Source: Methanosarcina sp. KYL-1 (lineage in GTDB: Archaea; Halobacteriota; Methanosarcinia; Methanosarcinales; Methanosarcinaceae). Taken from it: 64,000 nucleotides of DNA. This document shows, one piece after another, positions 1-64,000 of this stretch (position 1 is its first letter; each line of letters starts with the position of its first letter). The stretch is taken from the NCBI RefSeq assembly GCF_024372725.1, contig NZ_VOUA01000004.1:62001-126000 (forward strand), read 5' to 3'. Position numbers and translations under genes: made by a program. The notes below the pieces were generated by a model. It did no database searches. It was not told where the DNA came from and saw only the letters and a program-made list of their open reading frames with translations.

Positions 1-84
1 CTATTCCCTGAAAACATCTTACTTCTGACCACAGTTCTGCCGACATCAGGTTCTGACTTTTAACTGGCAGGAACCACCCGGAAC

Positions 85-1575
85 TTAAAACCGGTTTTCC
101 ACGGTGTAAGTAACGGTTTTCGTGCCTTTTGCAGGGACCGTCACCCGGAATTCGGCAGTAAAGGCATCGGTCTTTTCGTATTTGTCAGAACTCTCGAGGA
201 TTTCCCATTCCCCGTAGAAGTGTTCGACAACCGTTACGGGTTGAGCCTCAGATTTGCTGTTTTTAAGCTCGATTTCATAGCTGACCCTCTCCACATTATC
301 ACTGATGCGCTCGTAATCTGTCTGGGTCCGGGTAGCTGTCACATCGAAAGAAGAACCGACTGCTACCTTTAACTCCCCGCCTTCGGGCGTGTGTTCGATC
401 ATATCCTCTCCCAGGAACTGAAGATCCCCTCCTGCCCCGGTTTTGTATACCTTCACGATACCTCTCGGAAGAGGCATTCCAAGCCCGTTTTCTTTTGAGT
501 TCGGCAGGCTCAGGAAAACCCTTACCTTATCACCCCGGGAACTGTCAAAGATAAGCTCTTTTTTTACAGGGACGGAACTGGCAGAGAAAAGAGAGATCTG
601 TTTGGCCTGGTTATTTTTCAGGGTTGCCGGCCTCTCAAGGGTATAGAGGTGGTACTCAAAGAAGGCTGCTTCCGTAAAGGGCTCTTCCATCGGAGCTTCT
701 GCAGCGGCTTCCTCGGCATACTCATATACCGGCCGGGGGGCAGAAACCCGGTTGATTTCCCCGGAAACCAGTTTTATACTGGCATCCTCAAAGGCAACTC
801 CCGCCCTGTTGTCAATGCTCACCAAGGACGCAATATCGGCTCTCGTATCATCGGCATTGCTTTTAAGGGTATAATCCGCCCTCCAGCTCATCCCCCCTGT
901 AAGGTATGACACGAGAAGCTCCCGTTTTCCGGTGACAGGAGAATAGAGCTGCCAGATAAGCGAAGGCTTTGTGGAAAGCCCCGATGTGTCGGGCACTTCA
1001 ACTTTCATCACGTCCTGTAGCACCACGACATTTCCCCCTTCCTGCTCAAGGACAAGCCCCCCTCCCTCATAGCTCAGCAGTTTCCCGGTGTAGGTTGCCC
1101 CGTCTCCCCCGGTTGCGGAAATTTCCCTGCCCAGGTACTTTTCTAGCAGGCTGTAACTGCTTACCAGGTCGTACTCGTAGTTCTGCTCAAGGACAGCGGT
1201 CTCCTTGCTTTTTGGGTCCTCGACCATAACCGAAGCAGGGTCGATCCCGGACGCAACATTCGTATACTCCACAAGATTGACTCCGTTGCTGAGTTCGAAT
1301 TCCCTCGTTTCCTTCACAAAGGCGAGGTCCTGCTCATAGACCGTAATCTCGATGTCCCCTCCGTCCCCGGCTGCCCCGGAACCCAGAAACCCGAGGGGGT
1401 CTGCAGGCTGAACTTTTGAATCCATACCCGGTTCAGACCCTATTCCATCCCCTTCACTTCCGGACCCGTATGCCTGAGCCCTGCTCCCGTTGTCCTGAAG
1501 CACAAAGGCCGAAAACAGTAAAATAACCCCGAAAAATGCCATTGTAAGGCACAAAAAGCGCTTTTTCACTCCCAT
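85..1575 (-). CDS. DUF4139 exported protein, copy A
   Basis: Exported beta-rich protein of the DUF4139 family, whose biochemical role is not established. Residues 1-30 look like a signal segment (basic MGVKKR, then a hydrophobic run). No second membrane helix is visible, so it is probably secreted or held by its uncleaved N-terminus. Landmarks shared with the two neighbouring copies are ETAVLEQNYEYDLVS near residue 125, SYLTGGMSWRADY near 225, EYHLYTLERPATLKNNQ near 310 and VEHFYGEWEI near 450. It is the most diverged of the three tandem copies. The ATG lies about 30 nt after a TATATATAAA stretch and no Shine-Dalgarno is visible, which suggests a leaderless mRNA. All three copies read leftward; this one is farthest from the duplicated promoters of copies B and C. 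Confidence 0.85.
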   Translation of the reverse strand: MGVKKRFLCLTMAFFGVILLFSAFVLQDNGSRAQAYGSGSEGDGIGSEPGMDSKVQPADPLGFLGSGAAGDGGDIEITVYEQDLAFVKETREFELSNGVNLVEYTNVASGIDPASVMVEDPKSKETAVLEQNYEYDLVSSYSLLEKYLGREISATGGDGATYTGKLLSYEGGGLVLEQEGGNVVVLQDVMKVEVPDTSGLSTKPSLIWQLYSPVTGKRELLVSYLTGGMSWRADYTLKSNADDTRADIASLVSIDNRAGVAFEDASIKLVSGEINRVSAPRPVYEYAEEAAAEAPMEEPFTEAAFFEYHLYTLERPATLKNNQAKQISLFSASSVPVKKELIFDSSRGDKVRVFLSLPNSKENGLGMPLPRGIVKVYKTGAGGDLQFLGEDMIEHTPEGGELKVAVGSSFDVTATRTQTDYERISDNVERVSYEIELKNSKSEAQPVTVVEHFYGEWEILESSDKYEKTDAFTAEFRVTVPAKGTKTVTYTVENRF

Positions 1576-1733
1576 AGTAATTAATATGTTTCAGATTTAT
1601 ATATACGTGATTTAAATACATAATTTAATACAGATTTACGGCAAATTATGCCAAAAAAACCTTATTTTTTTCAAAAAAGTTTAGAAAAAAGGCTTCATAG
1701 CCTCTTTTCTACGGATTTTTCAGGAACCCGGGC

Positions 1734-3236
1734 TCAATTCCTGTGTTCCAGACTGATAGATATTTTCTTTGACCCGTCTGCAGGAACCGTTACCTTCCAT
1801 TCGGCGGTGAATGCGTCCGTCTTTTCGTATTTGTCGGAACTGCTTGTAATCTCCCAGTCCCCATAGAAGTGCTCAACGACTGTGACGGCCTGGGGCCCGG
1901 TTTTGTGGTTCTTGAGTTCGATTTCGTAGCTTTCCCGCCACACGTCGTCGCTGACCCTCTTGTAATTCGTCTGGGTCCTGGTGCCGGTCACATCGAAAGC
2001 GTTTCCTACAGCCACTTCGACCTCTTCATCCTTCGGGGTGTGGTCGATGCTGTCTTCGCCCAGGAACTGGAGCTGGCCGTCTGAGTCAGCCTTATATACC
2101 CTCACAACCCCTGCAGGGAGAGGCATGCCCAGGCCTTTTTCCTTTGAGTTTTCCAGGTTCAGGACTACCTGGACCTTGTCGCTCCTCGCCCCGTCGAAGA
2201 TGAGTTCCTTTTCCACCGGGACGGAGTCTGCAGAGAGCAGGGAGATCTGTTTGACCTGGTTGTTCTTGAGGGTTGCAGGCCTTTCCAGGGTGTAGAGGTG
2301 GTACTCAAAGAGGGACTCTTCGGCAAAACTGTTCCTTGCAGCCCCATACGCTGGTTCTTCCGTGGGCATCACCTCATAGGCGAATTGCGTCTGAGGCACA
2401 TAGACCCTGTGGACTTCTCCTGCTACCAGTTTCAGTTTTGCGTCTTCGAAAGTGGTGCCTGCGGTGTTGTCGACACTGACCCAGCCCTGGATGTCAGCTT
2501 TTGTATCATCGGCATTGGTTTTTACAATATAGTCCGCCCTCCAGTTCATGCCTCCGGTCAGATAGGAGGTAAGGACATCTCGCGTGCCCCCCACCGGAGA
2601 GTAAACCTTCCAGACCAGGGTTGGTTTTGTAAGCAGGTTTGCAGAGTCCGGGAATTCCACTTTTGAGACTTCGGAGAGGGTTACTACTTTTCCGTCCGTG
2701 AGCCTGAGCACGACTCCTCCGTCATGGCTGAGGAGGGTTCCCGTATAGGTGTTTCCTTCCTTGTCGGTAGCTGTGATCTCCTTATCCATGAATTTTTCCA
2801 GGAGCTTTGAGCCGCTTACCAGGTCGTACTCATAGTTCTGCTCCAGGACAGCGGTTTCTTTGCTCTTCGGGTCTTCAAACATAACCGAGGTGGGGTCAAT
2901 GAGGGCTGCCACATCCGTGTACTCGATCTGATTTACCCCTGCCTGGAATTCAAGCCCCCTCCTTTCCTTCACGAGGGCGAGGTTTTCATTGTAGACCGTA
3001 ACCTCGGTAGCCGATTCCGTTCCCGCAGCCCCTGCCGTAAGGAATTCCAGAGGGTTTGCAGGTTCCACTTTACTGACCGCGCTTACATGGGATTCTACCC
3101 CGTTTGCAGCGATTTCGGATACATCTGCCGGAGCCTGAACAACCCCGGGAGAAAGAGGATGCATGAAAGCTGCAGCCGCAGCTGCAACCCCTATAACTGC
3201 CAGCATAAGCCAGGCATAACTCTTTTTATTTCTCAT
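1734..3236 (-). CDS. DUF4139 exported protein, copy B
   Basis: Second tandem DUF4139 protein, very close in sequence to copy C over its whole 500 residues and more distant from copy A. Residues 1-27 (MRNKKSYAWLMLAVIGV onward) form a hydrophobic signal sequence rich in Ala. The mature part is beta-rich and acidic and lacks a C-terminal anchor. Family landmarks such as GGMNWRADY and EYHLYTLERPATLKNNQ are intact, so the copy looks functional. The most variable stretch between copies is around residues 275-300 (the YEVMPTEEPAYGAARN area), just before the conserved EYHLYTLERP block, and could be a surface-exposed loop. Its promoter region is nearly identical to that of copy C, so both are probably expressed under the same conditions. 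The function is unknown. Confidence 0.87.
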   Translation of the reverse strand: MRNKKSYAWLMLAVIGVAAAAAAFMHPLSPGVVQAPADVSEIAANGVESHVSAVSKVEPANPLEFLTAGAAGTESATEVTVYNENLALVKERRGLEFQAGVNQIEYTDVAALIDPTSVMFEDPKSKETAVLEQNYEYDLVSGSKLLEKFMDKEITATDKEGNTYTGTLLSHDGGVVLRLTDGKVVTLSEVSKVEFPDSANLLTKPTLVWKVYSPVGGTRDVLTSYLTGGMNWRADYIVKTNADDTKADIQGWVSVDNTAGTTFEDAKLKLVAGEVHRVYVPQTQFAYEVMPTEEPAYGAARNSFAEESLFEYHLYTLERPATLKNNQVKQISLLSADSVPVEKELIFDGARSDKVQVVLNLENSKEKGLGMPLPAGVVRVYKADSDGQLQFLGEDSIDHTPKDEEVEVAVGNAFDVTGTRTQTNYKRVSDDVWRESYEIELKNHKTGPQAVTVVEHFYGDWEITSSSDKYEKTDAFTAEWKVTVPADGSKKISISLEHRN

Positions 3237-3340
3237 AACAGGAGATAAGGCACTGTTTTATTTATATTTGACTTTGACTGCGGATGCGTTTGAAGTTATC
3301 CCGCCTGCCTCCGGTTTTCATAAATATATAAAACCTGAAA
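3237..3340 (-). promoter_or_regulatory. Promoter region of DUF4139 copy B (duplicated)
   Basis: About 100 bp that match, with few changes, the region upstream of copy C (5054-5155). Read on the minus strand it holds a TATA-like AAATATAAATAAAA roughly 30 nt before the ATG and no ribosome binding site, which fits leaderless transcription. A second AT-rich box (ATATATTTATG) lies further upstream. The duplicated block ends near 3340. Confidence 0.55.
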
Positions 3341-3443
3341 GGATACTCTGAGATTCCCAGAACAGCAATATGACTAAATCTCACTATAAGCCAGGATTAA
3401 TAGGAGAATTTTTTGAAAGAAGTATGAAAAGCCGGTTTGAAAA

Positions 3444-3466
3444 GTAAGAGGGCAAAGCCCCCTTAC
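3444..3466. other. Inverted repeat between DUF4139 copies
   Basis: GTAAG and CTTAC arms enclose a GGGC/GCCC core around an AAA loop, with one A-C mismatch. It lies downstream of copy C and upstream of the copy B promoter. It could end the copy C transcript or mark a duplication junction. There is no strong T-run on either side, so a terminator call is not made. Confidence 0.35.
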
Positions 3467-3550
3467 AGATATTTATCAGATTTCTTCCCTTAAACCGGGT
3501 TCCGGAAAATTTTCAAGCTCCAGTCCGGGAACTCAAAAACTGCCGAAAAC

Positions 3551-5053
3551 TCAATACCTGTGTTCCACGGTGAAGGAGATCTTCTTTGACCCGTCTGCTG
3601 GAACCGTTACTTTCCATTCGGCGGTGAATGCGTCCGTCTTTTCGTATTTGTCGGAGTTGCTGGTAATCTCCCAGTCCCCGTAGAAGTGCTCCACGATTGT
3701 GACGGCCTGGGATTCGGTTTTGTGGTTCTTGAGTTCGATTTCATAGCTTTCCCGCCACACGTTGTCACTGACTCTCTTGTAATTGGTCTGGGTCCTGGTG
3801 CCGGTAACGTCAAAAGCGTTTCCTACAGCCACTTCGATTTCTTCATCCTTCGGGGTGTGGTCGATGCTGTCTTCGCCCAGGAACTGGAGCTGGCCTTCGG
3901 AGTCAGCCTTATAAACCCTAACCACTCCTGCAGGGAGAGGCATACCCAGGCCTTTTTCCTTAGAGTTTTCCAGGTTCAGGACTACCTGGACCTTGTCGCT
4001 CCTCGCCCCGTCAAAGATGAGTTCCTTTTCTACCGGGACGGAGTCCGCAGAGAGCAGGGAGAGCTGTTTGACCTGGTTGTTCTTGAGGGTTGCAGGCCTT
4101 TCCAGGGTGTAGAGGTGGTACTCAAAGAGGGACTCTTCGGCAAAACCGCCCTTATCCGCCACTTCATACGCTGCCTCTTCCTCGACGATTTCATCATACG
4201 TAAATCTCGGCTGGGGCACAAAGACCCTGTGGACCTCCCCTGCAACCAGTTTCAGGCTGGCGTTCTCGAAAGTGGTCCCTGCAGTGTTATCAACACTGAC
4301 CCAGCCCTGGATGTCAGCTTTTGTGTCATCGGCATTGGTTTTTACAATATAGTCCGCTCTCCAGCTCATGCCTCCGGTAAGGTAGGAGGTAAGGACATCA
4401 CGTGTGCCCCCCACGGGAGAGTAGACCTGCCAGACCAGGGTGGGCTTTGTAAGAAGGTTTGCCGAGTCCGGGAATTCCACTTTTGAGACTTCGGAGAGGG
4501 TTACGACCTTTTCGTCCTTGAGCCTGAGCACCACCCCGCCGTCGTGGCTGAGGAGGGTTCCAGTATAGGTGTTTCCTTCCTTGTCGGTAGCTGTGATCTC
4601 CTCATCCAGGAATTTTTCCAGGAGTTTTGAGCCGCTTACCAGGTCGTACTCGTAGTTCTGCTCCAGGACCGCTGTTTCTTTGTTTTTTGTATCTTCAAAC
4701 ATAACAGATGTGGGGTCAATGAGGGCTGCCACATCCGTGTACTCAACGTTGTTTACCCCTGCCTGGAGCTCAAGTCCCCTCCGTTCCTTCACGAGGGCAA
4801 GGTTGTCGTTGTAGACCGTAACCTCGGTAGCAGCCTCCGTTCCCACGGCCCCTGCGGTCAGGACCTCCAGCGGGTTTGCAGGCTCCACTTTGCTGACCGC
4901 GCTTACATGGGACTCTACCCCGTTTGCAGCGATATCCGATGTAGCTACCGGAGTCGGTGCCCCGGTAGAGAGTGGATACATGAAAGCTGCAGCCGCAGCT
5001 GCAACCCCGATAACTGCCAGCATAAGCCATACATAACTCCTTTTATTTCTCAT
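3551..5053 (-). CDS. DUF4139 exported protein, copy C
   Basis: Third tandem DUF4139 protein, a near-duplicate of copy B with the same 500-residue length. It has the same N-terminal signal (MRNKRSYVWLMLAVIGV) and no other obvious transmembrane segment. Copies B and C differ mostly in residues 28-40, just after the signal, and around residues 280-300 before EYHLYTLERP. The similarity continues into the upstream non-coding DNA, which indicates a recent segmental duplication of roughly 1.8 kb. A TATA-like AAATATAAATA lies about 30 nt ahead of the ATG with no ribosome binding site, as in copy B. A role in the envelope is inferred only from export and from the neighbouring surface protein. Confidence 0.87.
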   Translation of the reverse strand: MRNKRSYVWLMLAVIGVAAAAAAFMYPLSTGAPTPVATSDIAANGVESHVSAVSKVEPANPLEVLTAGAVGTEAATEVTVYNDNLALVKERRGLELQAGVNNVEYTDVAALIDPTSVMFEDTKNKETAVLEQNYEYDLVSGSKLLEKFLDEEITATDKEGNTYTGTLLSHDGGVVLRLKDEKVVTLSEVSKVEFPDSANLLTKPTLVWQVYSPVGGTRDVLTSYLTGGMSWRADYIVKTNADDTKADIQGWVSVDNTAGTTFENASLKLVAGEVHRVFVPQPRFTYDEIVEEEAAYEVADKGGFAEESLFEYHLYTLERPATLKNNQVKQLSLLSADSVPVEKELIFDGARSDKVQVVLNLENSKEKGLGMPLPAGVVRVYKADSEGQLQFLGEDSIDHTPKDEEIEVAVGNAFDVTGTRTQTNYKRVSDNVWRESYEIELKNHKTESQAVTIVEHFYGDWEITSNSDKYEKTDAFTAEWKVTVPADGSKKISFTVEHRY

Positions 5054-5155
5054 AGCAGGAAATAGGGCACTGTTTTATTTATATTTGACTTTGACTGCGG
5101 ATTCGTTTGAAGTTATCCCGCCTGCCTCCGGTTTTCAAAAATATATTAAGCCTGA
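5054..5155 (-). promoter_or_regulatory. Promoter region of DUF4139 copy C (duplicated)
   Basis: Counterpart of 3237-3340, with the same TATA-like box about 30 nt from the ATG and the same GC-rich block (cgcctgcctccggttttc) further upstream. Conservation of non-coding DNA next to the gene marks this as part of one duplicated unit. Confidence 0.55.
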
Positions 5156-5346
5156 AAGAATGCCTGGAGATATTCAGGACAGCAATATAAGAAACATCGG
5201 CAGACACACCTGAAATTATACACAGTATAATAATATATACAAAAAAAGCACATATTTTAAGACCTGTAGCGGATGCCCGGGGGCCCAAACCCCTGAAAAA
5301 AATCCCGGAAAACCCCTGAAAAAAATAATGACAAAGGTCTCATTTC

Positions 5347-6891
5347 ATGAACACTGAAAAAAACTCTGAAAAAGAAAACCTGCGCAGGACCTCCGGTTTC
5401 ATTTCCAGCCTGATCTCAGGCCCCATACCCGGCCTCACCCGCGGCCTTACCCCTGGCCTTATCTCCGGCCTTATACTGATTCTCCTGCTCTCAGGAACGG
5501 CAGTCCCCGTTTCAGCCGCAGGGATTACGGCAAGCAGGGAGATCCCGGAGGGACCCGTGTACGCCGGCGGGGCTTTTACCGTAAATATAACCTTTCAGGC
5601 GGGACAGTACCTTGAGGCTCCCGCCCTGGATGAAGACCTCCCTGAAGGCTGGAGCGTAAGCCCTGTGGTAAATGACGGGGCTTTATTTAAGGAGTCGACC
5701 CTGGAATGGGTCTGGACTGAGAGCCTTTCCGCAGGTGCAGGGAAGAACATTGTGTACAGGGTCACAATCCCCACAAGCCCCGAACCCGGGACCTATACCA
5801 TTTCAGGTACGGTGTCCGCATATTCCCTCGCTTCCGTTGCTGTTGGAGGAGATTCGGACGTAGTGGTCACATACCCACCTCCGGAAGCCGAATTTTCCGC
5901 AAGCCCCCTCTCAGGGACAGCCCCCCTTACAGTCCTGTTTACGGACCTCTCCGACAATTCCCCGGACTCCCGGGAGTGGGACTTTGACGGGGACGGAAAC
6001 TTCGACTCCGGCGAAACAAACCCTACTTACACCTACGAGACCCCGGGCACCTATAACGTCACACTCCGGGCAGTCAACAGCAGCTCCGGCAGCGATACCG
6101 AGACCAAAATCGGCTACATAACCGTAATAAAGACCGCGTCTTCCGGAGGAGGCGGGGGCGGAGGAGGTGGCGGAGGTGCCGGTTCCGCAGAACCCAACAG
6201 CAACATAGAGCTTAAGGAAATCTCAAACGAACAGGTTTTCAAAGGGTCCCACGCCCGCTACACCTTCAAAGGCGAAACGAATGAAATAGTGTCCGTGGAG
6301 TTTGACCCGAAAAAGAGCTTCGGGAAAACAACTGCCATCATAGAGATGCTTAAAAACACGTCCACACTGGTCGCAGGGCCCGCCCCCGGCACAGTCTACA
6401 GGAACATGAACATCTGGGTAGGAAACAGCGGATTTTCAAGCCCCGAAAACCTTGAAAACGCAAAAATAAGCTTCAGGGTAAACCTGACCTGGATTTCGGA
6501 ACAGGACATCAACAAAAGCACGATAACCCTCTACAGGTACGGTGAAGGCACCTGGGACCCGCTGCCCACAACCCTGAGCGGGGAAGACGAAACCTGCCTC
6601 TACTTCACAGCTGAAACCCCCGGCTTTTCGCCCTTCGCAATCTCCGGCACATCAGAAAACACCCGGAAGATAGAACTCCTGCCCACCCAAACCGGAGAAT
6701 ATCCGGAGTCTCAAGGCCTGCTGAGTGAAGAGGAAATATCCGGAAAAGAAAGCCAGGAAACTTCGGAAACTGATCGCGAAGACGAAAGTGAGAAAAATGG
6801 AGAAAAATATGCTACTGGCCCCGGCACAGTATTTGCGGCAGCAGGAGTGCTGACTTCATATTCAGTGATGAAGAGAAAGAAGCAGGAGTAA
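5347..6891 (+). CDS. PKD / PGF-pre-PGF surface protein
   Basis: Large extracellular protein with an N-terminal signal and a C-terminal membrane anchor. Residues 1-59 hold a charged head and a hydrophobic run built partly from short repeats (GLTR-GLTP-GLIS-GLIL). Residues 60-175 look like an Ig-like beta domain. Residues 178-263 are a PKD domain with the typical WDFDGDG turn and a YTYETPGTYNVTL end. A run of about eleven glycines then links to a PGF-pre-PGF domain (about 280-440) ending in GFSPFAI. The last 25 residues (hydrophobic, then KRKKQE) anchor the protein. A similar C-terminal domain recurs in the proteins at 45951 and 54826. It is divergent from the DUF4139 genes. The ligand or role is unknown; PKD domains commonly mediate protein or glycan contacts. 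Confidence 0.88.
   Translation: MNTEKNSEKENLRRTSGFISSLISGPIPGLTRGLTPGLISGLILILLLSGTAVPVSAAGITASREIPEGPVYAGGAFTVNITFQAGQYLEAPALDEDLPEGWSVSPVVNDGALFKESTLEWVWTESLSAGAGKNIVYRVTIPTSPEPGTYTISGTVSAYSLASVAVGGDSDVVVTYPPPEAEFSASPLSGTAPLTVLFTDLSDNSPDSREWDFDGDGNFDSGETNPTYTYETPGTYNVTLRAVNSSSGSDTETKIGYITVIKTASSGGGGGGGGGGGAGSAEPNSNIELKEISNEQVFKGSHARYTFKGETNEIVSVEFDPKKSFGKTTAIIEMLKNTSTLVAGPAPGTVYRNMNIWVGNSGFSSPENLENAKISFRVNLTWISEQDINKSTITLYRYGEGTWDPLPTTLSGEDETCLYFTAETPGFSPFAISGTSENTRKIELLPTQTGEYPESQGLLSEEEISGKESQETSETDREDESEKNGEKYATGPGTVFAAAGVLTSYSVMKRKKQE
5419..5478 (+). repeat. 12-bp tandem repeat inside the signal sequence
   Basis: Five 12-bp units of the form GGCC(T/C)(T/C)A(T/C)(C/A)(C/T)... translate as GPIP, GLTR, GLTP, GLIS and GLIL. 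The period is a multiple of three, so copy-number change would lengthen or shorten the export signal without a frameshift. Confidence 0.7.
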
Positions 6892-7117
6892 ATTTAAGAG
6901 GCGGTTTTGAGTTATACCGTCGAAAGCCTGAGTTTGAGCCCATCTAACCGGAATTCAGCACTTCACTTTTTTATCCCCGGAGAACCATTTTTTTGATTTG
7001 CTTTTTCAGGTACTGGCGTTCTCATCGGCCGACGAAGGAGGCCGGCCTTTTCCATAAAGATTGATAAAATATGGAGAAGTAAAAGCGCAGTCCGATGAAT
7101 GTAAAAGAGCGTTGGGA

Positions 7118-7330
7118 TAAACAAAAAAAGGCAGCAAGGCGACTGACGAAGTACATTGGAATGATCAAAAAGGGCAGCAAGGTGACAGCAGAAGTTTAAT
7201 AAAATGACCAAAAAGGGCAGCCAGATGACTGACGAAGTATAATTAAATGACCAAAAAGGGCAGCCAGATGACTGTATAAGTACATTGGGAGAATCAAAAA
7301 AGGGCACCTGATAACTGAATTTTATATTGT
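7118..7330. repeat. 43-bp tandem repeat array
   Basis: About four and a half units of 43 bp, with unit starts near 7118, 7161, 7204, 7247 and 7290. The core is ATGACCAAAAAGGGCAGC, followed by a more variable (A/C)(A/G)G(A/G)TGAC part. The middle two units agree best. The period is not a multiple of three and there are no unique spacers, so it is neither a coding repeat nor a CRISPR array. Confidence 0.8.
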
Positions 7331-7458
7331 GTTAGCTGAAGAAGGCAAAAAGTAAAAGATGCCGGATAAACGGTAAAAATGTAAGTAGAACAGAAAAGCC
7401 ATACAACCTAAAAAATATTCTGTTTCAGATTTTTATTTTATTTCTTTTTGGGAAGGCG

Positions 7459-7484
7459 CCGCCAGGCAAGCTGGCGGGTTTTTT
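7459..7484 (+). terminator. Hairpin plus T-run, orphan terminator-like element
   Basis: A perfect 7-bp stem (CCGCCAG/CTGGCGG) with a GCAAG loop is followed by G and six T. It points rightward, but the nearest rightward gene ended about 570 bp earlier, so it may end a non-coding transcript. A similar hairpin with T-run lies at 30386-30411. Confidence 0.5.
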
Positions 7485-7643
7485 CCCTCTTACGCCTTGA
7501 CTGAAAAAGGTTTTTGGGGTAAAGGGAAATATTTTCAATATAAACTGGCAATGTGTTCCCAAAACACCCGGGAAGAAAAACGGTTTTCGGGATCTAGCGA
7601 AGTGTTAATCCTCATTTTACAACGACGGCACCTGAAACACTTT

Positions 7644-8585
7644 TCACTTATACCCGCACTGCTCAAGCCAGGTAAGGGACCTTATCCATTCTCCTTTCGG
7701 CTCCCTTGAGGTGCCAACGACCAGTCTTTTCATGTCCCCGAATTCTTCGACCACGCCGCGGGCTTCGATGATTTCGCCGGGGAGGGCCTGGCCTGCGTAT
7801 GTATGGGTGTAGGAGAGTACGTGGTCGATTTCCTCGTGGTCGACTTTATAGTACGAAGGGCTGTCAAAGGCAAAATCGGCGTTCTTGACTTCAGCTTCGA
7901 TTTTCAGCTTGACGGTGTCTTTTCCCCGCAGGAGGGGCTCTTTTATCTGGTCCCATTCCCGCACGAAAAGGAGGTCGAAATAGGTGCCTTCCACCATGCC
8001 CCGGTTACCTTTCCTGGACTCGTGCAGCATGAATTCCTCAAAGGAGATCTCGGGAATCCTTTTCCTGTAGATGCGCTGCCACATGTCCTCATCGATTTCC
8101 TCTATGGGCCCTTCCTGCTTTTTTGCAGCGGTGATGGCATCCCTTGCCCGGAACCAGGCAGGGCCGTAGACCACGAAATCTACGTCCGAGCTTTCGTTCT
8201 GGAGCCCTGCAAGCATCGAGCCCGTAACCCCCATGCTTGTCCTGGGAATCCCGGCTTCGTCCAGGGCTTTTACAATTGCCCTCACGCGGGAATCGACCTT
8301 CAGGAGTTCCGGAATACAGTCGGAAGGGCGCAGCACCTGTTTGATCTCGGTTTGGGGGACCACGTGCAAGTCCTGCACCCATTCGGGCCTGTGCTCCCGC
8401 ATGAAATCGAAAGCGGGGCCGAAATCGTATTTTCTATACCGTTTCCCGTTTAACTCCCGCTCCCCGGTTTCGTCCGGAACGTAGCGGAGGGTTGCCCGGA
8501 CTCCGTCTTTATGGAAGTAGTCGGAAACCGCAAAAAGCCAGTCATCTTTCGTAACAAGAAAATCCCGGAGGCGTGTTTTGAGCAT
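7644..8585 (-). CDS. Predicted nucleotidyltransferase (COG1665-like)
   Basis: Soluble 313-residue protein with a nucleotidyltransferase core near residues 115-140. GVTGSMLAGL is followed by the acidic pair in SSDVDFVVYG, the usual GS...DxD metal and nucleotide site of the polymerase-beta superfamily. The N-terminal 100 residues and the C-terminal beta-rich part (about 235-313) are not ones I can assign. It resembles the archaeal group described as predicted nucleotidyltransferases of COG1665; the substrate is unknown. It stands alone on the minus strand, with an AT-rich upstream region at 8600-8640 that could hold its promoter. Confidence 0.75.
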   Translation of the reverse strand: MLKTRLRDFLVTKDDWLFAVSDYFHKDGVRATLRYVPDETGERELNGKRYRKYDFGPAFDFMREHRPEWVQDLHVVPQTEIKQVLRPSDCIPELLKVDSRVRAIVKALDEAGIPRTSMGVTGSMLAGLQNESSDVDFVVYGPAWFRARDAITAAKKQEGPIEEIDEDMWQRIYRKRIPEISFEEFMLHESRKGNRGMVEGTYFDLLFVREWDQIKEPLLRGKDTVKLKIEAEVKNADFAFDSPSYYKVDHEEIDHVLSYTHTYAGQALPGEIIEARGVVEEFGDMKRLVVGTSREPKGEWIRSLTWLEQCGYK

Positions 8586-9061
8586 GGGTACCAGTCCTGA
8601 AAATGGAATAAATATTATGGGTATTATAATATTATTATATCATTTTTATAACTAGAATGCCATAATTACCATGGCGGTACAGATTCGTAAGTACGACAGC
8701 CGGCTTGACTGCAGGGCCTTGATTTCATAACAGATCAAAAAATGTATTGTATCAGCCACGTATATAATTATCGAACAGTTTTTATCGAACAGTCAATTCT
8801 CAAGCAGTTTTATTTCCGAACAGCTTGAATGATACTTAAAGCAATAAAATTACCTGACAGATTGGATAATATACAGTGAAGTAATAAAATAAAGTATAAT
8901 GGATATTACCGGGAGTAAACAGAATTAAACTAAATATTACTGAGAAAACAGAATAAGAAAATAAACAGGATTAAACTAAATATCCGAATTGAACTAAATA
9001 ACCGAATTAAACTAAATGTTACTGAGAGAACGGAATAAGAAAGTAAACGGAAAAACCCTGC
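8586..9061. other. AT-rich intergenic region with degenerate repeats
   Basis: About 475 bp between divergent genes. Short direct repeats are visible: ATCGAACAGT twice near 8772-8800, and a longer degenerate unit (AAACTAAAT, TACTGAGA, GAATAAGAAA, TAAACGG) near 8926-8970 and again near 9012-9052. TATA-like stretches near 8600-8640 and 8885-8895 may serve the two flanking genes. No gene is seen. Confidence 0.5.
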
Positions 9062-10312
9062 ATGAGCAGAAAATCCGAGGTAATTTTTTTGAGAAAAGAC
9101 CCGAGTGCAGAAGCGCTTGAAGCCTGGATCATCGGGCTGAGACGCGAATTTCACCGATACCCCGAACTCAGTTTTGAAGAATATGAGACCCAGAAGAAAA
9201 TCCTGAAGACTCTGGACGAACTGGGAATCGAAGCCCGGAAAATCGCAGATACCGGCGTTATTGCAAGCATCTGCGGCACGGGACCCGGGCCCTGTATCGC
9301 CCTCCGCACGGATACTGACGGGCTTGAAGTGCAGGAAGCGCTGGAGCAGAGAAACAGGGACTACATCTCCAGAAATGACGGGATCATGCACGCCTGCGGG
9401 CACGACGGGCATATGGCCATGCTTTTTGGGGCTGCCCGGCTGTTTTTAGAAAACAGGGACTTCCCTGGAGAGGTCCGCCTGATCTTCCAGCCTGCCGAAG
9501 AAATCCCCCCAGGAGGCTCGGAAAGGGTTATTGCCGAAGGAGGGCTTGAGGGTGTTGACGCCGTCCTGGGCATGCACATTTTTACAAACCACGAATCCGG
9601 AAGCGTGGGTTTCCGCCCCGGGCCTTTCATGGCAAGCACCAACCGGTTCGAGGTCACCCTTGTGGGAAAAGGGGGCCACATCTCAAAGCCTGCAAACTGT
9701 ATCGACCCTGTACGGATGGCAACGGACTTCATAAGCAGCCTCTACCCCGCCCTGGACGAGAGGCTTGAACAGGACAGGTACGTCCTGGGGGTAGGGAGGA
9801 TCCAGGGAGGAGCACAATTCAACCGGACCCCGGACACGGTCGGGATCCTTGGGAGCTACCGGACCTTTGACAGCTGCACCACGGACACAATCGACCGGAC
9901 GATAAAGGAATGCCTGGACAGGGTCACTGAAAGGTATGCAAAGGAAGGAGAAGAGTTTTCAGGTCTTCCTAACTACGAGCTCGATGTCCTCCACGGCTAC
10001 CCGGTCCTGGTCAACGACCCGGCATTCACGGAAGCTGCCCATTCCGAACTGAAAGAAAGCTTCCCGGAACTCACAATCTATCCTGATATGGAAAAGACCT
10101 TTGCCGCCGAAGACTTTGCAAGCTACCTGCAAAAAGTGCCCGGAATCTTCATCTCCCTTGGCACCTTAAACCCGGAAAAGGGGATCATGGAAATCAACCA
10201 CTCCTGCAGGTTTGACATCGATGAGGAGATCCTTTTGCAGGGCACGAAAGTTTTCCACACCCTCGCCCTGGACTTCCTGAAAAATCCCAAAAAATACCTT
10301 GGAGCTGCCTGA
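9062..10312 (+). CDS. M20-family amidohydrolase
   Basis: Zinc-dependent amidohydrolase of the M20 family, closest in pattern to the M20D group that hydrolyses N-acyl or N-aromatic amino acids (hippurate and indoleacetyl-amino-acid hydrolases). Metal-site motifs are visible: HACGHDGHMAM near residue 110, the PAEE catalytic Glu near 148, GMHIFTNHESG near 175, and the late HSC motif near 380. The lid/dimerisation domain (about 190-310) with the GKGGHISKP signature is intact. The length of 416 residues is normal. The substrate cannot be read from sequence. A GNAT acetyltransferase follows 32 nt downstream on the same strand, so acyl removal and acyl addition may be co-transcribed. Confidence 0.85.
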   Translation: MSRKSEVIFLRKDPSAEALEAWIIGLRREFHRYPELSFEEYETQKKILKTLDELGIEARKIADTGVIASICGTGPGPCIALRTDTDGLEVQEALEQRNRDYISRNDGIMHACGHDGHMAMLFGAARLFLENRDFPGEVRLIFQPAEEIPPGGSERVIAEGGLEGVDAVLGMHIFTNHESGSVGFRPGPFMASTNRFEVTLVGKGGHISKPANCIDPVRMATDFISSLYPALDERLEQDRYVLGVGRIQGGAQFNRTPDTVGILGSYRTFDSCTTDTIDRTIKECLDRVTERYAKEGEEFSGLPNYELDVLHGYPVLVNDPAFTEAAHSELKESFPELTIYPDMEKTFAAEDFASYLQKVPGIFISLGTLNPEKGIMEINHSCRFDIDEEILLQGTKVFHTLALDFLKNPKKYLGAA

Positions 10313-10344
10313 AAATACCTTTTTGCCTTCGGGAGAGAAAACTC

Positions 10345-10815
10345 ATGATCATACAGACATACGATGAGTCCAGAAAAGAAGAAGTCAGGGACGTTGTCCT
10401 CGAAGTCCTTCTTGAGCACGGGTTTGAGTACGACAGGCTCAAGGACGCCGACTTAAAGGATATCGAAGGCTACTACTTCGCAAAAGGAGGCACTTTTTTT
10501 GTAGGAATTGCGGACGGCAGGGTAGTGGGCACAGCCGGGGTCAGGAAACTGGAGGACGGAAGCTGTGAAATCAGGAGGATCTACCTGAAAAAGGAGTTCA
10601 GGGACAAAGGTCACGGAAAACAGCTCTTTCTTGCGGCCCTGGGTTTTGCCGAAAAGAACTGTTCAAGCGCCGTGCTTAAAACCGACAAAGTCCTCACGAA
10701 GGCTATCGATATGTACCTTAAGCAAGGCTTTTCCCTTCTGACGGAAAAAAGCGGGTCTCCGAATGAAGAATTCGAATACCTGTATTTTGAAAAGCGTTTT
10801 GAAGGGCAGCAGTAA
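10345..10815 (+). CDS. GNAT-family N-acetyltransferase
   Basis: Small acetyl-CoA-dependent acetyltransferase of 156 residues. The acetyl-CoA binding motif is seen as EFRDKGHGKQL near residues 82-92, preceded by the expected beta strand CEIRRIYL and followed by a helix. The C-terminal FEYLYFEKRF strand is also typical. A GGGAGA ribosome binding site stands 7 nt before the ATG. It probably forms an operon with the M20 gene. The target amine is unknown. Confidence 0.8.
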   Translation: MIIQTYDESRKEEVRDVVLEVLLEHGFEYDRLKDADLKDIEGYYFAKGGTFFVGIADGRVVGTAGVRKLEDGSCEIRRIYLKKEFRDKGHGKQLFLAALGFAEKNCSSAVLKTDKVLTKAIDMYLKQGFSLLTEKSGSPNEEFEYLYFEKRFEGQQ

Positions 10816-10819
10816 AATC

Positions 10820-10890
10820 CAGGTCCGCTTTTTGCTCTCTCTTTTTGCCTTCTTAATTTTGCCCTCTAATCGTTTTCTCTTATTTAGCCC
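10820..10890 (+). terminator. T-tract terminator after the GNAT gene
   Basis: Several T-rich runs (CTTTTTG, CTCTTTTTG, TTAATTTTG, TTTTCTCTTATTT) follow the GNAT stop without a strong hairpin. This is the usual look of archaeal oligo-T termination, here between convergent genes. Confidence 0.4.
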
Positions 10891-10905
10891 TCTATTTGGC
10901 CCCAA

Positions 10906-13038
10906 TCATTTCATTTTGCGGGATAACTGGCAGGAACCTCCCTCTCTTTTCTCAAGGGCCTGAAGGTATTCAAGCACTGCCAGCACATAGGCTGAGTGGG
11001 ACCAGGCGAGGGGGAGGACAGAAAGGGGCCTTCCTCCGTCATCCACCTGTTCGGACATCAGGCCGGAGGCATGGGTGTGGGCTGCGCACCAGTCAATGAG
11101 TTCCAGGGCCCGGTTCAGGTCCCCTACCGCAGAGTACCACTGGGCGAGCCAGAGGGTACAGATGGGCCAGCTGTTCATGTAACCGTAGTAGCGGTCATCG
11201 CGGTAGCGGGCAATGCCGCCGGAGGGGCGTGTGAGTTCACGCTCGATTGCCTCCATTGTAAGGACTACTTTGGGGTCATCGGGTGGGAGAAGCCCGAAGT
11301 ACCAGACAGCAAACACTGAAGAGTCCAGGGTAGGGTCATCCAGAGAGCGCCGAAAGCGCTTCAGTTCCTTATCGTAGAGCTTTTCCAGGACTGCCTGCTT
11401 AACACGTTTTGCGGCTTCTTCCCAGAGGTCGGCCTTGTCGTAGTCTCCTATGGTACGGGCCAGTTCGGAGGCGCCGTGGAGGCCGGCATAGACCGTACAG
11501 GCGCTGTAGGTGTGCACCCCTTTTCGCTCTTCCCATAGGTCAAAGCTTGAAACCGGAAGGCCTGTCTCCCTGTCAAGGGCTTTTGTAAGATAGTTCGCAG
11601 CCGGGATTACAAGGCCACGGTAGTACCTGCCAGTAGCCCAGACGCTCCTTGCAATCTCCCAGTTGTTGTAGAGGGCATAAATGGGAAGCCCGGTCTCGTC
11701 TATCTGGACCATGGGCACGGGGTGCCAGGTGCTCCCGAAGTCTCCTGCAGGGGTATACTTGTGCAGGAAATTACCCCGGTGGGTAATGGTTTTTGAGAAA
11801 AATTCGAAAGTTTCCGTGCTCAGGTGGTGGTACCGCGCCCTATCAAGCGCTAGGCAGACCCAGGCTGCGTCCCTAGGCCAGCAGTAGGTGTAGAGGTCGG
11901 CCCCAAACTGTTTGATATCCGAGTCGCAGGACGCAATCACCGAACCCGAGATGTCCATGTGGGCGACTATGGTAAGGAGGCTCCGGTAAAAGCACATTAC
12001 GACCCTTTCGGAAAGCTGCGTCAACCAGGAAAACTCCGGGAGGACGGAGATCCTTTCGGTAAAAGAGTCCCAGAAATTGAAGTTGTGGTGAAAAAGGGCG
12101 CTTCTTCTGGCTTCCTTTACCCGCTTATGGACCTTGAGCACGTTGCAGTATTTTTTCCCGAGCACGATCCAGAAATGCACCCTCGCTGACTCCCCGGGTT
12201 TCAGTTCTGGCAGGGTCCAGCCCAGGGTAGAGTCAACTGAGCCGTGAGCTACGGGATTGCCGCTGAGGTAGGCATCGTTTTCCATATCCTTCCAGGTGCC
12301 TTCCATCCCTTTCCACTCCGCTGTCCCCACTGCATACTGGTCGAAAACCGGATCACTCCCGTGCAGGAAATAGCGGTCGCGCTTGTAGTGGATAAGGGTT
12401 TGCTTATCGATTACTGCAGTTTCCCCTATCTTATTTTCAAGAATCCGGTAGTTCTGGTTGGAAAAAAAGCGAAGATGTTTTACAGCCCCTGAAATGTTCT
12501 TAATTTCAAAGGTCCTGTAGAAGATGTTAACGGAAGGATGCACAGCCTCCCAGGCCGTTACCCTGAGCCCTAGTTCGGGGTTTTCGAACATGGTTTCCCC
12601 GATATTGGAAACCGCTGCCCTGCAAGCTTCCGGACCTTTTTCTTCTATTTTTTCTTCTAATTTCCCTTTTATTTTTTCCTTTCCCGTTTCCTTTTCCGTT
12701 TTTTCTTCTATTTTCTCTTCCGTTGACTCCTGTGGGCTTGAAATTTCCAGGAACTGCTCGCAGAAGTTTTCTTCAAACTCGGACTTGTAGCGCTGCCGGA
12801 TCTTCCAGTTTTCAAGCCAGCTGCAGTAGAGAGAATCAAGGTCGCAGATCCCCACTTTTATCAAGTTCCCGTGGTTCTCAAGCCCAACATAAGGGAAGTA
12901 GACATCTCTTATAGTTCCTTTCTCATCTTCGCAGATCAGAATTTTTCCGTTTCCGAAAATCAGCGGCCTTATCCCTGGACACCCCCAGCTTCTTTTTTCA
13001 AGTCCCTTCCCCCTCAAGTTATCATGAGAATGTATCAT
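10906..13038 (-). CDS. Glycoside hydrolase family 15 protein (glucoamylase-like)
   Basis: Intracellular-looking GH15 enzyme of 710 residues with no signal peptide. The N-terminal beta-sandwich begins with RPLIFGNGKILI near residue 25. The (alpha/alpha)6 catalytic barrel carries the GH15 hallmarks YTYCWPRDAAW near 390, QIDETG near 445 with the likely catalytic acid, and GLMSEQVD near 660 with the likely base. GH15 enzymes hydrolyse alpha-glucosidic bonds (glucoamylase, glucodextranase, trehalase), so a role in glycogen or trehalose turnover is probable. A Lys/Glu-rich insert (about residues 104-135) interrupts the N-terminal domain and looks like a flexible or helical loop built from short repeats. 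The start overlaps short ATG-containing repeats (TATCATGAGAATG), so the exact start is uncertain by a few codons. Confidence 0.87.
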   Translation of the reverse strand: MIHSHDNLRGKGLEKRSWGCPGIRPLIFGNGKILICEDEKGTIRDVYFPYVGLENHGNLIKVGICDLDSLYCSWLENWKIRQRYKSEFEENFCEQFLEISSPQESTEEKIEEKTEKETGKEKIKGKLEEKIEEKGPEACRAAVSNIGETMFENPELGLRVTAWEAVHPSVNIFYRTFEIKNISGAVKHLRFFSNQNYRILENKIGETAVIDKQTLIHYKRDRYFLHGSDPVFDQYAVGTAEWKGMEGTWKDMENDAYLSGNPVAHGSVDSTLGWTLPELKPGESARVHFWIVLGKKYCNVLKVHKRVKEARRSALFHHNFNFWDSFTERISVLPEFSWLTQLSERVVMCFYRSLLTIVAHMDISGSVIASCDSDIKQFGADLYTYCWPRDAAWVCLALDRARYHHLSTETFEFFSKTITHRGNFLHKYTPAGDFGSTWHPVPMVQIDETGLPIYALYNNWEIARSVWATGRYYRGLVIPAANYLTKALDRETGLPVSSFDLWEERKGVHTYSACTVYAGLHGASELARTIGDYDKADLWEEAAKRVKQAVLEKLYDKELKRFRRSLDDPTLDSSVFAVWYFGLLPPDDPKVVLTMEAIERELTRPSGGIARYRDDRYYGYMNSWPICTLWLAQWYSAVGDLNRALELIDWCAAHTHASGLMSEQVDDGGRPLSVLPLAWSHSAYVLAVLEYLQALEKREGGSCQLSRKMK

Positions 13039-13189
13039 GAGAATGTATCATGAAAATTTACCCTGGAATTTTCCACGGAATTTACGTGAGATTTCACATG
13101 AGAATTGAATGTATTCCCTCAAATAGTTTAGGGAAAGGGACCTCTGATTTTGAAAAGTAGGTGAAGCAATCAGACTTTAATATCATCAC

Positions 13190-13232
13190 ATAAATATATA
13201 TAAATTACATAAGAAAGTTTATATTTTATTGT
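13190..13232 (+). promoter_or_regulatory. Likely promoter of the small zinc-ribbon gene
   Basis: AAATATATATAAATT at about 13192-13206 resembles an archaeal TATA box. It lies roughly 110 nt ahead of the small gene at 13314. A second AT-rich box (TTTATATTTTATT) is at about 13219-13231. Confidence 0.4.
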
Positions 13233-13313
13233 GCCCATTTTATTTATGCTTTCTAAAAACAGAGCATCAGAAGTAAAACAAATCACATACAAAAAAAATG
13301 TGTGTGTTTTCAA

Positions 13314-13469
13314 ATGGTTTACATAAGAAAAACCTGTCCCGTTTGCGGGAATGAGTTTTTTGTCCTTAAGAATGCTGAGGAAAAGGCTGTATACTGTACC
13401 ATGGCATGCCTGACAACAGCACAGGAAAAGCTCGAAGCAAGGAACGCGATCTGCCTGAGTCCGGCCTGA
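13314..13469 (+). CDS. 51-residue zinc-ribbon-like protein
   Basis: Short gene with an ATG start. Its product contains [10 protein letters not shown] near residues 6-15 and VYCTMACLT near 28-36, a CxxC...CxxxC pattern typical of small zinc-binding domains, then a helical tail. A TATA-like region precedes it and a hairpin with a T-run follows 37 nt after the stop, so it reads as a complete single-gene transcription unit. No Shine-Dalgarno is visible before the ATG. It may be a nucleic-acid- or protein-binding adaptor, but no function can be assigned. Confidence 0.6.
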
Positions 13470-13505
13470 GCATTCGTAGGGGGTAAAAGGGGATCAAAGT
13501 TGGGA

Positions 13506-13546
13506 GGGAGAACACTCCGATGAGAAGTGTTTCCCAGTCTTTTTTT
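13506..13546 (+). terminator. Hairpin terminator of the small zinc-ribbon gene
   Basis: The stem GGGAG-AACACT / AGTGTT-TCCC (one bulged G) closes a nine-base loop and is followed within four bases by seven T. It is the natural end for a transcript from the gene at 13314. Confidence 0.6.
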
Positions 13547-13688
13547 ATTGGAAAATGGCCATAAGGCAGGTTTAATTTTGCAAACTTCAGTCCGCCAGTA
13601 CCTTCCGGGCCCTGTTTTATCCTTTGGGACTCTATTTTGCAAAAAAGTAAAAGTAAGAGAATGGGTTCTGGAGAATGAGTTCTCTTCT

Positions 13689-14266
13689 TCAGTTCCGGGA
13701 CAGTTTTTTTGCGATTTCTGCCACATGCCTCCCCTGGTAGCGGGTCATTGCAAGTTCGTTTTCCGAAGGCTGGACGGTTTCCGTCCCCTGCGGCAATCGT
13801 TGAAGCCCCATAGGGGCTTCCCCCGGTGATTTCGTCCATCCTTGTCTGCCGCATCTCCAGGTAAGGCAGGCCCGCGATGACCATCTCATGGTGAAGGAGA
13901 GTGAAATGGAAACTGATAATTGTGGTTTCCTGGCCTCCGTGCTGGGTTCCGCTGGAAGTGAAGACACTTCCCACCTTTCCGACCAGAGCATACCGAATCC
14001 AGAGCCCCCCGGTTCCGTCCAGCAGGGCTCGCATCTGGGCGGCCATGTTTCCGTAGCGTGCAGGAGTCCCGAAAATCGGGGCATCTGACCTGCCAGTACC
14101 TCCTCATACATATCCCTGGTAAGCACAGGTATGTGGGCAAAAGCTTTTTTGTCTCAACTGCCCCTATTTTCTCAATTACATCAGCGGGCAAAGTTTCCGG
14201 TACCTGGTAGATCTGAACTTCCGCCCTTTCAATTTCCCTGGCTCCCTCTGCCACTGCTTCTGCCAT
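13689..14266 (-). pseudogene. wrbA: wrbA-like NAD(P)H:quinone oxidoreductase, frameshifted remnant
   Basis: Three reading frames must be joined to recover a WrbA-type flavodoxin-fold protein. It starts as MAEAVAEGAREIE and reads to VETKKLL. A shift near 14138-14143 continues in [13 protein letters not shown] shift near 14086-14091 continues in [24 protein letters not shown] and [15 protein letters not shown] shift near 13770-13776 gives the normal end [21 protein letters not shown]. About 14 N-terminal residues, including the first strand and FMN phosphate loop expected in WrbA, are missing upstream of 14266. A TnpB element begins just upstream, so the insertion may have removed the 5' end before or during decay. 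The many independent lesions argue against sequencing error. Confidence 0.8.
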
Positions 14267-14368
14267 TTTATCTCTTAAGGCGCGGAAGGGGATGAAAGCC
14301 GTCCACTTTCCGGCACACGATTAGTTAACTTGCCTATATACATATAAATTCGTAAAACGTTTATTGAT

Positions 14369-15484
14369 ATGATGTTAAAAGCCTATAAATTCAGGTTGTA
14401 TCCTGCCGCCGAACAAAAAACCATGATAGCTAACCATATCGGTAGCTGCAGGTTCGTCTATAACTGGGCTTTAGAACAGAAAATCAAATCTTACGAGCAG
14501 GACGGGAAATCCCTATCCCAGTATGACCTGAACAAACGGCTTCGTGAACTGAAACAAGAACATGAATGGCTTAAGAAAGTAAATTCACAGTCATTGCAGG
14601 GAATGACGAAAAACTTAGATTCCGCTTTTACCATGTTTTTCAGGGAAAATAATGGTTTTCCTAATTTCAAATCAAGAAAGAACCCCATACAGTCTTTTCC
14701 TATCCCTCAACACTACACTGTCGATTTTGAGAATAACGTTGTCAAACTCCCTAAAATCGGTAAAGTTAAAGCAGTTCTCCACCAGAGGTTTGAGGGAAAA
14801 CTAAAAACAGCAACGGTTTCCAGAACCTCTTCTGAAATCTACTATCTCAGTATTCTTGTGGATAATGGTGAAGAGTTGCCCGAAAAACAGGAATTTTCGG
14901 CTGATACAACTGTAGGGGTTGACGTGGGTATCAAGGATTTTGCAGTTCTCTCAACAGGAGAAAAAATAGAGAATCCTGAGTACCTGAAAAACTCTATGAA
15001 ACGCCTGAAAGTCCTGCAAAAAAGAGTAAGCAAAAAACCGAAAGGTTCAAAGAACAGGGAAAAAGCCAAATTAAGGCTTGCCAAACTCCATGAAAAAATC
15101 CGCAACCAGCGAAACGATTTCCAGCACCAACTTTCCTCTAAACTTATACGCGAGAACCAGGCAATAGCTGTGGAAACGTTAAACATTAACTGTATGCTTA
15201 AAAACCATTGTCTTGCACGGGCAATCTGTGATTCTTCATGGAGCAGTTTTGTTACAAAGTTAGTGTATAAAGCTGAATGGTTCGGGAAAACCCTGTTAAG
15301 GATAGGGAGGTTTGAGCCATCAACAAAGCTTTGTAACGTTTGCGGGTATCACAATTCAAACATAACTCTGGATGTTAGGGAATGGGAATGCCCTGTGTGT
15401 AAAACAAAACATGACCGGGACATAAATGCCGCTATTAATATCAAAAAATTTGCACTTCAAGCTCAAAATCTGATTGTAACTTGA
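14369..15484 (+). CDS. tnpB: TnpB, RNA-guided endonuclease of an IS605-type transposon
   Basis: TnpB/OrfB protein of 371 residues, a usual length. The N-terminal KAYKFRLYP and the FVYNWALE helix are typical. The split RuvC nuclease is intact: GVDVGIKDFAVLS near 190-200 (first Asp), AVETLNI near 267-273 (Glu), and HDRDINAAINI near 350-360 (last Asp). A four-cysteine zinc finger, CNVCG ... CPVC, sits before the last motif. Intact catalytic residues suggest an active nuclease that would cut DNA guided by the omega RNA at its 3' end. The ATG is doubled (ATGATG), and either may start. No TnpA gene is adjacent. Confidence 0.92.
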   Translation: MMLKAYKFRLYPAAEQKTMIANHIGSCRFVYNWALEQKIKSYEQDGKSLSQYDLNKRLRELKQEHEWLKKVNSQSLQGMTKNLDSAFTMFFRENNGFPNFKSRKNPIQSFPIPQHYTVDFENNVVKLPKIGKVKAVLHQRFEGKLKTATVSRTSSEIYYLSILVDNGEELPEKQEFSADTTVGVDVGIKDFAVLSTGEKIENPEYLKNSMKRLKVLQKRVSKKPKGSKNREKAKLRLAKLHEKIRNQRNDFQHQLSSKLIRENQAIAVETLNINCMLKNHCLARAICDSSWSSFVTKLVYKAEWFGKTLLRIGRFEPSTKLCNVCGYHNSNITLDVREWECPVCKTKHDRDINAAINIKKFALQAQNLIVT

Positions 15485-15605
15485 CACCTGCGGAACGTGG
15501 GGAAGAGCCTGTGGACTTGCGGAGCTTACTCCGGGGAATGAAGCAGGAAGCCCCTTCCTCAAAACCTGAGCCGCAAGGCAAAGGTTTTAGGGAGGAGTAG
15601 TTCAC
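15482..15605 (+). ncRNA. Predicted omega RNA (reRNA) scaffold at the TnpB right end
   Basis: The region after the tnpB stop is GC-rich and strongly structured. AAAACC (15561-15566) pairs with GGTTTT (15583-15588), extended by CCTTCCTC with GGGAGG. The loop contains a small GCC-gcaa-GGC hairpin with a GNRA tetraloop (15570-15579). The element ends with GGAGTAGTTCAC. In known TnpB systems the RNA starts within the tnpB 3' end and continues past the right end, so the guide would be the roughly 16-20 nt starting near 15606. The 5' end of the RNA is not visible from sequence. Confidence 0.65.
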
Positions 15606-15665
15606 CACATTCCTTTCAGACTTTCAGGTCAAAAATCTGTAAGAAACTCAAGGAATGAATAAAAT

Positions 15666-16238
15666 ATGAAATGTGCGCTCTGCAATGAAAAGGAATGCCG
15701 TACGGGAAAGGACTGCACTGACATCATTGAAGAAATCAGTTACAGGGGAAAAGACCTTGTTTCCATGAAGGTCTCTGCCGAAATCGAGGCCCGCTACTAC
15801 ATGGAAAAGACCCGGCTGGAAGAACTGGTCCTCTACGCGCAGGGGATGGGGTACAAAAAACTGGGGCTTGCTTTCTGCATCGGGCTTGAAAAGGAAGCCG
15901 GGGTCATCCATAGGATTCTTGCCAGGGATTTTGAGGTTGAATCGGTCTGCTGCAAAGTCTGCGGGCTTTCCAAGGACGATTTCGGGCTTGAGAAGCTGTA
16001 CGGGGACGGCTTCGAAGCAACCTGCAACCCTATTGGCCAGGCAAAAATCCTGAATAAAAAAGGGACCGACCTTAACATCATCGTAGGGCTCTGCATCGGG
16101 CACGACATCCTTTTTACGCAGAACTCCAAAGCTCCGGTGACGACTTTGGCGGTCAAGGACAGGGTGCTCGCCCACAACCCCCTGGGAGCCATTTATTCGG
16201 GATACTACCTGAAAAAGCGGTTTGGAATTACGGACTGA
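15666..16238 (+). CDS. DUF1847 cysteine-rich protein
   Basis: Soluble 190-residue protein of the DUF1847 family, with function unknown. Its cysteines suggest metal binding: MKCALCNEKECRTGKDC at the N-terminus, CCKVCGL near 97-103, a single Cys in EATCNPIGQA near 119, and GLCIGHDI near 140. The family is often annotated as putative metal-binding. The gene lies directly downstream of the TnpB right end. It has only a weak AAGGAA-type ribosome binding site before the ATG. Confidence 0.8.
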   Translation: MKCALCNEKECRTGKDCTDIIEEISYRGKDLVSMKVSAEIEARYYMEKTRLEELVLYAQGMGYKKLGLAFCIGLEKEAGVIHRILARDFEVESVCCKVCGLSKDDFGLEKLYGDGFEATCNPIGQAKILNKKGTDLNIIVGLCIGHDILFTQNSKAPVTTLAVKDRVLAHNPLGAIYSGYYLKKRFGITD

Positions 16239-16451
16239 ATTAAAAGCTAAAAAATAAGGAATTGACGTTAAAGAACGGAAAAATAAGAAATGATTTGCAA
16301 ATGGGGGAGGTAGAAGGAGGTTCCCGGGAGCACTGCCTTTCCGATCCTTTTAATTTTACCCGGGATATGCCTGAACTGCAAGTCCCCGGGTAATGTGGCA
16401 GCTGTTATGCTACCTCGTTTTTCCCCTTTCCTCCGATTTGCTTTTCTACGG

Positions 16452-18146
16452 TTACCTGTCTTTCCTTTTCTTTTTGAGCCCTACCATTCCGAGGAGGAGA
16501 CATGCCATCATCAGCATGTTTATCGCAGCCTTAATTCCTGAGCCCGAAACTACCCTTGCCCCGGTTTTCAGCACGGGTGTGCTCTGCATGTTCAGGGAAT
16601 AGCTCGGGTCAATACCCAGGATGAAGAGGTCTGTAAGACTGTAGGTGCCTGTACCCTGTACGGTGTAATTGATGTAAGTCTGGTTTCCTGGCATGTCTGC
16701 AGGTGCCAGTGGCCCCACATCCCACCAGTAGGCATATCCCTCTATCGGGGAGCTTACTGCAGTACTTCCGTCCGGGTCTGTCTCATTGTATACCATTGAG
16801 AAATCCGTTGGGACTATGTCATACACAACCACAACAGGAGGCGTTTCAAGGTTGCCCAGGTTGTGGACCCAGAGGGTGATGTCGTACTGGTCCTCATTGG
16901 TCGCATTTTTGGTTATGGACTTTTTTGCCTCCACAAGGTACCCGTTGATGATGTATATTGTCTCAACAAGTTTGTAGGTCCCTCCTGCTGTTGAATAGCT
17001 TTCCTCAAGCTGGTTACCAGAATCCGAAAGGTCCACGGAAAGGTCAACATCAATCCAGCCCACAGGTACCGGGTCAGGGAAGTCTTCTACAACAAAATCA
17101 TAGGCAGACCATATCCCTTCCTTTGCAATCTCTCCTGACCCATATTCGTGGGTACTGAAAGCCGAATCTTTCTCCAGCACTGTGCTGTTGGTCACGTATA
17201 CTGTCACTGAGGATATACTGAAGCTTATAGTCTCATCATCTGTGTTTTCTATCCTTGGCGTGAATGCCCAGTCGTTTCCATCGCCTGAACTCAGCTGTTC
17301 TTTCTGGAGGGTTATCTCAAAGTTTGCGGTTGTTGCCGTCGGGTCTTCGTTGAGCCGGATCCCGCTTGCGGATACTGTCCCGTCGTCAATTGTGAACTGG
17401 AGGGTTGCGTTTCCCATGTAGTACTTCATTGAGCTCTGGATTCCCCCGCTGGAATGGGCTCCTTCGTCGTTTTCGGTGGCCGTGAAGTTGAGCGTTGCCT
17501 GGCTGACCGTGGCGTTGAGTTCGGATATTGTCCAGTTTATTTCGGTTCCGCCAACTATCGCCGCAGTTCCCACATCGGCATCTTCATTAGAGAATCTAAA
17601 GTCGGCCGTGGAATTCCCGTTGCTGTCTGAAGCTGTCTTAACGAGCTGGATATTGGTGATTGTTGAGCCTGATGCATTGTTTACCAGGGTCAGGGATACG
17701 TCTGTAGCCCCCCCTACGAGCAGCTTTTCGGATTCGTAACTCTCCTGGAAGATAACAGGTCTCGAACCCGAACAGTCATAGCTCAGGGTTGTGGACTCAC
17801 CTGCCCCTAGGAGGTTGATGTGGACCGTGGCATACCCGTCCCCGTTTGTAAGGGTGACATTCGATGGGTCGTTTACGCCCCATCCTGAAGTACTCCCTGT
17901 ACTGAAATTCAGGGAAATGTCATAGAGGTATGTTGATCCAAGCGTGTTTGTTATGATGATCTCCCCCTCGCCTGTGGAAGCCCCCTGTGTGAGCGTTACC
18001 CCATCGAACTCATCCTCCAGGTTCATCGATTCCGTGACCTGGATGTCGAGTACTGTGCCTGCAGAGGCTGGCAAAGAAAGGAAGCCTATCAATACTATCC
18101 CTATGAGAGCATAGCTTAAGCTCTTATATTCAGCAGGAATTTTCAT
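16452..18146 (-). CDS. Membrane-anchored surface protein with C-terminal beta module
   Basis: Exported protein of about 564 residues: signal sequence at the N-terminus (KIPAEYKSLSYALIGI onward), a long Thr/Ser/Asn-rich extracellular part with many N-x-S/T sites, and a C-terminal hydrophobic helix followed by KKKRKDR. The ATG at 18146 is preferred over the GTG at 18158 because a GGGGGAG ribosome binding site lies between them. Residues about 440-530 (YDIVPTDF, YWWDVGPLAP, YTVQGTGTYSLTDLFILG) match the end of the 903-residue protein encoded at 19414 (YDLIPDDF, YYWSLDLAAG, YTLEGTGSYSLREAYIVG). That shared DUF11-like module links this gene to the divergent operon at 18546-23855. The role is unknown. 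Confidence 0.8.
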   Translation of the reverse strand: MKIPAEYKSLSYALIGIVLIGFLSLPASAGTVLDIQVTESMNLEDEFDGVTLTQGASTGEGEIIITNTLGSTYLYDISLNFSTGSTSGWGVNDPSNVTLTNGDGYATVHINLLGAGESTTLSYDCSGSRPVIFQESYESEKLLVGGATDVSLTLVNNASGSTITNIQLVKTASDSNGNSTADFRFSNEDADVGTAAIVGGTEINWTISELNATVSQATLNFTATENDEGAHSSGGIQSSMKYYMGNATLQFTIDDGTVSASGIRLNEDPTATTANFEITLQKEQLSSGDGNDWAFTPRIENTDDETISFSISSVTVYVTNSTVLEKDSAFSTHEYGSGEIAKEGIWSAYDFVVEDFPDPVPVGWIDVDLSVDLSDSGNQLEESYSTAGGTYKLVETIYIINGYLVEAKKSITKNATNEDQYDITLWVHNLGNLETPPVVVVYDIVPTDFSMVYNETDPDGSTAVSSPIEGYAYWWDVGPLAPADMPGNQTYINYTVQGTGTYSLTDLFILGIDPSYSLNMQSTPVLKTGARVVSGSGIKAAINMLMMACLLLGMVGLKKKRKDR

Positions 18147-18158
18147 TTTCTCCCCCAC

Positions 18159-18545
18159 TTATGTCTATGCCTGTTCTCTCCCTCCCCGAGGGTCAAGAAC
18201 GGCTATTTACAGACATGGTGTACTTTATAACTTCAAGTGCTAATATTGTGAGTTATGCAGTGTCCATATATAAACTTTTTTGAAATGTATATTAGTGAAT
18301 TTTATTGCATTGATCGAATCCAAACTCCATATTATATTTTTATTCTTGATATACGAATTCTCTTCTTTCAGTTTTTCCCGGGATTTGTTCGATTTTTTCA
18401 TTTTCTATCCTCCTTTCAAAGGGGTCTGGCAAGTAATGGATTCTTTAATAATCCTCATGTTAAGAACAAAAATTATATACAAGTTAAGTGAAATTTTTTA
18501 CAAAGATTTTATTGAAACAATGTCCTTTGCATGAAATAGTCGGGA
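18159..18545. promoter_or_regulatory. Divergent control region between surface-protein genes
   Basis: About 390 bp of AT-rich DNA separating the leftward surface protein from the rightward three-gene operon. AT-rich boxes (GTATATTAGTG near 18288, TATTATATTTTTATT near 18331, AAAATTATATACAAG near 18468) are promoter candidates. The rightward operon starts at a GTG with only GGGAGTG nearby. No gene is credible here. Confidence 0.4.
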
Positions 18546-19304
18546 GTGTTGGACATAGGAACAAGAATTAGAATATTACTGAGTCTGCTTCTCATCTCCC
18601 AGCTGGCCGCAGCTGTGAGTGCCGGGGACGTAGTGGAGGTATGGGACCACTACAATGTTACCATCAGGACGGATTCCGAAACAGCCCGCATAATAGAAGA
18701 ACTCACTATTAAGAATGTAATAGATAAACCTGTAGTCCCGGGGTACGGGTACATATCCCTTAGCAGGGATCAGGGTCCCACATATCTGGGCCTGTCCCTG
18801 CCTTTTAATAAAGAGGAGCCAAAAGCCCTGAAGGTCCGGGACGTTTCAGCAAGGCTGGATGACGGAAGCCTGATCACGGATGTCCTTGTGACGGAGGAGG
18901 AGGACGGTACTACTGTAAGGTACGGGTTTTGGACTCCTATTATGCCCGGACAGTCCAGGACAATCATCATAGAATATACTTCAGATGACATCGTCGATAA
19001 AGGGCTGCTGTTTGACCGCATCAGCTACACGGTGCAGCCTTCAAGCATTCCCATAGAGAATGCCCGAATCCAGGCTGATCTCGGAGGGGACAGGCATATC
19101 TCATATTCAAGCGTCCCGCCTGCTTCAGTGGGGGACAGGGTCACCTGGGAACGCAGTGGGCTTAAAAACGAAGCCTGGCAGCTGGACTTTGAATACAGCG
19201 CCCTGCCGCTCCCGCACTCGCCAGTACACTGGGCAGACATGAGCTTGGGCCTGTTGTTCGGAATTATCGGTCTATGGTCATACCGCCAGTGGAAAGTTAG
19301 GTAA
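18546..19304 (+). CDS. Exported single-helix protein, first gene of surface operon
   Basis: Protein of 252 residues with an N-terminal signal (RIRILLSLLLISQLAAAVSA), a beta-rich extracellular domain of about 190 residues, and one C-terminal helix (SLGLLFGIIGLWSYRQW) ending in a short basic tail. I do not recognise the domain; its order of strands around PVVPGYGYISLSRDQGP and SRTIIIEYTSDDI suggests an Ig-like or transthyretin-like fold. The start is GTG at 18546, directly followed by an alternative TTG. It is followed after 109 nt by the large surface protein gene on the same strand and shares its control region with the leftward surface gene. Confidence 0.72.
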   Translation: MLDIGTRIRILLSLLLISQLAAAVSAGDVVEVWDHYNVTIRTDSETARIIEELTIKNVIDKPVVPGYGYISLSRDQGPTYLGLSLPFNKEEPKALKVRDVSARLDDGSLITDVLVTEEEDGTTVRYGFWTPIMPGQSRTIIIEYTSDDIVDKGLLFDRISYTVQPSSIPIENARIQADLGGDRHISYSSVPPASVGDRVTWERSGLKNEAWQLDFEYSALPLPHSPVHWADMSLGLLFGIIGLWSYRQWKVR

Positions 19305-19413
19305 TGAAGTTATTGAAGTTGGCAATGGAAGTTATTGCCTTTATGTAAGTTATTGCCTTAAATGTGCAAATTAACCGTAATTTTGGGGATAAAAGCATGT
19401 GGGGGAATGATTT

Positions 19414-22125
19414 ATGGGATCCTGGCATTTCAGGCAGTTGATGCTTTTGTTACTTGGAGTGCTGATATTCCAGTATGCTGCTTATGCGCTTGGCAGTCAG
19501 CCGCCTGTCAGCACGGATAGGGCAGCCTATTCTCCGGGAGATCCCGTACATATTTTCATCAACGTCAGTGCCCTCAACGGGACTTCTAACCTTACGGCCT
19601 CCGTGCTCAGCCCCTCTTACGCTCAGACATATCTTCCTCTCGTTCCTGCCGGGAATGGCTATGCAGCCGAGTATTTCCCCCAGCAGGGCGTGGTGCTCGG
19701 GACGTACACTGTCCTGGTTACGGGAGAACATTTTTTCGAAACCGTAAATTTTGAAATCAGGTCTCTTTACGTAAGTTCCGAACTCGAGGGCCTGTATCCC
19801 CTGGGAATTATTCCCATCTCCGGAACTGTGGTGGATTCGGCCACCCTTGTGCCCGTAAATGCATCGGTAGACATTACTGTGGACGGGCAGGTCCTCAGTA
19901 CACTGGCAAAAGATGGCTTTTTTTCCGCAGAGTACCTGGCTGACTCCCGGGGCACAAAAACCGTGAGCATAACTGCCGTTGATGCCGAGAACATTACAGG
20001 TTCGGCTTCGGCGGAGTTTGAGGTTTACACATCTACTGCGGAAAACCTGGCTATCAGCACCTCAAATAATTCGTATGAAGCCGGGGAGAATGTTGAGGTT
20101 TATGTGTCCACTGGAACGGGGGTCCCCACTATATGGGTTACCGACCCTCTGGGAAACCCCACATGCCTGGTTGTGAATGAAACGGAAGGCACATACCTGG
20201 TTGTGAATGGAATGGAGGGGACATATCTGGGGGAATTCTACCTTGAAAGCCAGGTCGTCCTGGGGAAATACTGGGCTGAAGCCGAAGTTCAAAATAACGG
20301 TTCAACAGAGAATGTTAAGGTTCCTTTCGATGTGACAGAACCTTCACCTGTCTCTTCTGCACCTGCTCTCCCGGCGCCCCTATTCTCGGCCCCGCCGGAG
20401 GGGAGCGCTAATTCTGGTGGGTCCTTGCTGCTTCTTGCATCCGACCCGGCCAACGGCTCTGTCATCAACTCGGTCACCGACATTCCCGATCCCGTAGAAC
20501 AGGGGAGCAACATCACGATTTATGCAAATGTTACCGACACTTTTGAAGTCGGCAATGTTCTGGTCAATATCTACGGGGTAAATTATACGATGGATGAAGG
20601 GGTCAGCGCTGAGAGATATCTCTTTTTTGACGGTTTTGAATCCGGAAATCTATCAACAAACAACTGGGTCATTTCAGGTACTGGAAAACCATGGTTTATC
20701 TATAATAAGTCCAACAAAGCCTATGCCGGAAATTTCAGTTTGGCGGTTACATATACTGATGGAAAGGAGGGAAGCGGAGCAAGTACAGTAGAGAAGGGTA
20801 TAGATACGACCGGCTATAGTGATCTCAATCTTTCGTTCTATTACTCGCCTGGTGGGCTCAGCGATAAAAAAGATGAGTACTTTTCTGCTGATTGGTATGA
20901 TGGAGCAGAGTGGCACGCCCTATTAAATACAACCGAAAAGGAGAATTCATACCTTCTTTTTGATTCCGTTCTGCCTTCAGGGGCCTGTAACAGCTCCGAT
21001 TTCAAGTTAAGGTTTACCTGTTATTCCAGAAATTCTGATGCTGCCCGTATAGATGATGTGAAATTAAAGATAAACGAGGGAGGTTCAGTTCCCTTCCAGT
21101 ATTCTTTCAATACCTCATCCCTATCTCCGGGGGTGTACGACTACACTATCTATGCCATAAACGCTTCCGGGGAGGAAGCGGTTCCGGTAACAGGGAATTT
21201 CACAGTCCTGGAAACTTCTGATCCTGGTTCCGGAACAGACCCTACCGGAGGTGGAGGTGGAGAGCTACCTGGTTCTGATACTGAGGTCCCGGTAATCAAT
21301 TTGATCCTTGATTCCCCTGACCCTGTAGAGCGCGGGGAAAACATATCTATCAGCGCAAACGTTACCGACGACGTCAACGTGGGGACTGTATGGTTGGAGC
21401 TTGGGGAAACCAATTACACAATGTCCTCTCAGGTGGAGGCTGACATGTATGAGTATTCCTTAAACACATCCTCCTTACTCACCGGGATCCATAATTATAC
21501 AGTCTATGCCAACGACACGACTGGAAATCCTGCAGTCCCAGAGACCGGAAACTTCACCGTAATTAACTCCCCGCCTGTGTTCTCCCCCATCGGGCCCGTA
21601 GAAGTAAACGAGTCCGAAGAGCTCATGATCAGCCTGTTGGCAACCGATCCTAACGGGGATCCGATAACATACGCCACTAATGCAACTTTCGGGACCCTTG
21701 CAGGCAGCACCTTTACCTGGACTCCCGGGTTGGTGGACAGCGGGGTATATTATGTGGAATTTACTGCATCTGACGGGGAACTGAATGGCTCTGAAACGGT
21801 GCCCGTAACTGTTAATGAAGCTTATGTGAACTTAAGTGTCAGCAAGAGACTCGAAAAGGGCCCGGCTCCTGACAGTTATACGGTCACCCTGAACCTTACA
21901 AGCCAGGTGGACTTCAACTGCACAGGTTTAAGGGTCTATGACCTTATTCCCGACGACTTTACACTAGCAGACCCTGTTCCTGCCTGCAGTGGTTCCCAGG
22001 GCAGTATCTATTACTGGAGCCTGGACCTTGCAGCCGGGGAGAAAAGGACCGTGACCTATACTCTTGAAGGTACAGGAAGCTATTCCCTCAGGGAGGCTTA
22101 CATAGTGGGGGTGGCTCCTCAATGA
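19414..22125 (+). CDS. Large multi-domain secreted surface protein
   Basis: Protein of 903 residues with a signal peptide (residues 1-29) and no C-terminal anchor. It is a string of beta domains. There are three N-terminal Ig-like units. Two related units contain YTIYAINASG and NYTVYANDTTG with the repeated PDPVE(Q/R)G(S/E)N start, the first split by an insert (about 405-550) that looks like a MAM/jelly-roll sugar-binding domain (DGFESGNLSTNNW ... DDVKLKI). A cadherin-like unit (INSPPVFSPIGPVEVNESEE) follows. The C-terminal module is shared with the protein at 16452. Gly- and Pro-rich linkers separate units. The gene overlaps the next by 4 nt (ATGA), so the two are translationally coupled, and the next protein could supply the membrane anchor. 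An adhesin or sheath role is inferred. Confidence 0.82.
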   Translation: MGSWHFRQLMLLLLGVLIFQYAAYALGSQPPVSTDRAAYSPGDPVHIFINVSALNGTSNLTASVLSPSYAQTYLPLVPAGNGYAAEYFPQQGVVLGTYTVLVTGEHFFETVNFEIRSLYVSSELEGLYPLGIIPISGTVVDSATLVPVNASVDITVDGQVLSTLAKDGFFSAEYLADSRGTKTVSITAVDAENITGSASAEFEVYTSTAENLAISTSNNSYEAGENVEVYVSTGTGVPTIWVTDPLGNPTCLVVNETEGTYLVVNGMEGTYLGEFYLESQVVLGKYWAEAEVQNNGSTENVKVPFDVTEPSPVSSAPALPAPLFSAPPEGSANSGGSLLLLASDPANGSVINSVTDIPDPVEQGSNITIYANVTDTFEVGNVLVNIYGVNYTMDEGVSAERYLFFDGFESGNLSTNNWVISGTGKPWFIYNKSNKAYAGNFSLAVTYTDGKEGSGASTVEKGIDTTGYSDLNLSFYYSPGGLSDKKDEYFSADWYDGAEWHALLNTTEKENSYLLFDSVLPSGACNSSDFKLRFTCYSRNSDAARIDDVKLKINEGGSVPFQYSFNTSSLSPGVYDYTIYAINASGEEAVPVTGNFTVLETSDPGSGTDPTGGGGGELPGSDTEVPVINLILDSPDPVERGENISISANVTDDVNVGTVWLELGETNYTMSSQVEADMYEYSLNTSSLLTGIHNYTVYANDTTGNPAVPETGNFTVINSPPVFSPIGPVEVNESEELMISLLATDPNGDPITYATNATFGTLAGSTFTWTPGLVDSGVYYVEFTASDGELNGSETVPVTVNEAYVNLSVSKRLEKGPAPDSYTVTLNLTSQVDFNCTGLRVYDLIPDDFTLADPVPACSGSQGSIYYWSLDLAAGEKRTVTYTLEGTGSYSLREAYIVGVAPQ

Positions 22126-23855
22126 GAAGCGGATTCGTACTTATCCTGTGCTTCTTATTCTGTCTCCAGGGCCTGAGCTTACAGGCCTCAGCCGTTTCCC
22201 TTAACCTTGAACTCGATGCTGTCGAGTACCTGAATGACCTTGTCTTCTATCAGGACGGGACCCATTCCTGCGGAAACGTTATAGGCTACCTCTCAGTCAC
22301 AAACCCTTCCCTGAACCATACGGTTTCGTCAATCGATATCAGCTTCAGTGATGGAATAACACCTTCAGGTACGTACATCAACGAACTTGGGCCGAACAGC
22401 ACCGCGATAGTCTCATATGAGCTGCCGGGTTCGGATACGGTTCCTCTTCCTTCCGTAAGCGAGACGGTGGAGCCTTCTTCTCTTTACCAGGGTGTGGAAC
22501 AGGAAATTGTCTTCAGGGTAGATATCAGCAATCCTGGCAGTGAGAGCCTTGATCTCCTCACGTTTGACAGGGCTTTTCCGGAACAGCTGGAGTTTGTCGG
22601 GTATACGCTTTCTGCGGGAAAACTTAACAGGACAGGCAACAGCTTCCTCTGGGAAGATTTCAGCATTTCCCCGGGGTCCGAAGAAAGCCTCAGGCTTGTG
22701 TTCAAAACCGTTCCGACATCCGATCTTGTGCTTCAGCCTTCGAATTTCTCGTTCACCGTTCCTGCCTTTGCGGCTTCAAGAGACCTTTCGCTTTCAGCGG
22801 TTACAAGCACCCGATTTGCGGTTGAAAAGCAGAAAGTCGGGGAAGGAGAGTGGAAGGTCGGAGTCGTTGTCGAGGATGCTAGCGAGTTTGATTGTTCTCT
22901 CTATGGTGTGGAGGTCTACGTCTCCGACACCGGGCTCAATGAAACGAAACTGATAAGGGACTATGCCCTGGACCTGAACCTGCGGCCCGGGGAAAGCTGG
23001 CGTGATTTCTTCACGTATGAATATTCGGGAACTCCGGTCTTCTTTGCAAAGGTTTACTACACAATCCCGTACACCATCTCAGGCAGTTCCATGCCCCTTG
23101 ATTCCGTGGAAGGCGGGGGTTTTGTCATCAATTCCATTGTTTCCGGAGACAGTGGGAACAGCTCCACCCCCCTTGATTCCGGAGAAACCGGGGATAATGT
23201 CCTCGATCCTGCTGTTCCCGACGAAAATGAAGACCGGCATCACGATGGGGATTCCAGGCGGCTTACAATCATAAAAACCATCTTGCCCGCCCCCGAGCAG
23301 GAGCCGGAATCTCCTGAAGCTGTTTCCCAGAATGAGGAAGGGGACGCTCCGCGGAGGGATGAAATGAAGGATACCGACACATTTACCCTTTTGATGCCGC
23401 TTCTGGTGGGGCTGGCGGTGCTTACAGGAAGAAAACTCCTGCCCTTTGTCCCGTTCTTCAAAAAGAAGCGGATAGCTGTCAGCAGCAGTTCGGTAGAGAA
23501 GATCTACGCTTCAGGCGGCCTGGAACTTCTTTTTTCCGGAAGAAGGGAAGCGGTCATTAGCAGGAATGAGTTTGGAAAACTGGAACTGACGGGTCTTTTA
23601 GAGGCTCTTGGAAAAACCGTGGCAAAAGGCCGCATAAAGGTCATTGACACTGAACTTAGCCAGGTACGTGAAATCATGGAAAGGTACGGCATTTTGTCCG
23701 AAGACGCTGAGATCCTGGCTGCAGCTGCAGCCTGCGGCATAAAGCCTGTCCTTGTCATATCCCCTTCAGGAAGACTTGCGGCTCAGGAGATGGGGCTCAA
23801 GCCTGTGGAGCTTTCGGATCTCCTAAGTCCTGAAAAACCGGAACCTTCCCTGTAA
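22122..23855 (+). CDS. Transmembrane surface protein with cytoplasmic PIN-like domain
   Basis: Protein of 577 residues with an unusual layout: signal peptide (1-24), about 320 residues of extracellular beta domains, an acidic spacer, one membrane helix (LLMPLLVGLAVLTG, near 425-440), a basic stop (FFKKKR) and about 120 cytoplasmic residues. The cytoplasmic part resembles a PIN domain: AVISRNEFGKLELTGLLEAL, then GILSEDAEILAAAAACG (position of the third PIN acid), then PVLVISPSGRLAAQEMGL and a final strand. The first and fourth acidic positions look like Ser (YASGGLELL, ISPSG), so catalytic activity is doubtful and a regulatory or scaffold role is possible. It is coupled to the 903-residue protein by a 4-nt overlap. 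A hairpin follows the stop. Confidence 0.78.
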   Translation: MRSGFVLILCFLFCLQGLSLQASAVSLNLELDAVEYLNDLVFYQDGTHSCGNVIGYLSVTNPSLNHTVSSIDISFSDGITPSGTYINELGPNSTAIVSYELPGSDTVPLPSVSETVEPSSLYQGVEQEIVFRVDISNPGSESLDLLTFDRAFPEQLEFVGYTLSAGKLNRTGNSFLWEDFSISPGSEESLRLVFKTVPTSDLVLQPSNFSFTVPAFAASRDLSLSAVTSTRFAVEKQKVGEGEWKVGVVVEDASEFDCSLYGVEVYVSDTGLNETKLIRDYALDLNLRPGESWRDFFTYEYSGTPVFFAKVYYTIPYTISGSSMPLDSVEGGGFVINSIVSGDSGNSSTPLDSGETGDNVLDPAVPDENEDRHHDGDSRRLTIIKTILPAPEQEPESPEAVSQNEEGDAPRRDEMKDTDTFTLLMPLLVGLAVLTGRKLLPFVPFFKKKRIAVSSSSVEKIYASGGLELLFSGRREAVISRNEFGKLELTGLLEALGKTVAKGRIKVIDTELSQVREIMERYGILSEDAEILAAAAACGIKPVLVISPSGRLAAQEMGLKPVELSDLLSPEKPEPSL

Positions 23856-23881
23856 CGGGAAAGGTGCTTTTATACTTTTTT
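23844..23881 (+). terminator. Hairpin and T-rich tract ending the surface operon
   Basis: CCTTCCC pairs with GGGAAAGG (one bulge) around the stop codon of the last gene, followed by CTTTTATACTTTTTTG. It fits transcription termination of the 18546-23855 operon. Confidence 0.5.
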
Positions 23882-24161
23882 GAAATTTCACTTACTTTTC
23901 TCATTTTCAATATATGTTTTTTTAGTCCATTCCCTTTTTAGGTCCAAATACTTTCACCCTGCACACTTGTATCTTAAATATAATAAGCCCGAAAATATTC
24001 AGCGTTACGGATAGAAACACCCGATAAGGTAAAGTGTATTCAGGGCAGTAAAACGTATTCTGTGTGAGCGTTTGCCTTTCTTTGTACGTCAGGAAAATAT
24101 TCTGTTTATATGCAACTATTGATTCCCGGATTTTCCCGGGGTTTCATTGATCGAGGACAGC
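23882..24161. other. Intergenic region before recQ
   Basis: About 280 bp without a gene. It contains AT-rich stretches (AAATATAATAAGCCC near 23976, TGTTTATATGCAAC near 24101) that could be the recQ promoter. Nothing else is seen. Confidence 0.4.
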
Positions 24162-27026
24162 ATGAATTCTGCAGATTTTAGCGGTGAGAAAACCGGGATT
24201 GATTGTGATGTTTTAAGGGAAAGCAGGGCCGAGCTGGAGTCCAGGGTCTCCCTGTCGGCTAAGATGCATGCTGTTCTGCGCCAGTACTTCGGATACACTT
24301 CTTTTCGCCCCCTGCAGGAAGATATCATCCGGGATGTCCTGGGCCGGAGGGACGTTTTCGTGCTCATGCCAACAGGTGGGGGCAAGTCTCTCTGCTACCA
24401 GCTCCCGGCCCTTCTGCAGGACGGGGTCACCATTGTTGTCTCGCCGTTGATTTCCCTGATGAAGGACCAGGTCGACGGGCTTGAGGCAAACGGGATTGCT
24501 GCGGCTTGCATGAACAGCACCCAGAGTTCCCGGGAAATCCGGGACGTGAAAACCGCTTTCCTTGAAAACCGGCTCAAAATCCTCTATGTTGCTCCTGAAA
24601 GGCTCATGATGTCCGAGACCCTCGCTTTTCTGAAGAAGGGGAAGGTCAGCCTCCTTGCAATCGATGAGGCACACTGCATTTCCGAGTGGGGGCACGATTT
24701 CCGGCCCGAGTACCGGAAGCTGAAGCTTCTGAGGGGGATGGATAAGGGTTTTCCGGGAGTTCCCGTGATTGCGCTTACAGCTACAGCAACCGAAAGGGTC
24801 CGAAAAGACATTATATCCCAGCTGGGCCTTGCAATCGATACGGAAAAAGGCCCGTACGTGGCAAGTTTCAACCGGAGCAACCTCTACTACGAAATCAGGC
24901 CCAAGAAAGAGACTTTTTCGGAAATCACGGACTACCTGCGCAGGCACAGGAGGGAGGCAGGAATCATCTACTGCCAGAGCCGGAACAATGTGGAAGCTCT
25001 TACAAAGAAACTGAACCTTGCGGGCTTCCGGGCCCTTCCCTACCATGCAGGCCTTTCCGATTCCGAGCGTTCCCGAAACCAGGAGCAGTTCATAAAAGAT
25101 GACGTGGACATCATCGTTGCCACAATCGCGTTCGGGATGGGGATTGACAAGTCCAACGTGCGCTTTGTTATCCACTATGACCTCCCCCGTAACCTTGAGA
25201 GCTACTACCAGGAAACCGGGCGTGGAGGAAGGGACGGGAGCCCCTGCGAATGCATCCTTTTCTTCAGCCGGGGAGACCGTTTCAAGATCGAGTACTTCAT
25301 TTCCCAGAAAACTAATGAAAAGGAAAAAGATGTGGCCCTGGTGCAGCTCAGGCAGATGGTGGCTTACTGCGAGAGCAATAAGTGCAGGCGCCAGGTACTG
25401 CTCGAGTATTTCGGGGAAAAAGCCCCCGGAGCCTGCGGGAACTGCGATTCCTGCCTCCAGCCAAAAGAGAGCTTTGACGGGACGGAAGCTGCAAAGAAAC
25501 TTATCAGCTGCGTCCAGGAACTTTCCCAGCGCTTCGGCACGAATTACGTCATCGATGTCCTTACGGGTTCAAGGACCAAAAAGATCAAGGAAAACCGCCA
25601 CGAGCGTCTCAAATCACACGGAATCGGCCGGGAATTTACAAAGGACCAGTGGCGAGCAATAGCTTCCGAAATGACCAATACGGGCCTGCTGGATGTCAGC
25701 GGAGCCCGCTACCCTCTCCTGAAACTTAACGCTATAAGCAGAAAAATTCTGCGGGGTTCGGAGCAGGTGGAACTCGTCTGCCCTGAGGGTTTTGTGCCTG
25801 AAGCCGAAGAAGCTTCCCAGTTCCCGGAAACTGAGGCCAAAGAACTTAAAAGGGCTGCAGGTAAAAAAGGTGCGCCTGGAAGGGTTGCACCTGAAAGAGG
25901 TTCGGGTGATAGGGGTGAATATGAAAGGGCTGCAGTTGATAGGGGTGAATATGAAAAGGATATGCTTCCGGCGGCTGCTGAGGGATATGCCAATGCTGTG
26001 GATATCCTGAAAAAAGAAAAAGCCAGAGAGGATGCGAAGTCACCCAATGAGCCTGACCCAATCCTTTTCGAACGGTTAAAGGCTCTCAGGAAACAGATTG
26101 CCTTGAAGAAGAATCTTCCTCCTTACATCATCTTTTCAGATACCAGCCTGAAAGAAATGGCATCAAAACTCCCGCGCAGCCATGAAGAATTCCATTCAAT
26201 CACAGGAGTGGGAGACCACAAGCTTCGGAAATATGGGGACATCTTCCTGCGCGAGATTGATAATTACCGCCTGGACTACGGGCTTGCGGCTCCAGAAAAG
26301 GCCGAAAGTATCACAGCTCCCGGAAATGGAACAACCGAACCTGGCAGGAAGTCCGGGGCCGGAACTGAAGCCAGGGCGCCTGAGGCTGGCAGTGGTGTTG
26401 AAATGTCTCTGCCTGAAAAAGGAGTCACAGGACCTGAAGCCACAGGACCTGAAGCCACAGAACCTGAAGCCACAGGACCTGAAGCCACAGGATCTGATGG
26501 AGTTTTTGCTTCTCCGGGAAAAAGGGAAAGAAAGGCAAGGTACCTGGATACGAGCATCCAGGAATGGTCAGAAGCTGGACTTCCCCGGGTACACCGGAAA
26601 GAGCTTGAAAACGAGCCTGTAAATGAGCTTGAAAATGAGCTTGAAAACGAGCCTGTAAATGAGCTTGAAAATGAGCTTGAAAATGAGCTTGAAGTTCAGA
26701 GGGAGCAGCCGGAGTCCCTTGAGATGACTTTTTCTCTCTGTAAACAGGGGCTGGGGATCAATGAAATTGCTGAAATCGAGGGCATTAGTGTCAGTAACGT
26801 TTGCAGGCAGCTTGAGCAGCTGGTACTTGCCGGTAAAATCATGGACATTGAGGGAATTATTGAAGGCACTTTCCATCCTGAGGGACAGCAGCGGATAAAA
26901 GCGGCCGTTGCAGGCCTGGAAAAAGAGCTTGATTCCATGCTTCGGGCAAGGCTGGGAGAGAATTCTACTGAGGAAGAATTGAGGCTTGCCAGGATGCTTC
27001 TCCTTTCGAAGTTATGTTTCCTTTAA
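24162..27026 (+). CDS. recQ: ATP-dependent DNA helicase RecQ, extended form
   Basis: 3'-5' DNA helicase of the RecQ family, acting in replication-fork and recombination repair. Motifs are intact: MPTGGGKSLCYQLPA (Walker A, near residue 70), DEAHCISEWGHDFRP (DEAH box plus aromatic loop, near 170), ATATERVRKDI, and QETGRGGRDG (motif VI, near 350). The zinc site CESNKC ... CGNCDSC follows. An HRDC domain (about 625-690) and a C-terminal HTH (QGLGINEIAEIEGISVSNV) complete it. Low-complexity repeats separate these domains, making it about 955 residues, far longer than bacterial RecQ (about 610). The ATG at 24162 has a GAGG ribosome binding site 5 nt before it; the TTG 15 nt upstream is less likely. 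It is convergent with the pilin gene, 8 nt apart. Confidence 0.93.
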   Translation: MNSADFSGEKTGIDCDVLRESRAELESRVSLSAKMHAVLRQYFGYTSFRPLQEDIIRDVLGRRDVFVLMPTGGGKSLCYQLPALLQDGVTIVVSPLISLMKDQVDGLEANGIAAACMNSTQSSREIRDVKTAFLENRLKILYVAPERLMMSETLAFLKKGKVSLLAIDEAHCISEWGHDFRPEYRKLKLLRGMDKGFPGVPVIALTATATERVRKDIISQLGLAIDTEKGPYVASFNRSNLYYEIRPKKETFSEITDYLRRHRREAGIIYCQSRNNVEALTKKLNLAGFRALPYHAGLSDSERSRNQEQFIKDDVDIIVATIAFGMGIDKSNVRFVIHYDLPRNLESYYQETGRGGRDGSPCECILFFSRGDRFKIEYFISQKTNEKEKDVALVQLRQMVAYCESNKCRRQVLLEYFGEKAPGACGNCDSCLQPKESFDGTEAAKKLISCVQELSQRFGTNYVIDVLTGSRTKKIKENRHERLKSHGIGREFTKDQWRAIASEMTNTGLLDVSGARYPLLKLNAISRKILRGSEQVELVCPEGFVPEAEEASQFPETEAKELKRAAGKKGAPGRVAPERGSGDRGEYERAAVDRGEYEKDMLPAAAEGYANAVDILKKEKAREDAKSPNEPDPILFERLKALRKQIALKKNLPPYIIFSDTSLKEMASKLPRSHEEFHSITGVGDHKLRKYGDIFLREIDNYRLDYGLAAPEKAESITAPGNGTTEPGRKSGAGTEARAPEAGSGVEMSLPEKGVTGPEATGPEATEPEATGPEATGSDGVFASPGKRERKARYLDTSIQEWSEAGLPRVHRKELENEPVNELENELENEPVNELENELENELEVQREQPESLEMTFSLCKQGLGINEIAEIEGISVSNVCRQLEQLVLAGKIMDIEGIIEGTFHPEGQQRIKAAVAGLEKELDSMLRARLGENSTEEELRLARMLLLSKLCFL
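26427..26495 (+). repeat. 15-bp tandem repeat in recQ
   Basis: Four near-identical units of GACCTGAAGCCACAG, plus flanking partial units, encode GPEAT/EPEAT pentapeptides in the linker after the HRDC domain. The reading frame is kept. Confidence 0.8.
26601..26696 (+). repeat. 36-bp tandem repeat in recQ
   Basis: Two 36-bp units beginning GAGCTTGAAAACGAGCCTG are followed by two 12-bp GAGCTTGAA subunits. They encode an ELENE(P/L)(V)NE acidic linker, probably helical, directly before the C-terminal HTH domain. Confidence 0.8.
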
Positions 27027-27034
27027 ACCGAAAG

Positions 27035-27466
27035 TCATGAGGAAATCTCTTTTCTGTAAATCTCCTTCTTTTTTTTCTCATCCTTTATCAGGAACAGGGC
27101 AGAATTTCCTTTTTCGATTTCAACTCCCTCAGGAAGGGAAATCTTCATCGCTCCTCCTACTTCGAGTACTGAAGGCTCTGCAGTTTCAAGTTTGTGCTCA
27201 ACTCCATTCTGGTAGAGATAAATCCCGTTTTTTCCTTCAAAATCGAGAGCGTCTCCTCCCAGGTGTTCAAGTTTCAGGGTATTTGAGTCAAGCACCTGGA
27301 CCTCGAGTTTTATGAACGCACCTGAATTGATGGCTCTTCCTGCACTTTCTCCTAAGAGTGCACCTACCAGCAGCAAACCCAGGATTGCAACAGCCAATAT
27401 TGCCGCCGCTACAAGCGCGCCAGGATTTACGGCTCTTTCATCTCTTAAAAATCCAGAGCTGGGCAT
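27035..27466 (-). CDS. Type IV pilin-like protein
   Basis: Protein of 143 residues with an archaeal pilin-like start. A short charged leader (FLRDERAVNPG) precedes an N-terminal hydrophobic helix (ALVAAAILAVAILGLLLVGAL), and a beta-rich C-terminal domain of about 100 residues follows. Such leaders are cleaved by prepilin peptidases, and a predicted one is encoded about 200 bp upstream on the same strand. A GGTGA ribosome binding site stands 4 nt before the ATG. No pilus assembly ATPase or platform protein is seen in the window, so it may be a minor pilin or a pseudopilin. It is tail-to-tail with recQ. Confidence 0.68.
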   Translation of the reverse strand: MPSSGFLRDERAVNPGALVAAAILAVAILGLLLVGALLGESAGRAINSGAFIKLEVQVLDSNTLKLEHLGGDALDFEGKNGIYLYQNGVEHKLETAEPSVLEVGGAMKISLPEGVEIEKGNSALFLIKDEKKKKEIYRKEISS

Positions 27467-27488
27467 GGTTTCACCAGATTTTTGAAAA

Positions 27489-27572
27489 TTGATTTCCAGT
27501 TCTTTATAAATTGATTTCAGTTCTTTATAAATTGATTTCAGTTCTTTATAAATTGATTTCAGTTCTCTAAAA
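27489..27572. repeat. 21-bp direct repeats upstream of the pilin-like gene
   Basis: Four copies of ATTGATTTCAGTTCTTTATAA with repeat starts near 27491, 27513, 27534 and 27555 (spacing 22, 21, 21). They lie just upstream of the pilin-like start, and each contains TTTATAAA, so each could act as a TATA box or regulator site. Confidence 0.75.
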
Positions 27573-27673
27573 TTAATATTATAATGTATAGATTTTTCAT
27601 GTATAAAAAAGTTACAATATTTCTGGTTTCTATAAATTAATTCTATTTTTCATGCCTGTGATTTTAAACAAAT

Positions 27674-28462
27674 TCAGGCAAAAAGCCTCAGGAAAGCAAA
27701 AAATTTCATTACAACATGAAATATAAGATCCCCTATCAAAGCTGTCATAATAAAGCCGGCTGTTATGGGAACCATGAACGGAAGCCCCGGGGTGACCCAT
27801 ATGAAGCTGTCCATAAGCCCGTTTTCCTCATGTGCCTCAAGCCGGGAAAGGACATTGGAGTTAAGCACTATTCCACTGCCTGCAAAGTGGGGTTTTAATT
27901 TTCCGTTCTTGAATTCAAAACGTTCGGCAAGCCTCAGGTGCCTGCCTTTTTCCAGGAGTACTCTCAGGTCTTTGATTTTTACCCTGTACGCGATGAGCAT
28001 GTAGAGAGGTTTTTTGAGCATCTCAGGATTGAAATGGAGGAGGTTATAGCAGAAAAGCCCCAGAGGGACAGCAGCAGTCAGAAAAAGGGCGTTTTCAAGG
28101 ACAGTCAAAGCAAAAAGCTTAATGGGAGGAACCCCCAGCAGGGGAAAGTTCAGGCCGTGGAATTCAAGGGTCGGATAAACAGGAACCAGGATTGCAAGCA
28201 CTACCAGGGCTTTCATATCCGCACCTCCGAAAACCTTTGCCTTAAAAAGGAGGTACGTAAGGGCAAAAATTAAAAAAAAAGAAAAGAGGAGGTGAAGGAT
28301 ATAGGGTGTCCCTCCCACCACTGCTTCATAGAGGACGAAACCTGAAAGGGAGAGGAGCATAAGCTTCCATACCCTGTTTGGGACCCTTCTTGTTGTAAGG
28401 TCCGTGTAAGAAGAATAGAGCAAGAAGGGCAGGCAGGCTGCCAGTTTTAATAATTCTATCAT
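27674..28462 (-). CDS. Prepilin/preflagellin peptidase (A24 family)
   Basis: Integral membrane aspartic protease of 262 residues that removes class III leaders from pilin-like proteins. The two active-site motifs are visible: YTDLTTRRVPN near residue 20 and FGGADMKALV near 78, each with the catalytic Asp. Several hydrophobic helices surround them, and the C-terminus ends in two more helices. An extra soluble stretch of about 60 residues (about 160-220) lies between helices. The partner substrate is probably the pilin-like protein encoded next on the same strand, with a 200-bp gap containing the 21-bp repeats. Confidence 0.82.
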   Translation of the reverse strand: MIELLKLAACLPFLLYSSYTDLTTRRVPNRVWKLMLLSLSGFVLYEAVVGGTPYILHLLFSFFLIFALTYLLFKAKVFGGADMKALVVLAILVPVYPTLEFHGLNFPLLGVPPIKLFALTVLENALFLTAAVPLGLFCYNLLHFNPEMLKKPLYMLIAYRVKIKDLRVLLEKGRHLRLAERFEFKNGKLKPHFAGSGIVLNSNVLSRLEAHEENGLMDSFIWVTPGLPFMVPITAGFIMTALIGDLIFHVVMKFFAFLRLFA

Positions 28463-28691
28463 GTTGAGAATTTTTCTGATTTTTTATTGTTTCTTTTTGT
28501 GATATTCTTATTCTTTTATGCCCATTTCCTGTATTTCAGTTCTTCCAGAACGTTTTTCCCGGCATTTATTATTTTTTCCTGCCTAGCAGGGTGTTCCTGC
28601 TTTTATTATTTTTTCCTGCTCATCCACTAATGCTCATCCACTAAGTTCCGTTTTTCATTCCGGGTGCGGGGCAGTTTCAGTTCGTTCCTGT

Positions 28692-29972
28692 TCAGAGCTT
28701 TTCCCACTTCTTGAGTTCCAGGATTTCTGAGAGGGTCCCGCCTCTCCTGATCTCATCGAAGATCCTTTTTTCGGTCTTGTAGACTTCTTTTGCCCGCCTT
28801 GCGATTTCGTAAGCCCTCTCTTTCGGGACTACTACAACTCCGCTTTCATCGCCCACTATATAGTCCCCAGGCTTTACAGTCTGGCTTCCGCAGGTGATTT
28901 CTGCGTTGATTTCCCCAAAACCTTTAGGGTCTCCTGCGTTCGGGACGGTGTTGCTGGTGTAGATCGGAAGGCCCAGTTTTTCCACTTCGTCAATGTCCCT
29001 TACCGCACCTTCGATCACCACCCCGGCTATGCCCTTGTTCAGGGAGCTTAAGGTTGCAAGCCCTCCCCAACAGGCGATGTCTTTGCTTTCGTTGTAAATA
29101 ACAATAACATCGCCTTCTTTTGAGATGTCAATGGCTTCCACGGTCTTGGCCCAGTCCCCGGCAAAGCTCTGTACCGTAACTGCAGTGCCGACCATCTTTC
29201 CCCTGACCAGGGGGTGGATGCCTTTCATTGCCCCTTTCCTGTGGATGGCGTCTGAAATGTTGGAGGTCGAAACTTCCCTCAGGATTTCCCGGATCTCTTC
29301 GTCCAGGGTCCCTCTGCCCCGGATCTCCACCGCATCCGGGGAGTCCACGCTCTGCCGGATTTTCCGGGCAGCTTCGGTTACGTTGTCCGAGCGGGTGATA
29401 TTCCCACCAACGATTACGATTTCCGCTCCGGCTTTTACTGCCTGTGCGGAACTTTCCGCATCAAGTCCTCCTGCGACAGCGAGCTTGACACCTACCTTTT
29501 CCGCAATCTCCATGAGGATTGTAACCGGGTCTTTCCCCATCATCTGCTGGTCAATGCCTACATGGACGTTGATGTAGTCCACTCCAAGGGCTTCAAGTTC
29601 TACGGCCCGGGTAACCGGGTCAGGTGCAGAGATCAGGTCGGCCATCAGCCTGACCCCGTACTTGTGGGCAGAGCGAAGCGCATCAAGCACTGTGGAGTCG
29701 TCTGCGCTCCCGAGAACGATTACAACATCGGCTCCGGCTTTTGCTGCCATTTCAACTTCCATGGCCCCCGTGTCCACGGTTTTCATGTCGGCCAGGATTG
29801 TCCGGTCTGGAAAAGCTTTCCGCATGGTGCGGATTGCGTCCATTCCTTCGCTTTTGATAAGGGGGGTCCCTATCTCAATCCAGTCAGCTCCCCCGGAAAC
29901 GGCTTCCCTCGCAATCTCTACCGAGCGGTCCAACTCCAGGAGATCAAGTGCAACTTGAATTATCGGAACTAT
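28692..29972 (-). CDS. 3-hexulose-6-phosphate synthase fused to RraA-like domain
   Basis: Fusion of about 426 residues. The first half (about 1-215) is a 3-hexulose-6-phosphate synthase (TIM barrel of the OMP decarboxylase group: DMKTVD near 60, YINVHVG near 135, AVAGGLD near 168). Run in reverse, such enzymes supply ribulose-5-phosphate and formaldehyde for pentose synthesis in archaea. The second half is RraA-like ([34 protein letters not shown]), related to aldolases and regulators of RNase E. The barrel's first strand and substrate Asp ([12 protein letters not shown]) lie upstream of the first TTG in frame (29933), so translation must start earlier. The only well-placed codon is ATA at 29972, three bases after GAGGTGAT. 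That start is inferred. Confidence 0.85.
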
Positions 29973-29975
29973 AGT

Positions 29976-29983
29976 ATCACCTC
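29976..29983 (-). promoter_or_regulatory. Strong Shine-Dalgarno before an ATA start
   Basis: GAGGTGAT on the minus strand matches the archaeal anti-SD closely. It is followed by ACT and then ATA. In this frame a TGA overlaps the site, so the start must lie between here and 29933. The only standard start codon in that interval is the late TTG. Confidence 0.65.
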
Positions 29984-30385
29984 AAAAGGGAAACCGGGGC
30001 TACATGAATGAAGTGCCAGCGGAGTTCTTTTCCTGAACGGCTTCCCAATATTTTTTATTTTTCCATTATTATATTCCAGTTTTTATTCCCGTTTTTTATC
30101 ATCCTTATTTTTAATATGCAGATTCCTTATTATGTAAATTGCTTTTTGTTTTGTCTCATAACATCTATTAATCCTTAATTTTTTGGTTCCGAAACATGAT
30201 TAATTTTTTGATCCCCTTTATATCCTGTGCTTTTTAAGTGTGCTTTTTTACTGTACTTTTTAACTTCGTGTCATTTCGGCTCCGTAGAAATCCTGTTGTA
30301 TTTTGGAAGAGGGTCGGGGATGTGTCCGATTCCTGGTCCTGGTTAAGGCTGGTCTTTTTCTGTTTAATCATTCCCGGGGCTCTCA

Positions 30386-30411
30386 CCGCCCGCTGAGGCG
30401 GGCGGCTTTTT
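30386..30411 (+). terminator. Orphan hairpin plus T-run
   Basis: A perfect 8-bp stem (CCGCCCGC/GCGGGCGG) with a TGAG loop is followed by C and five T. No rightward gene lies within 3 kb upstream. The design resembles that at 7459-7484. Confidence 0.55.
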
Positions 30412-30482
30412 CCAGGTAAACTGAGAAAAAACGAATGAAAAATAAACTGTCGCCGATACCCTCCACTCTGATTTTGTATCTT

Positions 30483-30608
30483 GCTTTCTCCATTCTGCTT
30501 TCTTCATTCTGCTTTCTTCATTCTGCTTTCTTCATTCTGCTTTCTTCATTCTGCTTTCTCCATTCTGCTTTCTACGTTCTGTTTTCTACACCCTGTTTTT
30601 TACACCCT
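30483..30608. repeat. 14-bp tandem repeat array
   Basis: Nine units of GCTTTCTTCATTCT; the first six are nearly perfect and the last three drift (CTACGTTCT, CTACACCCT). It is strictly pyrimidine-rich on the plus strand. Confidence 0.85.
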
Positions 30609-30900
30609 GCCTCAAAGAAAATCATGACACGAAAGCAGTAAAAGGAATTTCTACTAATTTTTTTAGACATATTAAAGTATACTTTCTGGAAAAGCCGGTC
30701 GTCTTCGAAGACCGGTGAGAGTTCAGGTACCTGAAAAGCAGATTGAAAAAAGGTTTTCAAAGATAATTGGAAAGGGGAAATTACCCCTACCCTGTCATAA
30801 GAAACCCATCAAATTTTCCTTTCAGTTTGCAAGCCTCCGGGATGGAGCAGGCATTCCGAAATTTTTTTGGGGTAAGAGCGCTATTTATCTGTGGGGATAG

Positions 30901-31425
30901 ATTACGGACCAGAATTCAAAGAAGGATTCTAAAGCAAAAGCAGAATCCACAAAGGCAGAAGAATTTAAGGGTAAAGAGACAGAAGCGGAAGAATACATTA
31001 CCGAAGGGGAACGCAGGCAGTTGCTTTCGGCTTTGCATTCCAGGCTTTTCTGGGTAGGGCAGTACATTCCTCATAGTGTGGAACTTGAGGGGAAAAATTG
31101 TCCCCTTCATGAATATGTCTGGGAAATGATTCAGAAAGAAGAGATCACAGAAGAGGAAAAGAAGCAGATCGAAAACTGTATCGAGATCCTTTCGATAAAG
31201 GAAATGGAAGACGAAAAAGAACTCGAAGAAAAGCCCCTTACCAGGGAAGAGGCAAGGACACTCTATCACGAAACTGCAGGCTTGCTGCGCACAATCATGG
31301 ACCTCAGGGAAATCGAGGACGGAACAATGAAAGAGAATGCAAAGCGATTTCAGGAACAGTTTTTATCCCAGAGGGTGAAGGATGCCAAACTCTGGGTTGA
31401 ATTCCTCAAGAAAGTGAAGGAATGA
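30901..31425 (+). CDS. DUF5788 family protein, copy 1
   Basis: Soluble, charged, mostly helical protein homologous to the one at 33027. The shared core runs from EYI(T/S) through (L)(F/A)W(V/A)G(Q/K)(Y/K)IP, (T/E)xEEA...LY(H/E)E(T/A)xGLLR and a final KVxE segment. The frame is open from 30901 after a TAG stop. No ATG, GTG or TTG occurs before a TTG at 31021, which would cut off the conserved EYITEGERRQ segment. I therefore place the start at ATT (30901), four bases after GGGGAT; ACG at 30904 is the alternative. The acidic tail before residue 30 is Lys/Glu-rich. It precedes pyrB by 155 bp. The function is unknown. Confidence 0.6.
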   Translation: MTDQNSKKDSKAKAESTKAEEFKGKETEAEEYITEGERRQLLSALHSRLFWVGQYIPHSVELEGKNCPLHEYVWEMIQKEEITEEEKKQIENCIEILSIKEMEDEKELEEKPLTREEARTLYHETAGLLRTIMDLREIEDGTMKENAKRFQEQFLSQRVKDAKLWVEFLKKVKE

Positions 31426-31580
31426 ACGTGCAAACTTAACATAAATTCCTGAACCCCCCTGGAAAATCGCCTGAAAATCGCCTGAAAACCGGGGTAAAAC
31501 GGGGGTAAAAACGGGGTAAACTCACTTACAAAATTTTCGGAGCAAAGGTTATATCTCTGGGAATCCTTTATGAAAACTGA

Positions 31581-32507
31581 ATGTCATTTAAGAACCGACA
31601 CGTTATCTCAATGAAGGATTTTTCACGGGAAGAAATCGACCACGTCCTCGATACCGCCGAGAAACTTGAGTCTGTGGCAAGGGGCGAGGAAAAATCCAGG
31701 CTGCTTGACGGAAAAATCGTTGCTCTTCTTTTTTTTGAACCAAGCACACGGACCCGACTTTCTTTTGAGGCCGCTACCCAGAGGCTTGGGGGGCGGATTC
31801 TTAACCTGGGTTCCGTGGAGGCAAGCTCGGTTATGAAGGGGGAAAACCTTGCCGATACCATCCGCGTGATCAGCAACTATGCCGACCTTATAGTGCTGCG
31901 CCATCCTCTGGATGGTTCGGCGCAGATGGCTTCGGAATTCTCAACTGTGCCCATAATCAACGGTGGAGACGGCTCGGTCCACCACCCTACCCAGACCTTC
32001 CTTGACCTCTACACCATCCGCAGGGAAAGCCACCTTGAAGGCCTTAAGATTGCTATGGCAGGGGACCTGAAGTACGGGAGGACCGTGCACTCCCTGTGCC
32101 ACGCTCTCTCCCTTTACGGGGCGGAAATGACCTTTGTCTCCCCTCCGGAACTCCGGATGCCGCAGGAAATTGTCCGGGACCTTGAAAAGAAAAAGATCAG
32201 GGTAAAGGAGACAGATTCCTTCGAAGACATAATAGGGGACGTTGAGGTCCTGTACATGACAAGGGTCCAGAGGGAACGCTTCCCTGACCCTGAGGAGTAC
32301 GAAAAGGTCAAAAACAGGCTTAAAATCACAGGCGACCTGCTGAAAGGTGCAGACCCTTCCTTAAAGATCCTGCACCCTCTGCCCAGGGTAAACGAAATTG
32401 CTCCCGAGGTGGACTCAACTCCGCATGCATGCTATTTCCAGCAGGCCTTTTACGGGGTCCCTACCCGGATGGCGCTCTTGGCTCTTGCAATGGGGGTGAT
32501 TGAGTGA
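31581..32507 (+). CDS. pyrB: Aspartate carbamoyltransferase catalytic chain
   Basis: Catalyses carbamoyl phosphate plus aspartate to carbamoyl aspartate, the committed step of pyrimidine synthesis. The carbamoyl-phosphate motif FEPSTRTRLSFE is near residue 51, HPTQTFLDL near 134, and the aspartate-site LHPLPRVNEIAPEVD near 263. The length of 308 residues is standard. It overlaps pyrI by 4 nt, which fits coupled synthesis of the two chains of the allosteric holoenzyme. The upstream 155 bp contain short repeats (GAAAATCGCCT twice and CGGGGTAAAA-like units three times) that could affect expression. Confidence 0.97.
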   Translation: MSFKNRHVISMKDFSREEIDHVLDTAEKLESVARGEEKSRLLDGKIVALLFFEPSTRTRLSFEAATQRLGGRILNLGSVEASSVMKGENLADTIRVISNYADLIVLRHPLDGSAQMASEFSTVPIINGGDGSVHHPTQTFLDLYTIRRESHLEGLKIAMAGDLKYGRTVHSLCHALSLYGAEMTFVSPPELRMPQEIVRDLEKKKIRVKETDSFEDIIGDVEVLYMTRVQRERFPDPEEYEKVKNRLKITGDLLKGADPSLKILHPLPRVNEIAPEVDSTPHACYFQQAFYGVPTRMALLALAMGVIE

Positions 32508-32974
32508 AGGATAAGCGGGACCTTAAAATCCAGGCAATCGAAGAAGGGACCGTGATCGACCACATCAAGGCAGGGCAGGCCTTAAACGTCCTGCGCATCC
32601 TGGGGATCTCTTCGGGTTGTAAGGGCACGGTCAGTTTTGTCATGAACGCTCCCGGCTCCGGGGGCAGAAAGGATGTAGTGAAAATCGAAGGCAGGGAACT
32701 CAATGTTGCGGAACTCAACCGGATTGCCCTGATCTCTCCAAAAGCCACCATCAACATCATCCGGGACTTTGAAGTCGTTCAGAAAAACATGGTCGTGCTC
32801 CCCTCTTATGTTGAAGGCGTGGTCCGCTGCACCAACTCAAACTGCATCTCCAACAGCAGTGAACCCATAAAATCCAAATTTTCTGTGCTCCAGTCCGAAG
32901 ACGGCGTAGTCACCCTCCGCTGCCTCTACTGTGAACATGTAATTTCGGAAAATATCGCAGAGAATTTATTGTGA
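32504..32974 (+). CDS. pyrI: Aspartate carbamoyltransferase regulatory chain
   Basis: Regulatory subunit that binds nucleotide effectors and bridges catalytic trimers. The N-terminal allosteric domain is recognisable from IEEGTVIDHIKAGQAL and the middle from LNRIALISPKATINII. The C-terminal zinc domain has CTNSNC ... CLYCE, four cysteines as expected. It starts at GTG (32504), which overlaps the pyrB stop in GTGA. The length of 156 residues is normal. A DUF5788 gene follows after 52 nt on the same strand. Confidence 0.96.
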   Translation: MKDKRDLKIQAIEEGTVIDHIKAGQALNVLRILGISSGCKGTVSFVMNAPGSGGRKDVVKIEGRELNVAELNRIALISPKATINIIRDFEVVQKNMVVLPSYVEGVVRCTNSNCISNSSEPIKSKFSVLQSEDGVVTLRCLYCEHVISENIAENLL

Positions 32975-33026
32975 ATTTCAGATAAACTTATCCGGAATCT
33001 ATCGGGTTTTCGGGGGAACGCTTTGC

Positions 33027-33500
33027 ATGTTTCAGGAAGGAAAAGACACGGAAGACACAGGTTCGGAATATATCAGCACGCCTGAGCGCAATAAGCTGCT
33101 CTGGAGCCTCAGAAGCGATTTTGCCTGGGCAGGAAAGAAAATCCCGGAAAGTATCGAAATAGACGGGAAAGAGTACAGGCTCAGGGACATGGTCCGGACC
33201 TTTGGGGACAAGGAATTCCACGAGCCTGAAGAAACTGCCGAATTAAAGGCTCTTATCCCCAAACTCAGGGAAAGGGCAAAGGCAGACGAGGAAATGCTTG
33301 AGGTAGAAGAGCTTACAAAAGCCGAAGCCGAATCCCTCTATGAAGAAGCCGTCGGGCTTTTGCGGGCGGCTATGGAGTTGAAGGACAGGCTCGAGGGGAA
33401 AGGCGGGGAGAGAGCAGCCGATGACCTCAAAAGGATGCTCAACGCCCAGAAAGTCTCGGACGAAAAGCGCTTTCAGGAGCTTATAAAGAGCCTGAAGTGA
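33027..33500 (+). CDS. DUF5788 family protein, copy 2
   Basis: Soluble helical protein of 157 residues, paralogous to the gene at 30901. It shares STPERNKLLWSLRSDFAWAGKKIP and the LTKAEAESLYEEAVGLLRAAMEL helix, and differs in the acidic linker between. It has an ordinary ATG. Position 52 nt after pyrI suggests co-transcription with the pyrimidine genes, and both paralogs flank the pair. No motif points to a reaction. Confidence 0.75.
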   Translation: MFQEGKDTEDTGSEYISTPERNKLLWSLRSDFAWAGKKIPESIEIDGKEYRLRDMVRTFGDKEFHEPEETAELKALIPKLRERAKADEEMLEVEELTKAEAESLYEEAVGLLRAAMELKDRLEGKGGERAADDLKRMLNAQKVSDEKRFQELIKSLK

Positions 33501-33535
33501 GAAGCTTGTTTCTTTTTATCCTTTTTTCACTCATT

Positions 33536-34267
33536 CTATTTTTTGAGGGAAATGGCAAGTTCTTCCGGTTCTCTTATATAGAACCACATCGTCATTTTTG
33601 AGCTTGTGGCAACTTTGAGGGCATGCTGATAAGACGCCAGGAGTTCGAAGTTGTAATAAAGCACAAGAAGAAATGCGATTCCCCATAGCTGCACCAGGAA
33701 GAGGCTGAATTTTGCGGGGGCGGGAGCTGGTCCTTCCAGGTTCTGTAAAGCCCTTGCTATCCATTCTATGGCATGGGGCAGCACTACAGCTATGTAAAGT
33801 AAGCGGAACGGCCAGCGGAGGGAATGGCTTTCATTCTTTTTTATCGAGGTCTGCACAATGTCTTCTTTTCGTATCTCCAGCGGCCTGAGCAGAGGCCTGA
33901 GAATAACCACTTTTTCGGGAGTTAATTCCACGGAAGTGCGATGATAAATGACCAGGAAAAGGAGGGCAATGTACGGGATAAGGGCGGAGAGTATGCTGAG
34001 AAAGGAGTCGGCAGGACTGTATACGCCCAGAACGAAGGAGGCTATTAAGGCCGGAAATATGATTTTTCCAATTCCCTCGCCCCTGGAAAGCCTGACATAC
34101 ATTTTTAATGTCTTGCTTTTTGACAGGTCTGTAGGGGATGCCCCTTGCTGGAAGCTTCCGGTTTCCAGTCCAAAACTTCGGAAGCCGTCTTCCTGCCTCT
34201 CTTCCCGGAGGGCATCTTTCATAGGGCACCAGCCCATAAGTTTTCGGAAGTAGCCCGGAAAAACCAT
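33536..34267 (-). CDS. LMGWCP-box membrane protein 4 (DUF1673-like, PH-like segment)
   Basis: Last gene of a leftward five-gene operon. The N-terminus carries the box RKLMGWCP (residues 7-14) shared by all four membrane proteins here. Two hydrophobic segments (about 80-120) are followed by a stretch resembling a bacterial-type PH domain (SVELTPEKVVILRPLLRP, EIRKEDIVQTSIKK) and more hydrophobic helices. The ATG at 34267 is preferred because it has a GGGGAG site and begins one base after the previous stop; an earlier ATG at 34294 would overlap that gene. The function is unknown. DUF1673 is a family described only from Methanosarcina-like archaea. Confidence 0.7.
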   Translation of the reverse strand: MVFPGYFRKLMGWCPMKDALREERQEDGFRSFGLETGSFQQGASPTDLSKSKTLKMYVRLSRGEGIGKIIFPALIASFVLGVYSPADSFLSILSALIPYIALLFLVIYHRTSVELTPEKVVILRPLLRPLEIRKEDIVQTSIKKNESHSLRWPFRLLYIAVVLPHAIEWIARALQNLEGPAPAPAKFSLFLVQLWGIAFLLVLYYNFELLASYQHALKVATSSKMTMWFYIREPEELAISLKK

Positions 34268-34268
34268 C

Positions 34269-34982
34269 TCACTTTCTCCCCGAGTTCCTTTCAATAAAGG
34301 ACTTAAGCCTGGCAGCTGAAGCTTCGTCCGTTATTATGGAGTAGTATGGTGTCCACTCATACCATTTCTTATTCCTGGTTTTTATGTAGAGCCGCGTATC
34401 CAGGTCCCGGTACTGACTTTTTCTTTTTTTCTCCAGGCACAGGGAAAGAGGAAGAGTGGATATTATCAGCACAAAAGCTCGCCATTCTCCCGCCAGGGCC
34501 ACATAGGCAATGCCACAAAGGGCAATTACTCCCAGCATGTACAGGAGCCGAGAGTTTTTCTTTGAACGTTTTTCGAGTTTGTATTCCCCGACAGCTTCAA
34601 TCTCTTCGTAAGGTATTTCAAAATTCCTCATTCTGAAAGCCTGCAAATGCACCCCTCTACTGTCAACCAGAATCCCCGCGCTCAAGACCTTGATGACAAA
34701 CAAGCAGTATACTGCGTTTAGCAGTACCAGGCCGGCCAGAAAGGGCTGAAGGTCTTCGAACCTCAGGAGCAGGTTGAAGCCTGCTGCAAACAGGAGGCAA
34801 AAGAGGGAGTTATTTGCAGGAAAGATTACGTTTGAAGTCTGGATGTCCTGATAGTTCCCTATTCTATCGGAAACTGCGGCCCGGTTTGCAAAGCAGAATG
34901 TTTGCTCTTTTTCCGATTCGATTTTCTTGCAGGCCGGACACCACCCCATCAGCTTTTTGACGTAATCGGTATTCAGGTTCAT
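34269..34982 (-). CDS. LMGWCP-box membrane protein 3 (PH-like segment)
   Basis: Protein of 237 residues starting at the ATG at 34982, which overlaps the upstream gene's TGA; the longer open frame upstream of this is not used. The N-terminal KKLMGWCPACKK box is followed by two pairs of membrane helices and a PH-like strand set (VDSRGVHLQAFRMRNFEIPY, EEIEAVGEYKLEK). The box here has two cysteines in CPAC. It is more similar in layout to protein 4 than to proteins 1 and 2. Translation is coupled to its neighbour. Confidence 0.75.
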   Translation of the reverse strand: MNLNTDYVKKLMGWCPACKKIESEKEQTFCFANRAAVSDRIGNYQDIQTSNVIFPANNSLFCLLFAAGFNLLLRFEDLQPFLAGLVLLNAVYCLFVIKVLSAGILVDSRGVHLQAFRMRNFEIPYEEIEAVGEYKLEKRSKKNSRLLYMLGVIALCGIAYVALAGEWRAFVLIISTLPLSLCLEKKRKSQYRDLDTRLYIKTRNKKWYEWTPYYSIITDEASAARLKSFIERNSGRK

Positions 34983-35608
34983 CGTTTTCCCCCCTTTTCC
35001 CCAAGTGCATACAGCATTTGCTGTCCCTTTTCTCTTTTCATAAACATTTTCATATGGTTTTTCCTCTCCCAGTAAATTAGCTGGAAATAGAAGCCCCACA
35101 TCGGAATCAGAGTTCCTGAAACAAAAGAATTCAGTGTCTGATCGTTAAGAAGATGGGCCGCATGAGATGAGATATAAGGCAAGAAAGCCATGAGCAAAGT
35201 AAAACCTAAAAACAGGAATAAGATAACACAGAATAACGATCTTCTAAAGAAAGGTGAAATAACAGGATTTTTTTTCGCGGCATCGTATTGATGCATCTGC
35301 TTTTTCCAGCCGGGCAGATATATCGGTAAAGAAAGTGAAAGGCCAAGAAGGAAAGCCTCGGTGTTTATACCTTTTTGAAATAGGTTTATATAAACAGGAG
35401 TAAAGAAAATTGGTAACAGGAGGAGTTGGGTATCAAGCCTGGAATGCTGGCCGGGAACCGCCGGACTTCTTGCTTTTTCCTCTCCTGGTCTTCCATATTC
35501 TTCAAAATTCACAGAGCTAATCCAGGGTCCGGCTTCAGCAGTTTTTGCATTCGGGCACCATCCCATCAGCTTTTTGATCTGCTCAAAAGCAACAGCTTTC
35601 GCAGGCAT
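34979..35608 (-). CDS. LMGWCP-box membrane protein 2 (DUF1673)
   Basis: Protein of 209 residues with the KKLMGWCPNAKTAE box at residues 12-25, a hydrophilic part to about residue 65, and two pairs of hydrophobic helices. The KKQMHQYD segment between helices and the end ...IYWERKNHMKMFM match protein 1, so proteins 1 and 2 are recent paralogs. The gene starts 3 nt after protein 1 stops. The conserved cytoplasmic-looking box and membrane part suggest a membrane-bound factor, but there is no known activity. Confidence 0.78.
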   Translation of the reverse strand: MPAKAVAFEQIKKLMGWCPNAKTAEAGPWISSVNFEEYGRPGEEKARSPAVPGQHSRLDTQLLLLPIFFTPVYINLFQKGINTEAFLLGLSLSLPIYLPGWKKQMHQYDAAKKNPVISPFFRRSLFCVILFLFLGFTLLMAFLPYISSHAAHLLNDQTLNSFVSGTLIPMWGFYFQLIYWERKNHMKMFMKREKGQQMLYALGEKGGKR

Positions 35609-35611
35609 TTA

Positions 35612-36226
35612 TCATTTCTCCCTGATAAAATACGATCTTTTCCACTTTCCGAAGCTTTTGTTGAGATAAATCGTTTTGTGGTTTTTCCGCTCCCAGTAGA
35701 GTATCTGGAGATAGCAAAACCACAGGGATACAAGCCCGCCTGCAAAGAAAGACAGGGTCCCTTTCATGAGAAAATTCCTTTCCGGACCTCCCGCAAAAAT
35801 CCAGCAAAAAAGTGCGGCATAAAAAATTAGAGTTATTGTCCGGAACAGTCTCCTGTACGGTTTTTCCTTACCGGAATAATCGAGAAATGGTTTTTGTGCG
35901 AGAGTATCGTACCTGTGCATTTGTTTCTTCCAGCCAGAGGCGAAAAACGTTACGGAAATGAAAACACCGGCAAGGAATGCTTCTTTATTCACACCCAGCT
36001 GGGCCATTACAAGGAGATATGCAAGTGTAAGGAAAGAATCAACCAGGAGGAACCTGCTGCTCAGTTTCCGGGACCAACAGGGATTTACCGGGTCTCCGGA
36101 ATCTCTGTCTCCGGCGCCGGTATTCGCACCAAAATATCCAGGGCAGATGGAATGCCTGGTTTCAAGTGTTTTTGCATTTGGACACCAGCCCATAAGTTTC
36201 CTTATACCCTCTGTGAATTCATTCAT
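35612..36226 (-). CDS. LMGWCP-box membrane protein 1 (DUF1673)
   Basis: Protein of 204 residues with the RKLMGWCPNAKTLE box (residues 9-22), a hydrophilic linker, and two pairs of hydrophobic helices joined by SGWKKQMHRYD. The end ...LYWERKNHKTIYLNK matches protein 2. It follows the HTH regulator gene by 34 nt on the same strand and heads the series of four membrane proteins. The box is conserved while helices vary, so the box is probably the functional part, perhaps a metal or partner site. Confidence 0.8.
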   Translation of the reverse strand: MNEFTEGIRKLMGWCPNAKTLETRHSICPGYFGANTGAGDRDSGDPVNPCWSRKLSSRFLLVDSFLTLAYLLVMAQLGVNKEAFLAGVFISVTFFASGWKKQMHRYDTLAQKPFLDYSGKEKPYRRLFRTITLIFYAALFCWIFAGGPERNFLMKGTLSFFAGGLVSLWFCYLQILYWERKNHKTIYLNKSFGKWKRSYFIREK

Positions 36227-36260
36227 TCTTTACCCTGCCTTCAATTTTGCCTAACCGGTC

Positions 36261-36716
36261 TCAGGCCTGTTCAGTCAACTCCTTCAATTTTCCGAACAAC
36301 TCATCTGCAATTTTTGTCGGGTCCTCTGAGCTCTTGAGTTTTATCTGCATTTCCTCTGCAAAGTCCCATAGCAGTTCGATGCATTCCCTGTACCGCTCGC
36401 AGGACCCGCAGTCCCCTTCATGTTCGTACCAGACCTGCATCCCGTGTTTGGCCGAAATAAAAATAATTGCGCTGGCTTTGAAGGGGATCGAGTGCCCGAA
36501 GAGGATTCCCTTCTTCGGGTTGACCCTTTCCACCTCTATCCGGTTTGCCTGCGCCATCTCAAGCAGGGTATCTTCAATTCGCTTATCCATACTGAGGAGG
36601 GCTCGCGAGACCGCCTGCCTGGAAACTCCGAATTGTTTGGCTATATTGATGTTCGGGAGGCCGTTTCGGCGCAGGACCCAGAATTCGAACTGTTTATCTC
36701 CTGCCGGAAGGAACAT
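36261..36716 (-). CDS. HTH regulator with cysteine motif
   Basis: DNA-binding protein of 151 residues. An HTH near residues 20-45 (NINIAKQFGVSRQAVSRALLSM) resembles Tfx or sigma region 4 type helices. A middle domain of about 50 residues (VERVNPKKGILFGHSI) follows, then a cysteine set CGSCERYREC near 102-111 that could hold zinc or an Fe-S cluster and act as a redox sensor. It is the first gene of the operon with four LMGWCP-box membrane proteins and is divergent from an ArsR-type gene. Autoregulation is likely by position but not shown. Confidence 0.75.
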   Translation of the reverse strand: MFLPAGDKQFEFWVLRRNGLPNINIAKQFGVSRQAVSRALLSMDKRIEDTLLEMAQANRIEVERVNPKKGILFGHSIPFKASAIIFISAKHGMQVWYEHEGDCGSCERYRECIELLWDFAEEMQIKLKSSEDPTKIADELFGKLKELTEQA

Positions 36717-37034
36717 ATGTAAACATACGGATGTTGACTACTTATATTTTGTGATCTTTTTATATTTATCCATGCCGTATTTATAAAAATTCAAGTTTTG
36801 GACTAATTTTATCACATGTTCTTATATTGTTCTTCAAATAGTTTGATGGTTTGGCCACAAAAGGTATATGTAAGCTATCTCAATTTTCTTTAGTCATATA
36901 TAAAAAATTAATAAGATAGATTTCCAACAGGAATGGCCATCTGGCTTGTTATTATCTCCTGATTAAAAGAAATGACCTGTACTATGCCTTTTTGAAAGGC
37001 TTGTCGGGTAACCGGAATATTCCCGGAGTTATCA
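36717..37034. promoter_or_regulatory. Divergent promoter region between two regulators
   Basis: About 320 bp. AT-rich boxes appear near 36760-36785 and 36896-36911 (TATATAAAAAATTAATA). A GGAG site ends it before the ArsR gene. No gene is seen; binding sites for one or both regulators are plausible. Confidence 0.45.
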
Positions 37035-37442
37035 ATGGATAAGAACAGAGGATCAGGTATGAAAACACAAGATTTTGAAGAAAAACTGCGGATTCTGTCT
37101 CTTTCTAATGATTCCAGAAAAATCATACAGACCCTCTCAAACGAAACTTCAATCCGAGTCCTGCAGCTTCTGGAAACCGGGGATATGTCTGCAAGTGAGC
37201 TTGCAGGCGGGCTTGACCTGCGGCTAAACACCCTCCAGTACCATCTCGATGCACTGCTTGAAGCCGACCTTATACGGATTTCGGAGGTAAAATGGAGTCA
37301 AAGAGGCCGAAAAATTAAGGTCTACGAGCCTGTCGAGAAGTTGATAATCCTCATTCCGGGGAGAAACACTGTCACCAGAACCGCACTTTCCGGCCTGCTT
37401 CAGGAGTGTATGGAGGATGATCCGGACCTCTACCCTGTCTAA
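37035..37442 (+). CDS. ArsR-like winged-helix transcriptional regulator
   Basis: Protein of 135 residues. The winged-helix core runs from SNDSRKIIQTLSNETSIRVLQLL through SASELAGGLDLRLNTLQYHLDAL (recognition helix) to RGRKIKVYEP (wing). No metal-binding cysteine pair is seen, so a different signal is likely. The ATG at 37035 has a GGAG site; a second ATG at 37059 has its own GAGG site, so both starts are possible. It lies just ahead of the envelope genes at 37507-41059 and may control them. Confidence 0.8.
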   Translation: MDKNRGSGMKTQDFEEKLRILSLSNDSRKIIQTLSNETSIRVLQLLETGDMSASELAGGLDLRLNTLQYHLDALLEADLIRISEVKWSQRGRKIKVYEPVEKLIILIPGRNTVTRTALSGLLQECMEDDPDLYPV

Positions 37443-37506
37443 TTTTTCTTCCATGGTTTATTTTTCACAACTCCGGAAATGCAGGGTCTTTAAGTAAGGT
37501 GTTGAA

Positions 37507-38493
37507 ATGAAGCTAAATAAAAGTCTGAAAGCAGGGGTTCTGCTAACTCTTATATTGTTTTTTACTGCAGTTCCCGTAGCTTGCACGGGAGATGCCGAAC
37601 TTCCCGTATATTCTCCTGATAACTTTACATGTTTCGGCTGGCCCCCCTTAACTGTAAGGGTGGACGGAAGCGGGGGTGGGACCTTCCTGACAATCGGAGA
37701 GGGCCTGAAGTATGCTTTTGCCGGGGAAATAATTCTTGTTGCCCCTGGCACCTATACTGAAAACCTGGTTGTGGATTCCCAGGTGACGATCCGGGCTGAG
37801 TCCGGGAACCCGGAGGATACTGTGATAAGGGCAGCAGATCCTGGCTCTCCCGTTTTCCATGTGACAAGGAGGGCGGTGGAGATAAGTGGGTTTACTGTGG
37901 AAGGAGCGAACGGGAGTAACGATCCTGAAAAAAGTACCGGCATTTTTCTCGATGGGGTCCGGAGCTGCACACTTGCAGACAACGTGTTCAGGAACAATAC
38001 CTGTGCCATTTTCTTGGAAAATTCGGACGGCTGCAGCCTGATGAATAACACTGTAGAGGTTAACGGCAGCTACGGCATCCGGCTTGAGAAGGCCGGAAGC
38101 AACCGGCTGGAAAACAATACAATTAGGAATACAATTCTGGACACTACATACTCCGGTATCCTGCTGCAGGAAGCCCGGGGGAATGAATTGGAGGGCAATC
38201 CTGTCCCAAACAGCCGCAGGGGCATAGGCCTGAATTTTTCGGACCTGAATCTTCTTTGTAACAACACTGTAAGCATAAACTGCAGGTACGGAATCGAACT
38301 CTTTTACTTAAACAATTACTTGCTGAGCGGAGCCCGGGGCTTTGATGGCTCTGATAAGAGGCAGGCCTGGATCTTGGAAAATGCCTCCAAAAACAATACC
38401 CTGAAAGGTAATTTCATCGGAGGTAGCATAAAGGGGATCAATACCGCAGGCGAGGATAGGTATCGGATCGACGCAAAAAGGAGGAAGGTCTAA
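37507..38493 (+). CDS. Exported right-handed beta-helix protein (NosD-like)
   Basis: Secreted protein of 328 residues. The signal peptide (1-26) ends near VACTGDAE. The rest is a parallel beta-helix: GTFLTIGEGLKYA and ILVAPGTYTENLVV at the start, then repeated strands with N-x-F-x-N-N turns (NVFRNNTCAIFLEN, NTVEVNGSYGIRLE, NTIRNT, NTVSINCRYGIELF). Such NosD-like folds bind or cleave polysaccharides, or form surface stalks. A GGTG ribosome binding site precedes the ATG. It is the first of five closely spaced envelope genes. Confidence 0.83.
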   Translation: MKLNKSLKAGVLLTLILFFTAVPVACTGDAELPVYSPDNFTCFGWPPLTVRVDGSGGGTFLTIGEGLKYAFAGEIILVAPGTYTENLVVDSQVTIRAESGNPEDTVIRAADPGSPVFHVTRRAVEISGFTVEGANGSNDPEKSTGIFLDGVRSCTLADNVFRNNTCAIFLENSDGCSLMNNTVEVNGSYGIRLEKAGSNRLENNTIRNTILDTTYSGILLQEARGNELEGNPVPNSRRGIGLNFSDLNLLCNNTVSINCRYGIELFYLNNYLLSGARGFDGSDKRQAWILENASKNNTLKGNFIGGSIKGINTAGEDRYRIDAKRRKV

Positions 38494-39639
38494 ATGCAGG
38501 CAAGAAAAGGGGAAATTTCCTCAAAACCTGAAAACCCGGTAAATGCGATAAAAGCAAAGCAAGCTTTCTATGCGATGTGTCTGCTCTCTGTTATCTTATG
38601 CTTTATTGTGGGTGCAGCGGGCTGCATCGGGGGCAGAGAGCCGGCTTCCCAGGAAGGGGAACTGAATTTCACGGTAATCCCTGAAAAAACCCGGGTCGCG
38701 GAAGGGGAAGTTTTTGACATTGGGCTTTTCCTGAAAAACACGGGCAGTAAAAACATAAACGTGTGGAAAATGGAAGAGCAGGTAAGTTATGACATCTTTT
38801 TCCTGTACCCCAATGGTTCGTATGTGTTCTACGAATGCGGTGTGATTGAAAGAGTACAGCTGACGGACGACGCCCTTATAGAACTGCAGCCCGGAGAGTT
38901 CCTGCAGGTATGGCGGGATTCGAGCTGCTGGACTCTACCACCGGGGGTATACACCCTCTTTACCGAGTACCACACTTCCTCAGGGGAGAGCATCACCAAA
39001 CCCTACTGGATAGGCAGGGCTCGCTCGAATAATGTCACTATTTTCGTGGAGGCTGAAAACAACTCCTCACTTCTGGAGCCCGGCTCTTCTTCCGAAAAGG
39101 GGGCAGTTGAGGAGTTAAATGCTCCCGATGCACCTCTGACCATTGCAGTCAGCGCCTTGGTCGAATACCTGAGCCCTGAAGATCTTGCTAATAAATCCTA
39201 CCTGATCCTTATCGGTTCGGTAAAGGAAATTCTGCCTGCAAGGTGGAATACTCCTGATGGGAAGCAGCCTGAAAACGCCTTTGAGGGCTCTGGCTTGAAT
39301 GATGTGATTTACAGGGATGTTGTGATTTCGGTGGACCAATATTTCAAGAACCCTCTCTCTTCAAATGAGGTTATTGTGAGGGTGCTGGGAGGGACAGTCG
39401 GAAACCTTACACTGGATGTGGAAGACGAACCCTCTTTTGAGTCGGGGGAAGATGTCCTTCTTTTCCTGGTGGAGGATACAAAGCCGGCTACGAAGGACCT
39501 GGAGCCTGAACATTTCCGGGTCACCGGGTCTTTTCAGGGTAAGTATGCCCTGACCGGGGACGGGAAAGCCGTAAAGTCCGGAGAGACCGCCGAGCTTGAG
39601 GAGTTGCTGAGAATAATTGATGATGGGAATCAAAGCTGA
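38494..39639 (+). CDS. Lipoprotein-like envelope protein
   Basis: Protein of 381 residues starting right after the previous stop, with a GGAGG ribosome binding site inside the upstream gene. An N-terminal helix ends in a lipobox-like GAAGC (near residue 44). The domain from 60 to 180 is beta-rich with a BsuPI-like feel (SQEGELNFTVIPEKTRVAEGE), followed by a Ser-rich linker. The domain from 220 to 370 (LIGSVKEILPARW ... RDVVISVDQYFKNP ... GEDVLLFL) resembles a common repeated extracellular domain of unknown function. It is probably anchored outside the cell. Confidence 0.72.
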   Translation: MQARKGEISSKPENPVNAIKAKQAFYAMCLLSVILCFIVGAAGCIGGREPASQEGELNFTVIPEKTRVAEGEVFDIGLFLKNTGSKNINVWKMEEQVSYDIFFLYPNGSYVFYECGVIERVQLTDDALIELQPGEFLQVWRDSSCWTLPPGVYTLFTEYHTSSGESITKPYWIGRARSNNVTIFVEAENNSSLLEPGSSSEKGAVEELNAPDAPLTIAVSALVEYLSPEDLANKSYLILIGSVKEILPARWNTPDGKQPENAFEGSGLNDVIYRDVVISVDQYFKNPLSSNEVIVRVLGGTVGNLTLDVEDEPSFESGEDVLLFLVEDTKPATKDLEPEHFRVTGSFQGKYALTGDGKAVKSGETAELEELLRIIDDGNQS

Positions 39640-39656
39640 CAGGGGGACAAAATCCG

Positions 39657-40073
39657 ATGAAAAATCCCAAAAGGATAGCCCTTATAAGTGCGTTTATTCT
39701 TGTCTTGCTTTTGGCAGTCCTGTTCACAGTCGGGCCCTATTTAATAGTAGGGCCTCCTAGCCCTCTTTTTACTGCCATTAACTGCGAAACCGAAGTGCAT
39801 GAACTCAGGGTGGAGGCCTTTGATTCGGGGAATGATTCCGTGCTTGACGAAACATACGAACTGACCCCGCTTAAAAGAATAAGCCACCCAAAACCCTTCA
39901 GGTTCCGGGTGCCACCGGGTATCGGGGACGAGGATTATACGTTCAAAGTCACACTGGACGGCATGATTACGGAAACGTACAGTACTAAAGTTTCTACCTG
40001 GAGTAACGTTGAGATTGTGGTATACGGAGAAGAAGACCAGCCTATCTTAATCTCGGAGCCGAGGGGGCATTGA
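39657..40073 (+). CDS. Single-helix membrane protein, tandem paralog 1
   Basis: Protein of 138 residues with an N-terminal helix (IALISAFILVLLLAVLFTVG) and a small outward beta domain. The core HELRVEAFDS ... LDETYEL ... ISHPKPFRFRVP ... LDGMITETYST is almost the same as in the next gene. It lies 17 nt after the lipoprotein-like gene and is not recognised as any named family. Confidence 0.72.
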   Translation: MKNPKRIALISAFILVLLLAVLFTVGPYLIVGPPSPLFTAINCETEVHELRVEAFDSGNDSVLDETYELTPLKRISHPKPFRFRVPPGIGDEDYTFKVTLDGMITETYSTKVSTWSNVEIVVYGEEDQPILISEPRGH

Positions 40074-40134
40074 AGCCTGCCGTTATCGTGGAATGTCGCC
40101 GGGTAAATATCGGAGCAATGCCGGAGGGCATAGC

Positions 40135-40551
40135 ATGACAGGTCTCAATAGAAAAATCCTGATTGGAAGCGCAGTTTTAGTAATATTGTTCGTATTGCTG
40201 TTCGTAGCTCTTCCATATCTAATTGCCGGGCCGCCAACCCCGCTTTTTACTGCCAGGAACCATGACACCGAAGTGCATGAGCTCAGGGTGGAGGTCTTTG
40301 ATTCGGAGAATAATTCCGTGCTTGACGAAACATACGAACTGGCACCTGATGAAAGAATCAGCCACCCCAAACCTTTCAGGTTCCGGGTTCCGGGTTTTGA
40401 GATTGTGGATTATACGTTCAAATTCACACTGGATGGAATGATTACGGAAACGTACAGTACGAACATCCAGCCCTGGAATACTGTTGAAGTCGAACTCTAT
40501 GCCGATTATGCGGAAGGCCGGTCCCTTTCCATAGGGGAGATTACCGTTTGA
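40135..40551 (+). CDS. Single-helix membrane protein, tandem paralog 2
   Basis: Protein of 138 residues, paralog of the gene at 39657, with the same N-terminal helix plus beta-domain layout. The C-terminal tails differ after LDGMITETYST. The ATG at 40135 is chosen because a GGAGG site lies just before it; the frame is open upstream to an ATG at 40093, which lacks a site. Tandem duplication within the operon is clear. Confidence 0.72.
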   Translation: MTGLNRKILIGSAVLVILFVLLFVALPYLIAGPPTPLFTARNHDTEVHELRVEVFDSENNSVLDETYELAPDERISHPKPFRFRVPGFEIVDYTFKFTLDGMITETYSTNIQPWNTVEVELYADYAEGRSLSIGEITV

Positions 40552-40600
40552 ATTGAAGATTCTGGTGAGAAAATAAATTGTTAGATTTGGAGGGATGATA

Positions 40601-41059
40601 TTGGACAAAAAAGAATTTGCTCATTTTATCGCCGCTTCTGCAGCTCTGGCTGTACTGATCCTGTGTATCCTTATTTACTCCTATTTTAAAGCCCAGCTCC
40701 TCTGGGGAATTATAGCTGCGGGAATAATTATTCTAATCTCGTTTTTTCTTTTCTTTATTCTCGTTTTTACGGATCCTCTTGCCTTTTCCTGGAAAAGTGA
40801 GGGCAGGGAATCCGGGGGGCGTGGAGTTGAATCAGAGGCTTTTAGCGACTCAAAAGTTTATGAAAAGCCTTCTCTCTTCTTTGGCATACCCTTCGGGTTC
40901 GTGCTCGGAGGAGTTTTTAGCATGTATTGGAGCTTGTTTTCCATGGAATATGATGGAGGATCGGCAGTTGTTCTGTATCACGGGGTCTGCCTGGTTTCGA
41001 AAGGTGTGACAGGCTTATCATTAACGGAAAACAGCGCCCGGGGAAAAAAATCGGGGTAA
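40601..41059 (+). CDS. Small membrane protein, last gene of envelope cluster
   Basis: Protein of about 152 residues. Two N-terminal helices (IAASAALAVLILCILIYSYF and LLWGIIAAGIIILISFFLF) are followed by a polar stretch and one weaker hydrophobic segment. The TTG at 40601 is preferred: GGAGG (40589-40593) lies 7 nt before it, but only 1 nt before the ATG at 40595. No family is recognised. Confidence 0.6.
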   Translation: MDKKEFAHFIAASAALAVLILCILIYSYFKAQLLWGIIAAGIIILISFFLFFILVFTDPLAFSWKSEGRESGGRGVESEAFSDSKVYEKPSLFFGIPFGFVLGGVFSMYWSLFSMEYDGGSAVVLYHGVCLVSKGVTGLSLTENSARGKKSG

Positions 41060-41537
41060 GAGGGAATGTTATTGTTGCGGACAGGATCGAAAACCTCAGT
41101 TCTGGATTAATTTTCAGCAAAGGATGAGTTCTATTTGTTTTTGCCCGGGCTCTTTTCCGGTTCATGAGATCTGGTTTTTAGCTTGCGTTTTTTTCAGGGA
41201 GCTCGGGCCGCCTCTTTGAAAGGAATGGTTTTATTGGAAGGTATTGCTCGCAGGCAAGCATCCTGTGTACTGTGGATAAAATGATGTTTTTTAGGCTTCA
41301 GGGGGAGGTTGCTTGCAAGCAAGCACTATCCGTTTTCCTAGCTAATGATATTTATAAATATCTCAAGATGCCGGGAAAATTTTCTGGAAAAGGGACCTTA
41401 TATAAGGTGCATTAAAAAGTGGAAAAGCCTGATACAAATCAACTACCAATAGCAGAAAAAAAGTTCTGGACTCGGGCCTGCCGGATATTTGCAGGGCCCG
41501 TGCCGGTTTATCAGAATTACTGGTTCAGGCCTGTTGA
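41060..41537. other. Non-coding region with paired palindromes
   Basis: About 480 bp between convergent genes. Two related sites lie 65 bp apart: TTGCTCGCAGGCAAGCATCC near 41244 and TTGCTTGCAAGCAAGCACTA near 41309, the second holding a perfect 14-bp palindrome (TTGCTTGCAAGCAA, 41309-41322). They look like binding sites for a dimeric protein or hairpins. No gene is seen. Confidence 0.5.
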
Positions 41538-42329
41538 TTAAAGCCCGAGCACGTCGTCCATATTATAAATTCCGGGGTTTTGCCCGCAGACCCATTCGGC
41601 TGCGCGGACTGCACCCTTGGCAAAGATCTGGCGGGAGTGGGCCATGTGGCGGACCTCTATCCTTTCGGAGTTGCCTACGAAAAGTACGGTGTGGTCCCCG
41701 GTGATATCTCCTCCGCGCACGGCGTGGATTCCTATTTCCTTGCCGCGGGGGGCAATGCCTTCCCTGCCGTAGACGTATTCCTTGCCGCCCAGGGCTTCGC
41801 TGATCACGTCAGCTGCCCTGAGTGCAGTGCCGCTTGGGGCATCTTTCTTCTGGTTGTGGTGGGCCTCGATGATCTCGATGTCGTAATCTGCAAGGTACTT
41901 TGCAGCTTCCCTGACGATCTTGAAAAAGACGTTGACACCTACCGAGAAGTTCGGGGCGATCACTGCACTGACCCTGTTTTTCTGGATCGCGCCGTCAATT
42001 ACAGTCCTCTGTTCCTGAGTCAGGCCCGTTGTGCCTATGATCAGGTTGACTCCGCACCCTGCGGCTATCGGGGCGTTAACCACGGTTGCGCCGGCTACGG
42101 TAAAGTCGATCAGGACATCGGCTTCGGTCTTCTGCAGGACCGTTTCGAGGTCTTTTACGTCCGATATCTGGATTCCCAGGTTGCCCACATGGGCGAATTC
42201 CCCTGCATCTTTTCCGACGTTGCCTATGTCAAAGGCGGCAACAAGCTGCATTTCCGGGGAGCAGGTTATGTTTTCGATAATTAAGGAGCCCATCCTGCCG
42301 CAGGCTCCGACTACTGCTGCGTTGATCAT
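41538..42329 (-). CDS. dapB: 4-hydroxy-tetrahydrodipicolinate reductase
   Basis: Second step of lysine/diaminopimelate synthesis, reducing the DapA product with NAD(P)H. The Rossmann start AVVGACGRMG is at residues 5-14. The family signature EAHHNQKKDAPSGTA near 155-169 holds the catalytic His and substrate Lys. GTTGLT near 98 is also typical. The length of 263 residues is standard. It overlaps dapA by 4 nt, and rps17e leads the same strand, so the three are probably one operon. Confidence 0.96.
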   Translation of the reverse strand: MINAAVVGACGRMGSLIIENITCSPEMQLVAAFDIGNVGKDAGEFAHVGNLGIQISDVKDLETVLQKTEADVLIDFTVAGATVVNAPIAAGCGVNLIIGTTGLTQEQRTVIDGAIQKNRVSAVIAPNFSVGVNVFFKIVREAAKYLADYDIEIIEAHHNQKKDAPSGTALRAADVISEALGGKEYVYGREGIAPRGKEIGIHAVRGGDITGDHTVLFVGNSERIEVRHMAHSRQIFAKGAVRAAEWVCGQNPGIYNMDDVLGL

Positions 42330-43201
42330 GCCAGAACCCCGATTTTCCTTAGTTCGTTTGCAAGCTTTTCAGTGTTTGCATCGCTGAGGGGAGCCAGGGG
42401 GAGCCTTACATGCCCGCTCGCAAGCCCGACCAGTTCGGCGGCCTTCTTGACCGGGATCGGGTTTGTTTCAAGGAAGAGGGCACGGATCAGGGGGGCCATT
42501 TCAAAGTGGAGTTTCCTTGCGGTTTCATAGTCTCCCTTGAGGGCCGCATTCACCATCCCGGACATCTTGTCCGGCACGATATTTGCAGCAACGGAAATGA
42601 CTCCGCTGCCTCCTACAGACAGGATCGGAAGGGTCAGCCCGTCCTCACCTGAAAGGACCACAAAGTCCTCGTCTACGGTTTGTTCCAGGATCTGGGTAAC
42701 CTTGCCGACGTTTCCGCTGGCTTCCTTGATTCCCACGATGTTTCCTACTCTGGCAAGTTCGGCGATGACTTCCACAGGCATGTCCTGACCTGTTCGGGAG
42801 GGAACATTGTAAAGGATCATAGGGATGTCCACAGCTTCGGCAATTTTCTTGAAGTGGGCAATCAAGCCTGCAGGGTTCGGTTTGTTGTAATAGGGAGATA
42901 TCAGGAGCACGCCGTCCACACCCGCATCTGCGGCGTGTTTTGTGAATTGGAGGGCTTCTCCCGTGTTGTTTGACCCTGTTCCTGCAATCACCGGGACTTT
43001 TGAACATTCCACGGCGATATCGATCACTTCCTCGTGCTCGGCTGCGGAGAGGGTCGCAGATTCCCCTGTGGTCCCACAGGGCACTATCCCCGAAACCCCT
43101 CCTTCTTCTACAAACGCGATGTTCCTTTGCAGGCCTTCCCTGTCAATCCTGTCGTCCTTCGTAAAAGGAGTGATCAGGGCAGGCATTGCTCCTTCAAACA
43201 T
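42326..43201 (-). CDS. dapA: 4-hydroxy-tetrahydrodipicolinate synthase
   Basis: Condenses pyruvate with aspartate semialdehyde, the first step of lysine synthesis. It is a TIM-barrel lyase of 291 residues. The Schiff-base Lys is in GIKEASG near 160, the catalytic Tyr in ILYNVPSRTG near 132, and the GTTGE motif in PCGTTGESATL near 42. It lies 50 nt after rps17e and overlaps dapB, an order known in methanogens. Confidence 0.96.
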   Translation of the reverse strand: MFEGAMPALITPFTKDDRIDREGLQRNIAFVEEGGVSGIVPCGTTGESATLSAAEHEEVIDIAVECSKVPVIAGTGSNNTGEALQFTKHAADAGVDGVLLISPYYNKPNPAGLIAHFKKIAEAVDIPMILYNVPSRTGQDMPVEVIAELARVGNIVGIKEASGNVGKVTQILEQTVDEDFVVLSGEDGLTLPILSVGGSGVISVAANIVPDKMSGMVNAALKGDYETARKLHFEMAPLIRALFLETNPIPVKKAAELVGLASGHVRLPLAPLSDANTEKLANELRKIGVLA

Positions 43202-43251
43202 GTCAGATCCCCACCTGTTTCCCGGAAATTAGTAAGCCGTTCCTTCAGCCT

Positions 43252-43509
<258 letters not shown>

Positions 43510-43567
43510 TTAATGGTTTATTTTTGGATTGGCTACCATGTTTCCTTATGAATTCGGTTAGCGTAAA

Positions 43568-43620
43568 GTCGGAGAGGCACCGGGTAATTACCTGAACCAG
43601 GCCTCCTTTCGTCTCCGATT
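43568..43620 (-). promoter_or_regulatory. Structured element upstream of rps17e-dapAB
   Basis: Outer arms TCGGAGA (43569-43575) and TCTCCGA (43612-43618) pair perfectly. Inside, GAGGC (43574-43578) and GCCTC (43601-43605) can pair in a competing fold, and GGTAATTACC (43583-43592) is a palindrome. The alternative pairings resemble a regulatory leader, and it lies in the likely 5' region of the operon. The transcription start is unknown, so it could instead be a DNA-level operator. Confidence 0.45.
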
Positions 43621-43879
43621 TAAGTGATTAATGGAAACTGGATGCAAAAATTTAATTAATTAATAATTTTGTCGACTAATAGGTAACTTGGGATTTATAA
43701 GTTTTGGGGTAAAAAAGATTTTCGGGCAATGGCCTTTACCTTTTTATAAATCCCTGAGCCTTCCGTTTTTTCAGGGAGGGACCGGGGACTTGCCCGGAAA
43801 GTCGGGCCTTTTCCCGATTCTCTCCTATTAAGGTTCCCTGTCCTATTAAGGCTCCCTGCCATTTACTTGCGTTTGATCC
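43621..43879. other. Upstream intergenic DNA with hairpin and short direct repeats
   Basis: AT-rich DNA (43650-43770) with possible promoters for rps17e on the minus strand, a GCCCG/CGGGC hairpin followed by CTTTT at 43792-43812, and a direct repeat TCCTATTAAGG(T/C)(T/C)CCCTG twice within 43824-43859. No gene is seen. Confidence 0.4.
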
Positions 43880-44173
43880 TTATTTCCTGTAGTCCGTTTT
43901 TCCAAGGAACCGGTCAAGGGTCCCGGAATCAGTGAAAACTTTCTCCCTGGCTCCTTTGCGGTTGACAAAAAGCCCGAGCAAAACTATTAGAAGGCCCAGG
44001 TCCGGTTTTGCCTCCACGGCAGCGGCCCCTACCAGGATCAGGGACGAGGCTGCAAGCCCTTTGAGGGCTCCTTTCCGGTAGGAGCGAAAGCCTGTCCTTT
44101 TGTAAATCCTTATGTCCCGGAGGGTCAGGAAAAGGACCACAAAGTAGGCAAACATTGCAATTTCCAGATACAT
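43880..44173 (-). CDS. Small membrane protein
   Basis: Protein of 97 residues with three hydrophobic segments (EIAMFAYFVVLFLTL, GLAASSLILVGAAAVEA, LGLLIVLLGLFVN), basic loops (IYKRTGFRSYRKG) and a polar tail. No named family is recognised. It stands alone on the minus strand with non-coding DNA on both sides. Confidence 0.55.
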   Translation of the reverse strand: MYLEIAMFAYFVVLFLTLRDIRIYKRTGFRSYRKGALKGLAASSLILVGAAAVEAKPDLGLLIVLLGLFVNRKGAREKVFTDSGTLDRFLGKTDYRK

Positions 44174-44428
44174 TCTCTTCTCCGTTCTTTTTTCTTGTAA
44201 CCGGCTAAAACCGGCATTTTAAGCCCTTCGGGCAAGGTATGTAAGAATCAGGTGTATGAGCTAATATATAAAACCATTCTGTTTTACTCCTGCGGATAAA
44301 AGCCGGGAATTCGGAGAAGCTTAAATGTAACGGCCTGTGCTTGATGAAATCCAAAAGAGACAAAATTTAATGTTAAATCCTAAAATATCGGTAATTTAAA
44401 CGTGGATGCATCCGGGTACAAATGTTTT

Positions 44429-44815
44429 TCAGGAGATGAACCCGAAAAGCAGCAAATACACCCCGATTCCCATTAAGAAAGTCCCTGCCCAGCAAAGGAT
44501 CCCCAGGTCCATGTATTTTTTGCCCTTCCATTTCCAGCGGTTAGTGACAAAGATTATCCCGAGGAGGATCGTAAGAGTTCCCATGAGCCTGTGGAGGGTA
44601 AGGACTGCCTGGTATGAAGGAAGTGTAAGGCCTATGCTTGCTGAGTACAGCATGTAGAGTACGGATGGGACGGTCAGGAAAAAGGCGATTGTAGCAATCT
44701 TCCCGTGCAGGCTTATGCTCTTTTTTTTCCTGTAAAGGGCATAAACGAGAATTGCAAAGGCAAGAATCTGGTCCAGAAGTGAAAAGTCTGATAACGTAAA
44801 AGGCCTTGAAAACAT
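44429..44815 (-). CDS. Four-helix membrane protein, possibly heme-binding type
   Basis: Protein of 128 residues with four hydrophobic helices. Two histidines sit at helix ends (KSISLHGKIATIAFF near 37 and VLTLHRLMGTLT near 79), a placement that resembles small DUF420-like or cytochrome b561-like proteins. With only two clear histidines this remains a guess. It is encoded upstream of and on the same strand as no obvious partner. Confidence 0.55.
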   Translation of the reverse strand: MFSRPFTLSDFSLLDQILAFAILVYALYRKKKSISLHGKIATIAFFLTVPSVLYMLYSASIGLTLPSYQAVLTLHRLMGTLTILLGIIFVTNRWKWKGKKYMDLGILCWAGTFLMGIGVYLLLFGFIS

Positions 44816-44928
44816 ATAATTCCCCTGATAATCCCCTGAAAAAAGATTATCTGGAAAGTATTTATTATTTCCCGAAAACCCTGTATTTCTTTCTTTTCCC
44901 TTCTTTTCCCTTTCCCTTTTCCTTTTTT

Positions 44929-45708
44929 TTATAAGATCCCAGGGTCAATGAACCCGCCCAGGAAGAACAGCCCCAGGAAAAACGGCTGGTGGGCGAAGTA
45001 TATGGCAAGGGAATGTTTCCCCAGGGAGGAAAGGCCTTTAAAGGAAATATCTGTCCCGGAAGCGAATCCGGGGACTTCAAACTGCCTTTTTCCCCCTGTG
45101 TACAGGGAACTGCCCAGGTAAATTCCAAGCAAAAGCACCCCGAACCAGGGGAAGATCGGGAAATAGTCCAGGCTCCGGAAGTGTTCGGGACGGAAGCCGA
45201 GCCAGAGCAGGGAGGAAAATCCGAAAGTCCTGTGTCTGAGGTAAAGCCCGAAAAGGCCGAAAAACAGGCCGAAAAACAGGTTTTCTTTTCCGTACTTCAA
45301 GAATGGATAAGCGAGTACGGCTGAGACCCCGAAAAAGTGCAGGATCCCGAAGATAATATACTGTCCGGGAAGAAAAATCCAGGTTATGCCTGTAAGCAGG
45401 AGCCCCAGGGAAAAGAGTTTTACTCCCCTTTTCAGGTATTTCGGGAATATCCCCGGGGAGGTATTTCCTTCAATTTCCGGTTTCTTCTTGTGAGCTCTTG
45501 AATAACTGATCGAAAGGGCGGTTCCGGAAACCATAATGAAGAGAAAGGCCGAACCTCTGCCCGCCCAGAGCAGGGGTCCTGAATTGAGTTTAAATTCGGC
45601 AATCCCGAAAAAATCAAGGTCATAGAGAAAGTGGTATACCAGCATGAAAAGGACAGCTAGCCCCCTTATTAAGTCGATTTCCGGGAAACGGTTTGTTTGC
45701 AGGTGCAT
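44929..45708 (-). CDS. DUF1624 membrane acyltransferase-like protein
   Basis: Multi-helix membrane protein of about 259 residues resembling the heparan-alpha-glucosaminide N-acetyltransferase group (DUF1624). The family start is clear: EIDLIRGLAVLFMLVYHFLYDL with the conserved Arg, followed by GRGSAFLFIMVSGTALSISYSRA. About seven helices follow, ending GKHSLAIYFAHQPFFLGL. I use the ATG at 45708 because the family begins there; a 51-residue upstream extension in the same frame is poorly folded and low in hydrophobicity. Such proteins may acetylate sugars of cell-surface glycans. Confidence 0.78.
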   Translation of the reverse strand: MHLQTNRFPEIDLIRGLAVLFMLVYHFLYDLDFFGIAEFKLNSGPLLWAGRGSAFLFIMVSGTALSISYSRAHKKKPEIEGNTSPGIFPKYLKRGVKLFSLGLLLTGITWIFLPGQYIIFGILHFFGVSAVLAYPFLKYGKENLFFGLFFGLFGLYLRHRTFGFSSLLWLGFRPEHFRSLDYFPIFPWFGVLLLGIYLGSSLYTGGKRQFEVPGFASGTDISFKGLSSLGKHSLAIYFAHQPFFLGLFFLGGFIDPGIL

Positions 45709-45880
45709 TGGAATACGTTCCTGAAAAAACCTATGAAACCTCCTATATAAATAGGCTCGGAAGTGAGATCCAAACGCAGGCTCAGGTCTTTTTTTCGGGA
45801 AGTAGGGAATGGAAAAAAGTAAAAGGTTTTTGGTTTTTTCGCTCTTTTTTCCCTTTTCCACTGGTTTTTCATTTCCTTTC

Positions 45881-45950
45881 CTTTACCTCCTCCTTTCCTT
45901 TACCTCCTCCTTTCCTTTACCTCCTCCTTTCCTTTACCTCCTCTTTTCCT
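45881..45950. repeat. 17-bp tandem repeat array
   Basis: Four units of CTTTACCTCCTCCTTTC starting at 45881, 45898, 45915 and 45932. The array is entirely pyrimidine on the plus strand apart from the A, and ends at the stop of the surface protein at 45951. Confidence 0.8.
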
Positions 45951-47924
45951 TTACTCCTTCTTTTTCTTTGTAGCCACCCATAACATGATTATAAGTACAA
46001 ACCCAATGATGAAACTGGCTGCCTTAAGCATATTCTTTATCCAGGAAGACTCTTTTACTTCAGAAGGGACGGCTCCTGCTTCTTCAACAGCTGAATCCCC
46101 TGACGCAAGTCCTCCTGTTTTATCCTGGATTGCCGTTTCCGGGTCCTTTTCAGGGGTTATTTCTACGGGATCAGTTATTTTCCGGGCAGCTATGGAAAAT
46201 GGAGAAAACCCGGGAGTTTCGGCTTCAAAATATAGGTAGCTGCTGTCCTCGCCCACCTGCCGGGTAGTAAGCCGGGTCCATTTTCCTTCATTAAACCTTT
46301 CCATAGCTACTGAGCCGACTTCAATGCCGTTTTCGGTGAGCCATTCTTTCCTGACCCTGAACCCTATGACTGCATTTTCGATATTTTTGGAGCTTGCGGT
46401 CCCTTCATTTCCTACCCATATATTCATATTCTCATAAATTTCCCCTTCGGGCAGTTCCGGGACAAGTGTGGACTTTCCCCTTAGCATCTCGACTATGGTG
46501 GTGACCTTTCCTAAAGTTCTCTTCGGGTCAAAATCCACATAATCAACACAGGTCACGTTCATCGGGAATATGAATTTCACGTGGTTGCCGCTGGCAATAT
46601 ACTGCTGAGAAAGTTCCCTGGCCCTTACGTTACTGGCAGGCTCGGGAGAACCTCCTCCACCACCTCCGCCGCCTCCGCTTGAGGAACCTCCTCCACCGCC
46701 TCCGCCGCTTCCGCCACCACCCGTCTTCTTTTCGAGGATTTCCAGGTCCTTCTGGTCAAAGGCAACAAGCCCCTTTTCGGGCTGGTATGCCCCGGAAAGC
46801 AGGACGTAGTCTCCTGGTGGAAGGTCTTCGGTTGTAAGGGAAAACGCACTCTGGTTACCTATTATAATGCTCCCGTTCCCTTCTCCTATAATCTTAGGGA
46901 TTTTTTCCTGGAGTTCATTTCTATTCAGTTTGGAATTGTAGTTCGAGGAATTAATCCCAAATTCTCCGATCATTTCTATACCGTTTATGAAGAGGTCGGT
47001 CCCGTTCCATGTACCGTTGGATTCAAGCCTTATGTCAGCTCTGTATGCGCTTTCTTCAATCAGCAAAGCTCCGTAAGTATACTCTGCTTCTCCGGCTGAA
47101 TCCTCCAGTTCCATGCACACTTCCAGGTCATTTCCTTCTTCAAGGCTTGAGGGAGCTGAGACGTTGACTGTGTAATCCACGACTTCAAAGGCTGTCGCAG
47201 AAAGAACTTTTATGTTTCCGGAATTGCTTCCGTTAAGCAGGATAACTATTCCGTGAAGGCCTGCACTTTGCTTTCCGAGGTTCAGGGCCGAAAAATCCCC
47301 TGAGGCGTTCAGGGTCACTGTATTAATTTTTTCATGAGAATTGGTAATATTGTCAAAAAAGGCATTGCAGCTGGCAAGTTCCCCATTTATCAGGTAATCA
47401 ATTCCGTTTTCAAGTGAACCGGAGCTTGCATTGGCCAGATAAATGTCGACCTTCTCGTTCTTGAAGGTATCAGCACCTTTAAATTCCACACAGACTTCAT
47501 CGTTGACCGTGTAAATTTTGTGGGTGGAGTATGGATAGCTCAGGAAGTAATCGCTGTAATTGTTCACATTAAGGTAGAGGTCGGCACCTCCGTACCTCAT
47601 GTGGTTTACCCCGTTATATGTGAACGTAAGTTCCGGGATTTTGACTTGTTTTCCTCCACAGAAGACGACCCAGTTTCCTTCGGTAGGGCTGCTGCTGTGG
47701 TCCGCAAACCACAGGTACTCTCCGCCGTCTTCCATTCTGGCGATGTATGTATCGTCCGGGAAGGTTCCTCCAAGAGCAGGGGCTGTGATGCTCAAGCTCA
47801 ACACTATAAATGCCAATAATATTCCTGGTTTATTTTTCAGATCCCATTCCCCCGCGAGTTTTCTCATTCCTGTTCTTATCTGGCAGAAAGATAGGTGATT
47901 CTGTATTTTTTCCATTTTCTCCAT
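45951..47924 (-). CDS. PGF-pre-PGF surface protein, cassette A
   Basis: Anchored extracellular protein of about 640-657 residues. A signal helix (PGILLAFIVLSLSITAPALGG) starts near residue 33; several in-frame ATGs precede it, so the exact start is unclear. Residues 55-400 form the lineage-specific domain I associate with TIGR04279 (GEYLWFADH, EGNWVVF near the start; PPGDYVLLSGAYQPEKGL and LVAFDQKDLEIL near the end). A run of Gly/Ser repeats links to a PGF-pre-PGF domain (ARELSQQYIASGNHVKF ... FEAETPGFSPFSIA), then an acidic linker and a C-terminal helix with KKKKE. The homolog at 54826 has the same domains in the same order. The companion gene lies 48 nt upstream. Confidence 0.85.
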   Translation of the reverse strand: MEKMEKIQNHLSFCQIRTGMRKLAGEWDLKNKPGILLAFIVLSLSITAPALGGTFPDDTYIARMEDGGEYLWFADHSSSPTEGNWVVFCGGKQVKIPELTFTYNGVNHMRYGGADLYLNVNNYSDYFLSYPYSTHKIYTVNDEVCVEFKGADTFKNEKVDIYLANASSGSLENGIDYLINGELASCNAFFDNITNSHEKINTVTLNASGDFSALNLGKQSAGLHGIVILLNGSNSGNIKVLSATAFEVVDYTVNVSAPSSLEEGNDLEVCMELEDSAGEAEYTYGALLIEESAYRADIRLESNGTWNGTDLFINGIEMIGEFGINSSNYNSKLNRNELQEKIPKIIGEGNGSIIIGNQSAFSLTTEDLPPGDYVLLSGAYQPEKGLVAFDQKDLEILEKKTGGGGSGGGGGGGSSSGGGGGGGGGSPEPASNVRARELSQQYIASGNHVKFIFPMNVTCVDYVDFDPKRTLGKVTTIVEMLRGKSTLVPELPEGEIYENMNIWVGNEGTASSKNIENAVIGFRVRKEWLTENGIEVGSVAMERFNEGKWTRLTTRQVGEDSSYLYFEAETPGFSPFSIAARKITDPVEITPEKDPETAIQDKTGGLASGDSAVEEAGAVPSEVKESSWIKNMLKAASFIIGFVLIIMLWVATKKKKE

Positions 47925-47972
47925 TCTTTTCTCGTATGCAATTCAGGTTTGCAGTGAACTGGTCCAGCAAAA

Positions 47973-48860
47973 TTATTCCTCTCCATCGTTTCTTTTTTTC
48001 CTGGAGGTTGTCAGAAGAAACACCGCACCTGTTAGACTTCCTGCAAACAAATATAATAAGTTAATAGCGAATTCACCCATCCAGGAACTTTCGCTCTCCG
48101 GGGTGAACTCTTTTGAAGTAATCTCAGAATTTTCGTTTTGGGCTATGTTCTCGCGCTGTTCAGAAATGCTCTGTACACTTGAGATGCTTATACCCTCGTT
48201 TTCTTCAGGCAGGGTTTGAACCTGCTGGACGGTTTCGCTCCCATCCGGGCTTAAAATAATTTTCTTCTCCGAACCTTTAATTTCCACTTCAAAGTTCTCT
48301 GCAGGGACCGATTCCGTATTGTAGGTGTAGCTGAATGCTCCATCAGGGCCTGCTTTCAGTTTTTGAAGAGAGATAATTTTCAGTTTCACGCCCGAAACTC
48401 CCTTTTTTGCTTTGCCGTCTATCAGGACATGGTATTCTCCGGGAGGGGCTCCTGTATGGGACACGCTGGCGGTCCCACCGCTTGCCCAGGCACTTTCTGT
48501 TATCCAGAGGACATTTTTCATTTTAACTTTCAGGTTCTCTACTTCTTCTGCCCTGACAGTAAAAAGGCTTTCAAAATTCAGGATCTCGACATCGTTAAGT
48601 TCGTAACTGTATTCCCCGACGTAGACCGGAACTGTCTTTTCAAATGAGATGGAAATTTCTACTTCTTCTCCCGGAGCAGCAGTTCCCCTTACCTTAAAGG
48701 CTTCTCCTGCCTCAGGGTTTTCAGGGATGATGTCCCATTTGCTCACTTCTGCAGCAGCAGGAAGGGCCGTCATCCCGATTAACATGATCAGGATTATAAA
48801 AAGCAGGCAGCCTGACGCTGTCCCCCCTATCCAGTGTTGTTTGGGCGCCTTAGCTTTCAT
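47973..48860 (-). CDS. Ig-like companion surface protein, cassette A
   Basis: Exported protein of 295 residues: N-terminal helix (LLFIILIMLIGMTALPAAA), a beta-rich extracellular region of two Ig-like units, a Gln/Glu/Ser-rich spacer and a C-terminal helix with a basic tail (TTSRKKRND). Landmarks are WDIIPENPEAGEAFKVRG, SFEKTVPVYVGEYSYEL, KNVLWITESAWASGG, VSHTGAPPGEYHVLIDGKA and FSYTYNTESVPA. Homologs are at 52641 and 56742. It is the first gene of a likely two-gene operon with the PGF-pre-PGF protein. A GGGAG ribosome binding site is present. Confidence 0.78.
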   Translation of the reverse strand: MKAKAPKQHWIGGTASGCLLFIILIMLIGMTALPAAAEVSKWDIIPENPEAGEAFKVRGTAAPGEEVEISISFEKTVPVYVGEYSYELNDVEILNFESLFTVRAEEVENLKVKMKNVLWITESAWASGGTASVSHTGAPPGEYHVLIDGKAKKGVSGVKLKIISLQKLKAGPDGAFSYTYNTESVPAENFEVEIKGSEKKIILSPDGSETVQQVQTLPEENEGISISSVQSISEQRENIAQNENSEITSKEFTPESESSWMGEFAINLLYLFAGSLTGAVFLLTTSRKKRNDGEE

Positions 48861-49363
48861 AAAATCTTCTCCCGCATCTTCTTTTTTTTCTTCTTAAGTT
48901 TATTTATGTTGCATTTTTCCAGGTTTTTAAATCTTCAGTTTTTCTTGATTCAAAGTACTTATACTTTTCATTTTTTTCAAGGACATTCTTCTCAAAATTT
49001 GCTATAAGTTTTGTCTATCTAAAGCCTGTAAGTTAGCTGCTTTATGATTTTAAGAGCTTTATTAGAGAAGTTTTTCTAGAATTTTCTCTGGAAACATATA
49101 TAATAATTTCTTTAAAATATATACGATTATTTTTTAATGTATTTTACATCAATTAAACTATTTTGATTTTAATTAATTAAACTGTTTTAATTTTACATCA
49201 ATTAAACTATTTTGATTTTAATTAATCTATTTTATGTAATTCTTAAACTAACCTTTTATAAGACCAGGCAATCAGAAGTTTACGATTCTTGCCCGTCTCT
49301 TCTTTGGAATTTAATGGGAGGTCTATCTTTCACTTAAGGTTTTTTTATTTAGTTGCCTTTTAT
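48861..49363. other. AT-rich gap with a 37-bp direct repeat
   Basis: About 500 bp. ATTTTACATCAATTAAACTA and the following 17 bp occur twice, at 49141-49177 and 49190-49226, 49 bp apart. No gene is seen. In cassette B the matching gap holds the 86-residue membrane protein gene, which is absent here. Confidence 0.6.
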
Positions 49364-50269
49364 TCAATAGAGTCCTATTAAGGGGCTCAGATGGGGAATT
49401 ATCCCGAACAGGAACACATTTAAAGAACCGTGAATCAGTGTGATGAGGAAGATACTCCTTGTTCTGCGATATATGTCTCCAATGAAAATCCCCACAAAGA
49501 AAGCATACGCAATTTCGTAAGGGCTTCCGTACCCTGAGTGCATGACCCCGAAAAGAAGGCTTGCAAAGAAGATGCCTCCTGCAGATCCAAAAAACTCTTC
49601 CAGCCTTGTCTGGAGGATTGACCTGAAGATGAGCTCCTCTATCAGGGCTACGAAGAAGACCATTACGATTATAAGTTGCAGAAGGTTTACGATGGAGAGG
49701 TCCGGGATAAGGGGCTCTGTCCGGATGAATGAGTACTCTCCTGCCCCCAGGAGTAAGCCTGCAAGGAGGGAAAAGGGAAGATAAATCCATATATTTTTGA
49801 GAGTCCTCTCCTTTTTTTCATAGGTGATTCCCTGGTGTATGAAAGCCATTGTTGCAGGAATTGCCAGAGGGGCATAAACGAATATAAAACAATACAGGGA
49901 GGCGTCGAAAAAGATGGGCATTGAAAGGTTGACCAGGCGGAGGATGGGGAGGAGCATAAAAGCCTGGTAGAGTTTTTTCATTTCCCTGTCTTTTGTGGCC
50001 GTGATGATGAAAGAAAAGCCCAGAAGGAGGAGGGTATGCGCAAGCACGGTTTCTTTTGTCCTTCCTTCGTAGAGCAGCAGTTCTATAAAAACAATCGCAA
50101 TTATGGGAGCAACTACAAAGGGAAGCGTTCTAAGTAGATTGGTTTTTTCTTCTTTGAATTCGGTTTTTTCTTCATTATGCGTTTCAAGTTCCTTTTTCAG
50201 TCCCAGTAGAGAGGAGTAATCTTTCTCCAGTTCTTCAGGGCTGCCTGTAAATTCCGAACTTTCCATCAT
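49364..50269 (-). CDS. CPBP-family intramembrane metalloprotease, cassette A
   Basis: Integral membrane protein of 301 residues with about eight helices. The CPBP (CAAX-protease-like) motifs are intact: VALIEELIFRSILQTRLEE (EExxxR), FGVMHSGYG (FxxxH) and LIHGSLNVFLFG (HxxxN). Family members process or remodel membrane proteins. It starts at an ATG overlapping the DUF1616 stop, so both are made together. It is closely similar to the protein at 58849. A role with the surface proteins next to it is inferred from conserved gene order. Confidence 0.87.
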   Translation of the reverse strand: MMESSEFTGSPEELEKDYSSLLGLKKELETHNEEKTEFKEEKTNLLRTLPFVVAPIIAIVFIELLLYEGRTKETVLAHTLLLLGFSFIITATKDREMKKLYQAFMLLPILRLVNLSMPIFFDASLYCFIFVYAPLAIPATMAFIHQGITYEKKERTLKNIWIYLPFSLLAGLLLGAGEYSFIRTEPLIPDLSIVNLLQLIIVMVFFVALIEELIFRSILQTRLEEFFGSAGGIFFASLLFGVMHSGYGSPYEIAYAFFVGIFIGDIYRRTRSIFLITLIHGSLNVFLFGIIPHLSPLIGLY

Positions 50270-51174
50270 CAGGCCTCCTCTGCTGTTTCATTCACGTTTA
50301 TCCAGAGCCGGAGGTCCCTGTTAGGCACTTCCTTTTCACTTTCGTTGAAGAGTAAAAACTCGAGGCTCATGTCCTTACCTTCGAAAGGTGGAGTGATGGT
50401 AAGAGGCTCTTCCCAGGTCATGTTGTGGTCCAGGCTTACATGCCGCATGTTTTCCGGGAGGGGCAGGGACCTGTTCTCAAGCCTGACCTCCAGGTTGTAA
50501 TTAACGGTCCTGTACTCGTGGTTTACTATCCCGATGATAACAGTCCCGCTCTCTCCTAGCGTGTAGCGTGTAGGATAGTTGGTCGCCATGCCCTCGGGCC
50601 CCAGGATGTAGAACTCCGTGAAGTGCTCCCCTTCCTTCGGGACCACGGTTACGTAGACAAGGGCCACAACCGAGGCAAGGATGGAGAGAACCAGGATGAT
50701 TGTGAGAATTCTGTCGGTTTTCGATTCTGGTTTTTCCAGTACTTCGGCCTTAAGGGCCAGGAAAGAAACTTTGAGGGGAACAGAAAAGACCTCCCCCTCT
50801 GGCAGCTGGCTTCTCCTGATGTATGCCGCAACGCACATTACGAGGATAAATATGGAAAGACTCAGGAGGATTGGAATTTCCCTTATTCCCCAGAGGGTGT
50901 AGTTGAGCGCAAGTCCTATCAGGGACACCACCGCAATGCTCATTCCGAAGGAGAGTGCAACTCTCTCAATTCCGTCCAAATCTTTTTTTGCGGGAAAAAG
51001 GGCTGCAATCAGGGCATACCCCGGAAGGAAGAGCGCAATTGGAAGGCCCAGGGCTGTCCGGATAAAACTGGCGCCTAGAGGCGGTGTTAGCACGAAGATA
51101 TCCGTAAGGATAACAAGACCCGCAACTAACATCAGGTCCGAGGGAAATTGTCTGTTTCCGGCCATTTTTACCAC
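50269..51174 (-). CDS. DUF1616 membrane protein, cassette A
   Basis: Protein of 301 residues. Four N-terminal helices carry the DUF1616 signature PGYALIAALFPAKKDLDGIERVALSFG (quoted in two overlapping parts: PGYALIAALFPAKKD and LDGIERVALSFG). A basic loop, a fifth helix (LTIILVLSILASVVALVYV) and an outward beta domain (FTEFYILGPEG, SGTVIIGIVNHEYRTVNY, ENRSLPLPENMRHV) follow. It is translationally coupled to the CPBP gene and closely similar to the protein at 59766. DUF1616 genes often sit near surface polysaccharide or sorting genes, but the role is unknown. Confidence 0.85.
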   Translation of the reverse strand: MVKMAGNRQFPSDLMLVAGLVILTDIFVLTPPLGASFIRTALGLPIALFLPGYALIAALFPAKKDLDGIERVALSFGMSIAVVSLIGLALNYTLWGIREIPILLSLSIFILVMCVAAYIRRSQLPEGEVFSVPLKVSFLALKAEVLEKPESKTDRILTIILVLSILASVVALVYVTVVPKEGEHFTEFYILGPEGMATNYPTRYTLGESGTVIIGIVNHEYRTVNYNLEVRLENRSLPLPENMRHVSLDHNMTWEEPLTITPPFEGKDMSLEFLLFNESEKEVPNRDLRLWINVNETAEEA

Positions 51175-51622
51175 TTGTGGTAATTTTTTACATTTTCGTT
51201 TCTGAATCCATTTTTTCTGAATCCACCAGTCAACTCTGCCGTTTTTCTTTTTCCCGGACTCCGGTTGATTCCGCTTTATTCGTTCCGATAATCCGGATTT
51301 TCAGGAAAAACATGGGAAAAAAAGTATTAGTTTCCGGAACCCTTTATCGTACCTATCGTATCCGGATGCCGAAATCTGGGATAAGCTTCGCTCCCCTTTT
51401 CCGGATTCTCTCCTGCTGAAAAGTCCCCTGGAATTTCCCCAAGTTTTTTAGCTCCCCTTACCCATATTGTCTCATTCTATGAAATATTTTTCGGCATTTT
51501 TTAGTTGCCCTCCTAGAACCCTGGAACATTTTTATGGATTTTGAGCAATATCTCCGATATAACCCTTGATTTCCGGACTTGCATGGAAAATCTTATTTTG
51601 TGTTTTCCCTTTCTCTTGAAAC
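51175..51622. other. Intergenic region
   Basis: About 450 bp between divergent genes, with promoters expected on both sides. Nothing else is recognised. Confidence 0.4.
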
Positions 51623-52519
51623 ATGAAAGTGCTGGTTACAGGCGGAGCAGGTTTTATAGGCTCACACATAGCTGAGTATTTTGCAAAAGCCGGAAACACA
51701 GTCCGGATTCTGGATAACTTAGCCACGGGTTTCCCTGGGAACATTCCTCTGCATGAAAACATCGAGTTTATTAAAGGGGACATCTGCGACCCTTCTCTTG
51801 TTTCAAAAGCTGTTTTTGGCATGGACTGCGTCTTCCATGAAGGGGCTCTTGTGTCCGTTCCGCTTAGCTGCGAAAAACCGGTTGAGGCGTTCCGGATTAA
51901 CACTCTTGGGACCCTGAACGTGTTGCAGGCCTGTGTGGAATCCGGGGTCGAGAAGTTCGTGACTGCATCTTCTGCTGCGGTTTACGGGAACAACCCGGTC
52001 CTTCCGAAAAGGGAAGACATGTACCCTGAGCCAGCTTCTCCCTATGCGATTTCCAAACTGGACGGGGAGTTTCTGGCAAGGATGTTTTACGAGGAGCACG
52101 GGCTCCGGACCACCTGCCTGCGTTATTTCAATGTCTACGGGCCCCGCCAGGACCCAAAGTCCCCCTATGCTGCAGTGATCCCGATCTTTTTTGAGCGGGC
52201 AAAAGCCGGAAAGGACCTGGTTGTCTATGGAGACGGGCTTCAGAGCCGGGACTTCGTGCACGTAAGAGATGTTGTCAGGGCAAACGCTGCGGCCCTGGAA
52301 CACGGGGACGGAGAGGTCTTTAACGTGGCAATGGGCAAGAGCGTTACAGTCCTGGAACTTGCGGAAACCATCCTTGAGCTCACAGGCTCTTCGAGCAAGA
52401 TCGTCCATGCCGGGCAGAGGGCAGGTGACGTCCGGGATTCCCGGGCTGATGTCTCAAAAATTTCCGGGTGGTGGAGAGGAGAGGTCGAACTCAGGGACGG
52501 GTTAAAGGACCTGCTTTAA
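51623..52519 (+). CDS. NAD-dependent sugar-nucleotide epimerase (UDP-glucose 4-epimerase-like)
   Basis: Extended short-chain dehydrogenase of 298 residues. The NAD site TGGAGFIGSH is at residues 7-16, DNLATGFPGN near 32, SSAAVYG near 115 and the catalytic YAISK near 142. RYFNVYGPRQDP near 170 and QSRDFVHVRDVV near 210 complete the pattern of GalE-like UDP-sugar epimerases. It most likely interconverts UDP-glucose and UDP-galactose, or their N-acetyl forms, for surface glycans; the substrate is not certain. It lies between the two envelope cassettes and near a glycosyltransferase, which supports a glycan role. No ribosome binding site is visible. Confidence 0.88.
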   Translation: MKVLVTGGAGFIGSHIAEYFAKAGNTVRILDNLATGFPGNIPLHENIEFIKGDICDPSLVSKAVFGMDCVFHEGALVSVPLSCEKPVEAFRINTLGTLNVLQACVESGVEKFVTASSAAVYGNNPVLPKREDMYPEPASPYAISKLDGEFLARMFYEEHGLRTTCLRYFNVYGPRQDPKSPYAAVIPIFFERAKAGKDLVVYGDGLQSRDFVHVRDVVRANAAALEHGDGEVFNVAMGKSVTVLELAETILELTGSSSKIVHAGQRAGDVRDSRADVSKISGWWRGEVELRDGLKDLL

Positions 52520-52562
52520 ACAATTGAGGTTTTACCGTTAAAGATTAAAAAGAGAATAAGAA

Positions 52563-52596
52563 GGCAGGCTGCTTTTCAAGCAGGCATCCGCCTTTT
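52563..52596. terminator. Hairpin between convergent genes
   Basis: CTGCTT-ttc-AAGCAG forms a 6-bp stem within GGCAGG...CCGCC flanks, followed by CTTTTATCC. It may end the epimerase transcript. Confidence 0.4.
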
Positions 52597-52640
52597 ATCC
52601 GGTTCACCTAACAGGCAGGTCCTATTTTTCAAAAATGTTT

Positions 52641-53561
52641 TTATTTCCTTGATTTCCGGAAGAGGGATATCACGAGGAGGCTTGCTATAATTCCGAAGAC
52701 CATGAAGCTTCCATTAAGGGCAGGCTCTTCTTCCTCAGGTGTTTTGTCCTGGGTTTCGGATCCTGTATTTTCTGCCTCGTCAGCTCCCTGATCGGGAGTT
52801 ATTGTTATTGCTCCTGAAGATCCGTCTTCATCTCCCTCTTCTTCGCTCTCATTCTCCGTTACTTCCGGAGCTTCTTCTTCGGGCTCGGCAGGTCTGATAG
52901 TTGCAGACCCTGTGCCAGAGCCTCCTCCGGAGGAAGAACTTCTTTCCCTGAGGGTTATGGTTTTTGAATCCCCGCCAATGCTTATTTCGTAATCCCCTGC
53001 AGGCATTGAGTCGGTGTCGTATTCATACCTGAAGTTCCCTTCGGAGTCGGCGGTTATGGTCTGGGACGCCGTTATCGTCAGGTTTACACTGGATTCCCCT
53101 TCCTGGGCGTTCCCGTATATCTTGACCTCATAGGTCAGGGGGGGGACATTTGAGTGGGAGACTGTGCCAACGCCTTCGTTTACATTCCCGTTGAGTGTGA
53201 TCCATATCAGTTTTTTCACTGCGACCTGCAGGCTCTGCACGGGCTCGGCTTCTACGGTAAAGCAGTTTTCTTCCCCTGAAGGGATTTTAACTTCAGCTAG
53301 CCTGTAAGAGTATGCCCCATCGGATACTGATGCGGTTTTTTCAAACGAGACGTCTGCCCGGAGCCCTACGTTGGGGTCGGTGGTCCCTGTTATAACAAGC
53401 GTATCTCCTACATAGGGGCTTGAGGGGGAGACTTCCCATTCCGCGGCCGGGACGGCAAGCGCGGGGGAAACGATCATTAAGGCCAGAAACAGCCCTAAAA
53501 GGGTGGCTGCAAAACCCGGCAGCTTGTTTTGCCTGTAATGAGTACCAATGTCTTTTTTCAC
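52641..53561 (-). CDS. Ig-like companion surface protein, unpaired copy
   Basis: Protein of 306 residues in the same family as those at 47973 and 56742: signal helix (LLGLFLALMIVSPALAVPAA), two Ig-like units (WEVSPSSPYVGDTLVITG, SFEKTASVSDGAYSYRL, VSHSNVPPLTYEVKIYG, YEYDTDSMPAGDYEISIGG), a long acidic spacer, and a C-terminal helix ending in RKSRK. It starts at GTG with a GGAG site 7 nt before. Unlike its relatives it has no PGF-pre-PGF gene downstream, so it may partner with proteins made elsewhere. Confidence 0.75.
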   Translation of the reverse strand: MKKDIGTHYRQNKLPGFAATLLGLFLALMIVSPALAVPAAEWEVSPSSPYVGDTLVITGTTDPNVGLRADVSFEKTASVSDGAYSYRLAEVKIPSGEENCFTVEAEPVQSLQVAVKKLIWITLNGNVNEGVGTVSHSNVPPLTYEVKIYGNAQEGESSVNLTITASQTITADSEGNFRYEYDTDSMPAGDYEISIGGDSKTITLRERSSSSGGGSGTGSATIRPAEPEEEAPEVTENESEEEGDEDGSSGAITITPDQGADEAENTGSETQDKTPEEEEPALNGSFMVFGIIASLLVISLFRKSRK

Positions 53562-54007
53562 AGAAATAACTCCTTTAAGTTCTATATCTGAAATTTATGA
53601 TTATGTAAAAGAATTCTTGTGGAACACTGTTTGACTTTATTTTTTATAAAGTTTTGGTGAATATTACACCACACCTATAATAAAGTTTTGTTGATAGTCT
53701 TTTGCAGAAATGTTTACAGTTGCCGGATAAAAGGATACTTTTTTGCTTCGGTTTCTTTACTTTTTCATAAACATTAATTTACGGGTCCTTAAAACCAAAA
53801 CTTATTCTATTTTTTCATTGCGACTTATTAAGGTGTTAATTCCGGACATTTATGTAAATTTTTTATATCTATGTGGCTTTACTTTCTTTGTTAATATATT
53901 AAAAGGCTGTTTGTTCTAATAATATACATAAGTTTTTTATAGGATTTGATAGATTTACAATTAGTTATTTTATAAAGTAAGGTGGACATTATCAATTTAT
54001 CATTTAT
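53562..54007. other. AT-rich intergenic region
   Basis: About 445 bp between divergent genes, very AT-rich with several TATA-like boxes, including TTTTATAAAGTAAGG near 53968, a probable promoter for the small membrane protein at 54026. No gene is seen. Confidence 0.45.
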
Positions 54008-54025
54008 TTGCAGGAGGTATCCTTT

Positions 54026-54286
54026 ATACTCTTAAGTATAATTTCAAGTGCGATCTCATCAAGTGCTATTTCCTCAAGCGCCATTTCAATGGTTACAAGC
54101 CCGGGCCTCCCCCAGTACGGGGCTGCAGTAGTAGTGGGGCTCATAGCTCTCCTCTCTTTAAAAGAGGTCCTGTCAGCGTCTGAAAAATGGAACAAATCCC
54201 TGAATAATTCTTTTAACCTGGCAATCCTTCCTTTGCTTGTTTGTTTTGCAGCGATTGTCTTATTTAAGATTTCCGCGATCCTCTGA
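54026..54286 (+). CDS. Small two-helix membrane protein, copy 1 (ATA start proposed)
   Basis: Membrane protein of about 86 residues: a Ser/Ile repeat (IISSAISSSAISSSAIS) at the N-terminus, a first helix (YGAAVVVGLIALLSL), a short polar loop (KEVLSASEKWNKSLNN) and a second helix (LAILPLLVCFAAIVLFKI). The frame is open from a TTG at 54008, but AGGAGGT (54012-54018) lies inside that extension. The codon 8 nt after this strong site is ATA (54026), which I take as the start; the TTG has no site of its own. A second copy at 58067 keeps the same sequence around the site. The function is unknown. Confidence 0.62.
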   Translation: MLLSIISSAISSSAISSSAISMVTSPGLPQYGAAVVVGLIALLSLKEVLSASEKWNKSLNNSFNLAILPLLVCFAAIVLFKISAIL

Positions 54287-54825
54287 TTCCGGATCCCGGA
54301 ACTCAATTTAATTCCTTTTACTCCTTTTACTCCTTTTGGTACCTCTGGTTCATTTTTCGGTTTTACCCGTATCTTCTGCCCCCGGGCCGCTTTCTCAGTT
54401 TCATCTTTTTTTCAAAGGAAGCCCGCTCCATGTCCTGATGGGGTCCTGATGAAAAACATTTATAAGTCCGGGGCAACTCAATAAAATTTCGGATAAATTT
54501 AATAGCTCTCCTAATACTTGCGGTTTTTAATATATGGCCCCCCACCAGAAAATAACGCGGCCCGAAATCCTACATTATGGTCCTTACAACCGGAATTCAG
54601 TTAGTCTTACGTCCGTTTATATCGGCCGATTGGTCCTGGGCTGCTGGCAGGTTTATTACTCCTAAATAAAAGAGATCCGGATGCTTTTTGGTTTATCAAT
54701 TTCTTCTTATCCGGAAGCCTGAACAACATGGACAAACCGGCAAGCCTTTTTTAAAAATGGGATTTAAACAGAAGACATGAAGCCTTCTGTTTTTTTATTT
54801 TTTCAGGTTCATGACTCTTTCTGGT
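54287..54825. other. Intergenic region
   Basis: About 540 bp with short CTTTTACTC repeats near 54315 (possible T-rich termination) and AT-rich boxes near 54470-54540. No gene is seen. Confidence 0.4.
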
Positions 54826-56667
54826 TTATGGCTCTTTTTTCTTCTTCAGGGTCAATGTCATCATGATTACTATCATGACCCCTACAAAGAAGCTTATGAA
54901 TTTTGAAATGACTGTTGTTAGCTTTCCTCCGGTGGTTTCAGGCTCCTGGCTTGCTCCTGGTTCCTGATTCGTTTCTATGGACATTATTTCTTTTTCTCCA
55001 CTTTTTGCCTCAATCACTATTGTTTTCTTTCTTGATGTGATTGCAAATGGGGAGAATCCCGGGGTTTCGGCTTCGAAGTAAATGTATTCCTCGTCTTCAC
55101 TGACTTTTACAGTCGGTAGTGGATTCCACTGATTCTCGCTGAAATGCTGAAGAACTATTGAGTCCTCACCAATTTTGTTTTCAGTTATCCAGGCCCTGCT
55201 CACTCTGAAGCCCACAATGGGATTTTCAATGTTTTCCGGAGTGGGGAACCCTTCGTTTCCAACCCAGATGTTCAGGTAGCTGTAGATTTCTCCTTCAGGT
55301 TTGGTGGGAGTCAGGGAAGATTTTCCCTTCAGTTCTTCAATGATAGCTGTGATCTTTCCGGCAGTCTTTCTGGCGTCAAATTCCACATAACCGACTGAGG
55401 AGCCTTCCCTTGTAAACTCAAACCTCACACGGTGCCCGTTTGAAACAAACTGCTGGGCCAGTTCTTTTGCCTTAACGTTACTTGCAGGTTCGGGGGACCC
55501 GCTTCCTCCTCCTCCTGACCCTGAGCTGCCGCTTCCTTTGCCCTTATTTCCTTTATTTAAGATCTCCAGTTCTTTCTGGTCAAGGGCAATAAGTCCCCTC
55601 CCTGGCTGGTATACGCCGGCAAGCAGGAAGTAGTCCCCTGGTGGAAGGTCAAAGGTAGTAAGTGAAAGTGAATTCTGGCCGGCTTCCCCTATAGATATGG
55701 TGCCTTTTCCCTCTCCTATCATTGTCTGGATATCTGTCTGGAGTTCGTTTTTGGTCAGCTTTGACCTGTAGTTGGAAGAATTTATGTCAAATTCTTCAAT
55801 AATGTCAATTTCGTTTACTATGACGGAAGTTCCGGACTTTGTGCCGTCGGAATCGATTTCAATGTTGGCTTTATAGGCACTGTCCCTTATCAGCACTGCT
55901 CCATAGGTGCAGTTGTCATTTCCGGATGCTCCCGGCATCTCCAGGACTATGCCAAGGTCATTGCCTTTCACGATGTTTTCCGGGGCTGTGACATCCAGTT
56001 CGTATTCCACAACCACAAAAGCAGTTGCTGAAAGGGCTGTAAGGCTATTGTCCCCGTTTTTCTGGAGCAGCACTATGCAGTACTGCCCGGCTTCCAGGGG
56101 GCCGAAGTCATAGTCTAAAAGGTCTCCGTTTCCGTCCAGGTCAGCCGAGAACATTTCATAGTTCCCGTCCATGTTGTCGTGGAAAAGGGCACTTAAATTG
56201 CCGATGTTCTCGCCTGCCATGAGGGCATCAATAAGCCCGTATGCAGAATCGCAGGTAATTTTGAAGAGGTAGATGTCCACATCCCCTGTCAGCCCCGACT
56301 CCCCGAGGAAGCTCATGGTCACGTTTTCATCAGGCAAATATACGGGATGGGTGGTATAGGGATAGCTTATCGTATACTCTTCATCTTCGTCTTTATTCAG
56401 GGTTGCGGAAACTCCGCCGTATTCTCTGGACTTCGGGCCGTCATATGTGAACTTTATAGGGTCGGGGAGTTGAATCCTCCTTACATCCGCAGGGCTTCCC
56501 AGGCTTATCCAGTTTCCTTCCTCCGGGTCATCGGTATGGTCCAGGAAGTAAACATCCGTGTCGTTAAATGTCAGGTTGGCAATGGGTCCTGAATTCTTTG
56601 CCATTGCTGTTGAAGAGGTTATAATGAAGAAGATTAATGCTAACAATATCAACATACCCTTTCTCAA
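54826..56667 (-). CDS. PGF-pre-PGF surface protein, cassette B
   Basis: Anchored extracellular protein of 613 residues, homologous along its length to that at 45951: signal helix (LILLALIFFIITSSTAMA), the TIGR04279-like domain (YFLDHTDDPEEGNWI near 45; PPGDYFLLAGVYQPGRGL near 355), a Gly/Ser linker shorter than in cassette A, a PGF-pre-PGF domain (FEAETPGFSPFAIT), a spacer and a C-terminal helix. The start is TTG at 56667 with a GGAGG site 8 nt before it. It follows its companion gene by 74 nt. The repeated pair supports one functional unit. Confidence 0.85.
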   Translation of the reverse strand: MRKGMLILLALIFFIITSSTAMAKNSGPIANLTFNDTDVYFLDHTDDPEEGNWISLGSPADVRRIQLPDPIKFTYDGPKSREYGGVSATLNKDEDEEYTISYPYTTHPVYLPDENVTMSFLGESGLTGDVDIYLFKITCDSAYGLIDALMAGENIGNLSALFHDNMDGNYEMFSADLDGNGDLLDYDFGPLEAGQYCIVLLQKNGDNSLTALSATAFVVVEYELDVTAPENIVKGNDLGIVLEMPGASGNDNCTYGAVLIRDSAYKANIEIDSDGTKSGTSVIVNEIDIIEEFDINSSNYRSKLTKNELQTDIQTMIGEGKGTISIGEAGQNSLSLTTFDLPPGDYFLLAGVYQPGRGLIALDQKELEILNKGNKGKGSGSSGSGGGGSGSPEPASNVKAKELAQQFVSNGHRVRFEFTREGSSVGYVEFDARKTAGKITAIIEELKGKSSLTPTKPEGEIYSYLNIWVGNEGFPTPENIENPIVGFRVSRAWITENKIGEDSIVLQHFSENQWNPLPTVKVSEDEEYIYFEAETPGFSPFAITSRKKTIVIEAKSGEKEIMSIETNQEPGASQEPETTGGKLTTVISKFISFFVGVMIVIMMTLTLKKKKEP

Positions 56668-56741
56668 ATTGTATGCCTCCAGTTATTCCTGTTACTTTTC
56701 CGGGTTGCCGGTTCCCGGAATTCCTGTCCCCCGGGGGATAT

Positions 56742-57662
56742 TCAAGGGATTCTCTTTTTCCCATTTCTTCTTGAATTTATAATCAGAGCAAGAACCGATG
56801 CCCCGATTCCTCCCAGCACATAGGTGTTATCCAGCAGGAATTCTTTTTTCAGGGAAGTTTCGGGTATTGGGGTTTCATCTCCTGTAACCTTCGTTTTCGA
56901 GTTTTCGTCCTCCTCGTTTTCTTCGTGGACTGTTTCCCTCTCCCGGGTTTCTTTCAGGGCTTCGGGAGGTTCCATCTCAGGTTCCGGTTCCGGGACAGGT
57001 GTGATCTGGGGTTCCGGGGGGGCGGGAGGTATGACCTGCACAGATTCGGGGTTGAGGGTAATTGTTTTTGTGCTGTCGCCCACTTTTATTTCAAAGTCTC
57101 CCGGAGGGACGGCTTTTGTGTTATAGGAGTAGATAAAGTCCCCTTCAGAGTCAGCTTTTATCTGCTGGCGGGCTGTAATTTTCAGTTCGACAGTTGAGGC
57201 TCCGCTTTTCGCGTTCCCGTCAATCTTTATCTTGTAGGTTCCTGGCGGGACCCCGGACTGGGAGACTGTTGCGGTGCTCCCCGAGGCCCCTGAGCTTTTC
57301 GTTATCCAGACTACCATTTTCACCCTTACGTTCAGGTTTTCTGCGCTGGTAGCCCGGACAGTAAAGCTGTTATCAAAACCTCCCGGGATATTTACGTCTT
57401 CTAAGATGTACTCGTACTTTCCCCCGGATACCGGGACTATTTTTTCAAAAGTTACAGTCACATCTATTTCCTCTTCCGGGAACGCACTTCCCTTTATCCT
57501 GAGGGTGTCACCTACAATCGGTTTCTGGGGGGAGGTTTCCCAATCATTGACTGATGCACCCGCAGGAAAAATAGCAAGTAAAAAAAAGGCCAGGAATGAT
57601 ACGGTAGCTATCAAACCAGCAGCTTTTTTCAGTCTTCTATGGGAATTCGCATCTTTTTTCAT
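56742..57662 (-). CDS. Ig-like companion surface protein, cassette B
   Basis: Protein of about 306 residues homologous to those at 47973 and 52641: signal helix (LIATVSFLAFFLLAIFPAGA), Ig-like units (WETSPQKPIVGDTLRIKG, TFEKIVPVSGGKYEY, VVWITKSSGASGS, SQSGVPPGTYKIKIDG), a Pro/Glu-rich spacer (PPAPPEPQITPVPEPEPE) and a C-terminal helix with a basic tail. The ATG at 57662 is chosen because the family starts there; a 24-residue upstream extension is not conserved. It heads the operon with the PGF-pre-PGF gene. Confidence 0.77.
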   Translation of the reverse strand: MKKDANSHRRLKKAAGLIATVSFLAFFLLAIFPAGASVNDWETSPQKPIVGDTLRIKGSAFPEEEIDVTVTFEKIVPVSGGKYEYILEDVNIPGGFDNSFTVRATSAENLNVRVKMVVWITKSSGASGSTATVSQSGVPPGTYKIKIDGNAKSGASTVELKITARQQIKADSEGDFIYSYNTKAVPPGDFEIKVGDSTKTITLNPESVQVIPPAPPEPQITPVPEPEPEMEPPEALKETRERETVHEENEEDENSKTKVTGDETPIPETSLKKEFLLDNTYVLGGIGASVLALIINSRRNGKKRIP

Positions 57663-58066
57663 GTAATTACTCTTTTCAGGTCCGGGTCTGATTTTTATAC
57701 GTATAAATGTAAAAATTTTGTACCATATATTCAATCAATAATTTATAATGTTAAAGGCTCTTTATAGAGGTTTTTATGGTATTTGACTACCTACTACATA
57801 TGAAAAAATAAAGTTTTATTAAAAATTTTATCTTTTACTGATATAATGAATACTCCAATTATACATATTTAAAATTTCCTTGCTAATTTAAGAAGATGCT
57901 TATTAATATCTTTTTTTAAGGTAATTTCTAAATTTACTGCTTACTTTATTAATTTATTCTATATATTAATCGTATATCATGTGGCAGAACTCTTTTATAG
58001 GATGGAGATGTAGTACCTCACATATTAAATTTATTTCTTCGTAGTCATTTGCAGGAGGTATCCTTT
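57663..58066. other. AT-rich intergenic region
   Basis: About 400 bp, very AT-rich, with promoters for the leftward companion gene and the rightward small membrane gene (ATATTAATCGTATATC near 57961). No gene is seen. Confidence 0.4.
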
Positions 58067-58327
58067 ATACTCTTAAGTATAATTTCAAGTGCGATCTCAT
58101 CAAGCGCTATTTCCTCAAGCGCCATTTCAATGGTTACAAGCCCGGGCCTCCCCCAGTACGGGGCTGCAGTAGTAGTGGGGCTCATAGCTCTACTCTCTTT
58201 AAAAGAGGTCCTGTCCGCATCCGACAAATGGAACAAATCCCTGAATAATTCTTTTAACCTGGCAATCATGCCTCTGCTTGTTTGTTTTGCAGCGATTGTC
58301 TTATTTAAGATTGTCGCGATCCTCTGA
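58067..58327 (+). CDS. Small two-helix membrane protein, copy 2 (ATA start proposed)
   Basis: Near-identical copy of the gene at 54026 (86 residues; differences in a few residues near the C-terminus). The nucleotide match starts a few bases before the AGGAGGT site and ends near the stop, so the duplicated block is about 290 bp. The same ATA lies 8 nt after the site. Retention of this layout in both copies supports it as a real start. It lies between the cassette B surface pair and the protease/DUF1616 pair. The function is unknown. Confidence 0.62.
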   Translation: MLLSIISSAISSSAISSSAISMVTSPGLPQYGAAVVVGLIALLSLKEVLSASDKWNKSLNNSFNLAIMPLLVCFAAIVLFKIVAIL

Positions 58328-58848
58328 TTCCTGATCCCGACAACCATTTAGTTATTTTTTAACTTTTTCTCTTTTTTAGCTCTTCTCTTCTTTTGACTTT
58401 TTCTCTTTTTTAACTCTTCTCTTTTTTTAACTCTTTATCTTTTCTTCATTTCTTCTGCTTTCCAAACCAGATCTTTTCTTTTTATCTTTTCTTCTTCTCC
58501 ACTCTCTTTATGCGTTCACCGATCCTTTTTCTATCCTGCCGCTTTTTCAGGGGGATACGGAGAGAATGGAGGAGGGGAGATGATTGATAGATGGGCATGG
58601 AGGTGAATACAGGAAATTAATAGGATAGAGGACAGAGGGGAATAGAGGAAAGAGATAGATCGAAGGATACGGAGTGAAGAATAGGGGAAGGAGATGGTGG
58701 ATTGTGGAGCAAGGAGAGACGAATATGAAGGAAGAATAGGAGATAGGGGAAGAAGATGGTGGATTGAGGAGCAAGGAGGAGAGAATAGGAAGAAAGATAG
58801 TGGAAAGGAGAATTCTGGGATTGAAAGAGACGTTCCGGGCAGAATAAA
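58328..58848. other. Pyrimidine tract then purine tract with direct repeat
   Basis: About 520 bp. From 58360 to 58515 the plus strand is mostly pyrimidine (repeats of CTTTTTCTCTTTTTTA and similar). From 58550 to 58830 it is mostly purine (GGA- and GAA-rich). ATAGGGGAAGGAGATGGTGG and its following 17 bp recur about 62 bp later (58681 and 58743) with few changes. No gene is seen. Confidence 0.6.
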
Positions 58849-59769
58849 TTAGAGGTGGCCAGCTGCCATACTCAGGTGGGGTATGATCCCGAAGAGGAAG
58901 ACGTTTACGAAGCCGTGAAGGGTGACAACAAACGGGAGGCTCCTGGTTTTCTGGAAGGCAAAGCCCATGAAAAGCCCTACAAAGCCGGTATAGAGGATTT
59001 CGTAGAAAGTGCCGTATCCGGAGTGCATGAGCCCGAAAAGGAGGCTTGCGATAATCATTCCTTCCCGCATTCCCAGCACCTCCTCGAGCCGCGTCTGGAG
59101 GATCGACCTGAAGATGACCTCCTCGATCAGGCCCACGAAAAAGATCATTATGAAGGTGAGTTTGAGGACGTTTTCCAGAGAGAGGTCCGGGATCAGGTAG
59201 CCTGTCCGGATGGTCGCATATTCCCCAAGCCCGAGCAGGAAGCCCAGGGGGACTGAGAGGAGCAGGTAGAGTCCTAATTTTTCGGAAGTGACCCCCATCT
59301 GTTTGAGGGTGGGCTGCTGGCTCATTGCCACAATCGCTGCCGGAACTGCCAGGGGGCCGTAGATGAAGATGAAGGTATAGAGTGTTGTCTCAAAAAAGAC
59401 CGGCATCGAAAGGTTGACCAGGCGGAGGATGGGGAGCAGCATAAGGGCCTGGTAGATCTGGTTGACGCCCCGGGTTTTTATGGACATGGAAGAGAGAGAT
59501 AGGGCTATCAGGGTCGCGATGTGCAGCCAGACCGCAGCTCCCATTTTTCCGGAGTAGATCAGGAGCTCGGCCAGGGCGATGCTGAGGACGGGAATGCCGG
59601 TAAGAAGGGCAAGCCTCCTGAACTCGGGTGTGTCTTTTTTCCAGCCCCCTTCTCGCGCTTCCTTTTTTTCAGGGAGGTCAGGGTTTTTTCCGGGGTTTCC
59701 GGGATTTCCTGCTTTTCCGGGCTTCCTTAGCTCCCTGAGCGCCCTGAGGGGCGGAAAATCCTCTTTCAT
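58849..59769 (-). CDS. CPBP-family intramembrane metalloprotease, cassette B
   Basis: Protein of 306 residues closely similar to that at 49364, with the same motifs (GLIEEVIFRSILQTRLEE, FGLMHSGYG, LHGFVNVFLFG). It differs in the N-terminal cytoplasmic part, which here has a Gly/Pro/Lys-rich run (GKAGNPGNPGKNP). The ATG overlaps the DUF1616 stop by 4 nt. Helices and active-site residues are conserved, so both copies are likely active. Confidence 0.87.
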   Translation of the reverse strand: MKEDFPPLRALRELRKPGKAGNPGNPGKNPDLPEKKEAREGGWKKDTPEFRRLALLTGIPVLSIALAELLIYSGKMGAAVWLHIATLIALSLSSMSIKTRGVNQIYQALMLLPILRLVNLSMPVFFETTLYTFIFIYGPLAVPAAIVAMSQQPTLKQMGVTSEKLGLYLLLSVPLGFLLGLGEYATIRTGYLIPDLSLENVLKLTFIMIFFVGLIEEVIFRSILQTRLEEVLGMREGMIIASLLFGLMHSGYGTFYEILYTGFVGLFMGFAFQKTRSLPFVVTLHGFVNVFLFGIIPHLSMAAGHL

Positions 59770-60725
59770 GCTCCTGCAGCCTCCGCGGCTTTTGCTTCTC
59801 CTGCTGCCCTTACGGCTTCTACTGTCCTTACTGCCTCTGCAGTCCCTGTTGAGTTTACGTCTATCCAGAGGTGCAGGTCCCTGTAGGGTACGGTTTTTTC
59901 CGTGTCGTTGTAAAGCAGGAATTCGAGTTTCATGTCCTTTCCCTCAAATGGGGGGGTAATGGTGAGGGGCTTTTCCCAGGTCACGTTGTGGGCCAGGCTT
60001 ACGTGGCGCAGCTTTTCCGGAAGGGGCAGGGACCTGTTCTCAAGCCTGACCTCCAGGCTGTAGTTAACCGTCCTGTACTCGTGGTTTACGACCCCTATGA
60101 TAACAGTCCCGCTTTCCCCGGGCATGTAGTGCGTTGGGTAGTTGTCCGCTTTTCCCTGGGGCCCCAGGATGTAGAACTCCGTGAAATGCTCTCCCTCTTT
60201 CGGGGTCACGATCACGTAGACTAGGGTTACGACCGAGAGCAGGATGGAGAAGATGAGGATGATTGTAAGCGCCCTGTCGAGCTTTGATTCCGGCTTTTCC
60301 AGGAGCTCGGCTCTCAGGGCCAGGGCCCCTTCCCTGAAAGGCACCTCAAAAGCCCCGGCTGCAGGCAGCTGCTGTCTCCTGTAGTACGCAAGCCCGCACA
60401 TCAGGAGAGTGAATGCCGAGAGGCTGATGAGGATGGGGAGTGGCCTTATCCCCCAGGGCGTGTAGTTGAGCCCAAGCCCGATCAGGGGCACGACCGCTAT
60501 GCTAAGCCCGAAGGAGAGCGCAACCCGTTCTATCCCGTCCAGGTCTTTTTTTGCGGGAAAGAGGGCCGCAATCAGGGCATACCCCGGCAAGAAGAGCACC
60601 ATGGGCAGCCCGAGCACGGTCCGCAGGAAGGTCTCGTTGAGCCCCGGCATGAGCACGAAGATGTCCGTGAGGAGCACAAGGCCCGTTACAAGTGAGAGGT
60701 CAGAAGAAACTTTTTTTCCGGTCAT
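59766..60725 (-). CDS. DUF1616 membrane protein, cassette B
   Basis: Protein of 319 residues closely similar to that at 50269: four N-terminal helices with PGYALIAALFPAKKD, a fifth helix, and the outward beta domain (FTEFYILGPQG, SGTVIIGVVNHEYRTVNY). The C-terminus has an extra Ala/Glu-rich tail (AVRTVEAVRAAGEAKAAE) absent from the other copy. It heads the two-gene operon with the CPBP gene. Confidence 0.85.
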   Translation of the reverse strand: MTGKKVSSDLSLVTGLVLLTDIFVLMPGLNETFLRTVLGLPMVLFLPGYALIAALFPAKKDLDGIERVALSFGLSIAVVPLIGLGLNYTPWGIRPLPILISLSAFTLLMCGLAYYRRQQLPAAGAFEVPFREGALALRAELLEKPESKLDRALTIILIFSILLSVVTLVYVIVTPKEGEHFTEFYILGPQGKADNYPTHYMPGESGTVIIGVVNHEYRTVNYSLEVRLENRSLPLPEKLRHVSLAHNVTWEKPLTITPPFEGKDMKLEFLLYNDTEKTVPYRDLHLWIDVNSTGTAEAVRTVEAVRAAGEAKAAEAAGA

Positions 60726-61685
60726 TCAGGTCATCCGGCTCTTAATCAAAAATTTTATATTTTGTATGTCTCTTTCAGGAAGGGTTAGTACTTTTTCATC
60801 CTTTTTATTCTTTTGCTTTAATTTTTGCATGCACCCTTATTTATTGCGGAAGTATCCGGACGTAAGTTTTCCCTCTTAAAACCCCGTTTCCAGGCCTTTT
60901 TGCCCCCTTATGTCCTCTGTTTCACCGCTCCTTCAGTCCTCCTCCCCTACTATCTCAATTCTCAAATTTTTTATCTCTCCTTTTTCCTTGATGTTTTTCT
61001 TTCTGGTATGAAAGTTTTACGTTTTCTCTCCCTCCATCTTCTCTATTTTTTTATCGTGATCTTTCTCACTTCCTTCTTTCTCCGTCTCACTATCTTCATC
61101 TACTTTTTTATCGTTCTTTTTCCCCAATTTCTCCTTCTCTCTCACTACCTTCTTTCTACCTTCTTTCTACCGTCTGCTCTCTTCCCTTTTATTGTCCTGC
61201 ACCCCCCTTACATTCCTCCTTCCTAACTGCGGCAAGTTGCTGCCTTAAAGCAGGGCCAGTCCGAATCCCGGTGCCCTAATAAAAAATATTCCATGCCGTG
61301 TCCCGGACCCCGGCCACCGCCTGGATGAAGGTTTGAGTTTTCCTGCAACTCTTTTTCAACTTCCGGATCAATATTTTTATATAGTATTATATTCAGAATG
61401 TGTTTAAACACAGCCCGGATTCCCGGGGATTGGCTCAATCATATAATTTTTCAAGCATAAACTTAGCCGCTTGCCGAATATTTTTATATTTACCTTTTTA
61501 TTTTATTAAGTCGTGCTATCAATATATTTATATAATCGTTTCCAGTTATTACCTCGTAAAAAAACAACCTCAAAAATTTCTGTATGGTTTTATATACTCT
61601 TAGTAAAATTTACATATGATGCTGGACTAATCAGAGTATAAAATTCCTATTACTATCTCAATCTTTCAAAGGGGTCGTATCAAAA
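60726..61685. other. Pyrimidine-rich non-coding region and glycosyltransferase promoter
   Basis: About 960 bp. From about 60950 to 61220 the plus strand is strongly pyrimidine-rich (CTTTCTACC repeated near 61150-61165). From 61380 onward it is AT-rich with TTTATATAC near 61588, a promoter candidate for the glycosyltransferase at 61686. No gene is credible here. Confidence 0.5.
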
Positions 61686-63272
61686 ATGAATACCGAATTG
61701 CTTCTGGATGCCGGTTCCCTGTGCACCGCACTCGAGGACCCCTCTCGCGTAAGGGAGATTGCTCCCCAGAACATAACCGTAATCCTTCCTGCTTATAATG
61801 AAGAGGTTTCAATCGGCAGTGTGGTTCTGCGAGCGAGAAAGTTTTCTGATAGAGTTATTGTGGTTGACGATGCCAGTTCTGACCACACTGTAGAAGTTGC
61901 TGAAATGGCAGGTGCCAGAGTTGTACGTAACCCCGTAACCAGAGGAAAGGAGATTTCCTTAAAAAAAGGAATTGAAGCTGCAGATGATTCGGATTTCATC
62001 GTAACAATGGAAACCGGCGTCTGCCATGATCCCGGTCTGATCCCAAGAATGATTGCTCCGCTTAGAGATGGGGATTTTGATCTTGCTGTAGGTACCTGTT
62101 TTAGCAAGCAAAGAAAAGGTTCCGAGAATGTCTTCCTCATCAACAACAAGGAATCCGAGAGCAAGCCAGTGGGTTTCATGGCCTTTTCAAGGGAGTGTCT
62201 CTCGAAAATCAACTTTTCTCATGTTTATCTGTCTTCCATTCACTCTATCATGACTTCAGCTGAGGAAGCCAACCTGAGAATCTTGCATATTGACATTCAG
62301 GAAGAGCACGAATCATCCCTTTTCAGGGCCTACAAAATAGGAGTCGTGGTCCCTGCATACAACGAAGAGAACCTTATCCAGGAGACAATTGACGGCATCC
62401 CTGCCTACGTGGACAAGATCTACGTCATAAATGACTGCAGCACGGACCGCACAGCTGAGATCATTAACAGCACGACCGACCCCCGCGTAGTTCCCATCCA
62501 CCACGAGGTCAACAAAGGCGTAGGTGCAGCCATCATAAACGGATACAAACGTGCCCTTGCCGACAGGATGGACCTGGTCGCAGTCATGGCCGGGGACAAT
62601 CAGATGGACCCCACCCAGCTCCCCAAACTCATCATGCCCATTATCGAGGGCAAAGCCGACTACACCAAAGGCAACCGCCTCCTCTCCCGGGAAATGCGCA
62701 CCGGGATGCCAGCCTGGCGTGCCTTCGGAAACGGCCTCCTCTCCCTTATCACAAAAATAGGTAGCGGCTACTGGCACATCGCCGACCCCCAGAACGGCTA
62801 CACCGTAATCTCAGGCCATGCCTTAGAAACCCTCGACCTTGACTCAATTTACACTTACTATGGCTATTGCAACGACATGCTCATAAAAATGAACGCTTTC
62901 GGGATGCGCGTAGTCGACGTCACAATGCCTGCCCGTTACGGCACCGAGAAGTCCAAAATAAGGTACGGCAAGTACATCCGCAAAGTCGCTCCCATGATCT
63001 TCAGGGGTTTCTTATGGCGGCTCAAGATGAAGTACATGGTCCTTGACTTTCATCCCCTCGTGCTGTTTTACATTGCAAGCATGGTGCTTGTCCCCCTGGG
63101 CTTCCTCTTCGGAGTATGGATCGTCCTGCAGAAAGTTGTGTTCCACGGTCCGGTTTCAGCGAATTATCCCCTGCTGGACGTGTTCATTTCGCTGATGGGT
63201 ATCCAGTTGCTGTTTTTTGCGATGTTCTTCGACATGCAGGTTAACAATAGCACAGATGTAAGGGCTGTTTGA
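61686..63272 (+). CDS. Membrane-anchored double GT2 glycosyltransferase
   Basis: Protein of 528 residues with two GT2-type nucleotide-sugar transferase domains in tandem. Domain 1 (about 30-190) has VILPAYNEEVSIGSVV and VIVVDDASSDHTVE but METG instead of a clear DxD, so it may be inactive. Domain 2 (about 215-440) has VVVPAYNEENLIQETI, YVINDCSTDRTAEI, a DNQMDP metal site and QNGYTVISG, so it looks active. Two C-terminal helices (LVLFYIASMVLVPLGFLFG and LLDVFISLMGIQLLFFAMFF) anchor it. Its likely role is polyprenyl-phosphate sugar transfer for surface glycans or N-glycosylation. It precedes a formyltransferase-like gene. Confidence 0.87.
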   Translation: MNTELLLDAGSLCTALEDPSRVREIAPQNITVILPAYNEEVSIGSVVLRARKFSDRVIVVDDASSDHTVEVAEMAGARVVRNPVTRGKEISLKKGIEAADDSDFIVTMETGVCHDPGLIPRMIAPLRDGDFDLAVGTCFSKQRKGSENVFLINNKESESKPVGFMAFSRECLSKINFSHVYLSSIHSIMTSAEEANLRILHIDIQEEHESSLFRAYKIGVVVPAYNEENLIQETIDGIPAYVDKIYVINDCSTDRTAEIINSTTDPRVVPIHHEVNKGVGAAIINGYKRALADRMDLVAVMAGDNQMDPTQLPKLIMPIIEGKADYTKGNRLLSREMRTGMPAWRAFGNGLLSLITKIGSGYWHIADPQNGYTVISGHALETLDLDSIYTYYGYCNDMLIKMNAFGMRVVDVTMPARYGTEKSKIRYGKYIRKVAPMIFRGFLWRLKMKYMVLDFHPLVLFYIASMVLVPLGFLFGVWIVLQKVVFHGPVSANYPLLDVFISLMGIQLLFFAMFFDMQVNNSTDVRAV

Positions 63273-63340
63273 AATTTTTGTTTGGAAAAGAGGTTGATCT
63301 CTTAGACTGGATTGTTTAAATATAAATCTGCGGTGAAAAT

Positions 63341-64000
63341 ATGAGAATTTATATCACTATTACGGAAGAACCCCTATTCATTAATCCATTCCTAAAAAAA
63401 GTTATCCAGTCTATCCCCTCGGAAATTATAGGTGTTGGCATTGTATCCGGTTCCCTTGTCAGCGGCAAAAGCCTATCTGATAAAATCAAATATCTGCTTA
63501 CAATTGCTTTAATTAGCGGACTTGTGGAGTTGTTCAGGAGATTTTTCCTGCTTGTTTCTTTCAATCTGTTCAACAAAATAGGATTTTTGAAAAGTAAAAA
63601 TCCATTATCCGTTTCACAGGTTGCTAAGGAATACAATATCCCTGTTAAATATGTTGCAGATATCAATTCGGAAGAATTCCTTGCATATTTGAAAGACCTG
63701 GAGCCGGACCTCGTTATCAACCAGGCCCAGGCAATATTGAAAAAGGATTTCCTTTCCATTCCCTCTGTAGGCTGCTTAAACAGGCATGCAGCACTTCTCC
63801 CTAAATATCGGGGCAGGCTTGCTCCCTTCTGGGCATACCTCAATATGGAAAACGAAACCGGTGTCAGCATCCATTTCATAGATGAGAAGATCGACAACGG
63901 CGACATAGTTGTCCAGAAAAAGATCCCGATTAAAAGATTTGATACATTTGACTCTTTGTTGAAAAAAGTATTTTCTGTTGTGCCTGATGCTATGCTTGAA
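63341..64000 (+). CDS. Formyltransferase family protein, N-terminal part (runs off window)
   Basis: The frame is open from ATG 63341 to the window end (220 codons seen). The product belongs to the formyltransferase fold of methionyl-tRNA and sugar-nucleotide formyltransferases. Visible motifs are PDLVINQAQ, SVGCLNRHAALLPKYRG (catalytic Asn and His in LNRHAALLP) near 142-157, and GVSIHFIDEKIDNGDIV near 175-191. The N-terminal 90 residues carry hydrophobic stretches unlike tRNA enzymes. Following a surface-glycan glycosyltransferase, a role in N-formyl sugar synthesis is more likely than initiator tRNA formylation. Archaea do not formylate initiator Met-tRNA. Confidence 0.75.
   Translation, partial: MRIYITITEEPLFINPFLKKVIQSIPSEIIGVGIVSGSLVSGKSLSDKIKYLLTIALISGLVELFRRFFLLVSFNLFNKIGFLKSKNPLSVSQVAKEYNIPVKYVADINSEEFLAYLKDLEPDLVINQAQAILKKDFLSIPSVGCLNRHAALLPKYRGRLAPFWAYLNMENETGVSIHFIDEKIDNGDIVVQKKIPIKRFDTFDSLLKKVFSVVPDAMLE

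Follow-up and report, generated by a model that had tools for sequence, protein, structure and literature searches.

Coupled DUF1616 and CPBP protease genes in the neighbourhood of exported surface proteins in Methanosarcina sp. KYL-1

Methanosarcina sp. KYL-1 carries two blocks of genes in which a DUF1616 membrane protein and a CPBP family protease are encoded close to exported surface proteins. This neighbourhood is real and old and not a local accident, and the most constant partners of the CPBP protease are the DUF1616 protein and a small membrane protein rather than the pair of surface proteins. Based on the sequence analysis the DUF1616 and CPBP proteins may form a membrane glutamic protease unit that matures or anchors the adjacent exported proteins, an assignment which we put forward tentatively and rate as somewhat short of probable. 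The genes are referred to as T (TIGR04279/PGF-pre-PGF surface protein), I (Ig-like companion), C (CPBP protease), D (DUF1616 protein) and s (92-aa protein with two transmembrane (TM) helices), with A, B and K denoting locus types. Within the window, the whole stretch of 64,000 nucleotides that was analysed, they are arranged as follows:

45951-47924, minus strand: T-A, exported surface protein (657 aa) with TIGR04279 and PGF-pre-PGF domains
47973-48860, minus strand: I-A, Ig-like companion (295 aa) with signal peptide, beta-sandwich, linker and C-terminal TM helix
49364-50269, minus strand: C-A, CPBP (Rce1-like) glutamic intramembrane protease (301 aa), PF02517, with EExxxR, FxxxH and HxxxN motifs
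50269-51174, minus strand: D-A, DUF1616 membrane protein, PF07760
51623-52519, plus strand: NAD-dependent (UDP-sugar) epimerase, divergent from D-A, position conserved across the genus
52641-53561, minus strand: I-C, third Ig-like companion (306 aa)
54008-54286, plus strand: s copy 2, 92-aa two-TM protein with Ser-rich N-terminus
54826-56667, minus strand: T-B, exported surface protein (613 aa) with TIGR04279 and PGF-pre-PGF domains
56742-57734, minus strand: I-B, Ig-like companion, start codon probably internal (MKKDANSH...)
58049-58327, plus strand: s copy 1, 92-aa two-TM protein, convergent with C-B
58849-59769, minus strand: C-B, CPBP protease (306 aa), PF02517, catalytic motifs intact
59766-60725, minus strand: D-B, DUF1616 membrane protein, TM bundle and extracellular CARDB-like Ig domain
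61686-63272, plus strand: family 2 glycosyltransferase, divergent from D-B, position conserved

A sequence-only reading of this stretch had described two ordered blocks (45951-51174 and 54826-60725) separated by an epimerase gene. Both blocks indeed hold T, I, C and D as open reading frames on the minus strand, the NAD-dependent epimerase lies between them, and the family assignments proved correct. T-A and T-B reached 330/349 and 209/210 bits with the TIGR04279 and PGF-pre-PGF models (NCBIfam cut-offs 35 and 28), C-A and C-B 67.1 and 65.7 bits with PF02517 (Pfam gathering threshold 22.4), and D-A and D-B 334 and 360 bits with PF07760 (gathering threshold 31.6). The translational coupling of D and C proposed for both blocks is evident from the overlaps of the D-A stop codon with the C-A start codon (TGATG) and of D-B with the start of C-B by 4 bases (ATGA). 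The description of the two pairs as closely similar applies to DUF1616 (74% identity between blocks A and B) but not to CPBP (47%). The T proteins of both blocks are 45% identical, and the Ig-like companions in the window share 37-43% identity with one another. I-C had been overlooked.

The phylogenetic trees suggest a common history for part of the gene set. In the trees of both C and D, the sequences group by locus type (A, B or K), requiring 7 changes compared to 52.6 with shuffled labels. The I tree likewise has a clade for each of A, B and K and shares with them the split of (A,K) versus B. Thus, the D, C and I genes were duplicated together, before the genus arose. I-A groups with the locus-A I genes of seven other genomes, and I-C is sister to the I genes beside C-B in the genomes G088 and G089. 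The expected co-duplication thereby holds for D, C and I, but T does not follow cleanly: T-B falls in a clade of 21 sequences, whereas T-A shares its lineage only with a gene (L133) of another genus that adjoins a CPBP of type B, so that the window T genes are not simple copies of each other. The idea that the entire cassette was cleanly duplicated within this genome was also considered and rejected, since the T-A and I-C lineages sit beside C-B in sister genera and the I-A lineage beside C-A.

The D-C pair is present in nearly every genome compared across the order Methanosarcinales. The same gene order recurs across the genus, and these gene families are also neighbours in other genera and taxonomic families of Methanosarcinales. 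Of the 101 CPBP loci in the genus, 82 have a D gene no more than 2 kb away from C; at 44 of the 60 CPBP loci from outside the genus, D lies immediately 5' of C in the same orientation. Of the 37 T genes outside the genus, 28 have a C, D or s gene no more than 6 kb away, at most 0.8 being expected, and contigs of Methanothrix and ANME-3 unite all five families (s-C-T-I-D on a single Methanothrix contig, L234; T, P+I, s, D and C on the ANME-3 contigs L222/L224). Within the genus, the T/I pair was found within 6 kb in 34-36 of 101 CPBP loci. About two thirds of the loci thus have no T or I nearby, which, by the test that the sequence-only reading itself had named, counts against its tie of the CPBP/DUF1616 pair to the surface pair. 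Several genomes keep D-C yet have no T at all.

In the model that we tentatively favour, the coupled D and C genes would give rise to a joint membrane protease unit, in which C would provide a glutamic-protease active site within the membrane and D a TM platform with an outward-facing CARDB-like domain that could hold the substrate. This unit would act on the neighbouring exported proteins, chiefly I and also T, and cut or reseat their C-terminal TM anchor, a constrained Gly-containing helix with a basic end. The outcome would be release of the surface protein or a different form of anchoring, coordinated with the adjacent, divergently transcribed glycan genes, and s may serve as an accessory subunit or regulator. 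A precedent is the CPBP protease MrtX, which sorts C-terminally anchored proteins (PMC11980579). The gene order, the co-duplication of D, C and I, the intact catalytic motifs and the conservation of the tails are observations in its favour, and so are the lack of PGF-CTERM tails in the genus and the mostly myxosortase-type models nearest to C that are described below; the D-C complex, the cleavage, the identity of the substrates and the role of s are inferred.

The tail of I-B is 57% identical compared to 27% for the preceding linker, and that of T-B 45% compared to 30%. Such conservation could also reflect plain contacts between TM helices, which counts against cleavage, as do the persistence of D-C without T or I and the spacing at locus K, where about 10 kb separate I and T from C. 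Some T and I proteins lack a C-terminal TM helix. A dispersed sorting signal was rejected, since a T-tail profile searched against the genome recovered only T-A and T-B at E < 1e-9; the next hit had E 0.21 and fell within an unrelated 558-aa frame. The proposed surface-protein processing cassette is backed by the recurrence of the gene set and the joint duplication of D, C and I, but the sequences give no evidence that CPBP cuts T or I, given that no tail motif is common across genera, that some T relatives carry PGF-CTERM and that no other protein of the genome has the T tail. The AlphaFold model of I-B (pLDDT 77) predicts a beta-sandwich, a disordered linker and a C-terminal helix. The fold search with I returned nothing at E <= 0.001, and that with D only a CARDB/Ig domain, its TM part having no useful match. 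PDB profile searches with C and D gave nothing convincing, with no PDB relative of C at E <= 1.

Alternatively, the genes may constitute a functional neighbourhood only, in which envelope and glycan genes are kept together for joint expression and use, and D-C serves general glycan or S-layer assembly without an enzyme-substrate tie to T and I. This explanation seems possible but rather unlikely. It is favoured by the divergent glycosyltransferase (33) or sugar epimerase (29) gene that 62 of the 72 D genes in the genus have immediately upstream, by the persistence of D-C after loss of T and I, and by locus K, where genes for a nucleotide-sugar dehydrogenase, a Gfo/Idh protein, a DegT aminotransferase, a hexapeptide transferase and a flippase separate C-K from I/T-K. 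However, the link between D, C, I and T is far more specific than that of a general envelope cluster, as indicated by the proximity of T to these genes outside the genus, the retention of the association in Methanothrix and the co-duplication of I with D-C.

The small membrane protein mentioned in the sequence-only reading is encoded by a real gene, but its plus strand, its convergent orientation towards CPBP and its second copy had been missed. The minus-strand frames at 54004-54306 and 58045-58347 were rejected as genes, since the conserved product under purifying selection is encoded on the opposite strand (dN/dS of copy 2 versus other species about 0.05-0.09). Copies 1 and 2 are identical at 268 of 279 bases (96% on the DNA level), within a repeat of about 293 bp that is barely longer than the open reading frame; block A itself lacks an s gene. 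Across the order, most CPBP genes are accompanied by an s gene placed and oriented in the same way, usually convergent behind C, and 70 of 87 strong s genes in the genus lie within 5 kb of a CPBP gene.

It is conceivable that s is the true CPBP substrate, cut to free a peptide or to be switched off, with T and I as bystanders or downstream effectors. We consider this quite unlikely. The gene adjoins CPBP more constantly than T and I do (61 of 101 loci within the genus, 42 of 60 outside), also next to CPBP genes without DUF1616, its dN/dS is about 0.07, and MroQ-type CPBP proteases are suspected of peptide processing (as cited in PMC7387801). On the other hand, CPBP genes at locus A are not accompanied by an s gene belonging to them, s is convergent and not co-transcribed at most loci, and the lone-CPBP lineage with a co-directional s has lost the FxxxH histidine, which favours a role as subunit or scaffold.

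Both window CPBP copies contain E216, E217, R221, H249, H285 and N289 of the EExxxR, FxxxH and HxxxN motifs; an alignment of 31 CPBPs shows no variation at E216, E217 and R221 and almost none at H285 and N289, and the FxxxH histidine is also retained in most D-paired CPBPs. That C is instead a non-proteolytic scaffold, chaperone or transferase partner helping D and s to insert or modify surface proteins appears improbable given these residues, despite the histidine loss in the lone-CPBP lineage and the existence of LnsB (lipoprotein N-acylation) and SpdC of Staphylococcus, CPBP proteins which act without proteolysis and lack the key residues that the window CPBPs retain (PMC7387801).

Taking known systems into account, the protease unit proposed here resembles LnsAB and the staphylococcal Spd proteins in combining a CPBP membrane protein with a partner working on surface proteins or lipoproteins, but the partner is DUF1616 instead of NlpC/P60. 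With MmRce1, a type II CAAX protease (PF02517), the window CPBPs share the fold family and the catalytic motifs; unlike MmRce1, they are paired with DUF1616 and have no CAAX substrates nearby. The myxosortases (MrtX and the related MrtJ, MrtS and MrtA, acting on MYXO-CTERM, JDVT-CTERM and Synerg-CTERM) are likewise CPBP glutamic intramembrane proteases encoded near exported proteins ending in a TM helix and a basic cluster, and most of the nearest NCBIfam models of the window CPBPs are of this type. However, all scores, including NF040914 and the Mrt equivalogs, are far below cut-off (Mrt_core 30.7 and 26.6 bits versus 100; MrtS 40.7 and 38.5 versus 130; MrtA 23.4 versus 200). The T and I proteins have the TM helix and basic end, but no motif is common to T and I or across genera, their tails in the window lack the cysteine that marks MYXO-CTERM, and the T tail is not spread over many proteins. 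Membership of the window CPBPs in the myxosortases was rejected on the basis of the scores and the absence of a common tail motif. To our knowledge, a regular DUF1616 partner and a small two-TM companion have not been described for myxosortases.

The PGF-pre-PGF domain of T, and the PGF-CTERM tail in 5 of 13 T proteins outside the genus, recall the archaeosortase A system. Within the genus, no T or I tail carries PGF-CTERM (PGF before the C-terminal TM helix in 0 of 27 T tails; T-A ends in a TM helix and KKKK), despite an ArtA-type gene in the genome (G000:C35, 261.9 bits versus cut-off 75), which is unlinked on another contig. CPBP moreover belongs to a different enzyme class. For T and I of the window, processing by archaeosortase was therefore rejected on account of their tails.

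In an extended form of the protease model, DUF1616, CPBP and s would constitute a new archaeal surface-protein maturation complex, in which an intramembrane glutamic protease works with a regular partner that bears an Ig domain and with a very small subunit of two TM helices. Every paralogue of the complex would serve its own I and, in many cases, T proteins. It would operate alongside archaeosortase and, for the T family of the Methanosarcina lineage, take the place of PGF-CTERM processing. We regard this extension as unlikely as it stands.

Methanosarcina and its relatives are coated with surface glycoproteins, the maturation of which is almost unstudied apart from archaeosortase. The gene set would give a context to DUF1616 and to the previously unnamed s, and the conserved, co-duplicated protease with its partner and candidate substrates provides named genes for testing. 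If the model is true, it would add a second surface-protein pathway, after myxosortase, to the CPBP proteases, the prokaryotic members of which are mostly uncharacterised.

Both blocks are transcribed from the minus strand in the order DUF1616 protein (D), CPBP protease (C), Ig-like companion (I) and TIGR04279/PGF-pre-PGF surface protein (T), and a small two-TM protein (s) is encoded twice on the plus strand.

Genes of the two blocks and between them (window: bases 62001-126000 of contig C4 in the source genome)
59766-60725, minus strand, DUF1616 (D), block B, family match
58849-59769, minus strand, CPBP (C), block B, family match
58049-58327, plus strand, s, 92-aa two-TM protein
56742-57734, minus strand, Ig-like companion (I), block B
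54826-56667, minus strand, TIGR04279/PGF-pre-PGF surface protein (T), block B, family match
54008-54286, plus strand, s, second copy
52641-53561, third Ig gene, between the blocks
51623-52519, plus strand, epimerase, between the blocks
50269-51174, minus strand, DUF1616 (D), block A, family match
49364-50269, minus strand, CPBP (C), block A, family match
47973-48860, minus strand, Ig (I), block A
45951-47924, minus strand, surface protein (T; TIGR04279/PGF-pre-PGF), block A, family match

The D and C genes overlap (ATGA in block B, TGATG in block A), and the blocks share 74% identity in D, 47% in C and 45% in T, the three Ig companions being 37-43% identical pairwise. Elsewhere in the window, four consecutive genes at 33536-36226 (minus strand) have an LMGWCP motif in common and are apparently tandem paralogues.

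D was detected in all 31 Methanosarcina genomes, the CPBP subfamily of the window in 30 and TIGR04279 in 27. At the 101 CPBP loci of the genus, D lies within 2 kb in 82 cases and s within 4 kb in 61. The expectation that the CPBP/DUF1616 pair comes with the surface pair holds in part: the D-C-I-T neighbourhood recurs, but T and/or I lie within ~6 kb at only 34-36 of these 101 loci, and genomes including G001, G017, G018 and G020 retain D-C without any T. A DUF1616-like region was also seen inside an 819-aa open frame (G000:C7:118254-119195), and similar frames of ~800-900 aa occur across the order.

Across the order Methanosarcinales, 115 of 149 genomes and 18 of 24 genera carry the CPBP subfamily. 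Outside the genus, 60 CPBP loci were sampled, many from draft genomes: D immediately precedes CPBP on its strand at 44 of them, and at 42 s is close by, mostly in convergent orientation. T occurs in 27 of the 51 genomes outside the genus carrying CPBP loci, and 28 of 37 T matches there have C, D or s within 6 kb, where uniform placement would give at most 0.8. The genera g10 and g11 lack T, and the order D-C-I-s recurs in g10. Several cassette families stand together in named genomes of Methanolobus, Methanohalophilus and Methanococcoides. The duplicated cassette of the sequence-only reading is real and extends further than was seen there, through the genus and other genera and, since all families occur together in ANME-3 (T, P+I, s, D, C) and on the Methanothrix contig L234 (s-C-T-I-D; other Methanothrix contigs have I-I-D), over no fewer than two of the order's families. 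In its composition, s has to be added and T is the loosest member.

The trees were quick searches with SH-aLRT support only, some deep forks reaching 81-91. The CPBP tree separates three recurring D-C loci, A, B and K, with sister-genus members inside or beside each group, so that the duplications are older than the genus. The D tree follows the same division into loci (7 label changes versus 52.6 with shuffled labels). The I tree contains A, B and K clades and repeats the C and D pattern in that A and K are closer together than either is to B. Since these three trees sort by the same loci, D, C and I were duplicated together, as had been supposed for the whole cassette, but T did not follow throughout: its tree has B and K clades, and the block A gene of the window groups with only one gene, located beside a B-type CPBP in G089. 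The block A T gene reflects later shuffling. In the I tree, the third Ig gene of the window clusters with those located next to the block B-type CPBP in G088 and G089. A family of 371-379 aa genes, TnpB-like by eye, was found at 14369-15484 (plus strand) and at L052:13913, L053:12488, L075:1962 and L100:4162; recurring near D-C loci of several genomes, it may help to shuffle them.

The tails of the surface proteins are constrained. I is predicted to comprise a signal peptide, a beta-sandwich, a disordered linker and a C-terminal helix, and a fold search with this model gave no clear match. In the genus, block B-type I tails approximate VDxxYxLxGxGAxxLILxxYSKRK, the basic cluster forming the terminus, and T tails approximate K-x-x-S/T-F-x-x-G-F followed by a TM segment and Lys/Arg. 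For block B-type proteins, identity is 57% in the tail versus 27% in the preceding linker of I, and 45% versus 30% in T. A search of the whole genome with the T-tail profile returned the two cassette T proteins only. The source genome encodes an ArtA-type archaeosortase; its substrate signal, PGF-CTERM, was found in none of the T and I tails of the genus and on 5 of 13 T outside it, where some T and I lack the C-terminal TM segment. T and I relatives at L159:4493, L160:6981 and 7747, and L134:4198 have tails that look dockerin-like instead of a TM anchor. The gene at 5347-6891 (plus strand), which adjoins three paralogous genes of 496-500 aa at 85-5053, encodes a further PGF-pre-PGF protein whose PGF-like tail is degenerate (GPGTVFAAAG...).

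The confidently predicted structure of D (pLDDT 87.5) shows an N-terminal TM bundle and a beta-sandwich, which in a fold search with this model matches the CARDB domain of PF1109. The Haloferax member HVO_2173 is reported to be an N-glycoprotein (PMC8241124, the only open-licence paper found to name DUF1616), consistent with an outward-facing domain. We tentatively favour a model in which D and C would form a membrane protease complex processing the C-terminal anchors of adjacent surface proteins, with C as the cutting enzyme, I and T as its putative substrates and s as an accessory.

Directly upstream of D, a divergent glycosyltransferase or epimerase gene is located in 62 of 72 cases in the genus. 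Locus A has dapA/dapB on one side and the epimerase on the other, and at locus B, next to a family 2 glycosyltransferase, the D-C pair is followed by s, I and T. At locus K the D-C pair precedes a nucleotide-sugar gene set (UDP-sugar dehydrogenase, Gfo/Idh, DegT aminotransferase, hexapeptide transferase, flippase; L047:8151-16093, with equivalents in other genomes), which, judged by Pfam matches, resembles a diacetamido-uronic acid sugar pathway; several genomes have own I and T genes ~10 kb beyond this pair. A mere glycan or envelope neighbourhood, with no substrate relation among its genes, seems rather unlikely.

The s proteins (80-90 aa) are Ser-rich at the N-terminus and have two TM segments as well as a PGLP-like motif; a Pfam search gave no match. 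They evolve with a dN/dS of ~0.07, and 70 of 87 strong s genes in the genus lie within 5 kb of CPBP, 65 of these 70 on the opposite strand. That s is itself the CPBP substrate is improbable, less so than the reading, taken up next, of a non-catalytic CPBP. The two window copies are 96% identical across a ~293 bp repeat barely exceeding the ORF, and their synonymous divergence is 0.1 versus ~1.9 to other species; the pair stems from recent local duplication or from gene conversion between the copies, which flank T and I. Each genome has about one distant s paralogue of ~100-119 aa, scoring 44-56 bits (G003:C2:4342843, G007:C1:279675, G021:C25:156170 and others); if on the same contig, it usually lies 11-45 kb from a D-C pair and does not adjoin CPBP.

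The active site is intact in both window CPBPs (EExxxR, FxxxH, HxxxN), E216, E217 and R221 are invariant among 31 CPBP relatives, and a non-catalytic CPBP is very unlikely. One CPBP lineage of the genus, for the most part lacking D, no longer has the FxxxH histidine; in L087, L088, L089 and L100, where it is replaced by N, DUF1616 is absent and s lies just downstream on the same strand. Its sequences suggest a possible loss of catalysis with the loss of the DUF1616 partner.

CPBP enzymes sort MYXO-CTERM proteins (PMC11980579) and in S. aureus have a role in lipoprotein N-acylation and possibly in AIP processing (PMC7387801). The scores of the window CPBPs fall well short of all myxosortase cut-offs, and no description of the D-C-I-T-s gene set was found in open-licence papers. 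With its substrates still at the level of unproven candidates, the best rated reading is that the gene set would represent a variant of the CPBP-based surface-protein systems.
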